Source: Loxodes magnus (taxonomy: Eukaryota > Ciliophora > Karyorelictea > Loxodida > Loxodidae). From it: a stretch of 64,000 nucleotides of DNA. Location: the NCBI GenBank assembly GCA_946699065.1, contig CAMPDV010001520.1, positions 57,409-121,408 on the forward strand, in the 5' to 3' direction. The position numbers and the translations under genes are program-made. Below, piece by piece: positions 1-64,000 of the stretch (positions within the stretch are counted from its first letter, which is position 1; each line of letters starts with the position of its first letter). The notes beneath the pieces were generated by a model. It searched no databases and was not told the DNA's origin. It saw only the letters and a list, made by a program, of their open reading frames with translations.

Positions 1-769
1 TTTTAATCATATTTGTTTTTTAACATTTTTAAATTTCATAAATATACATGAAAAAATTAAATATTTTCTAATTGTCCTTTTATTAAATTTATAATCCTTA
101 CCTATAATAAATATCAAAAATAGCAAAGTTAATAAATTCTTATATTAAAAAAGTAAAATTTGTATAAAATAAATCTATATTATAAATATTTTTATTTTAA
201 ATTTAATAAAATTATTTACATTATTAAAATATATATAAAAATATTTACTCTTTTTAATATATAATCTCCTTAAAAATTTTGTCCATCTTTAAAATTTCCT
301 GAAGTGAAAAAAATAAAAAAGAAATTTTAAAATATTTTAAATATTACTAATTTCTCTAATACTTTTTATCTACAAATTTTTATAATTCTAACGATTTTTT
401 CTTATAAGAATATTTTAAGCCTTAGCATTAAAATTTTAAAAATTTTTATTACGTCCGAAAAATCTCATGCAGTATAAAAAGCTGAGCAAAAAACAAATAT
501 TTTATTTTCACAAATTTCATACATTAAAAACCTTTATTAAAAAAAACTATTACACATCATTAAATTATTAAACAAAATTTTTAAAATAAATAATATATAA
601 TAACTTTAAAATAATAAATTAAAATAATAAAATTAAAAATATTAAAAAAAATATTAATAAAATTCTTTACTTACAAATATCTACTTTTACCTTCCTACCC
701 TTATACACAAAAATTAACTTTTAACTTTATCTAAAAAAAACCTTTTACTCATTAAAAAAGATTATAAAT

Positions 770-905
770 GCCTTTAGCACTCTTTATACTCTTTATACTC
801 TTTATACTCTTATCACTCCCTACACTCTAAATACTCTCATCACTCTTATCACTCTTTATACTATTTATACTCTTATCACTCTTTATACTCCTTGAACTCA
901 CAACA
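770..905. repeat. Short tandem repeats (TCTTTATAC type)
   Basis: Imperfect repeats of about 9-12 bp with the core CTCTTTATACT or CTCTTATCACT. Related shorter runs occur at 14810-14880 (copy B) and 61585-61650 (copy D), so this is a standard part of the large repeat that varies in length between copies. Confidence 0.7.
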
Positions 906-1024
906 CTCTAAATAGTATTTATAACCAACTTTATTAACTACACTAACCATCCACACACTCTCCTTACATATTTTATTAAAATATTTTCATTTAAACTTAT
1001 AACCAATCTTTCATTTATAAACAT

Positions 1025-1230
1025 ATAAACTCATAAACTCATAAATATATTAACATATATATAAATATATATACATATTAACATATTAACATATAAACAT
1101 ATAAACATATATATACATATATATACATATTAACATATAAACATATAAGCTCATAAACATATATACATGTATACATATATAAATATAAACATATATATAC
1201 ATATATAATAATAATAATAATAATAATATA
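1025..1230. repeat. ACATAT-type microsatellite with (AAT)n run
   Basis: Alternating ACATATAAACATATA sequence, ending at 1206-1229 in an AAT run that abuts an inserted element. The matching region of copy D (about 61790-61975) has the microsatellite without the AAT run or the inserted element. The AAT run is therefore best read as the 3' tail of the element at 1208-2048, which lies on the minus strand. Confidence 0.6.
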
Positions 1231-2048
1231 CTTAAAGTTAGTAGAGTTTTGCATTCTCTGGAATTGCAACCAGTTCCTGCGGACAGTTTTTTTAACGTGG
1301 GTGTGATCCACGACCTTTTTATTAAGTGGAAGGTTGCCACTGTAACCGTTCAAGTGGTCTTGCAAAAAGCTTTTATTTGTAGATCCCTGTTGGAGTTATT
1401 CATAGTTTATTGAGTTGTCTCCATGTTCTTTTCTGCTCTTATTCGTTTATTTTCTTTCATTATCAACAGTTTTTTAAAATATGTTGATTTGATTTGCAAC
1501 ATCAACAAAGTTTGTATTATTGTCTTTATTTCGTTCTTTTTTATGATAATTTATTTTCTATATTTTCTAATCTTTTAATGAAACTTGTAGCAATCATTTC
1601 TTTTTCTGGATTCAATTCTGTTTTTAATTCTATTGATATTTTTTCTATTTCCATTTTTGTGTCGTATTTAAAATTTTATTATGATTTAGTTCAGAGTTAT
1701 TCTTCCGTTATTAATTTGCTACAAATAAGTTATCTTCTAAGTATTAGTAATTCGTTGTTCTAATCTTCTATGTTACTCATTAGTTCCCGTATTTTTTCGC
1801 CTAAGTTGTAAGTTGTTTCTTCATAATTTGAGATTACTTTTTACATTTGGTCTAATTAAATTTAAAGTTTTTGATTAGTTTCGTTTTTAGGTTAACTTAT
1901 CTCTATTTATCCTACCATAACTTTACCTTCTGAAGAAGAGCTTGACTCCTCCTATTGTTATTATTTTTTCTAAATTTATTTTGCCGCTTTTCTCTTTAGG
2001 TTTCTAAGTTAATTTTTTGAGAGTCGAAGAGATTAATCCATTTTTTTT
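1208..2048 (-). mobile_element. Non-LTR element fragment (ORF1-like) inserted in copy A
   Basis: About 830 bp absent from the same place in copy D, where the flanking microsatellite is continuous. On the minus strand the first 300 bases read as a basic, Gln/Lys/Asn-rich polypeptide typical of the N-terminal part of an ORF1 protein. The 3' end has a small hairpin (1296-1312, arms CGTGG and CCACG) followed by an ATT-repeat tail. This 3' hairpin and short repeat tail is the pattern of non-LTR elements and resembles the ends at 28200 and 57490. No reverse transcriptase is visible, so it is a fragment or a non-autonomous derivative. Confidence 0.55.
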
Positions 2049-2175
2049 TATATATACATATATATAGAAGAAAAAATCACTTTAATAAAAATGTTAATGA
2101 AAACATATATATATAAATATAAATACTATTTAATTAATAAGAGTTATTATTAAGTATATTAGTTGTTCACTCTCA

Positions 2176-3052
2176 GTATATGAAATCAGACTCCTTCATC
2201 ACTACAATAATGAAATTCTTACAATCTTTATTCACATTAACAAAAAAACTCACCCCCTTATTTCACAAGCCATACACTCTATAACATTATCTTTAAACTC
2301 ATTTGTACCAACTTATATAAATTAAAACTTAAAAACTTACCATCTTTTTAATTAAACTGTAAAAAACAACATACATACTAATATTTACTCCAATTATTAC
2401 ATTCTAAAATAAATATCTAATTCTTAAATACCTTTTTCTAATATTTATTAAATATATTACTTTTCGAAACTTTATAAATATATGTGTCAAATTGTATATT
2501 ACCATCTGATTAGTAAATACTTACTTTCTATGCAGTTAAGAAATATTAAATACTTACCTAAGTTAAGAATATTAAATGTTTACCTAAGTTAAGAATATTA
2601 AAATGCTTACAATCTATAAGTTAAGAATTTTAAAATACTTACATCCTATAAGTTAAGAATATTAAAATACTTACCTCCTATAAGTTAAGAATATTAAAAT
2701 GCTTACCAACTATAAGTTAAGAATATTAAAATAACTTACCAGCTATAAGTTAAGAATATTAAAATATTTACATTCTATAAGTTAAGAATATTAAATGCTT
2801 ACCAGCTATAAGTTAAGAATATTAAAATGCTTACTCTCTATAAGTTAAGAAATATTAAAATACTTACTATCTATAAGTTAAGAATATTAAAATACTTACA
2901 TCCTATAAGTTAAGAATATTAAATTGCTTACTTCCTATAAGTTAAGAATATTAAATACTTACCTATTTTAAAAATATAAAAGTTTAGAAATGTAACGTAC
3001 CTCCTTTAATTAGATTATTTACCATCTACATATATTATTTTGAAAAATTAAC
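2176..3052 (-). other. Chain of mini-introns and 3-nt micro-exons at the 3' end of gene A
   Basis: On the minus strand, after the last base of the main exon (3053), the sequence is a run of GT...AG segments separated by exactly 3 bases. The first intron is 3026-3052 (27 nt), followed by the triplet ATG (3023-3025), an intron GTAAAT...TTAAAG, the triplet GAG, a longer intron, then the 32-bp array described separately. The chain continues past the array with triplets ATG, AAT (2401-2403), ATG (2341-2343), TTG (2309-2311) and AGT (2276-2278), each preceded by AG and followed by GT. Copies B and D keep ATG, TTG and AGT at the same places. One stretch (about 2420-2480) fits less neatly. Splicing is inferred, not shown. 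Confidence 0.55.
2515..2965 (-). repeat. Tandem array of 28-32 bp intron-like units, copy A
   Basis: Fourteen units. Read on the minus strand each begins GTAAG (or GTAAA), has an A/T-rich middle, a branch-point-like TTCTTAAC, and ends TTATAG or TTAG. Twelve units are followed by a 3-base spacer and two abut the next unit directly. In transcript order the spacers start GAA, GAT, ATA, AGA, CTG, AAT; they go on CTG, TTG, GAG, GAT, ATT, then (after two spacer-less units) AAA. The unit body is nearly invariant while the spacer is nearly free to vary. Confidence 0.85.
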
Positions 3053-4286
3053 TCCATCTCATTTATAACTATTCCCCATCCATTATATTTAAAGATTGTA
3101 TTGTCTAGTTATATCCTAACTTATTGCCATTCTTATAGATAGCCAATGACCAGTAGTATAACTTAGTTTATTTTTCTATCATGTTCTTTAACTTTTCGAT
3201 AGTAGTGTCTTGCTTAACCACAAGCTTCACAGATTTATTATTCGGAGATACTATCGATATTTAGATTTCTTTATTCGTGACCTTTTTCGATTTAGATTAG
3301 GAAGTTTACTATGGCTTAACTTTTTATAACTCCTAAGGAGTAACCGACTTCATGATATTCTACTACTTAACCTCAGATAATTATTATTAACACTAATGAT
3401 ACTATGTCACAAGTACCTATTTCTCATTCAACAGATCCTAAACCTATTTCTCAATACTCATCTTCTACCTCTATAGATTCTATAACTACTATCCCATCTA
3501 CACAATCTTTCTGTCATTATCACCACTAAACTAATTAAGTTTCCTCAAAGCATCCTTAGTAACAGCCAACTCATTTACTATTTACGCTCTCTCCTATTAA
3601 ATACTCGAAACTTGCTAATTCAACTACTAAATCTAAGTAAGATAACTACCGTTAACCTGACTTAATGTATCCATTTAGACTTTCATTCTATCTCTCTCCT
3701 CAAACACATTAACCGATACCTAGGAGATCTATTAAAAGATTTCTTAAGCTTCCTTAACTAACTTTGATACCAACTACTCCACTCTAGGATGAATACTACT
3801 TTCTTAGGTGGCTTATTAAACATTACCTTATTTACTGATCTATAGCTACTAATACTTGAGATATCCTAACTATTAACTTAACTATCTAGCCAACTATTTT
3901 AACTCTCTCTATTTAACCAAACTATTCTTGAAAACATATTGGTTGGAATTATTTATTAACTATTAGAGAAAGCTAGTCTGTTACTCAGACAACATTGTAT
4001 ATGCTGAACGGATTTTAGTCTAATAAGCTTAAAATAAAGTAATGGTACTTTGTATCCCCTTTTACTCTAAACGTTTTAACAACTGAATATCCTCTGGTAA
4101 TTAAGAAGGACGTAACTTATGGATCAATTAGCAAGATTAGTCGAAACATTTGATACTTAAGTTTCTCTAGAAATACCCATTGACACAAGTATAGCAAATA
4201 TTATGCTAACATGGAAGGACCATAGGGACTTTCCTCTATCCATCGAAATCTCCATTACAAGATTGACATTTAACAACCTAGGACAT
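3053..4286 (-). CDS. RING / coiled-coil / ubiquitin-like protein, copy A (main exon)
   Basis: From ATG at 4286 the minus strand is open for 411 codons with no TGA (TAA and TAG read as Gln). Residues about 7-52 form a C3HC4-type RING: KCQSC, then PCQHNICYTC, then KCFDQSC, with all eight ligands present. This family usually acts as a ubiquitin E3 ligase. Residues about 65-330 are Gln/Glu/Lys/Leu-rich with coiled-coil character. The end (from about 3260 down) reads ISIVSPNNKSVKLVVKQDTT and then a segment with a YKNGNKLG turn and DGEQLQMRW, matching a ubiquitin-like fold. The ATG sits just before the first Cys pair. The exon ends in phase 1 at a GT, and the micro-exon chain follows. It is the most intact of the four copies. 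Whether it is a functional ligase is inferred from domains only. Confidence 0.75.
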
Positions 4287-4429
4287 TTCTTTTATTATTA
4301 TTTTTAGAAAATTTCACCCTTAAAACAAGAAACGATTACTAGACAAAAATTAGCTCAATTAGCAGAATTAAACAGAAATAATAATAAAATATTAAACTTA
4401 CTATCTTATTTTATGAATTATATCTATTT

Positions 4430-7400
4430 TTATAAATATAAACATATAATAAATTTTTAATATTAAACAATTAAAATATAATTATAATACTATTTAAAAA
4501 ATATTATTTTTAATTTGAAATTAATTTTTAAGCTCACTAAATTAAAAAAAATTAAATGTTTTAAATTGGTTTATAAGAAAAAATTAATTAATTGAAACTT
4601 CTAAAGCACTAAAGTTTATAAAAAGAGCATTTTAAAAAATGTAGTTTTAATGCAAAATCTTAAAATAAGTAAGAGAAAAAAGTAAAAGAAATGTAATATA
4701 TATAAATTAAAAATAATTTTGCTCAAAGATGAGATTAAACCTCTTTAATTTTTTATTTTTCCGTTATTTATTTTTCATTAAATATTTAATATTTTTTTTT
4801 ATTATTTTTTTAAAAATTTAAAAAATTAACTTTTTTAAGATTAGCCTTTTTTTAAATAATTAAATTATAATAATTTGAGAATATTTTAATTAAAATTTTT
4901 TTTTAGTATTTATTCCATTTGTTTATAAACTTTTTTTAAGATATTTTTATAATTTTTTTATTCTTTTTTAGCTTAAAGATTAATCTTAGCTTTTCCCTAT
5001 TTAATGTGCTTTTTTCCTTGATTTTTGCTTTATTGCATTTTTTAAAAAATTATATACATCAGTCAATTCAAAGTACTCAAGTTAAGATTAGAATACTTAA
5101 TTACAAAAGAACTTTTTTTTTATATAATTATTAAATAAAATTATTTAACTCAAGCTTTTATTCCTTTATCTGCAGAAAATAATTTTTAATTGTATTAAAA
5201 AACAGAATACCTTAAGAAAAATGATTAAGTATATTAAAGGCACTCAAATACTCTTTTTTTTATTTTTTATTTCAAATATTTTAATCTATTATTATGCTTT
5301 ATTTACATATACAAGAAAAAAATTTACTATAGAATTAAAATTTGAAGTCATGCCTTTTTTAGTAACTCTTGCATCACATTAGTGCCTTTAATTTCTCTTA
5401 TTAATGTATTATTGATTTTCTAATATTTATGCTTTATTGGTACTTTAAAATAGATTTAGAAATAATTTATCTAGTGATGCAATCTATATTAAATTGACTA
5501 TTAGAACACTTAGTTGATTTAAAAATTTACTTCTAGTTAAGATAATTTTTTTGATTTTCTTTTTCTTCTCCTTAAGTTATTACTTGTTCTACTTTAGATC
5601 TATGTAATTATTACCATTTGAATAAAACTAATTAACTTTATTCCTTTTACAACAAAATTCATTTATAGTACTTTTATGAATTCTAATATTTCATTTTCCT
5701 TTTAAACGAATTCTTATGTATTGCTTAGTAAAAGAATTTTTTGTTATAAGCTTATTTTTATTTTTGTTTCTTCTCGTTTTTCTCTATTAAAATAATATAC
5801 TAAATTAACCAGCTCCATTTTAAATGAAGACCAAATTAATTGAACCTGAAAGTTTATAATCTATACAAATTAAGCATTTTACAAAGGTATTTACTTTTAT
5901 GCATTTCTTAATTCTTTTTAAAAGTTTCTTTAATATTGCAGTAGTTATTCATTAAAGGATAGCAAAGCTATATTAAATGAAAATAAGTTAAAGTACTGCT
6001 AAGAAATTGATAAAGACAAAAGGTTTGGCTATCTTTTTTTATTTCCTAGTTTGTTTAAACTTAAAGAAAGTTTTTTTTTGTGTAATGAATGAACATTCTT
6101 AATCGAAATTTTTTAAGGTATTTAATAAAGCTGGAGTATATAAAAGCTAAAAAGACAATTAATGGGAATAAAAAGAATAATGATATTATAAAGATTAAAT
6201 TAAACTAAAAAGATATGAGATGAAAAAATTGATTGTATTAAAAACCTTTACTGGATTTAAAAATTCGGATATGAAACTTAATTTATTAAGTTTAGATTTT
6301 CAATATAAAATGTAGAAGCATACAAGCTTCATCTATTTTTTGTGTTGAGTAGATGCATTTTATTAGCTATTTCCTTATAAACTTAAATAGAACTAACTTT
6401 CCTTTTAATATCCTTATTTTTCTATTGATTGCATAGAATAAAGTGAAGGTTATATAATGATTAAACTTATGAAGTAAATTAAATAATTTCCCAAGTTTTA
6501 ATTTTTAAAGAATAAACTAAATTTCGCAGGTTATTAAAGAGTGGAAATTGTAGTTTTGTGATAGTTGTAAGGTAAAAATCTTAAAAATTGAATGGAAAAA
6601 ATATGAAAAAAACAACAGATCAGAGTATATATGAATAAAGTATTTAAGTTGATTGATAAATTAAAATAATTTAAGTATTATATTGATTTATTAGAGGATT
6701 AGAGGAAATTAAGCATAAAGTCTATTATAATATCTTAAGCGAATCATTTATTTTCAATCTATTAGCAACTCTACAATTAACGTGCTTGAATGTTTATTTA
6801 TTGTACCTAAAATGTTTATTTAATGCATGCTAATAGAATGTGGATTTAACTAAAGTTTTTATAAATAAAATAGAAATAAATAAATTAAAGAAATAAATTA
6901 AGATTAATTTTAGAATTCATTTTAAAGCTTTCAAAAGTTTTTACTCATCTGTGAATAAATCAAATTTTGGATCATTAATTAACTTAGACATCTTTGTACT
7001 AAAGTTCGCGCTTAAGATGAGAAAAATACATTTTTAGGAAATTGAAAAGGAATTTTTTTAATTCTGGAAATAGTTGATTTGAGAAAAAAGAGAAAAAAAG
7101 AAAAGTAGATAAACTAATGAAGATAAAAATAGAAAATAAATGTAAAATTTAAATTTTATTTTACTAGTTTATTTATAAAAAATTATTTTAGAATAAATTT
7201 ATAAAAATTATAACCAAAAATTAACTGCTTAATTAAATGTGACCATTCCTTTTTACACAGTATAAGGCTTAGTTATATATGAACCTAAAATTTCTATCAG
7301 TCAACTAAAAGATTTAATTTAATTAAATTAGGAGACAAATATTTCTCAGTTTTTAGGCTTTTTTGATTTAGTTAAATGACAGTAGCTGTATTTACTTATA

Positions 7401-9190
7401 ACTACTAAAAACTGTTAATTAATTTGAAAAATTATTATTAAAGTAAGTTGAAATATATAAAATAGTGTGCATACAAAATAATTTTTGGAATGATTAGAAC
7501 TTATAAGAACCAATATTGTAATAAAATGCCATTAATTAAAATTTAATCTTTTCAATTGGCTTTGATAAATCAGTTCTAAAGCAGATGAACAGAATAGTGT
7601 TTAAAAGCAATAGAAGATTTTATGAAGTGTTCATGAAAGCTAATTAGTTATAATGAATATATTAAACTTTGAGTTTTTGTTGAACTGTTTAAGTTTAAAT
7701 TTATAAATAAGATAAATGAATCAAACCTTTAATATAAAAATTAAATAAATAAATATAAGCTTAAAGAATTATATAATAAAGCTTTAATTATCTGGTTTTT
7801 CTATTTATTTTCATTAAAAAGGAAGATCAGATTAATTAAATAAACTTACAATCCTTTAAATAGAAAATGTTTTAAAAATTATAAAACTTAACTAAAATTT
7901 AACATTTTTCTATCAAATTAATTTAAGCTTAAAATTATTTAGACTTTAACTTTATAGTTAAGAATAAACATTTCTTTAGAAAAAAGCATTTCTCTAAATT
8001 TATTTTAGAGATTAATATTTATAAAATATAATCTTAATAATTTTTTATTAGTTTTTATTTAAAAATCATATATTTTATGGTTCCAACTAATATATAATTA
8101 TAAGTATTTTAATATTCTTTGTTCAAAGTTTTGTTTCTAGGAGCAATCATTATTCATATTTCAATCTTTTAAGAAAAATTTAATATAGATAAATCCTAAA
8201 TTATTAATAACCTTCATTATTATTCTTAAGCTTAATACTTCATTATATGGTTATAATAAAGATTTATGTAGCTTTTTTCAATTTATGTGAAATAGAAGTC
8301 TATATAAATAAATTTAAGCTATATTTGAAGCTCATCTAGAAATCTATGTCCTTATGCTATTTAAATAAAATAAGGATTTAGTTTTTTAATTAGTTGCTTG
8401 AGTTTCTGACAGATACTAAAATATTAATTAATTAAATTTGATTTCTATATTATAAGCTTTAAATCGTTATTTGAATGTATTCAATTACTACTAAATACAT
8501 TTTCATATTTTATAATTGAAAATTCTTCCTGAATAGCTTTAAATAGAATATTTAATTTATAAGTAATTTTATAGAACTTCATTGTAAATAATATTAAGAT
8601 AAATAAGCAATTTGCAGTTTATTTTAGCTATTTATTTTGATCTATATAAGTTTATAGATTCAATTTTAGCTTAATAGACCCAATATTAATACATTTTCTC
8701 TTTAATTTCAATATCAGATTTAACATCAAATTAGTATATCTTTAATAAACCTCCTATCAAATTACCATCCTCTTATTTTTAATTAACTAAATCATACACT
8801 AAATTAATACAAACAATACATCAAAGCTAGAATCATTTTATAAAACTGTAAGATCTATTCAATAAATATAAAAGCGAGTGCATTGCTAAACTAATAACCA
8901 CAGATACAATAAATCACTACTTTAGTAATTCATTAATCAATAGATTTATTTTCAAACTTCCAAAACTTAAACTTATATTCTTCTTTGTATGCTCTAGTTA
9001 TTATATACTCGCATCAAGACAAATACCTCAATAATAACCAAAAACTCTCTTCCTTACTCAATTAAGAAATGCTTTTTTAATCAAATTATAAGTATAAACT
9101 TTATAAAAAGCTTAATAGCTCTTGGTATATTATAATTACCTAAGCTTTTCATTATTTATTTTTCTTTTACCTTTAATACTTAAACAGCAG
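4430..9190. other. AT-rich region without a supported gene
   Basis: Unique-looking AT-rich DNA. I found no recognisable protein motif, RNA gene or repeat in it. With TAA and TAG as sense codons long open frames exist, but none shows domain-like composition. The stretch 8680-9190 is pyrimidine-rich on the + strand. Confidence 0.5.
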
Positions 9191-9600
9191 ATTCAGAAGT
9201 TTTTGACAGAGATTATTTGGATATAATGCATACTAAACTCCTCTTAGCTATTCTTTTAAACGTAGTGCTTATGTTTAATATGATCAGTTTTCTTTTTTCA
9301 CTTCTATAAGTAAATTTTTTCTGGTTGATCTCTAGATCTACATCCATTGACTAATTTTAAAGGAATATGCTTTCGGTTAGCACTGCAAAGTTGCTGAATT
9401 TTGTTTCTAATCATTCGATTCTAATATTTGCTGAGTACTTATTTTAAGTCTTTTAGTATGCGATCTCCCCTTCAAGCTCTTATACATTTCTTAAAAGTTT
9501 AAAATTCTCCTATTACATAATTTTAGTTCTTAAAGTGAATTTTGCTAGTCGTATCTTGATTGGGATAGATCCTATTCAGCAGAGATTTTTGCGTAAAATG
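9190..9600 (-). mobile_element. Fragment related to the zinc-knuckle element at 56.8 kb
   Basis: On the minus strand this shares a block of more than 100 bases with 56815-56935 (+ strand), including ATGTAATAGGAGAATTTTAA and GTATAAGAGCTTGAAGG. The 56.8-kb copy continues into a CCHC zinc-knuckle motif, so this piece is taken as the N-terminal part of the same ORF1-like mobile family, truncated here. Confidence 0.5.
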
Positions 9601-9609
9601 TTAGTTTTT

Positions 9610-10200
9610 TATATAGTAGGTAATGAAAGGATAAAAATAAGTGAATGATAAATTTAGTTTATAAGGTAAATAGTAAATTTTAATTGATTATTGTATATAA
9701 TATTTAATTATTTAATTTAATTTTAACTTAAATATATTTTCTAATGGATAGTTCGTTGATCTCTTTAAATAAATGGTAAAACAGTTTTGCTTATAGCATA
9801 AAAATCTAAAGGGATAAGCATTATATTTAATTTAAGTTATATAGAAATAATAGCAAAAATATAAGAAAATAAAATATTTTTCTTATATTTAAATGATTTA
9901 AAAGGATGTAAATATGTTTTAATAATAATATACTTATAAGTATAATTAATTAATTAATACTTTTATACTTAATTCTATTTAAACTAAGTCAGGATATTAT
10001 TTTCCTTATATCAGATAATATAATTAAACTATTATAAAGTAAGTTATAAAATTATAAATCAAAATAAAAATATATAATTTATTAAGAGTATCTGTTTAAC
10101 TAATATTTTAAATTACCTAATTATTCTCTAGGTAAAATTACTTTTTTTCTTAAATATGAAATTCTACCTATTTTGTTTTTTTAAAACTGGAAAATATAAT
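9610..10200. other. No gene seen
   Basis: A/T-rich spacer between the mobile fragment and the WD40 region; nothing recognisable. Confidence 0.5.
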
Positions 10201-10204
10201 CAAC

Positions 10205-10965
10205 TACGATAAAACTAAAGGTAGGTATTTAATATTTAGATAAAATATTCCAAGAACATACGGTCCTGTATTATCTGTAACGATATCTAGTAACTATAAT
10301 TGAATCGTATCGGGAAGTAGAGATAATACGATAAAGATATGGGACTTAACAACTGGCTAGTGTAAGAGTACTTTATAGGGACATACGAATCCTTTATTAT
10401 CTGTAGCGATTTCAAGGGACCAAAAAAGGAATCGTACCGGGAAGTTCTGAAGGTACGATAATGATATGGAACTTAGCAACTGGTTAGTTAAAAAATTCTT
10501 TGTAAGGACACACGAATGGTGTAAATTCTTTAGCGATATCAAGTGATTGGAATTGAATTTTATTGGGAAGTTATGATAAATCAATAAATAAATGGGACTA
10601 GCTAACGTAAGGGTTCCTTGTGGGGATATACAGATTCTGTGTTTTCTGTAGCGATTTCAAGTGACCAGAACTGATCATATCAGGAATTATTGATAAGACA
10701 ATCAATATATGGGGATCCACAATTAGTCAGCTACTTCGAACTCTTCAAGGTCATTCAAATAATGTATCAAGTATTCAATGCATAATGCTTCAAGTGTTTC
10801 AATTTCTGGATCATGTAGATATGGAACTTTTATATAGGTGAATGTATATAAACTCTTTAAGGCTAAAAAATGATCTAAATTCTATAGCATTGGGTAAGAA
10901 TAACAAATAAATAGTATCAGGAGGATATGATAATACTGTGAGAAAGTGGAAAATAATAAGTTGAG
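10205..10965 (+). pseudogene. WD40-repeat protein fragment
   Basis: Four to five WD40 repeats on the + strand, each with a GH-like start, SVAISSD and an IVSGS...TIKIWDLTTG-type end (clear at 10275-10380 and 10380-10500). WD40 repeats form beta-propeller scaffolds. The reading frame changes at least once (between repeats 1 and 2, and again in repeat 4), so the copy is either decayed or holds undetected mini-introns. In three repeats (codons at 10301, 10554 and 10672) TGA occupies the same position, just before I-V/L-S-G. No convincing start codon or partner domain was found; the fragment ends near 10965. Confidence 0.6.
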
Positions 10966-13479
10966 AGAAAGTAATAACTATTAAGACTTTTAATTTTACA
11001 ATTTAAGAAGTTTATTATTACTTTTAGGTAAAGCATACTATGTATTTAATTACGTATAAAAGCTTTAGATTATATAAACCAATTAAAAATTAAGATATTT
11101 ACGCATGGTAAAAAACAAAAAGACTTAAGAAACAACATGAGAATAGAAGTTTGACATTTTTAAACATAAACTTAAATAAAGTGATACTTCTGAATTAAAT
11201 CAGAAGCTTCATTTAATAGGAATTTGATTAAAGTGAATTAATGATAAATTTGATAGTTTTAAGTTTATTAGATGATTATTAAAGATTTATCTCTTAACCA
11301 ATCTGCTTTAAAACTAGATTTGGTATGAAATATAAGGTTATTTTATTATTTGTTATGATTTAATTAAATATCTTGTACTTATTTTAAATAAATATAAAAC
11401 ATTTATTCTTCTTTATATAGAATACTAATTTAAGATCTTTTATTTTATTTTTTAACTAATTTATTATTAACCTCTTTAACTATTCGTTAAGTTAAACTAA
11501 TTATTTCAATTTTTTAATTTTATAACTTCTAAAATTACTTAATTAATATCTTAAAATAAAGATTTATTTTTTATAATACGACAAAATTAAATTTCTAAGA
11601 ATAAAGAATCAACAAAATTAAAAAAAATAGACATAAGATGTTAGATTAAGATTTATAACTTTTATTAATTTCTGAGTTTTTATAATTTATGCTATTATAA
11701 TAAAGTTTAAACTATTTTTATATTTAATTTTTATTAATTTATTAAAAATAGCTTTTTTATATTTGTTTTCTTATCATTATTTTTTATTATATATAATTAA
11801 AGCATTTATAAAGATATTTTTATTTATACATTTTTTTAATTTCTCTTTTTATTATAATCTTTTAATGCTTTTGTTTTACTCTAAGTATGAAAATTAATTC
11901 TTTAATCATTAAGCCTCCAATATTATTTAGTATGTCTTTTAATCAGTTTAAACAATACAATTTAGTCTTTTTATTTTTTCTTTTATTTTGCTATATTTAC
12001 AGCTACTTCATTCTGTAGTTTTTTCCTCAGATTTCCTTTTTTTGTTCTTAACTTGCGTTATTATGCTGTAAAATGACTTGTTTTAATGTAAAATTAACAT
12101 TTATTATTTTTTTTTAAAGATCGTTTTAATAATGACATTATTTAATCTTAGAGAGTTCCCCGCTGTATTTCCAAGATTTTGAAGAAAGTTTTTTTTTAAT
12201 TATCTGGCTTTATAATGGTTAGAAGTTTATGATTTTCGAATTTATATTCATTACTCAATGTATTATCTGTTTGCAAAAACTGATTGGAAGAATATCTGTT
12301 ATAACTATTTAAAATTTCATTAAGGAAAAGAAACATGATGAGAACTACTTTTCACAAGCATTAAAAGTTAATACTTCATTGATTAAAAAAATTCACAAGC
12401 ATCTTTTGGTAAATAAAGCATTTATAATAATTAAAATTTTTAAGCATTCTTTTAATTTTAAATTTTAAATTTTAAATTAAGTAACTTTTATTATGCTATG
12501 AAATTAAATCTATACAGAATTAGTTACAATTTAAAAAATCAACGTTATTTCAAATTTTGTCTTATAGATAAAAAAATAACCTTTTTTAGTAAAATTATAG
12601 AATAATTATTTTAAAATTAACATTTAAAATTGTATTACTTTAAAAATTATTCAGATTATCTTTGTCTTAATTATAAATTTTAGAGTTAGTATTATCGCGC
12701 ACTAAGTATAAATTTAAAATTATTTAAAATTAACGATTTAAATTTTTTAATAAGTACATATTAAATTATTATATTAGGATTTGAATTAATGAATATCAAA
12801 ATAAATAATTTTCATATCTTCAATTAAAAATTAAATTATTTTCTCAAATTAAAAAAATTAAACTTTTTAAGCTTTATTAGTTGATCAGCAAACATTCAAA
12901 AGATCTAACTTGAAAGATTTTAATTTTTTTACTATTTAATATATTATTTTCTCTTATCTCTTTTTTAATAATTTATAATTAATTTATTTTATGATGAAAA
13001 ATAAATTTTTAATCATAATTTGCTATTTAGCAATTCTGAATTCATAAATATACATTAAAAAAATTAAATATTTTCTAATTGTCTTTTTATTAAATTTATC
13101 ATTCTTACCTATAATAAATATCAAAAATAGTTAAGTCAATAAATTCTTATATTAAAAAAGTAAAAATTGTATAAAATAAATCTAGTCTATAAATATTTTT
13201 ATTTTAAATTTAGAGAGATGTAATTAAAAATTTATGTAGAATAAAAATGATTAACATTATTAAACTATATCTAAATATATTTATTCTTTTTAATATATAT
13301 TTCCTTAAAAATTTTTCCATCCTTAAAATTTCCTGAAATTAAAAAAAAGAAGTTTTAAAAATATTTTTCAATTACTAACTTCTCTAATACTTTTTATCTA
13401 AAAATTTTATACTTCTAACGATTTTATCTTAAAAAAAAATTGTAAGCCTTAGCATTAAAATTTTAAAAATTTTTATTCC

Positions 13480-14520
13480 GTCCGAAGAATCTCTTGTAGT
13501 GTAAAACGCTGAGCAAAAAAACAAAAATAAATTTTCACGCTTTTTGACTGTAAAAACATTTTTTACTTTTTAAATATTTATTTTCAAAATTAATCTTAAA
13601 AAATTTTTAAATTCTTGAAACCAAAAATATGCTTTGTTCTTAAAAAAAAATTAACTCCAAACTAAAACGAAAAAAAATTTTCCGAATATTTTTTGAAATT
13701 AAAAAATCTTAAAATTTTTTTTTCTTATTGCAGTTCTAAAAAAAAATTTAATTTAAAAAATTTTTTTAATCCAACTTTTTATTCCCAATATTAATATAAA
13801 CTTTTCACTAATTCCGTTTCTCCTTTTAAAATTTATCCATTCTCCTTCATATCCTTTACTTAAAAAACCTCACTCTTTAATAATTTAATCAACACTCCCA
13901 TCCCTTATCCCTTTTTACACTTTTTTAGTTCCATTTCAAATTTTTTTGTCCTAACTTTCACACTTTTGTTCCGACGCCACTTTTCCCTATAGTGCAAAAC
14001 GCTGAGCAAAAAAACAAATATTTTATTTTCGAGTTTTTTATAACTCTTTTAAACCCTTTTCTACTTTTTCAATTCTTATTTTAAGAATTGTCTTAAAAAA
14101 ATTATATGTTCTTAAATTCAAATAATATTCTTAAATTAAAAATATACTATTTAATTAAAAAATTCTTTCTTTTCCTCAATTATCTAAAATACAAAATTCT
14201 CAAACTAATTTTGTCTTATTCACAAACTCAAAATACTTTTTTTCATTTAGAAATATTTTTTACTCTCCTCTCTTAAATTAAAAAAAATATATAAACTCTC
14301 AACTAATTCCATTTCTCCCTTTTAACTAATCCATTCTTAATCTTATTAAAACTTAAACTTAAAAAACCTCACTCTTTAATACAATTCTATCAACATTACC
14401 ATCCTTTTTACCCTTTTATTAGTTCCATTTCAAATTTTTATTCAGACTTTCACACTTTTGTTCCAACAGAAAATATTTTTTTAGTGCAAAACAATGAACA
14501 ATCAAATATTTTATTTTCAT
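13480..14520. repeat. Module of about 490 bp repeated in copy B
   Basis: The block AGTGTAAAACGCTGAGCAAA occurs near 13498, a close variant (AGTGCAAAACGCTGAGC) near 13992, and a degenerate version near 14482. Between them, 13800-13980 and 14290-14465 are parallel: both hold CTAATTCC(G/A)TTTCTCC, AAAAACCTCACTCTTTAAT and TAGTTCCATTTCAAATTTTT in the same order. Copies A (near 465) and D (near 61280) have the block once. B therefore has two extra, diverged modules. Confidence 0.75.
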
Positions 14521-15059
14521 TATTTTCATTATTTTCATTTTTTTTCATTATTTTTAAACATTTAAAAACATTAATTTAAATATAAAACTATTACACATCC
14601 TTAAATTATTAAATGCATAATCTTTAAAATAAATAATATATAATAACTTTAAAATTATAAAATTAAAATAATTAAAATAATTAAAATAATTAAACTATAA
14701 ATAATAAGATTAAAATTATAAATAATTACCTTCCTTCTTTTATAAACAAACATTTAAATTTTATTATCTAAAAAACAATCTACTCATTAAAAAAAAATAC
14801 CTTAACACTCTTTATACTCTTTTCACTCTTTATAATATTTATATTCCCTAAATAGTATTTACACTCTAAATACTCTAAATAGTATTTATAACCAACTTTT
14901 ATTTACTAACCATACACACACTAAATAGTATTTATAACCAACTTTATTTAAACTTATAAACAATCTTTCATTTATAAACTCATATACTCATAAACATATT
15001 TACATATAGTTATTAATTTAATTTTTTTAATTAATAAGAGTTATTATTAAGTATATCCG

Positions 15060-15948
15060 TTGTTCACTCTCATAGTTTGTTTCCAGACTCATCTCTCACT
15101 ACAATAATGAAGTTCATACAACCTAAATTCACATTAACAAACTCACCCCCTTATTTCACAAAACATACACTCTATTACATTATCTTTAAACCATTTGTAC
15201 CAACTTATATTAATTAAAACTTACCATCTATTTAATTAAACAGTAAAAAAACAACCTTACATACTAATATTTACTCCTATTATTACATTCTAAAATAAAA
15301 TATCTAAACCTAAAATACCTTTTTCTAATAATGATTAAAATATATATTACTATCCGAAACTTATAAACATATGTGTCAAATCGTATATTACCACCTAATC
15401 AGTAAATACTTACTTTCTATTTAGTTAAGAATATTAAAATAACTTACCTAAGTTAAGAATATTAAAATACCTTACATCCTGTAAGTTAAGAATATTAAAA
15501 TACTTACATCCTATAAGTTAAGAATATTAAAATAACTTACCTAAGTTAAGAATATTAAAATAACTTACCTAAGTTAAGAATATTAAAATAACTTACTTCC
15601 TATAAGTTAAGAATATTAAAATAACTTACTTCCTATAAGTTAAGAATATTAAAATAACTTACCTAAGTTAAGAATATTAAAATAACTTACCTAAGTTAAG
15701 AATATTAAAATAACTTACCTAAGTTAAGAATATTAAAATAACTTACCTAAGTTAAGAATATTAAAATAACTTACCTAAGTTAAGAATATTAAAATAACTT
15801 ACCTAAGTTAAGAATATTAAAATAACTTACATACTATAAGTTAATAATATTAAAATAACTTACCTAAGTTAAAAATAAAAGCTTAGAAATGTAACATACA
15901 TCCTTTAATTAGATTATTTACTATCTACATATATTATAAAAAATTAAC
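15060..15948 (-). other. Mini-intron / micro-exon chain at the 3' end of gene B
   Basis: Same layout as in copy A. The first intron is 15925-15948 (24 nt), then the triplet ATA (15922-15924), GTAAATAATC...TTAAAG, the triplet GAT, a longer intron, and the tandem array. After the array come triplets GTG, AAT, ATG, TTG and AGT, each between AG and GT, matching copies A and D in order. The chain fades into non-coding sequence near 15060. Use as introns is inferred from splice-site, branch-point and phase logic. Confidence 0.5.
15408..15862 (-). repeat. Tandem array of 28-32 bp intron-like units, copy B
   Basis: Fifteen units, of which nine are of the spacer-less 28-bp type (GTAAGT...TTAACTTAG joined directly to the next GTAAGT). 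Only six have a 3-base spacer; in transcript order TAT, GAA, GAA, GAT, GAT, AAA. A run of six identical spacer-less units suggests recent local amplification. The array is otherwise like that of copies A and D. Confidence 0.85.
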
Positions 15949-17728
15949 TCCATCTCATTTATAACTATTCTCCATCCGTTATATTATAAAATTGCATTGT
16001 CTAGTAGTCTCCTAACTTATTGCCATTCTTATAGATAGCCAATGACCATTCGTATAACTTAGTTTATTCTTCTATCATGTTCTTTAGTTATCCGATAGTA
16101 GTGTCTTGCTTAACCTCAAGCTTCACATATTTATTATTCGGAGATACTATCGATATTATGGTTTCATATTTCATTATCCTTGCTCGTAACTCATTCAACT
16201 AACTCGTTAACTATTTCCTTTCCTCCAATAAAATTTTTATCTAGTTCTCCAAATTAGATCTCTCCTATCGCAAACTCTCTATCTACTAACTAAACTCACG
16301 ATTCTATAAAATATTATTATTATTAGCCTTAGTAACCACATTCAAATCACTCTCTATCTAACTATTTTACTCACTCAATCTATTGATTTAAACCCTTAAA
16401 TGATCATTGTCCTCTCTCTAAAGATCAAACTCATTCTACAACTCTCTTATCCTTTACTCTTTCTATAAATCTTGCTTTTCATACTATTACTATTAAGATA
16501 TATTCCTCTAATCCTTCTCTTAAACAACCTACAACAAATCACTTATTCGCAATTTATATTAAACACACTCACTCGATAAACTTTTTATTTACTCACTCAA
16601 ACTCTTAGACTATTCCTCTAACTTATCTTTATATCCTTATAACTCGAAACTTTTTTACTATAAGATAACATTCTACTACTAGATCAAACTCTTTATTTAT
16701 AATTATTGATCCTCTATTACTTTCTAGTTACGAGATATTTATTCCCTCTAGTCAGTCAACATCATATCCTTATCTCTTATTACCTAAAGCAACTTTTAGA
16801 TTTATTCTTCACTTTTCTAATTGACATTCTCCTATGATTTAGCCTACAACTATAACTCCTTTCATAAATGCTATATAGTTCTCTAAAAAGATTATTTCTA
16901 TTCTCTAACTCGCAACTCCTATAGCGGCTGAATCTCCTTTATCATTTTCTCAAAGACTTAAACTTGCATATTCTTTAAACTAAGAATAGCCTTATACTAA
17001 GAATATTTTTACTCATCCTTTATTCACTTCTCTTACAACTATACCTCCAATCTCTCTATATCCACCTTCTTTATCTCACATTACTATATAGTAACCTATT
17101 ACATTAACCCGATACTCTTTAGTCTTTCAAAAAGATTATTTTAACCCATTTCCTACCTACACTATTCACCTTAGTCCTATACTCTTATCATCACCTCCTC
17201 ACATGCTTACTCTAAACTTCTCTTGATTTTATCATAGATCTACATTATCTTATCTCTATTTATCGCATAATCATCAGCCAACTACTTTTATCATTGACCC
17301 AAAACAGAAGAATATTGCTTCAACCTCTCCTTTATAGCACTCAAAGTCATTTCCATACGAACTTACATAGTAGGAACGATCTCCTCTTATCTAACACATT
17401 GATGATTCTTATGAGAATTCTATTAACATTTTTCACATATTAATGCACTGTCACTCAGACAATACAATGATAGAATCTCATTATGCTACTAACATATACT
17501 AAGTAAGTTTTATTTGGACTCCTCTTAAAGATGTAAATCTAGTATTTCCAATTCTTCAATTGGTCTATCAGTGATAATGTTGTGATTGTTGCATATGAAC
17601 TTCTTTTATATTTTGTAGAAACTCTTCAAACATTTTTCACAGATGATACATCCACAATCACATCTTCTAGGCTTTTTTAGCTTTTAGTTGAACTCTTCTT
17701 CACAAGCTTCACATTAAGATGCTTGCAT
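15949..17728 (-). CDS. RING / B-box-like / coiled-coil / ubiquitin-like protein, copy B (main exon)
   Basis: ATG at 17728 opens a minus-strand frame of 593 codons that runs without frameshift to the same phase-1 splice point as copy A. The N-terminus has CEAC and RCDCGCIICEKC, a RING-like cysteine cluster. About 60 residues on comes CQQHNEILSLYC, then ICEKCQQNSHKNH, which fits a B-box zinc site, so the order is TRIM-like. A long Gln/Glu/Lys coiled coil fills residues about 150-520. The last 70 residues are a ubiquitin-like domain (VKLEVKQDTTIGQLKNMIEE, then YKNGNKLGDYQTMQFYNITD). Three in-frame TGA codons lie in the coiled coil. If TGA means Trp the frame is intact; if stop, the copy is broken. 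TRIM-type proteins are usually ubiquitin ligases. A UBL at the C-terminus of such a protein is unusual. Confidence 0.7.
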
Positions 17729-17865
17729 TTTATTTTTTGAATAAACTAAAAATTAAATGAAACTAAATTTATGGCTTAAGAGATACTTAGATATTAATAG
17801 GATTATTTTATTAACTTAATACTTAATAAATAGAAGAATAATTACTATTAAAATTAAATTATAAA
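17729..17865. promoter_or_regulatory. Short divergent intergenic region (candidate bidirectional promoter)
   Basis: Only 137 bp separate the ATG of gene B (minus) from the ATG of the + strand gene at 17866. The region is AT-rich, with no recognisable element. Shared control of both genes is inferred from the head-to-head spacing alone. Confidence 0.35.
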
Positions 17866-18699
17866 ATGGAAGAATTTTCCCTCTAAAATATTACTATATA
17901 AATAATATTTAATCACATAGCCAAGGGATACGATGAATTTTAGGAAAATATCGCGAAATTAGTAAGGCTTAATAAAATTTTAGCAGGATAGCTAGATGAT
18001 ACCTGTAATAGCCTCTAGTAAATAACTAAATTAATACGCGTGACAGAATATCAAAGAAAATTAACAAATATTTCTAATCATTACAGAATCTTAACTTAAG
18101 TTATAATCACATCTGAGGTTTCTCGCTTATTAACTACAAATAACTAGGAAAGCTAATAGTTAGCCTTAACTAAGTTTAACAAATTTTTTGAAATGCTGAT
18201 CTCTTAAAGTTGACAAAAAGATGATATTTCCTTTAACTAGTTGAAAAACCTAGAAGGACTGGAGAACTACATTTAGTGCTTGATACTTGCTATATTGAAA
18301 TAGAGTCGTAAAAGAAAACGCAAGATAGCATATAAATTTTGGCTTATCCACAAAAATAGACTTGAAATAGAACTTCTTTAATCGTAAATATTATCCGTAC
18401 TTAGAATAGAAATTAAAATTTTAAGAATAGATTAAGAGTCACTAACATTGGATAAGTATGAGTAACAAAATAAAAAACAAAAATTTTTAAAGCAACTAGC
18501 AAACATAATAAGTGCAAAGGGATTTTTTATAGTGCATGGAAAGATTGAAACTTATGATTTTATTAATTTTAATGAATATATGAAAAATTAGAGATTAAAT
18601 TAGCATGTTGAATATATTGCTGTTCTCTTAGGTGAGGAAAGTAAAATAACAAGATATTAAAAAGCTCGTATGAAGAAATTCAAACACCTTAAAAAATGA
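17866..18699 (+). CDS. Hypothetical helical protein, divergent from gene B
   Basis: ATG at 17866 starts MEEFSLQNITIQIIFNHIAK and stays in frame for 277 residues to TGA at 18697, with a single internal TGA (expected several by chance). Composition (Leu, Gln, Lys, Glu, Ile spread along the chain) suggests an alpha-helical or coiled-coil protein. I recognise no family. A possible 38-nt intron at about 18670-18707 (GTATGAAG...ATTATAG) would bypass the final TGA and join the frame to a long Lys/Gln-rich frame that starts ATGATTATAG at 18696 and can be followed to about 20450. That extension has a TGA density close to random, so only the first part is claimed. Confidence 0.5.
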
Positions 18700-20480
18700 T
18701 TATAGTTAACCATTAAAAATTCTATTACTCTTAATGTATAATACCAGGGTTAATTTCCAGAGAACTGCAAAATTCTTCTTAATTTCCTACTTATTAGCTA
18801 AAATCCATTCTTCAGGTATGAAAATCTGCATCTCACCTCGTACTTATAAAAAATAATAAAAGTATTATAATCTTTATAGCTCCGTATGTAGAAAAAACTT
18901 ATCATTAATCTAGCTGAGAAACAGAAAGGAATAAATTTAAGAATAGCAAGAAATAACAGAACCAAACTAAGAAAAGTGCTAAATAGAGTAAAAGTAATCC
19001 ATTCGACATTTCTGAAATATTTCAAAGAATTAAAGATATTCAGATTAGTTTAAATCTTAATCTCAGGAAATAATTTAAAGTACTAATAACCAATAAAGTA
19101 GAAGCAGTTTTATTAATCAAGACATTTAAATTGAATAATTTTTTTCATAGCTACTTAAGATGAAAAATAGCAATCAAGAGGCAGAATTTTAAACAGGTTA
19201 TTTTTAAAAAACTTAAAATAGATCTACTGCTTCTTTTATCTTCAGGTGAATATTTAAAACATTGGAAAGACATACTTCTGATAAACTTATAGAGCAGATA
19301 AATTTAAATATACACAACAGTTTTTCCAATAATGAAAACTAAACTAAGATACAGTAAATGAGTAAAAATAATTGAAAATTAGTAAGGTAAAACAACTAGA
19401 AGTAAGGTAATTAAACCTTGGTATCCTTAAAAAAATAACTAACTGAATGCCTTTAAAGTTTACTTGAAATTAACGAGTCCAAAATAAGTTAAACTTAAAA
19501 GGATAATAATAGATAGGCAACCAAACTGCTTAAAGCAAGTAGAAACATCTTGAAGATAAATTTTAATCTCATTTCAATTTTCCCCACTTTCTATCTTTAG
19601 ACTTTATCAAAGATACTAATTAAAGTAAAGTGATAAACTAAGTTAAAAAGTAAGAATGATCAAGATATGAGCGACATGCAAAACAGTAATCGGAGTAAAA
19701 GCAAAAAATAGTAAAAGTAAATTAGACAAAGGATATAAAGTCAGGCTACTCAAAAATTTAAAGAACTTGCAAATCCTAGTCAAATTTAGAAAATTATTAA
19801 AACTCTAATTTGCAAATATTATAATTAAGCAGAAAAACTTACTTAAGTTTTAAAAAACCTACTATGATATTAAAATAAAAAGGAATTAAAGCAACGCCAA
19901 ATGAATATAAGAGCTTAGGGAATAAATCAGTTTCTCTATTAGCTTGAGAGAAGCATCCTAGAAATCAGGGCTTCATAGAAAGAAGGCAAGTGTCTTAGAT
20001 TAAAAATGATAACAAAAAAGAAATAAATAGTAGGATTTGGCTAAAGAATACAAAATCAAATAAGAAAAGCCTAAATATTAAATTTCTCGTTTATCTATAT
20101 AAGATAATACTCCAAAAAATAAAGCAATAAGGAATTGACAAAGCACTTTGAAAGAAACTTTAGTATCTAGAAAAATATTCAAAGCATATTAACTAAACTA
20201 CAATAGTAAATACTTGATAAAAAGTACTAAAAAAGTTAAAAAAAATTAAAGAAAAAGATTAAAGAGCAGTTTACTAAGGAAATGAAATTGAGATAATTTG
20301 TCGAAAACAGGAAATAAAAGCGAAAAGAGTAGTCAAGGTCGAAGAGTAATATGTAGGAGAGTTTAAATTAATCTATTAGTAACTCCAAAATTAGTATTTA
20401 AAGATGTTTTAGAACTTTCAGATAGAAATAAAATGATTATTATTATAATCATTTTTTAAAGTTCGAAAAAGTAAATAAAC
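18700..20480 (+). other. Possible 3' continuation of the 17866 gene, weak
   Basis: A Lys/Gln/Asn-rich + strand frame reads through this stretch with about ten TGA codons. Sequences such as LRWKIAIKRQNFKQVIFKKL (TGA as W) recall IQ or Sfi1-type helices, but this could be chance in AT-rich DNA. No independent support was found, and I see no repeat or RNA gene here. Confidence 0.25.
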
Positions 20481-22041
20481 CAGTTCGTACTGCAAAAAAC
20501 GAGCAAAGAAACCTTAAACTCAGAGATGGTCTTGAATAAAAATTTTAATAGTTAGATTGAAAGGTGAAGTAGTTTCAATAAGTATGATCAGCTAATAAAT
20601 TACTCATCAATCTTATAGAACATAATAAGACCTATTTCATGAACCAAAACGTGCTTAGACTAGTAGATAATTTTCTCATTTTTAAAAGCTTAGAAATGAG
20701 TTAACCTAATCTTAATAACTATTTTCTTACCAGCAAAGATTTCAGACATATTCCCCTTCAATTACTTCTTCAATCAAGCTAATAATGTCCTTCGAGAATC
20801 TCTCATTTTTTGTATACAAAGCGAAATTCTTCCCTCTTTTATGTTGGGTAAAGGAATAATAAAATTGATGATCTCTTAAGAAGCAATTCTGCTAGGACCT
20901 GATTTTAAGCAATAACAAGACAAAATTTAATTTTTTAACCTGAATTAACAAAGTTTTGGATGAAATTCTATATGTTAAGTACTAAGCTATGAAATTAAGC
21001 TTAGCAGGATTATAAAACTTATACCTATAAATTATATAGATTTATTAATAATAAAGCCAGCTGAATTTAGCTTCTCATTGTTGCATATGCTTATCCATTA
21101 CCTGAATCGATGATTAAGTCAGTTTAACAGATAGCAGAAACAGAAATTTAATGATAAGTATAGAAAGATGTCATTATTATGCTTAAGCTGATATAGAGAA
21201 ATCAGTTCGTTCAGATAAAGAAACTGAAAATGGTTAAATTAGCTAAGGGAAAATTGAGTATAGAAACGTATAATTGGATTATATACCTTAGCTTTCTAAT
21301 ATACTCAATTTAGTTTATTTCATAGTTTAGGCTCATTAGGAAATAGGAATAGCAAGCAGAACTGGATCGGAAAGTCATCCATTTGCTTATGATTATTTAG
21401 AATAGTAGAAGTAGAAAATGGAAAAATTATTATTTACGGAATGAATATATAAGACATATCTTTACATTCACTAAGAAATAGTTAAGTGTTATTCCTCAAG
21501 GCTCCGAACTATTTGCCGGAAATCTGAGAATGAATTTAGATCCCTTTGATGATTATGATGATTAAACAATTATTAGTACTTGCATAAATTAATATATTGG
21601 AAAAGTTTTAAAGCTAAAATGATAATCTATCAAGTGAAAAAGAGGATAAAAAAGAAAGTGGTAAAGATGTAATGGAATGTAAAGTACTCGATAAATAAAT
21701 ACAGGAGTAAGGACAAAACATAAGTGTAGGAGAAAGGCAGCTAATTTGTATAGGATGAGCAATATTATGGTAATTTATTATATTTCAGATGAAGCAAAAT
21801 ATTGGTAATGGATGAAGCAACAGCTTCAATTGATTAGAAAGCAGATTAATTTATACAGTAACTAATAAAAGAGAAATTATAAGATCGAGCAGTTCTAACT
21901 ATAGCGCATAGAATTCATAAAATTCAAGGATATGATAAAATACTTGTCCTCAAGCAAGGTAGAGTTAGTTTATTTGATACACTTAAAAACGTGATAGGAA
22001 ATTTAGAAGAGGAAAGTTTGGAAATACAAGGAAGCAAATGA
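20480..22041 (+). pseudogene. ABCC-type transporter remnant (second membrane domain and NBD2)
   Basis: The C-terminal part of an ABC exporter of the MRP/ABCC type. From about 21080 a linker reads AYPLPESMIKS...IAETEI and IEYRNVQLDYIPQLSNI. The Walker A region (about 21360, RTGS...KSSIC) lacks one base in the glycine-lysine loop. Then come NGKIIIYGMNIQDISLHSLR, VIPQGSELFAGNLRMNLDPF, the signature NISVGERQLICIG, and Walker B with switch: KILVMDEATASID and LTIAHRIHKI. The frame changes at Walker A, after SLHSLR, near 21620 and at 21765. The last can be explained by a 19-nt GTAATT...TTTCAG intron, the others cannot. Conserved Arg in the signature helix is replaced by TGA. The first half of a full-length ABCC protein is absent, so this is a decayed fragment. 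Confidence 0.75.
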
Positions 22042-23760
22042 ATTTATATATAAAATTAAAATTTATACTTATATAAATAAAGAATTTACATTAGACTAAA
22101 GAACAGTACTATTATTAATAACTTTTTATTAATTTAACAAAAATCTTTCAACGCTTATAAACGATGATTACTCTGTTTAGTATTTTTTTAATTTCAACAA
22201 ATAATAGATCTTTACAATTAGGTGAATAAAATGATAAAAAAGAAAAACGTAAGGATTTAAATACCTGATTTAGAATACATCTCAGTAAAATGAAAGCTTT
22301 TATAAAGAAAAGAAAATTTAGTTAATAAACTTAGAAATATATTGCTGCAGCAAGAGAAATAAATTAAAATTTAATTGCGCTTTACTTAGAAAAAAATGTA
22401 GAAAGAGAAATAAAGCAGCATTTTAAAACTTTAGCAATCTATTTTTCTTAAAGAAAAATGTTATAATTATACTAAGTTCTACATTAAAAATAAATCTCAT
22501 AAAGGAAAATAGATAAACTTTATATCCTATAAAATATTAGATTTTTAAATAGATGGTTATAATGATATTTTATATTTCTCTCTATTAAAGCAAAATATAA
22601 AAGCATAACAAATATGAACCTTATAGCTACTAGCTCTATTATAAGAAATAAATAAAAACTTGCTAATTTTAAATTTAGATGCTAATATTTTTATTTATTT
22701 CCAGTTATTTAATTTATAGTTATTTTCTTCTTGCTTCAAGTTCTGTATAATTGATAGTGACTTTAGTAATTATTAAATTTAGTAGGATGCAAAATTATAG
22801 AAAGAAGACTTAAAGTATTAATAAATAAATACTTAAGTGCTTTAATAATAAATTATCTATATAATTAAGCTAATATTGCTCAAATCAAATGCTAAACCTT
22901 TAATAAGGCACTCAATACATTTATTTACTTTACTGAGGAAAGATAAATCTAACTCCTACTGTCTTCATAAATCTAACTTTGAACTATGAACTTAAAATTT
23001 AGCCAATTAAAAATAAATTATCAATCATACTTTAAAGCAAAAGAAAGGTGTATACTTGCTCTGCTTAACTAAGTTATTTCTTAATTAATAAAAATCTTTT
23101 AATTTAGACTTTTTAATTTTCTTCTTTAGTAAAAGAAATATAGTATTAATGCTTAAGAAAGCTGCTATTAAATTATAAAGCATTTCTATATTTAGAAGTT
23201 AATATTAAAGCATTGCCAATAAATCTTAAGCTGATAATTAATTTCCCTTAAAATATATCTCTCTTTATACAAATTCTAGATAACTTAAGAAATTAATTAT
23301 TAATTAAATAAAAATTAGTTCTACCAAATAGAAAACTTGAAAGTGATAATATATAAAAAGATTTAATTTAGATAAATGAAAAACTAAATTACTTTAAATC
23401 ATAAAGTAATAGTTATCTTAGAAAATATTTAATATGGGCTATTATATTAATATTACTAATAAACACTTCTTTTCTATTTTTACCTTCAAATCAAAAATAC
23501 AAAAGCGAAATTATTTTAACTTTAAACATTTGAGTTAAAAACAGAAAAGAAGTCTAGATATATCTAACTTATGTTTCATTTTTACTCAAAGGAACGTTTT
23601 TTCAAAGTAATAGTCATGAGATATTTTTCAAATTTAAGTAAATAGCATGCTATAAATAATTTTACATCCCTAAGACTTGAAATTCTTTATATTTAAAATT
23701 TTAACATAACATAATTTATTAAAGTGACTTCACTTTTATTTGGTTTACCACTAATTAGTT
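22042..23760. other. AT-rich spacer, no gene seen
   Basis: No protein motif, RNA gene or repeat recognised on either strand. Confidence 0.5.
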
Positions 23761-23769
23761 TATGAGTTT

Positions 23770-24350
23770 TAGGATGTAAATGAATCGTTCAGGTCTTCTT
23801 AAAAGATTGCTTCTTCTATTGCATATCGTATTGTACAGATTTAACCTTTCTTGATCTTAGGAATTTTTCTTCAATCTCAATTAGGTCCCAACATCTTCCT
23901 CGTCCTTCTTTTTTGAGCATTTACTATATCCAATAGTAATTAATCTCCACCGAATAATTTTTTCTTGTAAAGTCTTTCTTCTGGAGAACAGTATAATTTT
24001 GTCATATTATTTCATATCTTTCAAATATTAGATTCTTGCTTCTTCTGAAAATACCAGCATCTTCTAAAAATGTGTCCAATCTTTTAACAATAAAAACATC
24101 TTGTTTTATAATATTTCGAGTTATATCCTATTTTTAAGTATTTTTAGCATTTTTTGAATTTTAAAAAATTGGCAATTTTTTTCCGATCCGAAAAAGAATT
24201 TAAATTTTGTTCTTCTATTATTATAGGACCATTATTAAGATTAGAATTGTATGATTTATTAATTTCTACTATTTTTTGCTCCGTTTTTCCAGTTTTTAAT
24301 TACCTTGCCACCATCAAGGTTTTAATGCTTATTTCCGTTTTTAACCATTA
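23770..24350 (-). mobile_element. Zinc-knuckle ORF1-like mobile fragment
   Basis: On the minus strand a CCHC zinc knuckle is readable near 24060-24100 (CFYCQKIGHIFRRC: C-x2-C-x4-H-x4-C), followed by about 300 bases of basic sequence. Related knuckles lie at 27.8-28.1, 28.5 and 57.1 kb. Such knuckles are typical of nucleic-acid-binding ORF1 or gag-like proteins of retroelements. No polymerase is attached, so the family assignment (non-LTR preferred) is tentative. Confidence 0.5.
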
Positions 24351-24359
24351 ATTTTGTTT

Positions 24360-26150
24360 TATAATTATTGTACAGTAAAAGTTAGAGAATCTAATGGTTA
24401 AATAAAGTCTAGAAGTGATAGTTGCATTTTTTTTCCCCGCTTCTAGGGAGTATATTTCGATTAGAGAGTTTTATGGTTAGATTTGGTGTTAGTTTTTGGT
24501 AGATGATTTCTTATAATTTTATATATATAAATTATATATTAGAATATCAAAGTTAGACTGTTATACTTGTTTGAAAAGTAAAATAAATGAAATAATTTAA
24601 TCTTCTTTACGAGTTTATTTAGGAATAGCAATAAGATATAGTATTTAAGAATATTAACTAAAATATTAGTTTTAAGCATAAAAATAAAATTAAAATTAGT
24701 ATAGCCAAGTATTAGGAAATAAAGCATGATAAATAGGTAAGTTAAATTAATAAATCTATTGCATCAAAAAGATGATTTGGCAATAAAAGCATTTGTAATT
24801 TCTAAGAACTATACACATATTTTAAATTAGTGTTATTGAATATTTGATTTATGCATCTAAAATTGAGTTAATTTATGGTATAATAGTAATTTAGTTTAAA
24901 TAATATAATTAGAGCCAAGAAAATGAAAGTTTATAGTGAAATTGCAAGGATAGACTGAATAATATATGAAAGGCACTTATAATAATAAAATAATTAGTTT
25001 AGGTAAATAGTACATAAAGGAAATAATAATTGAATATCATAAGGTAAAGTGTTACAACGAATAGCTATTTATAGATTTGTTTTAATATCTATTAGTATAT
25101 GCTAAATAAAGTTAAAATTATAAAGTATTTACTTATAAATTTAAGAGTTACTAAAATAATAATATCAAGGTTAAGTCCCTTATGCTATCTAAGCATATAA
25201 ATAAATATAAAATTCTTTAGTAAACTAGTTTTCATTAATAATTAATTTATCTAATATTAAATAAAAAGTAGACATACAGTTAGCTGTTTAAGGATTATTA
25301 AAACTTAAATTCAAAAAGCTTAAGAGAAATAAATGCTATATTAAATAGAATTAAGAGCATATACAAAATTAAAACTATTATACCATATAATAAAAATATT
25401 ATTTCAGAATTCTCACTATCTAAACATTTTTATATGACCAAGTGCAAAAATATTATTTACAACTTTTAGATGGTTAAAAGAAATATAATGAGCAATGTGT
25501 GTATTAAATAAAATTAAAATAATAACTAAACTAATAATAAAACTTAACTAATTTTAGGGGTAAAATTCATTTTATTATAAGTGACTACTCTGGATGAAAA
25601 TCTATTTAAATAACTATTTATTATTATTTTAAAGTTAAAATTATTATGATCTAGTTAATATAGTATCTCTATTGAAGGATATAAGCAAGTCTTTAATGGT
25701 CATTAATTAACTTAAATTATTATAAAATAAAGATAAATTAAATTAAATTAATTAAATATCCTGGATATATAAGAGCAAGCAGTTATTAACTATAAGAGTA
25801 AAATAACTAATTTATTATAATTTAAGAGAAAATCAAGTTTATTAATGTTTCACTTTATTTGCTTATATACTTCTTAAGCTTTACATTTTTCTTTTACTAT
25901 TATCAAAATTGGAATTTAAGAGAACCCGCTATTTGAATGCAATGAAATCTATGATTGGAAAAAATTAGTATCTAAATTAAAAAAATCTAAATATTTAAAA
26001 AATTTATAGAATAGTGAACTAAATTTAGAATCAAGTGCTAAAATAGTTTATTTAATACCTTAATCAATAAAACTAAATTATAGAAGCTAATAAAGCATAG
26101 CAAGTAGACTAGATTGTTAATCTAATTTAATAATTAATATAATTTAAATT
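24360..26150. other. AT-rich region, no supported gene
   Basis: One + strand frame can be read right through with TGA as Trp, but its TGA density is close to random and it shows no motif, so no CDS is called. Confidence 0.4.
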
Positions 26151-26159
26151 GAAATCGAG

Positions 26160-26964
26160 GAACTAAAACAAAGACTATTAAAAAATAGTCTTAAAGTTTA
26201 TATCAGTATTTTATCTTAGCTTTCTAGAGCTATATTAGCAGTTCTAAAATTAGCAAAATTCCTTATGAAGTCGAATTTCCTCTTTTAGATAAAGGATAAT
26301 ATTTCCTCTTAATTTTTAAAATTAAACCAACTGGCTTAAGTACCAGTACTTGAGGAAGGGATTTTTTGATAACTGAAAGTTATGCAATTTTGATGTAAAA
26401 TTTAAAAATAAAATTATAAAATAACTCTATCCTAGAGATCCAATAGAAGGAGCTAAAGTAGATTAGCCACTAAATTGATATCATACTAATCTAAGAATAT
26501 CAGAAATTTAACTATTATTTTCTACTCTTTTTATACCTAAATTAGAGATAAAGTCTATTAGTTAGGAAGAAAGAAGTGCTAACCTTATAGATCAATTATT
26601 AAAAAGTAAATAGAAATTTTTATTAAGAAACTAAATTATATTGGCAGATATTGTTTTTGAGTGAAATTTTTATAAATAAAATTACTATAATTAAGTGACT
26701 AAAATTTATAATTTGGATTCTAAAAATAAACTTTAGATAGATTTAAAGAGTGAACGCTTGAAATTATGAAGACAAAATAATTATAAGAAAAGTCATTAAA
26801 TTCTATAGTAACTTCTGGAAAAAAGAAAGATTAATTAGCTACAAGCAAGTCATGAAGATTAAATATTTTCTTCAGAATATTCCTTTATTAAAAGTTAAAT
26901 ATCTGAATAGTATAACTAATGCTTTTATAATAGAAAGTATAGAGTAGGTTTTATTATTGTATGA
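26160..26964 (+). CDS. Possible unidentified protein gene
   Basis: From about 26430 the + strand reads RDPIEGAKVDQPLNWYHTNL (TGA as W in NWY) and stays in one frame to TGA at 26962. It has helical Lys/Gln/Glu/Leu-rich composition and only three TGA codons in about 180. A neighbouring frame upstream (26270-26410) reads VEFPLLDKGQYFLLIFKIKP, so an intron or frameshift may lie near 26410. I recognise no family. The start is not determined. Confidence 0.3.
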
Positions 26965-27505
26965 TATAAAAGCTTAAATTTGATTTCTTTAAGTAAGTGT
27001 CTTAATTTAATTTACTAAAATGCTAAATATTATATTTCGATTATAGTTTAAAGAATTATTCTTTATATATAATAAATATGCTTTATATCAATTTAACTAT
27101 TTAAGTTTAATACTTATATTTTAAGTTTTAGTTTCTTAATAATTTATATTTAAGAAAGATAAATATCTTGAAAAACTGGATTAATATATTAGACTTTTAT
27201 AAATCATAATACTTAGACCTTAAATAAGCTAACGGTAGACTGTAATTAAAATTATTTTCTGGGACAATTGTTGAAAAGATTACGCTAAATTTAAATTAAA
27301 ATTTTTACCTAATGAAAAAGATTAGCTTTTAAATACAAAAATTTTGGTAAGTGTTATATAGATAAGTTTTACCAAACTAGATATAGTTAGTTATACCTTT
27401 TATAACTTGCAGTATTAAATCCTAAAATTAAAATATTTTTTATAATTTAATATATTATACTATTCTATGAAGTCTTTATTTAGTATAATTAACACACTTT
27501 TAAAA

Positions 27506-27577
27506 GGGCTGTTCCGGGAATTGAACCCGGGACCTCTCGCACCCTAAGCGAGAATCATACCACTAGACCAAACAACC
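27506..27577 (-). tRNA. tRNA-Pro(AGG)
   Basis: On the minus strand a full 72-nt cloverleaf: acceptor GGTTGTT pairs with AACAGCC, D-arm GGTCTAGTGGTATGATT, anticodon stem TCTCGC/GCGAGA with loop TTAGGGT (anticodon AGG), and T-arm CCCGGGTTCAATTCCCGG. The sequence closely follows eukaryotic tRNA-Pro. A short T run follows the 3' end on the minus strand. CCA is not encoded, as expected. Confidence 0.95.
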
Positions 27578-27639
27578 TGTTAATTAAGATATAAAAAGTT
27601 CTTTAAATATGAATATTGTTTCTTTCTACTAATATTTAA

Positions 27640-28190
27640 GTTTTTTATTTTAGAATGAAAGAAATTAAGAATCATTTTTATGATGATTCTTTAAAAGAAA
27701 AATAGTTTTTTCGGTTTATCAACTCAATCTTTATTCCTCTAATTTTACCTCTTATAAGAAGCTTTAATGCTAATATTTTCCAGTTTTTTCGAGTTTTAGC
27801 ACTAGCTAGTCTTGATTCTCTTCGTGTTTAAATCTTTTTATCAGGATTTATTATTGCTATTTTTTCAGGTTTCAATATGTCTAAAATTCTTTTTATCCTA
27901 TATACTTCACCATTCTTCCTACATAAATCTAGTTCTTCACCTGATTCATTTTCTCTTTACCTGTTTTTGTAGTCTTTATTCTTTAAATTTCTTGAAGGCA
28001 GGAAATTTTTTCCATAAGTGCCATTTAATTTTACAATAGTAGCATAATTTTCTAATCTTTGTACATTTTTCCCTTTTAATAGTAGCTTTTCAATTTCTGT
28101 ATTATTTTTAAAGCTTACCTACATTATATTAGTTCTTTTAAGTACTTTTTCTATTTTATTTTCTTATTCTTGTAATTTCTTCTATAACGC
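27640..28190 (-). mobile_element. Zinc-knuckle ORF1-like mobile fragment
   Basis: On the minus strand, near 28010-28050, CYYCKIKWHLWKK keeps the first part of a zinc knuckle within a Lys/Gln-rich segment. It lies directly downstream of the ATT tail of the neighbouring element (28206-28221), giving two related fragments head to tail. Fossil; no polymerase seen. Confidence 0.45.
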
Positions 28191-28199
28191 TGCAGTCTA

Positions 28200-29145
28200 T
28201 TATAAAAATAATAATAATAAAATTAAGTTTGGCAATCTTTGAGGAGTTTCACCTCTTCCTGCCGATCGCCGGATTGCTCCGGGATTTAATAAAAATGTTT
28301 AAAAATTTGATCTCCTCTCTCTTGGTCATATTGTCTTCGGTTTCATCTTCCATTCTGTTCTGATTTCTTTCTTTAGATCTTGCAGCTCCTTCATATAAAG
28401 TTTTTCTCTATTGTAGTTGATATTTTTTCCTTTATTGCGCTTGTATTTTCTTTGCTTTGCTCATTATTAATTCTTGAAACTTAGGAACTTCCTACATCTT
28501 CTTCATAAATGTTCTCCCGAATTACAATAATAACATCTTTTCTGAATTCTTTTAGGTTTTCTTGTTTCTTCCTTTTCAATCACCATTTGATCACTTCTTT
28601 GCTTATTTTACTCTATTTTTCGTTGCAGTTACTCTTCTATTTTTCAAGTCTATTATCCAGTTTGTCTGTTTCTGACGCTAATTTTGTGATTAGCTACTCT
28701 GATCTTGTGATATGTTCCAAAAAGCGCTTAATTCTCTTTCTTAGGACAAGAGTCTTGATTCCATTCTTCTGCTAGGTTAAAATGTTGCATTAACTTATCA
28801 TTGTCCTTCTTTAGCTTCTTGATATCTTCCTGGAGATTTAGTACCACTTTGATGAGCTATTTCATGCTCGTCTGGCCAGAAGGATTAAATTATAATACCT
28901 CCTGGTGCAAAGTAGACTTCGTTCTGGGTTTCTCCTGAGACGTTAGAGTGATTGCATGAGTGATTTTCTTAGATTACTTCTGTTCTTCTTGGACCTATGT
29001 TCCGGATTATTAAGAAAAGGCTAGGGTTAAGTAAAAGAAGACTGGCTGAGAGTGTTTTCTGGTTTACTCTCCTTCTTGGAGGTGATGTAGAAACCTTTTT
29101 TGAAGCCTTCGATTTTTTTAGTCTATTATAGTTATTTGAGAAGTT
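28200..29145 (-). mobile_element. Short retroelement with zinc knuckle, 3' hairpin and (ATT)n tail
   Basis: A minus-strand element of about 945 bp. Its first 150 bases read as a basic Ser/Arg/Lys-rich N-terminus (SKASKKVSTSPPRRRVNQK). A CCHC knuckle CYYCNSGEHLWRRC is at about 28495-28540. The 3' end carries a GC-richer block with short hairpins (GAGGTGAAACTCCTC near 28240) and an ATT-repeat tail at 28206-28221. There is room for an ORF1 protein only, so it is probably non-autonomous, depending on a non-LTR reverse transcriptase such as that at 47 kb. Confidence 0.6.
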
Positions 29146-29149
29146 TGAG

Positions 29150-30060
29150 TATGGTTGTATTTCCCTTTAATAATTGAATAATATTGATTTGAGTATAGAT
29201 AAAGGTATATATAAATTTTGGTTATGTTATTGAATAGAAGAATGAATAATTATAGAACTAAGTTTACTTTTAAGGAACTAACTGTTTAATTATTGATATG
29301 ATAAATGGTTTAGTTATTATAGCTATAAACTAATTTAAAAGAATACCTAAATTATAAAAATATGAACTAAAGCAGCAAAGGAATGTTGATATAGATTTGA
29401 TTAATTTGATTAAATAGAGAGACATTAAATCCTTTAGTTGATATAGTTAAATGAATAATAGAAAGGAATAATATATATGTAATAATCTATATCTGTTAAG
29501 GATTAATTTATTTAAATATTAAGATAATTATAATTATTAAACTTACACTAAAGTAAAAAGTTTAAGAACATTCATTAAAATAGGTACTTCAAAAGAGACT
29601 TATGGTTTGTGGGTAAATATAATGATAAAAATTAAAGTTAGTTAAATTAAAAAATATAGAAAAATAGAAATTTTAAGAATATAATATCTTAAAGCTAGCA
29701 GTTTAAAATTAAATAATCACAAAATTATAAGCTTAACACAAAAACTATTTGGATAAATGTATAGTAAAAATGAAAGATATAATTAAAGCTAAACTTGAGA
29801 ATGGTAATTAAACTATCTTTAAATATTTAAAAATATAAAAGCTTTCTTAAAAATTATTTATTGTAATATGAAAAATTTATAAATAAAACTAAAAAGAGAA
29901 AGAATATAAATATAGTAATTAGAATACAAATAAATATTACTATCACTAAAAAGGATTTATTATATAAAGTAGATTAAAATTAAATAATGTAATTAATATC
30001 CTCAATTTATATCTATCTCAGTAATATTCATTTAATATTTACTAACATTCTAAAATACTT
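29150..30060. other. AT-rich spacer before the tRNA pair
   Basis: Nothing recognisable on either strand. Confidence 0.5.
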
Positions 30061-30064
30061 AATC

Positions 30065-30137
30065 AAACACCTAAGGGACTTCAACCCTTTACCACCAGCT
30101 TAAAAGGCTGGCGCTCTACCGACTGAGCTGGCTTATT
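30065..30137 (-). tRNA. tRNA-Lys(TTT)-like, degenerate
   Basis: On the minus strand the D-arm GCTCAGTCGGTAGAGC and anticodon arm CCAGC-CTTTTAA-GCTGG (anticodon TTT) are well formed. The T-loop reads TTGAAGT, so the near-invariant C56 is G. The acceptor arms AATAAGC and AGGTGTT have three mispairs out of seven. It is therefore likely a tRNA pseudogene, or a gene whose 5' end has been replaced. Confidence 0.6.
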
Positions 30138-30193
30138 TAATATATCTTATATTTATTAAATATTATCATTATAACAAATTAAAATAATAAAAA

Positions 30194-30266
30194 TGGAGAA
30201 CACGGGTATCGATCCCGTTGCCTCTCGCATGCAAAGCGAGCGGTCTTGCATTTGAGCTAGTTCCCC
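30194..30266 (-). tRNA. tRNA-Ala(TGC)
   Basis: On the minus strand the acceptor GGGGAAC pairs with GTTCTCC (one G-T wobble), with discriminator A. The anticodon arm is CTCGC-TTTGCAT-GCGAG (anticodon TGC) and the T-arm ACGGG-ATCGATA-CCCGT is typical of eukaryotic tRNA-Ala. The D-arm is slightly irregular (G19 is C, and the distal D-stem strand is GACC rather than GAGC). The gene lies 56 bp from the tRNA-Lys-like sequence, in the same orientation. Confidence 0.85.
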
Positions 30267-30299
30267 TTGATAAATATAGATTTGGTTTTCTTAAATACA

Positions 30300-31560
30300 T
30301 AAAAGAGGGATTATAATTAGTATTATAGATTAATAAAGGATTATAATTTATTTATTTAGCTATATTTTAATTATTTATTATGAGTTTTAAAATAGTTTCA
30401 TTATTTGCTTAATAGCTATATTGCTATGTAATTGTAAAATCTATATTATGATTGTGGTGCTCTAAGATAATATAATGGTTTCATTATTTTTATTATTATA
30501 CTTTTTATTATTTGAATGAACTGCAATGTTTATAATTAAATATTTAGCTTTTAATTAAGCTTTTATTTTATTTTTATTCAAATTCATTTAATCAATCTTT
30601 TCAATTTTTATAAGCATCAGCAATCATTTTTCCTTCATTATGTATTATTGAGTCATAAGTTCCAAAATATTTTTATAATTAAGTTTTATATAAATTAATT
30701 CATTTGAGCATCTGCTTATAAATCATATTTTATAATTAACAAATTTAGAATCACTATTTAATCTCAAAAATACTACAAAATATCTTCAAATTTTCTATGC
30801 ACCTACCTCCATTCAAGTATAACTGCAACCAAATTATCACAGATATTCATTTTAATACAATTCTTTTCCATTTCGCATTATAAACTTTAACTTATTACTA
30901 CAGTCTCTTATAAGTTGAGAACAACCTAACAACTTTACTTTTTAACCAAAATTCAGATTTATACTAAGTAAACTGTCAGTTCTGTTTAATTACATTTTTC
31001 ACTATTTTAAATTAAAAGACTTAATTGCTAGAAAGTAACTGGATTGCCTTTTTCTTAATATATATCTAATATGCTGATAAACCTTTTATATTTAAAATGT
31101 TCTAGTGTTTGCTATTTAGCAAAATTATTAGAATCTGATCTTGTTTAGGAATCTAGAATTGCCTGAAGGAACATTTTTACTCTCTGCTGAAATTCCTTAG
31201 AAAATAAATCAATTAAGAAAGCATTAGTTCTTGAATGTAAAATCTTAGTACTAGTTTACTCTACGCTAATTATATCCCCTTTTCCTATATTAAAATTGAT
31301 AAAAATTAGAATAAACACTATATTCTACTATTCTGATCCTTGTCTTTCTAAAATAAAAGCTAAATAATATTTCTAATAGTAGTTATGTTTCTGTATAGCT
31401 TACTTAGATAATGAATATGCAAATATAAAAAAGAAAAGGTAAATTTAAAAGTTTGATTATAAATAAATATGGAAATGATAATAATAAGAAATAAAGATTT
31501 ATAAGAATAATATTTTAAACCATGTAATAATGCTATCCTATTATTTTATTTAGTTATATC
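30300..31560. other. AT-rich spacer, no gene seen
   Basis: No motif or RNA gene recognised between tRNA-Ala and the end of the F-box/LRR gene. Confidence 0.45.
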
Positions 31561-31585
31561 ATTTAATTATTCAATATTAAGTCTA

Positions 31586-33532
31586 TCAATTCTTTTTAAG
31601 TCTTCAACTAAAGTCTTCCTATTCTAAATCCATTTCTTCTAATTTGTTTAACTTAATAAAAATGCTATATTCAATTATTATTTTTTTAAATTTTTGGCTT
31701 AACTTAACGATATATTCTTCTTTTATTTTAGAACAACCAGATAAATTTAATTTTTTTAAACTATTCCAAATTTAATATTAAAATCCTTATTCATCTTATA
31801 AAGGAAACGCTTCTTAGTTTATTTCTCTATTATAACTTAAATCTAAGTAATCAAGCTAGTTACAGTTTTTTATTATTTAAATAACATCTTCGTTACTTAA
31901 ATTGCAATAACTAATTTCTAATTTTTTTATAGTAGGTATTTTTACTATTTCACTAACTAAATTTTTCTGGTTTATTTCACAAAATTAAAGTTTAATACTT
32001 TGTAATTATTAGCAATAAGTATTTAATATCTTGAAAGTATCTTTTTATAATCCTTGCATTTAATTTAGTTAAATTTCTTTTAATTTCTAGCAACTTTGTA
32101 ATATAAAATTAATAGTTTAAGACTTAGGTTTATTTAATTATAAATATTAAATGTTCTTATTATAAATTCCTATTTAATGAAATGTCTAATCTTAAATATT
32201 ATCTTAATTTTCAAGATACAATTTCTTTAAATTAGGAGAGTGTATCAGGATTAGTTATAAAATGACATCTCTTAAATTATTACAACTCTAAATGCTAACA
32301 TCCACAAGTTAAAGTAACTTTTTAATTTAAGAGCTTTAATCTTATTCTACTTCTTAAATTCACTAAGCTAAGCTGGATTACTTTAAATGTTAATCATCTA
32401 TAGCAGTGACTCTATGAAATTATATTAATACTAAGAAGGGAGAGTTATATAGTACTAACTTGATAAATTGATTACTTATTTATACAGGTCCAGATAAGGA
32501 TAATTACTATAACTTAAATTATTCCTAAATCTAGAAGTTAATATTACTCATTAGCTGCTATTCTTTTTCTTATATTTATACATTTTCTTATTCATTCTCT
32601 TAAATTTCTCAATTGAAAAAGATGAGACTTTTCAAATTTTTAGATCTACAAACTAAAAGGATAAACCAATAAGAATTATAAAATTTTAGATTACTAATCC
32701 TAATAGTTTATAAACTGTTTTGCCTATAAAAGAATTCTTAAGCTTCTTACACTGAAGTATCTTTACATTCTATATCTAAATTTTATAGTTAAGAACCCCC
32801 GAATTTATTTAATCATCTGTTTAATATTTCAAGTTTTATAAATGGAATAGTAATTAGATTAGGACAAAATTCTATTATACTTTATATATCAAAGGTATAC
32901 TAAATGCTAATATCTTGTAGATTTTATCCCTTTAATTATAGAAAACTCTTTATCTTTTCATTTTCTAATTTAGTACTTACTAATTCTAGACTTTTCAAAT
33001 TCAAGTTTTAGCAATAATCTAGCAAGAATTATCCTGTTAATTATTCTGTGTTATATAAGTAAATTAATTCTAGCTTAGGTAATTATTGTAAAAACCATAA
33101 AGATTAATCATTTAAATCTCCATTAATTCTTAGGTATCTTAGCTAGCTAAAATGAGAAATAGTAAAGCATAAGTTATTATTTAAGTTTATCTCTCTTAAA
33201 TTCAAATCTTTAATTTATAGTTATTAATTGTTTCTTAAGCCTTTCAGTCTTTAATAGATACTAACTAGTAATATATCAGAAATCTAATTTTTCAATCTTT
33301 CAGGAAATTTATAAGTGTTTATTGTTAAAGTCTCTACATCAGATTTAGATACTTACTTTAATGTTCATTTAACTTAGCTTTTGGTAATTTACTTATCTTC
33401 TTAATAACTACCAATTACTAGAGAGCTATAAATGTACCTATATTAGTTGAAATATCTATTGGCTTATTGCAGAATAGCAATGTCTTTACTTTCTAAGAAC
33501 TAAATAATGTAGTTTATAATATTTTAATTCAT
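31586..33532 (-). CDS. F-box-like leucine-rich-repeat protein
   Basis: ATG at 33532 opens 648 codons on the minus strand without a frameshift, ending in TGA at 31588-31586. Residues about 3-35 (NIINYIIQFLESKDIAILQQ) resemble an F-box. The rest is a series of LRRs of the 24-28-residue cysteine-containing type, e.g. LEISYCNLSNEDVIQIIKNC and LDYLDLSYN and LKKLNLSGCSKIKEEY. F-box/LRR proteins recruit substrates to SCF ubiquitin ligases. Five internal TGA codons occur (before LNKFGG, after LAQ, before EIQENE, and two others), all at places that tolerate Trp. With TGA as sense the gene is whole; with TGA as stop it is not. It stands alone, with no operon-like neighbour. Confidence 0.7.
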
Positions 33533-33849
33533 CCAAACTTTTTATATTTAGCTCTCTTTCACTTTTTACTTTTATACTTGAAGCTCTATTTTATTTATCC
33601 CAATAGTAACTTCTTAGTTTCCCAGTGTATTTAGTTACTGATTGAAATCTTAGTTTATATCTTGCTTCAATTCTGTTCTTTGATGTTCTACTTAAAAATT
33701 CTTTTGAAGCTTTGCTTCTTCGTTTCGTCCTAATCCTTTATCCTTCTAAGGTTGAGATAAAGACGTAGCCTAGTTTTACTGATGTTCAGTTCGATATATC
33801 TAGGTTTATTGCTTCTAGCTGGTTAGGTTTTTGTTATTAACACAACAAG

Positions 33850-34240
33850 ATCCCATTTTATATAGTAAAAGGTAGTGTGGTTGAAATAAGGTATTTACAT
33901 TGTAATTAGATAATTCTAAAGAGAATTGTAGAGTAAATTCTAAAGTAAAGTATAGTTATAAAGACACTAATACTTTATATTTAACTATTACTAAATCAGT
34001 TACTTCTATTCTTCTTAATTAACTACTATATACATCTCTACTTTATACTCTTACCTATATCTACTTACTATCTATTTCTCTACTTTAGATACTATTAAGT
34101 TACCCACCTACCTTTATTCTATTCCTATCTACCCTTTACTTCAAAATCCCTTACTAACTTATTCCCATCTAATTACTACCTTTTACTGTCTCTTCGCTAT
34201 CTTTCCTTAAGAGACCAATCTATCATATGAAATGTTGCCT
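33850..34240. other. Pyrimidine-rich spacer
   Basis: The + strand is rich in CTA, TCT and ACC tracts. No gene seen. Confidence 0.4.
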
Positions 34241-34309
34241 TAGAATAGATTTACATGATAACAGCTTTTAGACTAAGAAATATAGTTAAGATTAGGAATA
34301 AAAATTAGC

Positions 34310-34690
34310 TTTATTTAGACCTTTTAGAAGAATAGACTGGATGTGATAAATGCTTCCTTTAAAGGCTCTAAGAGAATTATGACAAACTCAATCTCTGAAG
34401 ACAGGAAGAAAGTTAAGCTTTTACTTTATCAGCTTAAAGTTTGCTATTTAGTCTTAAATAATCAATTCTAGTGCTGAAGCTAAACCAATTTAAAATTTTA
34501 TCGATAATGCTAAGACTTTCGATTATATAAAAAGAGTGAATTAGAACATCAAAAGCAGAGAAGAAGTTCAAGTAAATATAAAAAGTCAACTAAAAATAAG
34601 CTGAAAGCAAATCTATAAAGTTAAACTACCTTCTTATCCATAATAATGCTATATAATCAACATATATCAAGCTCAAATTCAATGATATTG
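34310..34690 (+). other. Weak possible exon
   Basis: The + strand reads as a Lys/Ile/Gln-rich frame including FIDNAKTFDYIKRVNQNIKS. It has no recognisable domain, start or stop, and could be chance. The rest of 34240-34960 shows nothing. Confidence 0.2.
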
Positions 34691-34969
34691 TGCCTATGTA
34701 AATTAGAACTCTTTAAATAGAAATTAAACAAGAGACTAGAAATAATGTTTAATCTTAGTAAAAACCTAATAATAAAGACATAAAATGGTAAATTTATTAT
34801 TTGCTATATATAGATAAATAAAACTTGCTGATGAAATATTAGAGATATAACTTCGAAAAAAATGATCGCGATACAGAATGTAAAAGTATTATGTTAGCTA
34901 TGTCTAAAACGAAGAAATTGAAGAGATATAGTAGTTTAATTAAGTGGCTATACCTAAGTTGGCTTACCA

Positions 34970-36030
34970 CTTTATTTATTATTATTTAATTGAAAAAAAC
35001 AACAATTTAGTCTACATACTCATTGGCTTCATCACTTAAGGCAACTCGACATTGTCCAACTAAAGCGCTTGAATCGGTTCTCTTCCATTTATTATATCCT
35101 TTCTCTTCTCATTATGTACCCCACGAATTATTGATTCTCAAGTAGTCTTGTCCATTTCAGTACCATAACTAACAAGATTTACAACATGGTTAAGATAAGC
35201 ATTATCCATTATAAAAATCTCAAGAATATAATGACCTATTTGAAATATCAACTGCAACTGAGACAATATGTCCATTTACTGCGTTTTTCAAAGCAGCTTC
35301 ATTAGAGAGAACTTCTAAAAAGTTTGCTATTCCGATAATAGTCTTGGATGAATCATATTTGCAGCTTCCATCTTAACCAGTATATGGATAATTTGATTCA
35401 GTCTCTTCACTATTCTATTGCCAATATTGGAAGGCAGAGTCCATCCATCCACCATTGCATCCTTGGTTGCAAAATGAATAAGAACAGTCAATTAGTTCTT
35501 ATTCAGAGAAGGATACCAATAGTAGTTTTTATGAAGTAAGCTCCTTCCCAACTCCTACAGCATTGAAAGCACAGCAGCTTTTGAATTGGTTTTAATCTTT
35601 GACAGATGTTAAAGCTCCCTTCTATTCCCAATCAAGAGAATCAGCAACATTTTATTCATATTAATATATTTAGTTCTATGCCCTGTTTAAGTATCCTTGT
35701 ATCCTAAGCAAGACTTTCAGAATTCTTCGTTAGTCAAATCAGTGAAGTGGTTAACAGCGAATCTTGTGATCATGTTTCTCTAGTTCTAGACTTTAATCCA
35801 GTAATAGTTGTCATGGAAAATATTGTAGCTTTGCTATATCTCTTAGAAAGAACTAAAGTCTTGTTGGATTTCTTATCGAAGGCTTGGAATTAAATCTATG
35901 ATTCTTCAGCACTTTCTTGAAACTAAAATTTTCCCATCAAAGCTCTTCTGTTATTTTTTGCTGCAAGCATCATTAAAGCGACTAAACTGTTTAGGACAGG
36001 CAATAATTTACTAATTAGCTTGGTAGAAGG
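34970..36030 (-). pseudogene. Papain-family (C1A, cathepsin L-like) cysteine protease, decayed
   Basis: On the minus strand the propeptide (I29) segment FAVNHFTDLTNEEF is followed by the mature N-terminus SLDW...GALTSVKDQNQF and the catalytic Cys in SCCAFNAVG. Then come SEQELIDCSYSFCNQGCNGG, WMDSAFQYW, a YPYTGQDGSCKY segment, the catalytic His in LNHVVNLVSYG, the catalytic Asn in INNSWGT, and a normal C-terminus (KWKRTDSSALVGQCRVAL). The pieces lie in at least three frames, with switches near 35550, 35200 and 35170. Tiny introns cannot be excluded, but the last two switches look like single-base changes. In the W-G-E segment after INNSWGT the Trp codon is TGA (35111-35109). The family consists of secreted or lysosomal proteases. 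Confidence 0.75.
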
Positions 36031-36239
36031 CATTTAATTTATTAAATTAGGTATTATTAATTGGCTAACTAGAAAGTAAAATAAAGTTAAGTTTAATAAT
36101 CTAAGCATTAAATACACTTATTTATGTCTAATACTTTACTAGTTTAAGGTTTTAATCCTTTTAGCTTGCTTATTACTTCATTCATTTTTCATTCTTTGTT
36201 GATTACAGGGTAAAGGGTATAATCTTTTTAGTTAAAGGA

Positions 36240-37130
36240 AAAATTATATAGCTTTGGTATGGAAAAGAGTGTTAGATTATTCTAGAATTGATAGTGTAAA
36301 TAGCAATTAAGAGGTTAGGCTAAGATATTTTTCCAGTTCAGGTAATGTGTAAGAAAGAATTTAAATGGGAAAATCCTTCTAATAGTCTGTTGTTGGTATA
36401 CATCAGCATGACAATAAAGCTACAGTTATGAGATATAAGTGAATGCCTTACTCTTTTAATTTAAGCTTTTGATGAAGCAAGAAATGCGTGAATATCAAAA
36501 AGCTAAATAAAAACTTATCAATAAACGCAGTCTAATTGATATAGCTACATCAGCTACTTAATTTCTGAGATTTAACTAGAAATATTCAAGTTTCTGAACT
36601 AAGTTCAAAAGTAAAGCATCAACAAATTCCTAAGAATGAACAGAAAGTGCTCAAATATTAGAGTATTAAAGAAGAAATTTCTAAGGTATAAAAGCTTAAT
36701 AATTATAAGTTAGGCTGAAAGGGAAAAAAGTCTGAAAACTGGTAGTTCAAGAAATGAGTTATTTAGTTCATGGATGTAAAATAAAGCAGATCTGTTGAGA
36801 GTTAGTAATACTGAAGGTATTTTAGAAGTTTTTGATATTTTACCAAATTAGGACTTGAGATTAAGAAGCTTAGTTGTAGAGTGAAGGAAGATACATTTAG
36901 TCTAAGTAAATGAATAAAATCAACCAAATGAAGAAGAGTAGAAAATGCAATAACTATACAAAAACTTATTTCAATATCAAGTAAAAATTAATGCTTCAAG
37001 AAGTGAAGTAAGCTTTTTTAGACTTGCTTAAGTTAGACTAAAAATAGAGAAGAGTATTAAAGAATAAAGCTCTAAGTTACTCTTAGGCTAACAAGTTAGA
37101 TAGACAATTTACATCTATTAATACTAATAA
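36240..37130 (+). CDS. Possible unidentified helical protein
   Basis: From about 36440 the + strand reads ECLTLLIQAFDEARNAW and stays in frame for about 230 codons with four TGA codons. It includes NTEGILEVFDILPNQDLRLR and a Gln/Glu-rich helical stretch (QNQPNEEEQKMQQLYKNLF). Upstream (36265-36440) another frame reads DYSRIDSVNSNQEVRLRYF, so a frame change or mini-intron lies near 36445. The composition looks coding but I recognise no family. Start and end are uncertain. Confidence 0.35.
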
Positions 37131-38402
37131 ATAATCCTTTATTTTCCAATTTAATGAATAAGAAGCTATATTACTCCTGCATTTTATACTCTAAAGCATA
37201 AAAAGAAAGTTAGTCAGTATTATAAATAAAAGGATTATAGTTAACTATGAAGGGATTAGTGAATTAATAGCTTTAGTTATTAAATAAGTTTGAGATTATA
37301 TAACTATAACTAAAAGTATAAATAGATATGCTTTCTTTATTCATATCTCTATTTAATATTTGAAGCATATTTCAAACTATTTAATCAGATAGTTATTAAA
37401 AAACCTATTAAGATTATTATTTTAGCACTAAAGAGAGACTTTAATTCAATCTCCTTAGTAATTATTTAAAATTAGAGTAGTCATTTCTAACTTAAATAGA
37501 GCCAGTATAACAAGGATAATTTGTATTGATAAGATGAGAAATATATGAGATTCCAGTCATTGTCCAAAGACTCAAATTTTATAAAGCAGAATTAAAATAA
37601 TTATTAAACTGCTTATTTTATTATATCTATAACTAGAAGCTAAGACAAAAGTTTATCTAGTCTAATAATCTTATTTTAGTAATTTTTACAGCTGAAACAG
37701 ATCTAAAAATGGTATACTTTAGTGATTTCTTTTTCGTTTAAATGATAAATGCAATGCTAAGTTAATTAGTTATCTCCTATTTATCAATGACTTTCATTAT
37801 ATTAAGAGTATTGATATTTAACTAAGGCTTGTTGGATTTTTTTTGTCTTATCTATTGTTATTAATTGTGGTAATGAAATGGAAATTTGAATAGAAAGCTT
37901 GTATTTTTAAATCCTAATTTGTACTCTTTTTTATGCTAAAAGGTATTTGCTTTTGTTCTTTTAAATTTGATAAATAAGTTCATTGGATTTTTCCATCAGT
38001 AGCCTAACTTGTCTAAAGCTACATTGGATATAAGCTTATATCCCATAAGTTTTTTCTTATCTAGTAAAGATAACTTTATATACCCTAACTGATCCATGAG
38101 TTTAAACGATATCAAAAGACATTACAAAAATATATCTCAGAGGTAAGATTAGTAGGCTTTAATAATACTGGCCTTTCTCTTAATGATCTACCTAAAAGCT
38201 TTAAAGGGGAAAAATATTACTCATTAATAGAATCTCTAACTCATTAAAAAGACATCGAGTCAAATAATTTTAGACTTAATATTTCAAGGTAAGAGACTGA
38301 AATAGGATTATGAAGGTCTAATTTGTAATTTTCTTATTTCAAATTTCTGGTAAAATGAAGATTTTAAATCTTCTTATGCTTGCTAGTTTAACTAAGACGA
38401 TG

Positions 38403-41400
38403 AAGGTTTATATCTCTGGTGATGAGTATAGAGAGATGACTTAGTAAGATAACTGGACGTTGAATACCATAGTGATTGATAGTCCGAGTGAAGAATTGAG
38501 ATATGAATGAAGTTGCTAAGTTTTAGACTAAAACTGAACTTCATATACTGAGGCAATTAAAAAAGAAGTAGAAGAAAAGTGTCATCTCTTTACATCTTCC
38601 ATTACCTTAAAAGGATAGTAGTTTCCAGTATGAACATTCTTAGAACTTGATGTAAGTGTCTTTTTCAACAACCGAAAATAAGCCTCTGATAAAGTGTACT
38701 TAAATATAACCAGTAATAAGGTATCTCCAGTATCTATAGTGATACAGAATAATGAATATAACATAGTAAATCCAGCTAATGTCTTTATACTGTATGGAGT
38801 TGCTTCTATCTCAAGTGTAGATATCTAGACAGTTTCTTGATACCAAAGTCCTGGTAGCATTTGATAATCTGCTACCTTCCTTGCCACTACATTGTTTATA
38901 TAAATAAATGCTTAATAACTGGAGTAAGGGAACTACTATACATTCACTTTTGAAGTATAAGGAGTGACTAAGTATACTAGCCAAAAAGTAATCTATGTTA
39001 ACAGAGCTCCTTAAGCTGAAAATTTTATAGTGAGCTCTCAAAAAGGAAAAGCGTGGGATAGCCTATTTACTCTAAAATGTGATGATGCTACTGATTTAGA
39101 TGAAGATTATCCATTAAGATACCAGTTCTTTTACATAGGATCGTTCAATCAGGAGTTTCCTTTAAATTAGATAGAGGAATATTACATCAAAAGCTTTAAG
39201 TTACCTTAAGTAGATTATAACAGTTCATTAGTAGTAGGAGTTACCATCTATGACTAGTTTAACGCATCTACTAAAATGTTTTCCACTATCTAAGTAGAAA
39301 GGACATTATAATCCATATCACAGGAAATCTAAACCCTATAAACTAGATAACTCGCCTCAGATGTAGAAGCTTAGAATTTTATGCATGACTTAGCTATTCA
39401 AATAAGTACCAGTGCTCCTAATCTTTCTCCTCTAGATATGAAACAGTTCTTATGATATCTATCCTAAAAAATAGAGAACCAAGAATAGATAACAATAGCA
39501 GTTTCAAGCTACTATGAAGTAAGACTAAACGTAACATCTGAAAACCTGCAGAACTATATAGACAGCATCTACCAATGTCTTAACTAGTAAACAAAGTACC
39601 AGATATCCTAAAATTAGATGTCTTAGCTTATGCAGATCATTAAACAGTTCTACTATATAAAGCTTAACATCGAACAAGAAGTATAAGCTAGTCTAATAAC
39701 TAGAAGAAGTACCTTTAACTATACAAACGATCATACTTTAACCTATCAAACTTCTAAAGTCTAAATTTGATAAATCTTACAAGTAATTCTTCTATCCTAT
39801 ACAAAGGAGAAGGAAATACCTACTTAAGAAATAGAGCTATGAGACTAGAGTCTTTTCTTTTTTATGATCTAAACTGTTGAAACTCCAAAGGAGAAGTAAT
39901 GATAGTAATGGAATTTCTCTGCCTAAGTACTAAGCTACTCTAATGATCTCTAAGGAAGCTTTGTTGTAATCTTTACTATTTGAAGAAACAATCCATGTGA
40001 GATGGATGATTTGAGCTATATCAATTATTTAAGTCTTGAAGTATACTAAATATCTGAAAAGACGTAAGAAGGATTCTATATCAAGAAGGATAGTCTGAAG
40101 AAAGTGAACATCTAAGTTGAGTATGTTCTGAACTATACCCAAACTTAGACATCTTCAAACGTAGTATGCCAAATGTGAGATATCAACGAATATAAGTGAG
40201 ATAATGGAACTTCATGCTCTATTGAAAAAGCTCAACTAACTAACTATTACAGGTGTAAAGGTAACTAGTCAGGACTTATTAGAATCGCTTCAATTGTATA
40301 AGAGGTAGAAGAATAAGAAAATGAGGAGCAAGAGGAACAATAGGAGGAAGAGAGTGGAGAAGAGCAAGATTAAGAGGAATAAGTTTAGGAAGAAGAAAAT
40401 GAAGAAACGTAAAATGAAGAAGAATCAAACTTAGACCTTAATTTAGATGAAAAAAGAAAGCATGAAAATTAATCAAGCTATAAGCATCCAGTTCCTGCTT
40501 ACTTATTAGTAATCTTATGTTTCATATTTTTTCAACTTAGATGCTTATAATTCTGATTGTAGTGTCAAAAGACAAAAGAAAATTTAGATTAAGCTTTAGA
40601 TTTTAGTTCTATAAATCTACCAAAACTATTCCAATGAGCATCTTATGCTTCCATAATAAGCCCTTGAGTAAGAGTTCAATCCCAAACTCTAAGAAAAACT
40701 TCATTTTTATATATAGACTTTACTATTACCATCTGATACTTACTGATAAATCTTATAACTACTACTTAATAGACAAGATTAGGGTAATTTAAAGGTTAAG
40801 ATTTTGGAGTTGCGGTTTTAGTAGGTTTAGGAATGTCTGTATGAAAGTAGATATGCAAAAAGATCCTAATCTAGTGTTAGAAAATCTAGTAAGTCCTTAT
40901 TTTCATCTACTGCGTTTCATGCTTAATTGTCATTTCTTGCGTTTGCGCTGCTTTTAACACAGCAGAAACTCTTCCTTGAATACCTTGTCTCTTTATCAGC
41001 TACTTTTTCTACTATCTCCTATTTGATCCTATTCTGGTCTTTTGATTATGATATTATGCTCCAATAAGATATTTAGATCTACAAGTGAATAAACCAAATC
41101 CTAAGTGTCATAGCCAGTGCATCCATCTTAAGATGGTAAGTAGATGAATGAGGGTTAGAAGGAGAAAAAGAGCGACATAGCTAACCTGATAAGTAACTTC
41201 TAGATCGATGTTATGGTTGAAGATAGAACTTCCTACTTGAATAAAGACACACTATAGCAAACATAAATTACTTCCCAACGTGATGTTAATGAATCTTATT
41301 TGTATCAGAAAATTAAAGGTCAATATTTGGATAGTATTCATATCAATAATGGTGGACAGATAAAGGATAAAGCAGATAGAGGGACAGACCATTGAAAAGG

Positions 41401-41440
41401 AAAACCCGGAGACTAAACAGAAAATTTTAAATCAGTCTGA
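38403..41440 (+). CDS. REJ-domain / GPS-motif multi-membrane protein
   Basis: One + strand frame runs without indels from about 38403 to 41135. A 23-nt intron (41136-41158, GTAAGT...GGTTAG) then restores a good frame to a candidate TGA stop at 41438. Near 38463-38520 is an REJ-type segment (IVIDSPSEELRYE-TGA-SC) and at 39060-39290 a second REJ-like module (FTLKCDDATDLDEDYPLRYQ). The GPS motif lies at 40167-40260: C-x2-W-x6-W-x4-C with both Trp as TGA (40176, 40197). A Glu/Gln-rich acidic stretch (40300-40440) precedes hydrophobic segments (AYLLVILCFIFFQLRC, FGVAVLVGLGMSV, CLIVISCVCAAF, PCLFISYFFYYLLF). This order is that of polycystin-1/REJ-like receptors. A frame upstream (37800-38360) may be an earlier exon. 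No PLAT domain was recognised. Confidence 0.65.
41136..41158 (+). other. 23-nt spliceosomal-type intron
   Basis: It begins GTAAGT and ends GGTTAG, between codons ATG and AAG. Removing it joins LKM to KEKKSDIANLIS in frame, followed by SQRDVNESYLYQKIKGQY. Without removal the downstream frame loses protein-like character. This is the best single example of intron size in this genome. Confidence 0.6.
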
Positions 41441-41449
41441 AGACGCATA

Positions 41450-43040
41450 AACCTGTATGCAAAACTAAGAAGAAGTAATCATTCCTTCTTACTCTAGTTC
41501 TTCACTTAAATATCCTCATTCTAAAAAGGAAGTTTAGAACCCTCAAGATGAAGAAAAAAAAATGATAAATATGCTTTAATTTAGATCAATGGATGTAGAA
41601 GACTATAATGAAAGAATCAACTTAGACCCATTGAAAAATAGCCAATATTGAAAATGAAATCTATACTTAAAACAAAGATATTGATTATCCTTATTTCTAT
41701 AAGTCTATTTATCTTCAAGCTTTTAAAATTGGTTTAAGTATCTATTATCAGTATGTAAGAGCAACCTAAATAACAGGTAGTAAGAGCTAACCTGTTAGCT
41801 TAAGTGAATTGAAGTGAGTAATTATAGCTTCAGTTTAAACTTATAATAGGCTTTGGCCTAAACCATCCTATGAGGAAAGCAGCAAGAATGAGACTTGATA
41901 TCAGGAACTTTATTTTATGTCATACCGTTTCGTTCCAAATCCAGGTATTAAACACCAAACACTATGCACTCACTTTAAAAAAGGCTTATCAGGCTTTGCT
42001 AAAAGCTGCTTAAATTGCTATTTCTTGTCTTTCTTCTTAGCTAACTTTTTTCAGGACTAGCAAGACAATAAAGTAGAGTTAGGGGAGATAAGGAAAGGAG
42101 AGGGAAATAGATCCCAATAGGACTCTTTGAGCTAAACTCATAATCCTAGGCTAAAAAACTAGGCAAGAAAATGGTTAAAGAGCTAAAGACAAAGGAATGC
42201 AAGATGCTTAGATTTTATGCTTAATGGTATGAAGATTTAGTAAGGAGATCAAGAATACTAAGCTAGTAAAAGGAACCAAAAGTAGGAGTTGGATTGGAAA
42301 AACTGGAGTAACTCTCATATCAAAATATCGGTTTTAATGGAAGAGTAAGGAAGCTTATACGATCATCTTAAAGGTTTAAGAGAGGTATAAAGAGACTGGG
42401 GTAATATCTGGAAAAATATCCCAGGCGGTAGCTTTCATTGCTAGATATAAAAGCGAAAATATTGTAAAGCTACAATTTTTACAAGCTACAATACAACAAA
42501 GCTTAAAACTAAGTTCTAGTTTATATTCTAAACATCTTAGGATTAGATAAAAGAAGGATAGCTCAAGAGTCTTCTCTTTTAGCCCTTCTCAAACACATCA
42601 TTCTTATTTAATAGTAAACCAGCTAATGGAGCTATAAGCTAAACCTTTTAAGGAGTATGAGCATCAGCAAATCTCCAGAATGACTCTATCTTCATCTACT
42701 TCTCTTCAGCTAAAGCATAAAACCTCAGCTTTATACTTAAACATTTCAAACTTCTTCCACTTTAAGCTTAAATATATTAACCTTGATAAAATAAACCCCT
42801 AAGGTGAGGTAAAAAAGGACAAAGCACCTCTTAAAGAGAAAGCCAAACACCAGCTAAACTCCACATACTTCATATACCATCTAAAAGCTCCTTTAAGGGC
42901 ATCAAATCATCTAATATCCAGCTTTCAAACCTTAAGACTAGAAAATTCCCAGATTTATATTGAAATTCAATTGATTTCTGATCTAACAAGCTTAGTTTCT
43001 TTAATAAAGGTACACTATAAATTTGCCTTACTTTTATACC
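41450..43040. other. Region without a clear gene
   Basis: Protein-like patches occur on the + strand (for example SMDVEDYNERINLDPLKN near 41590 and SYRFVPNPGIKHQTL near 41930), which may be further exons of the REJ/GPS gene or a decayed neighbour. I could not connect them. Confidence 0.3.
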
Positions 43041-43047
43041 CTTAAAA

Positions 43048-44067
43048 ATGTAAACTAATTAAGCTTAAATTTAAGGATTGTGCTGCTATTGTAGGAGTAA
43101 GACTGTATATGAAGCTTAGGTTTTGATATGTAAGCATGGGTATTGTAAGGACTGTTTCTTGGAGGTTTATGTAAAGAGTAGGTAGAGTTAGCAGAAACTC
43201 TAGGAGTTGGACTTTTTGTGTCAGGTTTGTGAGTAAAAATCAGAAATTACTGACACAGAGTTGATAAGTATACTCCTAGCCAGAGCTAAAATACCATTCT
43301 AAGGGAATAGTGAATTTGTATCTACCTAAGGAGCTGAGTATAGATAAGCACCTATGATCTGCTAGCAATGCTAGAGAAAGGATTAGGAAATTGAATTCGT
43401 AGAGACTAAGTTAGACAAGCAGACTTAGGATTACTAGGAGCTTTATAACCAGGACTAGTAGTATATGGATTTAATAGAGCAGATGAATGAAAAAAAGAAG
43501 AACTAGCAAAACTACTAGCACGAGTAGGAGAAGCTAATAGAGTGATATGTAAGTTTAATTTAGCCTTGGTATATAGAAGTAAGACCACTAAAGCTATAAA
43601 AATAACTATTAAAGCTTAATGCAAGAATATGCTTAATTCAGGAGCAGCAAGTCTAATATAAGGAGAAGAACTAAAGACTATAAAAAGAGTTAGATGAAAC
43701 TGACTAAAAAATTCTGGAGAGCAATTAGATGCTCATAAACTATTAGCATGATAGTGCTCTAAAATCCTAAGAGCTTAAATCCTTTATTTAATAACTATAA
43801 GCAGAGTTAAATAAAAAGAAAGGGCTGATTATAGAATAAGAGAACTAAATAAACCAGGTTAAAGAGGATAAAACCAAAGTGTTAATATCTGACTAGCAGT
43901 TTTAAGATTTGTAGTAGGAGAGTTAAAGCCTCATTGCTGAGATTTTGAAACTTAAGAATGAAAAAGAAAAATAATTGAAGCAACTTGAGTGTGTAAATCA
44001 AGGCTTGAAATTAAAAGGTCTTAAGTATGCATTCCTAATATTAAAGAAAATAAGATTGAAAAAATGA
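43048..44067 (+). CDS. RING-type zinc finger / coiled-coil protein
   Basis: ATG at 43048 starts MQTNQAQIQGLCCYCRSK. Cysteines and His follow in the order C-x2-C, then CKHGYCKDC, then CQVCE, the spacing of a RING finger (residues about 12-68). The rest is Gln/Glu/Lys/Leu-rich with coiled-coil character to TGA at 44065. A single in-frame TGA lies at 43543 (codon 166). It could be Trp, a premature stop giving a 165-residue protein, or next to an unspliced 15-nt intron (GTAAGTTTAATTTAG, 43549-43563), whose removal keeps the frame. RING proteins are usually ubiquitin ligases. The architecture resembles the repeat-borne genes but no UBL domain is present. Confidence 0.65.
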
Positions 44068-44079
44068 GTATTTAAAAGA

Positions 44080-45540
44080 AAATTGCAGTAATTTGGATTA
44101 AAAATAAACGTTATAAGATAAGGAACAACTTATTTCAAGTAATTTTGAAATGATAAGATAAAGCAGGATCAGAATTTTAATTAGCGAAGCTTTATCTTAA
44201 ATTTACTTATTTCTTTTGAATTATTGACTGTTATCTTAAAGAGTCATAATTGATAAAAAATTTAAGATATGCAGCTTTTTGTTCTTTAATTTTGTGATAA
44301 AAAATGAATCAGATATATCCAAAGATAATTAGATTCATAGTTTAATCAAAATCCTACAAAGCTAACAATTCTAAGGTCAGAAAAATAAAAAGAACGTAAT
44401 CATCTAAACGAAAAAAGGTCATAGCTTATAGATTTTGACTAATCATTTAAAATGTCAGAAAGTGAGTTTTAGTTCGAAGAGAATAATTAATCCCCGCATG
44501 AAAAAGACTGAAAGTTGTTTAGTCTCAGTAGGTTTCTTCTGTACTCTCTTTGAGTAAAATAAATTAAAAAATTAAATTAAAGCAAAACGAGTGTTTAAAT
44601 TTCCAAGGATCTTGTAGAAAGCTTTGAGGTTAGACAGTTTATAAGTAAACTATCTTATTTTTTAAGTTCTTTAAAAGGAATGATAACTTTGCTTCTTTAA
44701 GATGAAATAGGAGAATAAATAAATATAAAGAAGATAATTATCCTGACAGACTCGATTCTATCCTTATCAGCAACTTTTTTTAGCAGTTAAGCAAGTGAAA
44801 ATGACGTCATGATAATTTATTTTATCCCTTCTAATCTCATGAATGATTTAAGAATGAAATTCAAAGATTAAGTAAGATAAAAAGTAAGAAGTAAACAGCT
44901 AAATCTCCTTCGCCATAACTAAGATATAAAAATAAAAAATAAGTTCAGAAAAAATTAAACGAAGAAAAATTTTAAGTAGAAGTGTGAAAGATAGAAAACA
45001 ACTATAGCTTAAGTAATATGAGAAAGAAGAACAAAAAAGTCACAAGTCCCATATTCAAACATATCTAGTATATTTTTTATTAATATATCATTATCGTAAA
45101 ATATACTCACTTAGTAAGATAAGGTTTTGTACTATTTTTAATAAGTCTAATTAAGTAACTATGAAAATAATAAAGAATGAAGTTTATTTATAGATGTTAA
45201 CCTACTTACTTTTAGTCTAATGTTTTGTAAAGATATATAGCAATTAGCTGGTATAGCTTTAAGTATTTGAACGATATGAGTACTTTAAAAGTATTAAAGA
45301 GATTTGAGTGAATGAAGATAGAGACAAAGTTAAATGATGAATGATAATGAGGATAATATGTTAAATAATAAGAGCCAGGATCTATATAACTATGCCAGCA
45401 AGAAAAAGATTTGACTGATACAGATAGGATATCAAACATTCTAATCCACTTGATCATGATCACATGATGTAATATAGCCAATTAAATTAAATTAAATTAA
45501 ATAATGTTCGCCTTTCAGCTTAATAAAATAATTTTTATGA
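44080..45540. other. No supported gene
   Basis: AT-rich; short frames such as MNQIYPKIIRFIV at 44304 have no further support. Confidence 0.4.
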
Positions 45541-45549
45541 TATCACTCT

Positions 45550-48173
45550 CATTCTGAAACTCTTAGGTCTTCATTATTGTTTTGATTTGATTTTTTTTAG
45601 TTTATCTTCTCTTCTTCTTGTATCTTCGTGCATTCTAAAAATAATTATTTTAAGTCTTCTTTATTCAAATATTACTAATGGATTTATTTTTCCCTCAATC
45701 ATTCTTAAAATCAAGTTATTTGTTAATGCTTTTGTTTTATGCTAGACCATGTTTTTTTAATCTTAAGATCAATATCTTCTAGGATTTATTTATTCTTTTT
45801 TGTTTCTTAATTTATTAATATTTGATTATATTCTATCATTTCTTTTAAATTTTTCTCTATTTTTTATTAGTTTCATTGTTTATTGTATATTTATTATTTC
45901 CTCTTTTCAGATTTATGTTTATGTGTAAGTTTTATAATGTTTCTTGTATCTGAAGACTGTTTTCTTATATAATTTATCTGTAATACTAGCAATCAAAGAC
46001 GTGTTCAAATTTTTCTTATTGCTAACAAATGCATAGTATCTACTCTTAATCAATATGTATTTCTGAGAGATCAGCTCTAAAAAATATTAATTGCGTTCTT
46101 AGTCTATAAATTAATTTTTATTCTTTTATTAATTCTTTGTTTGTTGTTATATAAGTAATTTTTTAAAATTTAGTCTCATTTTTATATTGTCTATAAATTA
46201 TTTCGGCTGTTTTCATATCTTATATTCTCTATATTGTTTCCTTGAAAATTTTTTTTATATTTTTTTTTTAGATTTCTTTAGTATAATTGTTTATGTTAAG
46301 ATCTTTTATTTATTCATTGCTTATTTCATAGTATTTTTCAATTTTTTTAATACTTTTTTTTATATTTTGAGTTTTATTTTTAACTCTGTTTGAAAAGTTA
46401 TTAGAATTTTGTATCTTATCTACTTTTTTCTTTTTCTTGATAATTTCTGAATTAATCTTATAACTTTTTGTAGAATTTTAAAAATCTTTATGCTGTTGAA
46501 TCTTCAAATTTACATCAGTTGAAATCTATATACTATATTTCTTTAAATGATGCTTGTGGAATTTTCAAGTATTTTCTTAGGATTTATCTTTGTGCTATTT
46601 AGATTTTATTTTTTCATTTTGTTATTCCTAATTGAATACTATATAGGATTAATTCCGAGCAGTATTCTAATTTTGGCATTATAAATAATTTGAATAAGTT
46701 TTTAAAGTTAATTGGCTATGTTTTGCTATAGTTTTTAAAGAATTAGGATTAGAATATAAACATCGATTATTAAAATTTCTTGAAGAGGTACTCAATCTGA
46801 ACCTTTTCTTCATTAAGTTAGTTTATTTGATATTCTAGGTATTAAATTTGTTATTTCTATTAAATTTTTTTTCCTAATAGAAAAAGTTCAATCTCTTTGT
46901 TCGTTGTGTTTCTATTCTTGAGTATTTATATAAATTCGCATTTCTCCGTGTTAATATTAAGTCTTATTAATTTAAAAATGTTTTCAGTTTCGTTTAGTAA
47001 AATTTACATATTTTTTTGATTATTTGATATTAGTATTAAATCATCTGGTCAAGCAAGTTTAGCATGATAAATTTTTTGAATTTTATGCCCTAGTTTTTCA
47101 TATTTTTCTAAATGCCTTAATACTATATCATAGTATATTATTGCTAATATTGGTCCACTTGAGCTGCCTTGTAAGACTCCATTTACTTACCGAATTTTTC
47201 TAGTTATTTCTTCATCAAGATAGAAGTTAATTTATACTTTTTAATATATGTCTTTTATTATATTAATTATATTTTACGAAATGTTTAATCTTTTCATCTG
47301 GTCAAATAAAAATCTGCGATTTATTGTGTCGAACATTTTTTCTACATCAATTAACGTGATTAATAAGTCTTAATTACAATTTTCTTTTTTCTTTTTATTT
47401 TTATAGTTTTCTATGATTTGTTTTAATTATCATATATTATTAGCAGTTTGCATCTTTTTTATAAATCCTTTTTAATCTTTGTTTAATATATCTTAAGCTT
47501 ATATTTCTTAGTATAATTGGTTAGTTACTAATTTATCAAATATTTTTTAAATTACGTTTATGAGTGCTATCGGTCTATAATTTTTTCAATTTTATTTGTT
47601 TCCTTTTTTGTGAAGCATTATTACTTTAACTTTGCTCATATTTTTAGGTAGTTTTTATTGCTTCTAACAATTTTAGAAAAATTTACATAGTATTTATCAT
47701 AGTTCGTGTGATGCGTTTTTTATTAGTTCATTTGATATTGAATCAAATCCTTGAGTCTTATTGTTAGGTAAAAATCTTATTACATCTCATACTTACTAGT
47801 ATAGAATATTTTCTCATTTATTTTTAATCTTTCTTTAATATTAGTTCCATAGATTTTGTAAATTTCTTTATTAATTTAGTTATTTTAGTTTAGAGAAAGA
47901 TTTTATTATTTATTATATACATTTTTCTCCCAATTTTGAATGAAGTCTTCTTATTACATTTTCGTCAGGTTAATTTTTGTTCCTTTTTTTGGGTTTAAAA
48001 TATTTTTGGGTTAATTGGGCATTTCTTGATTATTAGCATTTAGGAATATTGATTAATAATTAGTATTTTGCTGTTGTTGTTCTTTTTACATTTTGGTGTA
48101 CTAGTTTTTTTCTTTTAAATATATCTTTTTGAGTTTTAATATGTAATCGTTATTTCTATTATATTAATTTATT
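45550..48173 (-). mobile_element. Non-LTR retrotransposon (LINE) with reverse transcriptase
   Basis: On the minus strand the RT domain spans about 47950-46900. In order: NKTQGFDSISNELIKN, KVIMLHKKGNKQN, NYRPIALINVIQKIFDKLVT, LLITLIDVEKMFDTINRR, QVNGVLQGSSSGPILAIIYY, the catalytic box LA-TGA-PDDLILIS, and LNINTEKCEF. These are the standard fingers and palm blocks of LINE RTs, with the two catalytic aspartates kept. About 350 codons run without frameshift but with six TGA codons, mostly at Trp-compatible places. Upstream ORF1 and an endonuclease were not recognised, and the downstream part (45550-46900) is Lys/Asn-rich and unresolved. The 5' side abuts a truncated RING-gene copy at 48174. Lineage within LINEs is undetermined. 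Confidence 0.75.
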
Positions 48174-48735
48174 TCTTACCTTATTTACTGATCTATAGCT
48201 ACTAATACTTGACTATTAACTTAACTATCTAGCCAACTATTTTAACTCTCTCTATTTAACTCTCTCTATTCTTGAAAACATATTGGTTGAGATTATTTAT
48301 TAGGTAAAAAATAAGATTTCCTTGCTACTTAAACAATAACGTCTATGCTGAAGGGATTTTAGTCTAATAAGCTTAAAATAAAGTAATGGTACTTTGTATC
48401 CCCTTTTGCTCTAAAGGTTTAAGTAATTATTCATCTTTCTGTAAATTAAAAGTATGTGTCTTATGGATCAATTAGCAAGATTAGTCTAAACATTTGATGC
48501 TCAAATTTTTCTAGAAATAATAAGATGCGCAAGTGAGAGAAATATTGTGGTTACATGGAAGAAGCATGGGGACTTTGATGTATCGATATCTGGGTTGGAA
48601 GATTGACATTTAAGGTAATTAGTTTGATGATGATTTTTAGAAAATGAATGGTTAGCTTAGATGAGTAGAATTAGCAGAATTAAAGAAAAAGAATAATAAA
48701 ATATTAAAGTTACTATCTTATTTTATATATCTATT
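48174..48735 (-). pseudogene. 5' fragment of an A/D-type RING gene
   Basis: This matches 3825-4395 of copy A (shared TTACCTTATTTACTGATCTA and CTTATGGATCAATTAGCAAG). On the minus strand the RING region is recognisable but altered: the second Cys of the first pair is Ser, and the reading frame slips inside the finger. The coiled-coil and UBL part is missing because similarity stops where the LINE begins. Confidence 0.7.
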
Positions 48736-48829
48736 ACTATATAATAATTATTAAAAAGAATTAATTTTTATATTAATCTTAAGCAATAAAAATATAATTA
48801 AAATATCATTTTATTAAAAAAGGGATTTT

Positions 48830-49145
48830 TGAAAACTTTAATTATCATAAATACTTTCTTTATCAAAAGATCTTTGCTAATATTTTTAATCATTTAACTA
48901 TTAACTTTTAATATTCCAGAAAACTAATTCTCTTCCTACTCTTTTTTCTGCATGTATTTTTAATGGTCATTATATGTAAATTCTGCTAATTGCTGCAAAC
49001 AGAGAATACATTAAGTAATAAATATAAATTAGAAAATTTTAATATATAACCATTACTAAAACCAGATAATCTTCAACATTTACCCTTCAAAATCTTGGAT
49101 CCAATCAGAGAACTCTCTTAGATTAGAAATATAATCACATTTAAA
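48830..49145 (-). repeat. Inverted fragment of the repeat's left part
   Basis: The reverse complement matches 59815-60190 of copy D (for example AGAGAGTT...CCAAGATTTTGAAG and TTAATGTATTCTCTGTTTGC). It sits in inverted orientation between the 48.2-kb fragment and copy C, marking a rearrangement boundary. Confidence 0.6.
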
Positions 49146-51149
49146 AATAGTTGTATCACAATTTTTTGATGATGGTAATTTTTGTAATTATGCCTTATAT
49201 CTGATAATTAATAATTGGATCTTTCTGGTGTTCTACTTGTTGAGGTTTGTTGATTTCTAGTATTGAAAATGTTATTGATTTTAGCATGGTGTATATTTTG
49301 ATTTATAGACAATAAATATTAAATTAATGATTTTTACTAAATCAATTTAATTTTTTTACTAATATTATTATTTTTCTTCTAATTTTAGTTCAAAAATCTA
49401 AATTTAAAATAAGTACCTTTCATTATGTTAATAGATTTAATCTAGTTCAAATTTATAAAAATTAAGGATATTTAAAAAAATTTAGTTTTATAAATTAAAA
49501 AGAGTAATTTATTAGTAACATTATAAAAATATAATTATAATTAACAATTGTATCATTTTAAAAAACTATTATTCAAATTATGTCTTAATTATACATTTTT
49601 TTAGCTCACATCATTGTGCACAAAGCATAAACTTCAAATTATATCAAACCTTTATATTTTTAAATCATAGATATTCAATTACTATATTCACATTTAGAAT
49701 TAATCAATATCCAAATTCTTAAATTTATCTTCTATTCAAAAATTCCTTAAACAAATCAAAAAACTAACCAAGTCTTTATTAGTGGATCAACAGATATTTC
49801 ATAAGTTCTAACTTGAAACATTTTAACTTTTTTTGCTAATTAATATGTTTTTTCACTCATCTATTTGTTAAATATTTATATTCAATTTATTTAACAAAGA
49901 AAAAATACATTTTTAGTTATAATTTTTAGCAATTCTCAATTCATAAATATACATATCAAATCATTAATTGTCTTTTTATTACATTATCTTTACCTATATT
50001 AATATATAACTAAATTCATCAATTCTTATTTTAAAAAAAACTAAACATTCTATCAAATCACTAATAGGATCAATATTTCAAAACCATTATTCAAATATAT
50101 ATCCAATATTTACTATTAAAACACTAACCTTTTCATCTTTCTAAATTCTTACCAAAAACAATAAATTAATCTTATAACTATTTTTAAATATTAAACATCC
50201 TCTAATACTTATTATCTAATAATTTTTAACTTTATCATTATTTTTATTTTTATTATCATTTTTTGAGCCTAAATAATTAAATTAAAAAAAAATTCAGTAC
50301 GAAAAAATCTTCTTTAGTATAAAATGCTGAACAAAAAGTGAAATTATTTTTTTAGTTTAAAAATAATTAAAAGTGAATATAAAAAACTTTCTTAGACATA
50401 TTATATTCAAGTTTTTAAAATTTTCTTTTTATTTTCACAAAATCTTTATAATTTCTTTTGAATTAAAAATGAAATTTTGATTTTCAAGTTTTCTAACACA
50501 TAACATTAAAAAAATTTTATTTTTTAACTTGTCGATTTCTCAACTATAAAATAATTTTTATACACTTTTAATTTCCAAAAAATTAAGAATTTTTTAATTA
50601 TTTTAAAACCTTTAAAAAATTTAAATAAAAGAATTCGCACATTCTCTTTAAAACTTTTCGAATTATATAATAAAAAGCATATCAATTTATACTTTGTATT
50701 GAAAAATAAAATTTAACTCTAACATAAAAGTAAATTTTTCTCTTTTTTATTAAATTAAAAAACCTTAAAATATTATTCTCTTATTTGCATATAATATATA
50801 AACATTTTTTTAGTTTTAAATATATATTTTTCCAAAACTAATTTTTAATATATTTAAACTATTTTTTTTCAAATATTTTTAAAATTTTAACTTCTTCATA
50901 TTCATATTTAGACTTAAAATAACAGGAAATAAATCAATTCGAAAACTTTTTGGCATTACTTAAAATTTTAATTAAAAAAAATTATATAAATACACAGCAC
51001 TCTTTACATTTTTGAAATGTTATTATGACTTGCATCTCTTTATCCAGTTTTAATTTTATTATTCCGTTAAATAAAGACCTAACTTGTGCTAATTGATAAG
51101 TTAAAAAAAAGAAAATGTTTGTAAATGTTTTATGCAAAATTTAATTAAA

Positions 51150-52110
51150 AAAATCAATATCTAATTAACCAAATAGCTAAATTAGCCAAATTAACCAAAT
51201 TGACCAAATTAACCGAATTAACTGAATTGACAAAATTATACGAATTAACCGAATTAACCGATTTAACCGAATTAAATAAAGCAACTAAATTAACCAAAAT
51301 GAACAAATTAACCGAATTAACCAAATTAACCAAATTAATCGAACTAACCAAATTAATTGAATTCACTAAGTGACCAAAAATAAACAAATTAGCCGAATTG
51401 AACGAATTAGCCAAATTAACCAAATTAACCAAATTAACCAAATTGAGTAAATTAACAAAAATAAACAAATTAACCGAATTAACCAAATTAACCTAAATAA
51501 ACAAATTAGCCAAATTAACCAAATCAACTGAATTTTACGAATTAACCAAATTAACAAAATAAACCGAATTAACTGAATTAACCAAATCAACCAAATTTTA
51601 CGAATTAACCAAATTAACCAAATTAACCGAATTAACTGAATTAACAAAATTAACCAAATAAACCGAATTAACTGAATTAACCAAATTAACCAAATTTTAC
51701 GAATTAACCAAATTAACTAAATTAACCAAATTAACCAAATTTTACGAATTAACCAAATTAACCAAATTAACCGATTTTACGAATTAACCAAATTAACCAA
51801 ATAAACCGAATTAACTGAATTAACCAAATTAACCAAATTAACCGAACTAACCAAATTAATTGAATTCACTAAAGTGACCAAAATAAACAAATTAGCCGAA
51901 TTGAACGAATTAGCCAAATTAACCAAATTAACCAAATTAACCAAATTGAGTAAATTAACAAAAATAAACAAATTAACCGAATTAACCAAATTAACCTAAA
52001 TAAACAAATTAGCCAAATTAACCAAATCAACTGAATTTACTGAATTAACCAAATTGACCAAATTAACCGAATTAACCAAATTAAACGAATTAACTAAATA
52101 AAAAAATGAT
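51150..52110. repeat. Satellite of AATTAACCA-type 9-bp units with higher-order duplication
   Basis: About 100 copies of a 9-bp unit (AATTAACCA, AATTAACCG, AATTAACTG and variants). A block of more than 150 bp with distinctive variants (containing GAATTCACTAA and TAAACAAATTAGCCGAATTG) occurs at about 51340-51510 and again at about 51845-52030, a higher-order repeat of roughly 506 bp. On the minus strand the unit encodes Leu-Val-Asn repeats; I take this as a by-product, not a gene. Confidence 0.85.
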
Positions 52111-52880
52111 TTAAAAAGTATAAAATTTTCAAAAAGCTCTTTTATTTAAATTTAATAGATTTAAAAATATAAAACTAATTAAAGATAAAAAATAACTTAA
52201 ATAGCTTTATAAAATAGTATAATTAATTAAAATCATAATTGATTGTATTTTGTGTTTCAATTTTATAAAATAAGTAAACTTAGGCTTTATAAACTGGATA
52301 TTTTTTCTATTAATACTATTTAATAGTTTTAAGGTTTAAATTCTTACTTTTATAGCCATCTTTAGCAATAAAGAATCTACACACTGATATTAGGAATTGG
52401 CGCTGTGCTTGAATAAAAATAGAGGATTGCGTTTAAGGTGATTTGTTAGGTTTAAAGTATAATAATTGATATATTAAATTTTGGTTAATTAGGTGTATTT
52501 AAATGATATTTGGAAAGTTGTATAGTAGTGAGTTAAAAAAATATAGTTAGAGCATGAGGAAAATAAATGATAATTAAGGTTCTAGGTTGTCTACAATTAT
52601 AAATGATAAAATTTATCAAGCATCATAAGTTAAATTAAATTTTATCAATAAATATATATATTTTATTATATTTGCTATTTTCATTAAATATATAAAACAA
52701 CATAAATAAACTACAATAAAAACACTTCTAATGCTCACAAATAAAGCTAATAATTGTTTATTATATACTTATAACCAACCTTTGAATACTCAAATAATCA
52801 TTCTATCATTATATCTGATACTAATATAAACGTATAAAAAGAATAATTATTAATATTTTTTAAAGATTTAAATTAATAAG
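52110..52880. other. AT-rich spacer in copy C
   Basis: No gene recognised; it corresponds loosely to the microsatellite and 3' spacer of other copies. Confidence 0.4.
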
Positions 52881-53239
52881 ATTCATAATTAAGTATATAG
52901 TTAGCCTCCTTATTTATCACTAAAGTAAATCAACACCACCTTTATTTATATTAATCCACAAACTTACCCCCTTATTTTTTTAGATATTAACTTGCATTCT
53001 ATTATAATAAAAAATAAATATGTTACCCACCTAAAATTAAAATAATCATAAACAAATTACAATCTATAAATGGAAGATATTCTATAAACTTTCTTACATC
53101 AAAATTAATTAAATTCCAATTACATTATATATTGGATTATTCAAATCAAATTACCTCTAATATTGTAAAAAGTACAATCACTTTTACCAACTTTAAACAT
53201 ATGTCAAATTTTAAATTACTCACTTATTAGAATTTTAAA

Positions 53240-53425
53240 TATTTACTTTATTGGTCCATACAATATTAAATGTCAACTTACATCCTATGTGTAAAAAATC
53301 TTTAATGTCAACTTACTTCCTGTGTTTTAAGACAATATTTTTAAATAAACCTACCTATATTAAAAATAAACTTTAGAAATGTGTCCTACATCCATTAATA
53401 ACATTATTTATTTTAAACTTACCAT
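53240..53425 (-). other. Reduced mini-intron / micro-exon chain, copy C
   Basis: On the minus strand, after the triplet ATG (53423-53425), come an intron-like segment, the triplet GAT, a longer GTAGGACAC...ATATAG intron, then GTAGGT...CACAG, the triplet GAA, GTAAGT...CACATAG, the triplet GAT, and GTAAGT. The unit bodies have diverged from those of A, B and D, yet GAA and GAT appear in the same order as at the start of the copy A array. One 3' splice site (before the first GAT) lacks AG. Confidence 0.5.
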
Positions 53426-53451
53426 CTACATATTATTATTATTTTTAAAAC

Positions 53452-54330
53452 CATTTCCATTACAGCTATTACCCATCATATTATAAGATCGTCTAGTTTC
53501 ATTCTAACTCATTATTATTCTTAACCATCTTCAATCACCATGAGTATAACTTATTATATCATGCTCTTTAGTTACTCTTAGTAGTATCTTATTTAACTGC
53601 TAGATTCACATATTTATAATTCGGTGATATCGATATTTAGATTTCTTTTATTTAAGACCTTTGTCGGTTAAGATTAGGAAGCTTTCTCTTAGGTACTTTA
53701 ATAAATTTTTAACTTAATATTTTAAGAAGCATTTATAGCTAGACTTACTACTAACTTTATTAAACTTATATTTACATACTTTGAAGCTCATTCAACTAGC
53801 ATGTATGCTATTTTCTTTCCTGCAATAAACTTTTGATCTATTTGGTAAATTAGATCTCTCCTATTATAAATTGATAATTTACTAACTTAACTCCCGATTG
53901 TATGAAAGATGATTATTGTTAAGCTTAGTAAGTAAATAAATTTGGCTTCTACGTATTAATCTAGTTTGTAGATGATTATGGTTTCTGTAAGTGTTATGTT
54001 TGTGTTTTTGATAGTAGTGTTTTTAGTGGTATAAAGATAAATTGCACTTATGGTTTTGTTTAAGAGTCTGTAACTGGTTGTAATGAATATTTATGGTTTT
54101 GATATAAATTTTGGAATTAAATCTCTTAGACTATTCCTTTAACTTATTTTTATAGTTTTATAATTTGAAGTTATTTTGTTACAAGATAGTATTTTACTGC
54201 TAGAACATTCTTTTACTCTATAATTCTATTACTTTCTAGTTGTGAGATATTTATATTCTTAAGTCATTCAACACCAAATCATCCAAATCATACTCATTAG
54301 TAGCTTAAAGTAATGTTTAAATCTATTCTT
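53452..54330 (-). pseudogene. B-type coiled-coil / UBL gene remnant, copy C
   Basis: The UBL end and part of the coiled coil are recognisable by alignment with copy B (for example around 53800-53900 against 16195-16300). The coiled coil contains a segment (53940-54100) with no counterpart in B, and the RING and B-box part is absent. It is truncated at about 54330. Confidence 0.55.
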
Positions 54331-54479
54331 TAATAAAAAAAGATGGACGAAATATAGAATTAACTAGTTTTTTAATGTGTCTCTTCTTTAATTAATTTCA
54401 AAAAAGCTAGAAATTCATAGGGAAAGCACAAACAGATGCAATAAACCTCCAAAAGATCTGGAGTTGCTATAAATTAAAT

Positions 54480-55320
54480 AAATAAACCTAATAATTAATT
54501 TATTAAGGTAACTACTTAAAAATTGTAGTCAAAAACCGGAAAACTAATTCATACGCGTTCAATTTAAACTACTTTAGAAACTCTCTTCAACGTGGGCATT
54601 AATCGTAATTAAAAAGTAAGACTCTATTCAGGAACTTCAACCACATCCAAAGCATCAATAAAGGTAACGATTAAATCTTTTAAGACTTAAAATGGAAGAA
54701 GCATGAAGAATTAAATAGGCAATATAAAGATACTAAAGTTGATACTGGACAATGAGAAAAAGCATTAAGAATACGCAGTACATGAACAAACTTTAAGCAG
54801 TACTATAAATATATCAAAAGACTAGAAGAGTATTAGAAAAAGCATGCTGCAATCTAGACTTTTTATTAATTATAAATCTAATCTTCCAACTGTGTGCTTA
54901 TAAGCCACCTTATTGGTGTCTCAAGTAATCTTACATAGTTCTTATTTAAAAACAGTCAGTGGTGTTTTAATGATTAGTTAAAGGAATTAAGCAATTAAAT
55001 AGAAAAGCTCAAGGATAAAATTAAAACAAAAGCAGTAAATAAGTCATTTACTTTATGGATATATTAGCACATAGCATAGAAGCAGAATGAGCATCTAAAC
55101 TAGGCAGCGCTAGTCTTTCGTTAATAATTCATCCAATTAAACGAAGACAAATGCATGAATTTCTTAGTTTTATAGGTGATGAAATGCTAATAATAAGCAT
55201 TAAAAAAGGAGAAGGGCATAGAGTAACCTCTTTAGTTAATGACTAAGAAAATATAAGCAAAAGTACTGGCAAAAACTGGATAGAGCGTATTATGAAAATG
55301 AAAGGAAGGTATAAAAAGAT
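54480..55320 (+). CDS. Possible unidentified helical protein
   Basis: The + strand frame reads YFRNSLQRG, TLFRNFNHIQSINKGNDQ, WKKHEELNRQYKDTKVDTG and LNQAALVFRQQFIQLNEDKC, with balanced Ala/Val/Glu/Lys content and about four TGA codons in 270. It has the look of an all-helical protein. No family is recognised, the start is unresolved, and the end lies somewhere after 55300. Confidence 0.35.
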
Positions 55321-55649
55321 AAATGGCCTAAAATAGACAAAGGATTAGGAAATGTTTGTAAAAATAAGAAATAATGGTAGAAATTGAATTCTAAAGATAT
55401 AGTTAAAATGGTAAATAAAGATATGCTTTGATGGTAGTAAAAAGAAGATAAAAGAGTAATTTTGGAATAATAGTAATGAATAATAGTATTAAATGTAAAA
55501 TAATGAAATTAGTGATAAAGCAATATTACTAATGCTGATAATAATATTATTTACCTTTAGCTTAAAATTAAACTGGTGACTTAAGAAATGTAATATAATG
55601 AATTAGTCTAATGAAAAGTGATTTACTTAATAAGATAATATGACTAATA

Positions 55650-56770
55650 GATAAGAAGCAATAATGAAATGCTAATTAATATAGCAAAATATGAACGAGA
55701 TATTTAAACTTTGATAAGTAACTAAGAAATATCAAAAGTATATTGTAAAACTTATATAAATAAAATGTATTAGAAATATAAACTATTATAGAATTATTTT
55801 TAGTCACTCAAAATCTGATATATATCACAAAAAAACTACCAAAATAACTAGTTTCATTACTTAAACTAACTTCTCCACTTATTACAGTAGCTAAATCATG
55901 AAATAATTAGTATAGTTTAAGAAATGTAATAGCAAAACTATGAGAATTAAGTAAATTCAATAGATGAACTATAATCTAATTAAGAGATTTAAATTGAAGC
56001 CAATGCTAATTAAAGCTAAGCTTAAATGATAGCAGCAAATAATTCATAATGATAAAACTTTAATAAAATTGAAATTTTACTAAACAGATCACTTTCTAAA
56101 TAAAACTAATAATAGAATACAACTAATACAACAAATTACCTAATAACTAATAATAACCTTAACTCATACTGTATCATTCTTAATATTCTATAAAACTAAA
56201 ATAACTTTATAGATACAAAGCTTAAATGCAAATCTTTTCATCTTTAATTACATTAGTAAACATTATCAATTATCAAATTAATATCACTTTTCTAAATTCA
56301 ATTCTATTCAAATCACCAAATTCAAATTATTAAACTATTATTTTCCAATCTAACATACAAAGGGAATTAGTAATTTTAGAAGAAGTAATATGTAAATTCA
56401 TAAACTTAAACATTATATGCAAATATTTAAACTAAAGATAGTATTATCTAAACAGATTATTTAAATCAATAATCAACAGTTCTTCTCTAAAATTTCTCAA
56501 ACTAATATAATCAAACAAGTTAATTTCAACCATTAATACCAACCATTCAATCTATTATAACATAATATAATAACTAATACTCTCAAGATTAACATTATAC
56601 TATACCATTAATATCATTACTTATATTTACAATACCCAAAATATCTTTATATTCCAGATAAAAAACACCACTTTTACAAATTTAATTCCAATTTTATAAT
56701 TATTTATTTAATTATCTACTATAACCTGAAAAAACCATTAATCAAACTAAACTTATTTTATTTACGCTAT
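55650..56770. other. AT-rich spacer, no gene seen
   Basis: No motif, repeat or RNA gene recognised. Confidence 0.45.
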
Positions 56771-56779
56771 CTATTATTA

Positions 56780-57535
56780 AAAAATGCAAACATTTCTTGT
56801 AAAAAGTCTCTTAGGATCCATCCCAATTTATTTTCGATTAGCAAAAAATGCTCTAAGAATTCAAAGCTATGTAATAGGAGAATTTTAAACTTTAAAGAAA
56901 CGTATAAGAGCTTGAAGGAAGAATCGCATACCTAATGTCTAACACATCAATACTAAAAAATGAAAATTCCTAACCAGTCAATCTGAGAATTGAACAAATG
57001 GAAGTCAAATTCAATCAATTAACAGAATAGACTGAAAGCTTATTTCTAAAATATAAAAAAAACAAATGATCCCATGGATGTGGAACTGAATACCCAGCCA
57101 GCAAAAATTCCGATAGTAAAGTATAGAAAGTAATGCTGGTATTGCAGGAAATGTGGTCACATTTAAGATATTACTGAAAATTCTTATAAAAATAAAAACT
57201 CGAAGCTTTGAGTTATGAAAATCCATAAATAATTTATACTTAACTCCTGAAGGATTATTATACAGAAAAACATGTACAAAGGAAAATGAACTCTTGAAGG
57301 ATATTGCATTTGCTCAATAAAGAAAAAATATTGAATATTTTGAATCGAACTCGATTGAAGCAAGATACCTTTAAGTAAAAAGGGTGAATGGATTACCTGC
57401 AAAATATGTATCCTAAGAAGATGAATCAGAAAAAAGATTTAAAATAGGATAATACTTAAGATAATTTTAAAATTTAAACTTTTTGATTAGTGGCAAACCA
57501 AATAAAGGTGTTGCCACGTAAATAAATAATGTTAT
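56780..57535 (+). mobile_element. Zinc-knuckle ORF1-like element with 3' hairpin
   Basis: The + strand carries a basic N-terminal part shared with 9190-9600, a zinc knuckle near 57135-57180 (CWYCRKCGHI), and at 57490-57517 a 3' hairpin with arms GTGGCAA and TTGCCAC followed by a short AAAT-rich tail. This is the organisation expected of a short non-LTR-type element without its own reverse transcriptase. Confidence 0.55.
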
Positions 57536-57539
57536 GTTA

Positions 57540-58180
57540 AGTTATATTATCTATATATTTGAATTAATGATAGTCTATGTTAATATTTAATAAAAATTTA
57601 AGCTGATTTATTAGGTTAATCTGGTAATGTCTATCTTAGTAAAGTATGTATTTAAATATAATGTTTATATAATTATTTATTAGTTTATAAATTTTAAGAT
57701 ATTTTAGTTGGAATCAATAATTATAAACATTTAAATATTTAACAACATTATTTCAAATTACTATCTAATTTTACTAACTACAGATATTAAAACTATACAA
57801 CATTTTAAATCACTAATTTCATTAACTATATTTAACAACTAATATACCAAAATATCAATCTTCAAATTACCTATTTATTCTTATACTTTAAATACTTCCA
57901 CATAAATATACTAAATATATGTGTGCACCAAAATACATACACACATTTTCAATCATCTCTACTTTTTATACATTTCCTTATAATAATTTGTAAAGAATAC
58001 AAATATAAGACACAATCTACTTAAACTAACCATTTATTTTTAATCAAATATCAGAAATATATTTTCAATTATATTAAGATTTTACAAAGAAAAAGAAATT
58101 AAATATTTTAAAAATCTATTAAAATTAAATAGAGTTAAAGATATAATTAAAATATAATTTTATAAGCGATGATAATAAGC
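57540..58180. other. AT-rich spacer
   Basis: No gene recognised; copy D of the large repeat begins near 58180. Confidence 0.4.
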
Positions 58181-58351
58181 AAGAAGACTTAAGAAACAAC
58201 ATGAGAAAAGAAATTTTATATTTTTTAAACATACACTTAAATAAAGTGATGTTTCTGAATAAAAAAGCTTCATTTAATAGCAATTTTATTAAAGTGAAAT
58301 AATTATAAATTTTATAGTTTTAGATATATTAATTTATTATATATAATTTTT

Positions 58352-58712
58352 AAAACCGCCATAGTTGTTAGAAGGTGAACAGCAAGGTCATCTTCATCAG
58401 AGGTTGGGGAAGTTAAGTACCCATAATTGACACATGTCGTCCTCTGCTTTGGTGATGCAATGAGACACAATCCTGCCATGTCCTTGGATCCTCCAGCAAG
58501 TATTAAAGATTACGAGTATTCTAAAATTATATCAGTATTGAACATTTTTATCAGTACTGAATAATTATATCAGTATTGAACAAGATTTATCAGCATCTGA
58601 TAATTTTATCAGTAACAAACATTCTTGTCAGTATGAAACATTTTTTTTAAAGAGGTGCGCACCAACGAGAGTGCTACGCGCTCTATAATCAAATTTATTT
58701 ATTTATTTATTA
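58352..58712 (+). mobile_element. 5S-rRNA-related SINE inserted in copy D
   Basis: About 360 bp absent from the matching site in copy B (near 11270). The head (about 58358-58435) resembles 5S rRNA in order: CCATA, GTGAAC-GC, ATCTTCATCAGA, and GGGGAAGTTAAGTACC, the last matching the 5S internal promoter (GGAAGYTAAG). A middle part has about six repeats of ATCAGTATTGAACAT type (58530-58640). The tail has hairpins (GGTGCGCACC; GAGAGTGCTACGCGCTCT at 58667-58684) and an ATTT-repeat end (58692-58712). 5S head, body and LINE-like tail is the plan of 5S-derived SINEs. Transcription by RNA polymerase III is inferred. Target duplication is unclear. Confidence 0.6.
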
Positions 58713-61700
58713 AAGATAAATCTCTGAATTAATCTTATTTAAATTATATTTAATATGAAATATAAGGTTATTTTATTATTTCTTATGATTTAATTAAATA
58801 TCTTGTACTTACTTTAAATAATATAAAACATTTATTCTTCTTTATATAGAATACTTATTTAAGATCTTTTATTTTATTCTTAAACAAATTTATTACTAAC
58901 CTCTTTAATTATTCGTTAAGTTAAAAAATTATTCCCCTTTTTTAATTTATAAATTCTAAAATTACTTAATGAATATTTTTTAAGAAATAAAATTTTATTT
59001 TTTATTTTTTTAAATACGACAAAATAAAATTTCTAAGAATTAAGAATCAACAAAATTGAAAAATTTGGCATAAAATGTTAGATTAAGATTTATTACTTTA
59101 TTTTATTTCTGAGTTTTTATAATTTATGATATTATATCAAAGTTATAGCTTTTTTATATTCAATTTTTATTAATTTATTAAAATAACCTTTTTTATATTT
59201 GTTTTCTTATCATTATTTTTATTTATCTTTCTTAATTTTTTGTTGTATATAATTAAAGCTTTTAAAAGATGTTTTTATTTATAATTGTTCATTTATTTCT
59301 CTTTTTATTATAATATTTTATTTTTATGCTTTTGTTTTACTTTAATATATTATGAGAGTCAATTCTTTAATGATTAAGCCTCCAATATTATTAATTATGT
59401 GTTTTAATCAGTTTAAATAATACAATTTCATCTTTTTATTTTTTTTATTTTGTTATATTTAATGCTATCTCATTCTGTAGTTTTACCTCAAACTTTCTTT
59501 TTTTGTTCTTAGCTAATATATTTATCTTATAAAAATGACTTATTCTGATGTAAAATTAACATATATTATTATTTTATAAAGATTAGTTTTAATAATGACA
59601 TTAATTAATTTTATTTAATAAGAATAATTAATTTTAAGTCTACACTTACAAATATAAATATTTCACAGGATTCTAAATTCAAAAATCTTTTAATTGTTGA
59701 AAACGGAGAAAACTTACAAGGAAGAAGTAAAAGGTGAGAAGTAAATAAGATTTATTAATAAATGATTAATTTAAGGTGTAATAAGAAAATGAAGTAACTA
59801 AAATTTTAAATTGTGATAATATCTCTAATCTTGGAGAGTTACCCGGTGTATTCCAAGATTTTGAAGAAAGTTTGTTTGAAAATGATCTGACTTTATAAGG
59901 GTAAGAAGTTTATGATTTTCGAATTTATATTCATTACTCAATGTATTCTCTGTTTGCAAAAACTGATTAGCAGTAAATCTGTTATAAACTATTTAAAATT
60001 TCATTAAGAAAAAGAAACATGATGAGAACTACTTTTCACAAACATTAAAAGTTAATACTTCATTGACTAAAAAAATTTACAAGCATCTTTTGACAAATAA
60101 AAAAAAAAATTCATAGCTATTAAGCAAACTACATTATTTTTAATTTAATTTAATTTAATCTTTTGGCAAATAAAGCATTTATAATAATAAACATTTTCAA
60201 AAACTTTTTAGTTAAAAAATGTAAATTTAAAATTACTAATTAACTTTTATTATGCTATGAGATTAAATCTACACAGAATAAGTTCAAACTTAAAAAATTA
60301 ACTTTATTTAAAATTTTATCTTATAAATAAAAAAAGTAATCTTTTTAGTAAAATTATAGAATAATTATTTTAAAATTAACATTTAAATTGTATGACTTGA
60401 AAAAATTATTCAGATTATCTTTGTATTAATTAGAAATTTAGAGCTAGTATTATCGTTCACTAAGCATAAATTTAAAATTATTTAAAACGAACGATCTAAA
60501 TTTTTTAATAAGTAGATATTAAATTATTATATTATTATTTGTTTAGAATTAATGAATATCAAAATAATAAATTTCATATCTTCAATTAAAAAATTAAATT
60601 ATTTTCTCAAATTAAAAAAATTAAACCTTTTAGTCTTTTATTAGTTGATCAACAGACATTCAAAAGATCTAACTTGTAAGATTTTAATTTCTTTATTATT
60701 TAATATATTATTTTCTCTCATCTCTTTGTTAATAATTTATAATTAATTTATTTTATGATGAAAAATAAATTTTTAATCATAATTTGTTTTTTAACATCTC
60801 TAAATTTCATAAATATACATGAAAAAATTAAATATTTTCTAATTGTCTTTTTATTAAATTTATAATCCTTACCTATAATAAATATCAAAAATAACAAAGT
60901 CAATAAATTCTTATATTAAAAAAGTAAAAATTGTATAAAATAAATCTATATTTATAAATATTTTTATTTTTTAATTTAGAGAGATATAATTAAAAAATTT
61001 ATGTAGATAAAATTATTTACTTATTAAAAATATATCTAAAAATATTTACTCTTTTTTAATATATATCTCCTTAAAAATTTTGTCCATCCTTAAAATTTCC
61101 CGAAGTGAAAATTCTGAGAAAAATAAGAAAGAAATTTTAAAAAATATTTTTTAATTACTAACTTCTCTAATACTTTTTATCTAAAAAATTTTATACTTCT
61201 AATGACTTTATCTTTATAAGAATATTTTTAAGCCTTAGCATTAAAATTTTAAAAATTTTTATTCCGTCCGAAAAATCTCTTGTAGTGTAAAACGCTTAGC
61301 AAAAAAACAAATTCTTTATTCTCATAATTTTTATACTATATAAAACCATTAATTTAAATATAAAACTATTACACATCCTTAAATTATTAAACGTAAAATC
61401 TTTAAAATAAATAATATAATAACTTTAAAAATAATAAAATTATAAAATTAAAATAATAAAATAATAATAATAAAATCAAAATTATAAAATTCTTTACTTT
61501 TACCTTCCTACCCTTATCCACGAAAAATTAACTTTTATTATCTAAAAAAAATACTTTTTACTCATTAAAAAAAATTAATACCTTTAACACTCTTTATACT
61601 CCCTATATCCTAAATTCTCTCGTCACTCTATCACTCTTATCACTCTTTATAACCAACTTTTATTAACTAACCATCCGAACACTTTCCACACACACTCTCA

Positions 61701-62371
61701 TTACATATTTTATTAAAATATTTTCATTTAAACTTATACCCAATCTTTCATATATAAATATATAAACTCATAAACTTCTAAAAATATTTACATATATAAA
61801 TATATACATATAAACATATAAACATATAAACAATATTAACATATTAACTCATAAACATATAGACATATATATACAAATATACATATATATAAATATATAT
61901 AGAAGAAGAAATCACTTTAATAAAAATATTTATGAAAACATATATATAAATATAAACATATAAACATTTATATATATAGTAATTAATTTAATTTTTTTAA
62001 TTAATAAGAGTTATTATTAAGTATATTGTTAATCACTATCACTATCAAATATCAGACTTCTTCATCACTAGAACCATGAAATTCTTACAACCTGAATTCA
62101 CATTAACAAACTCACCCCCTTATTTCACAAAACATACACTCTATAACATTATCTTTAAACTCATTTGTACCAACTTATATTAATTAAAACTTACCATCTA
62201 TTTAATTAAATCGTAAAAAGCAACCTTACATACTAATATTTACTCCAATTATTACACCCTAAAATTAATATCTAATTCTTAAATACCTCTTTCTAATATT
62301 GATTAAAATATATTACTTGAGTAAACTTATAAGCATATGTTAAATTGTATATTACCATCTGATCAGTAAAT

Positions 62372-62760
62372 ACTTACTTTCTATACAGTTAAGAAATATT
62401 AAAATGTTTACATCCTATAAGTTAAGAATATTAAATGCTTACCAGCTATAAGTTAAGAATATTAAAATGTTTACGTTCTATAAGTTAAGAATATTAAATG
62501 TTTACCAGCTAAAAGTTAAGAATATTAAAATTTTTACGTTCTATAAGTTAAGAATATTAAATGCTTACATCCTATAAGTTAAGAATATTAAATGCTTACA
62601 ATCTATAAGTTAAGAAATATTGAAATAACTTACGAGCTATAAGTTAAGAATATTAAAATGTTTACATCCTATAAGTTAAGAATATTAAATGCTTACTTTC
62701 TATAAGTTAAGAATATTAAAATGCTTACATTCTATAAGTTAAGAATATTAAATACTTACC
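62372..62760 (-). repeat. Tandem array of intron-like units, copy D
   Basis: Twelve units, all with a 3-base spacer. In transcript order the spacers begin AAT, AAA, GAT, CTC, ATT, GAT; then come AAC, CTG, AAC, CTG, GAT, AAA. Unit bodies match those of copy A closely. The chain continues on both sides with ATG and GAC before the array and ATG, GGT, ATG, TTG and AGT after it. Confidence 0.85.
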
Positions 62761-62847
62761 TATTTTAAAAATAAAAGCTTAGAAATGTAACATACGTCCT
62801 TTAATTAGATTATTTACCATCTACTTATATTATTTTGAAAAATTAAC

Positions 62848-64000
62848 TCCATCTCATTTATAATTATTCCTCATCCATTATATTATAAGATTGCATCTTT
62901 TTGTTGTTCTCTAACTCATTGCCATTCTTATATATGTCCAATGACCATCATCATAAATTTGTTTATTCTTATATCATGTCCCTAAGCTATCCAATAATAG
63001 TGTCTTTCTTAACCACAAGCTTCACAGATTTATTATTCGGAGATACTATCGATATTTAGATTTCTTTATTCGTGACCTTTGTCAATTAAGATTAGGAAGC
63101 TTACTACTATTATTATTATTATGGCTTAACTTTTTATACCTTTTAAGGAGTAACTGATTTCAACATATTCTACTACTTAACCTCAGATAATTATTATTAA
63201 CACTAATGATGCTATGTCGCAAGTACCTATTCTCATTCAACAGATCCTAAACCTATCTCTCAATATTCATCTTCTACCTCTATAGATCCTATAACTACTA
63301 TCCCATCTACATAATCTTTCTCTCATTATCACCACTAAAGTAGTTAAGCTTTCTCAAAGCATCCTTAGTAGCAACCAGCTCATTTACTATTTATGTTCTC
63401 TCCTATTAAATACTCAAAACTTGCTAATTCAACTACTAAATCTAAGTAAGATAACTATCGTTAACCTGACTTAATGTATCCATTTAAACTTTCATTCTAT
63501 CTCTCTCCTCAAACACATTAACCGATACCTACGGAGATCTATTAAAAGATTTCTTAAGCTTGCTTAACTAATTTTGATACCAACTACTCCACTCTAGGAT
63601 GAATACTACTTTCTTAGGTGGCTTATTAAACATTACCCTATTTACTGATCTATAGCTACTAATACTTGAGATATCCTAACTATTAACTTAACTATCTAGC
63701 TAACTATTTTAACTCTCTCTATTTAACCAAACTATTCTTGAAAACATATTGGTTGAGATTATTTATTAGCTAATAGAGAAAGCTAGTCTGCTACTTAGAC
63801 AACATAGTATATGCCGAACGGATTTTAGTCTAATAACCTTCAAATAAAGTAATGCTATTTAGTATCCCCTTTTACTCTAAACGTTTTAACAACTGAATAT
63901 CCTCTGGTAATTAATAAGGACGTAACTTATGGATCTATTAACAAGATTAGTCGAAACATCTGATACTCAAATTTCTCTAGAAATATTCATTGACACAGGT
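62848..64000 (-). pseudogene. RING / coiled-coil / UBL gene, copy D (cut by window end)
   Basis: The UBL domain is readable (ISIVSPNNKSVKLVVKKDTI, then YKNGNELENNKKMQ) and ends at the same phase-1 splice point as copy A (intron 62821-62847). The RING's last zinc ligands (CVNEYFQRNLSIRCFDQSC) are at the window edge. Compared with copy A there are single-base insertions and deletions and an ATT expansion near 63105, which shift the frame in the coiled coil. This copy therefore looks decayed. Confidence 0.6.

What the first reader, a model, noticed from the sequence alone, without database searches (positions are those of the whole stretch)
2176..3052. Gene tail apparently broken into single-codon exons by mini-introns
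On the minus strand, downstream of an intact RING/coiled-coil/UBL exon, the sequence is a chain of segments that start GTAAG/GTAAA, contain TTCTTAAC-like branch points and end in AG, separated by exactly three bases. Three-base spacers keep any reading phase. I know of no described gene whose end is organised as a long series of single-codon exons. Seen: the periodic GT...AG NNN GT pattern. Inferred: that it is spliced.
Basis: partly seen in the sequence, partly recalled or inferred. Interest (0 to 1): 0.95.

Follow-up and report, generated by a model that had tools for sequence, protein, structure and literature searches.

The report
Gene tail of single-codon exons
In a ciliate-like genome, a gene for a ubiquitin-ligase-like protein appears to end in a string of more than twenty exons of only three bases each, separated by tiny introns, which would be an extreme case of cutting a gene into pieces if RNA confirms it.

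Summary
Three paralogous genes (L1 4286-2173, L2 17728-15070, L3 64000-62045, minus strand; ciliate-like code, TAA/TAG = Gln) have a long exon ending in a ubiquitin-like domain, then 27, 28 and 25 consecutive GT..AG mini-introns of 19-38 nt. The 77 internal 'exons' are 57 of 3 nt, 14 of 0 nt, 3 of 6 and 3 of 9. A search of both strands for GT..AG chains with 0/3/6/9-nt gaps returns these three chains and no other of six or more; 20 random 64-kb sequences reach at most 4. The chain is not just the tandem repeat: it runs on through eleven non-repetitive introns (random maximum 5 in 500; shifted gaps at most 2). In the repeat, introns are 96% identical but triplets are as different as random draws. 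I read this as a micro-exon tail, spliced stepwise 5' to 3', where each unit adds one triplet and skipping keeps the frame. Splicing is untested, codon phase is unsettled, and L2-L4 carry damage. It is an extreme variant of micro-exon genes; my searches of an open-licence library found no equivalent.

The parts
3023..4286 (-). L1 exon 1: RING-like start, coiled-coil-like middle (by eye), ubiquitin-like domain; intact ORF with TAA/TAG = Gln (421 codons + 1 nt)
   Evidence: Pfam Rad60-SLD E 6e-7 and ubiquitin E 1e-5 (at or above cut-off), RING E 2e-4 (below cut-off); open frame; UBL model pLDDT 81, nearest PDB folds SUMO/ubiquitin, TM about 0.7
2202..3022 (-). L1 micro-exon chain: 27 GT..AG introns (19-38 nt), 26 internal exons of 0/3/6/9 nt
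2528..2962 (-). L1 tandem-array part of the chain: 14 near-identical introns of 26-30 nt with variable triplets
   Evidence: TRF
2173..2201 (-). L1 last exon: starts with TGA (stop in phase 0); second TGA at 2175-2173 (stop in phase 1); 26-nt variable stretch
15922..17728 (-). L2 exon 1: B-box, coiled-coil-like middle (by eye), UBL; 592-codon frame with three in-frame TGA
15099..15921 (-). L2 micro-exon chain: 28 introns; 27 internal exons, 15 of 3 nt and 10 of 0 nt
62818..64000 (-). L3 exon 1, cut by the window end; broken (two frame breaks, TGATGA)
   Evidence: tblastn
62068..62817 (-). L3 micro-exon chain: 25 introns; 24 internal exons, 21 of 3 nt
52940..53648 (-). L4: diverged, decayed copy; UBL remnant and a short chain with triplets GAA and GAT and different intron interiors
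48178..48609 (-). L5: truncated RING copy next to a LINE reverse transcriptase

Best explanation
L1 is a gene for a TRIM-like RING ubiquitin-ligase-like protein whose C-terminal tail is encoded by a long series of 3-nt (some 0-, 6- and 9-nt) exons separated by spliceosomal mini-introns. Shown by sequence: the GT..AG chain, the frame-preserving gaps, the paralogous copies, the variable triplets. Inferred: because a 3-nt exon cannot hold two splicing complexes, the introns are removed one at a time from the 5' end by intron definition. Each step adds a triplet to the growing upstream exon and rebuilds a donor, as in recursive splicing; AG|GT borders act as zero-nucleotide ratchet points. Since every gap is a multiple of three, skipping any number of units keeps the frame, so units can be gained, lost or skipped freely. 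The tail grows by tandem duplication of intron + triplet units and its triplets then diversify.
For: Free chain search: 28, 27, 25 introns exactly between the UBL exon and the last exon, at most 4 in 20 random 64-kb sequences; shifted gaps give nothing of six or more inside these stretches. Non-repetitive 11-intron stretch: random maximum 5 in 500, shifted gaps at most 2. The 80 introns fall in all three length classes while the gaps are 0 mod 3: array 20/13/8, others 13/11/15 for remainders 1/2/0. Splice-like sites beyond the imposed GT and AG: donors GTAAG 44, GTAAA 10, GTAAT 9, GTATG 7, others 10 of 80; acceptors TAG, AAG or CAG in 80 of 80, never GAG; branch-like motif enriched in the non-array introns. 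Array introns 95.9% identical but triplets 36.6%, expectation for independent draws 38.7%. L4 keeps the order 0-GAA-GAT with different intron interiors. Exon 1 of L1 is intact; dN/dS against L3 0.29 and 0.43 in two pieces, UBL pairs 0.65, 0.45, 0.32.
Against: No transcript evidence. Of the four copies with tails only L1 is free of damage: L2 has three in-frame TGA, L3 is broken, L4 is decayed, so parts may be unexpressed. Codon usage does not tell the phases apart (log-likelihood per codon for phases 0/1/2: L1 -3.814/-3.767/-3.950, L2 -3.845/-3.733/-3.704, L3 -4.099/-4.061/-4.211). In phase 1, L2 has two TGA and L3 one inside the tail. Micro-exons alone are not more variable than introns in L1-L2 (4/42 against 23/270, p 0.77). 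Ten of the 27 internal gaps in L2 are empty, so some units carry no codon. L4 does not reach six introns with the standard search settings. I identified no undoubted intron of another gene in this window for comparison.
Confidence: 0.68

Rival explanations
1. An intron-born minisatellite: the array is a tandem repeat of a mini-intron that is tolerated because most transcripts remove it in one or a few long splices; the triplets are mostly not included in the protein.
For: L2 has a run of near-identical 28-nt units with six consecutive AG|GT borders and no triplet, so units can amplify without codons; any donor-to-acceptor combination keeps the frame.
Against: Neutral duplication would leave triplets about as similar as the introns (96%), but they are 37% identical. 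The 11 downstream introns are not a repeat and still keep 0/3/6/9-nt gaps.
Confidence: 0.17
2. A dead or silent repeat family: the segment is a dispersed, perhaps germline-limited, duplicated block whose genes are no longer expressed; the chain is a relic of an earlier spliced gene.
For: Three of the four copies with tails carry damage; copies share flanking repeats (1-1213 with 60771-61952, 1-539 with 13007-13565); a decayed LINE reverse transcriptase lies nearby.
Against: L1 exon 1 is intact over 421 codons; L1-L3 dN/dS is below 0.5 in the RING-to-coil part. A relic still needs the architecture to have worked once.
Confidence: 0.11
3. The segments are removed as DNA (internal eliminated sequences) during macronuclear development, not as RNA introns.
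For: The DNA looks like a ciliate's and may be germline; some ciliate eliminated segments are about this short (recalled). TTAA occurs in each of the 41 array introns.
Against: Borders are of splice-site type with varied donors; by inspection, no common TA or TTAA border would leave a frame-preserving triplet.
Confidence: 0.03
4. The repeat is simply translated unspliced as a low-complexity C-terminus.
For: No array intron contains TGA (0 of 41) and L1 frames stay open through the array.
Against: Intron lengths of 26-31 nt with gaps of 0 or 3 nt shift the frame from unit to unit; 13 of 39 other introns contain TGA; nothing would then keep the AG NNN GT borders.
Confidence: 0.01

Closest known systems
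Micro-exon genes (MEGs) of Schistosoma
   Same: Much of the coding region in very small exons whose lengths keep the frame, so that alternative splicing yields near-identical protein variants; fast evolution (passages of PMC4350168 and PMC4015677).
   Different: Those micro-exons are larger (about 6-36 nt, recalled; not seen in a call) and belong to flatworm proteins, many secreted; here most exons of the tail are 3 nt, some 0 nt, with 19-38-nt introns, in a RING-coil-UBL gene of a ciliate-like genome.
[quoted passage not shown]
   Same: Ciliate gene family, tandem exon/intron units of fixed frame-preserving exon length, one intron phase, expansion ascribed to unequal crossing over, LINE copies nearby (passages of PMC6564038).
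   Different: There the exon is the repeated coding unit, 90 bp, and young genes have longer introns; here the intron is the conserved repeated thing and the exon is a variable triplet.
Recursive splicing with zero-nucleotide exons in Drosophila
   Same: AG|GT borders where acceptor and donor are juxtaposed and introns are removed in steps (passages of PMC8906543).
   Different: There it subdivides very long introns; here it would concern introns of about 28 nt in tandem.
Introner elements (recalled, not looked up)
   Same: Many near-identical introns in one genome.
   Different: Those are dispersed between genes; these are head-to-tail in one gene tail.

Membership tests
Micro-exon gene | Most of a coding region, or of a long part of it, in very small exons | tested here: inconclusive
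   True of the tail: 57 of 77 internal exons 3 nt, none above 9 nt. Not true of the whole gene: L1 exon 1 is about 1.26 kb against 78 nt in the chain
Micro-exon gene | Exons symmetrical (multiple of three) | tested here: met
Micro-exon gene | Exons shown by transcripts, variants by alternative splicing | not testable with these tools
   No RNA data
TRIM-like RING/B-box/coiled-coil protein | RING, B-box, coiled coil in order | tested here: inconclusive
   L2: B-box E 4e-9, no RING hit; L1: RING below cut-off (E 2e-4), no B-box hit. The coiled coil was judged by eye, no call tested it
Ubiquitin-like domain | Beta-grasp fold | tested here: met
   Pfam at or above cut-off in L1 and L2; model from a 2-sequence alignment, pLDDT 81 for the best of five (52-81), nearest folds SUMO/ubiquitin with TM about 0.7, prob 1.00, best E 4e-3, none at 1e-3
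Spliceosomal introns | GT..AG borders and branch-like motif | tested here: met
   GT/AG imposed by the search; donor spectrum, acceptor -3 base and branch-motif enrichment were not
Spliceosomal introns | Removal from RNA | not testable with these tools
   No RNA data
Internal eliminated sequence | TA or TTAA borders, loss from the macronucleus | not testable with these tools
   Borders by inspection do not suggest it; no macronuclear/micronuclear pair held

The most novel reading that the evidence does not exclude
A codon-by-codon variable tail: the C-terminus of a TRIM-like ubiquitin ligase is assembled from single-triplet exons, so that unit duplication, loss and alternative splicing edit the tail one residue at a time while the mini-introns stay conserved, and selection favours ever-new residues (as at the variable target-binding end of antiviral TRIM proteins, recalled). 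It would be a genomic device in which introns are the constant frame and codons the variable cargo.
Probability: 0.2. Interest if true: 0.96.

Novelty: new variant of a known kind. Interest (0 to 1): 0.86.

Why it matters
If spliced as drawn, 27 introns are removed from the 821-nt chain of L1 to leave 78 coding bases, mostly one triplet at a time. That would be an extreme for runs of consecutive tiny exons, make strictly ordered splicing directly testable (two neighbouring introns could hardly be recognised at once), and give a case where exons evolve faster than introns. It would also warn that gene finders and RNA aligners may miss such exons.

Tried and rejected
Organism: no genome held for the window. 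Scans of viral contigs with the array motif (0), with the L1 protein (7 pattern matches, none a relative) and with the conserved 3' end (0), and of genome contigs with the intron core (0), found no relative. The Tetrahymena chromosome-breakage 15-mer (recalled) is absent at up to 2 mismatches. I call it ciliate-like from the code (TAA/TAG = Gln) and G+C of 16-33% in 2-kb windows; hexamitids and oxymonads also use that code (recalled).

TGA as a sense codon: three in-frame TGA in L2 and several in the LINE reverse transcriptase suggested TGA = Trp, as in karyorelicts (PMC11441545, passages). In the PDB alignment the five TGA positions covered fall on V, V, K, R and F, not on a conserved W, so decay is simpler; undecided.

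A chain of 5 at 34.0-34.2 kb lies in a purine-rich, coding-like stretch; it does not reach 6 and the same stretch gives 6 with both shifted gaps, so I take it for chance. Association of intron variant with neighbouring triplet: not significant (following p 0.17, 30 units; preceding p 0.38, 27 units), low power. UBL dN/dS printed used a wrong frame and is replaced. L4 does not reach 6 introns with the standard settings; the 7-intron L4 chain needs introns up to 70 nt and allowed GC donors, and it ends before the stop, so L4 supports only the first borders. Pfam scans of 18.4-22.5, 35.0-42.2 and 53.7-56.3 kb gave no gene that could serve as an intron control (one weak ABC-transporter match, E 0.004).

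Literature: (3-nt, 3-bp, 3-nucleotide, single-codon, one-codon, three-nucleotide exons, and tiny or mini-exons in ciliates) found 0 papers; one search listed 20 of 26,371 papers, none with the phrase 'single-codon exons'; two searches listed 3 and 5 papers, none on point by title. That covers the open-licence library only. PMC2909574 was not held; PMC4967479 held no passage for my terms.

Full report
What is there. The minus strand from 4286 holds an open frame (TAA/TAG = Gln) with a RING-like start, a coiled-coil-like middle (by eye) and a ubiquitin-like domain (Pfam; model of 87 residues, pLDDT 81, nearest PDB folds SUMO and ubiquitin with TM about 0.7 and best E 4e-3). After ..YVDG the sequence becomes a chain of GT..AG segments. 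I wrote gene models for three copies, L1, L2 and L3 (coordinates): 27, 28 and 25 introns, 80 in all. The 77 internal exons are 57 of 3 nt, 14 of 0 nt, 3 of 6 nt and 3 of 9 nt. In L1 the chain is 821 nt, of which 78 are exonic. The tandem arrays seen by TRF are only part of each chain (41 of 80 introns); 2 introns precede them and 11 further, non-repetitive introns follow in each copy.

Is it more than chance? A dynamic-programming search that knows only 'GT[AG], 18-38 nt, AG, then a gap of 0, 3, 6 or 9 and again GT' was run on both strands of the whole window. It returned three chains of six or more: 15921-15099 (28), 3022-2202 (27), 62817-62068 (25), the same ends and counts as the hand-made models. 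Twenty Markov-2 random 64-kb sequences gave at most 4. With gaps shifted by one the best chains are 7 and 6, by two 8 and 6, all outside these chains (780-967, 33.9-34.2 kb, and 16991-17285 inside the L2 exon). The post-array tails alone give 11 introns in each copy; 500 random tails modelled on L1 give at most 5 and shifted gaps at most 2; with GTA donors only it is 9 against 6. So the pattern is not a by-product of the repeat. The three copies descend from one ancestor and count as one event.

What the copies tell. Array introns are 95.9% identical over 41 units, with cross-locus means of 94.3-96.6%, while the 30 triplets are 36.6% identical (13 distinct); independent draws from their own composition would give 38.7%. 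Position 2 of the triplet is A or T in 29 of 30. After the array, exons differ between copies as much as or more than introns: exonic 16/68, 14/68, 23/68 (micro-exons plus the first 26 nt of the last exon) against intronic 23/270, 22/269, 20/270 for L1-L2, L1-L3, L2-L3 (Fisher p 0.0013, 0.0069, 1.4e-7). Micro-exons alone (4/42, 8/42, 9/42) give p 0.77, 0.044, 0.008. Pairs and sites are not independent, so these p-values are only indicative. The next 49 nt are conserved in L1-L2 (3/49) but differ at 25/49 from L3 in the gap-free comparison; the alignment places small indels there and shows a conserved block after them. In L4, 70% identical by blastn over about 430 nt, the order 0-nt, GAA, GAT is kept with different intron interiors, so GAA-GAT may be the ancestral short array (inference).

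Phase. Exon 1 ends best at GATG|GTAAAT (GATA|GTAAAT in L2, GATG|GTAAGT in L4), phase 1. Phase 1 in L1 gives GGRYKTESVGGYQNVSKKKELYVEWDLMKESDFIY and a stop at 2175-2173, in the same alignment columns as the stop of L2; the variable 26 nt of the last exon would then be coding. Against it, phase 1 meets two TGA in L2 and one in L3. Phase 0 gives EEDIRLNLLEDIKMFRKKKNYMLSGI, no internal TGA in any of the three, and the TGA that starts the last exon in all four copies; it needs the less usual donor GTAGAT. Phase 2 is stopped by TGA inside all three tails. Codon usage does not decide. My own weighting is about 60% for phase 1.

State of the copies. L1 is intact. L2's 592-codon frame has three TGA. 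L3 has two frame breaks and TGATGA. L4 is decayed. L5 is a RING fragment beside a LINE-1-like reverse transcriptase (RVT_1 E 2e-26) that itself has several in-frame TGA. dN/dS of L1 against L3 is 0.29 (156 codons) and 0.43 (102 codons), against L5 0.46 (133 codons); UBL pairs L1-L2, L1-L3, L2-L3 0.65, 0.45, 0.32. The protein part has been under constraint. L1-L3 share flanking sequence, so a block of several kb was duplicated.

How it probably works. A 3-nt exon lies within the footprint of the donor complex and touches the upstream acceptor (general knowledge), so neighbouring introns can hardly be recognised together. Ordered 5'-to-3' removal by intron definition solves this: the upstream exon is always long, the next intron always short, and each step adds mostly 0 or 3 nt. 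Introns of this size or smaller are known in ciliates (Loxodes mean 19.3 bp, heterotrichs 15-16 bp, passage of PMC11441545). AG|GT borders resemble the zero-nucleotide ratchet points of Drosophila (passage of PMC8906543). Because all gaps are 0 mod 3, errors and skips would not change the frame.

Comparison. Nearest in kind are the schistosome micro-exon genes (passages of PMC4350168, PMC4015677) and, for ciliate exon arrays, the 90-bp-exon genes of Tetrahymena (passages of PMC6564038). A table passage of PMC3341644, whose two columns I read as Ichthyophthirius and T. thermophila, gives 2.6 and 3.6 introns per gene and a shortest annotated exon of 2 nt in both, so a tiny exon as such is not new; a run of 26 I did not find described. 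Searches for 3-nt or single-codon exons found nothing (see Tried and rejected), within an open-licence library.

Verdict.

Noticed in passing
46683-47882 (-): Decayed LINE-1-like reverse transcriptase (RVT_1 E 2e-26; PDB LINE-1 ORF2 proteins E about 2e-28) beside a truncated RING copy.
   Followed up: partly
15953-17728 (-): 592-codon frame with three in-frame TGA but no frameshift; decay, or TGA read as an amino acid.
   Followed up: partly
51163-52099: 9-nt tandem repeat, about 104 copies, 74% matches, open over long stretches on the minus strand.
   Followed up: no
43048-44064 (+): RING-like (below cut-off, E about 0.007), coiled-coil-like open frame with a single in-frame TGA, in a region of higher G+C.
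   Followed up: partly
10302-10543 (+): 127-bp duplicated unit inside a stretch with weak WD40/beta-propeller matches (best E 2e-5, below cut-off).
   Followed up: no
1-1213, 13007-13565, 60771-61952: Shared sequence downstream of the three copies, pointing to a duplicated block of several kb.
   Followed up: partly
27506-27577, 30073-30129, 30194-30266 (-): tRNA genes: Pro (AGG), an Rfam-only tRNA match, Ala (TGC).
   Followed up: no
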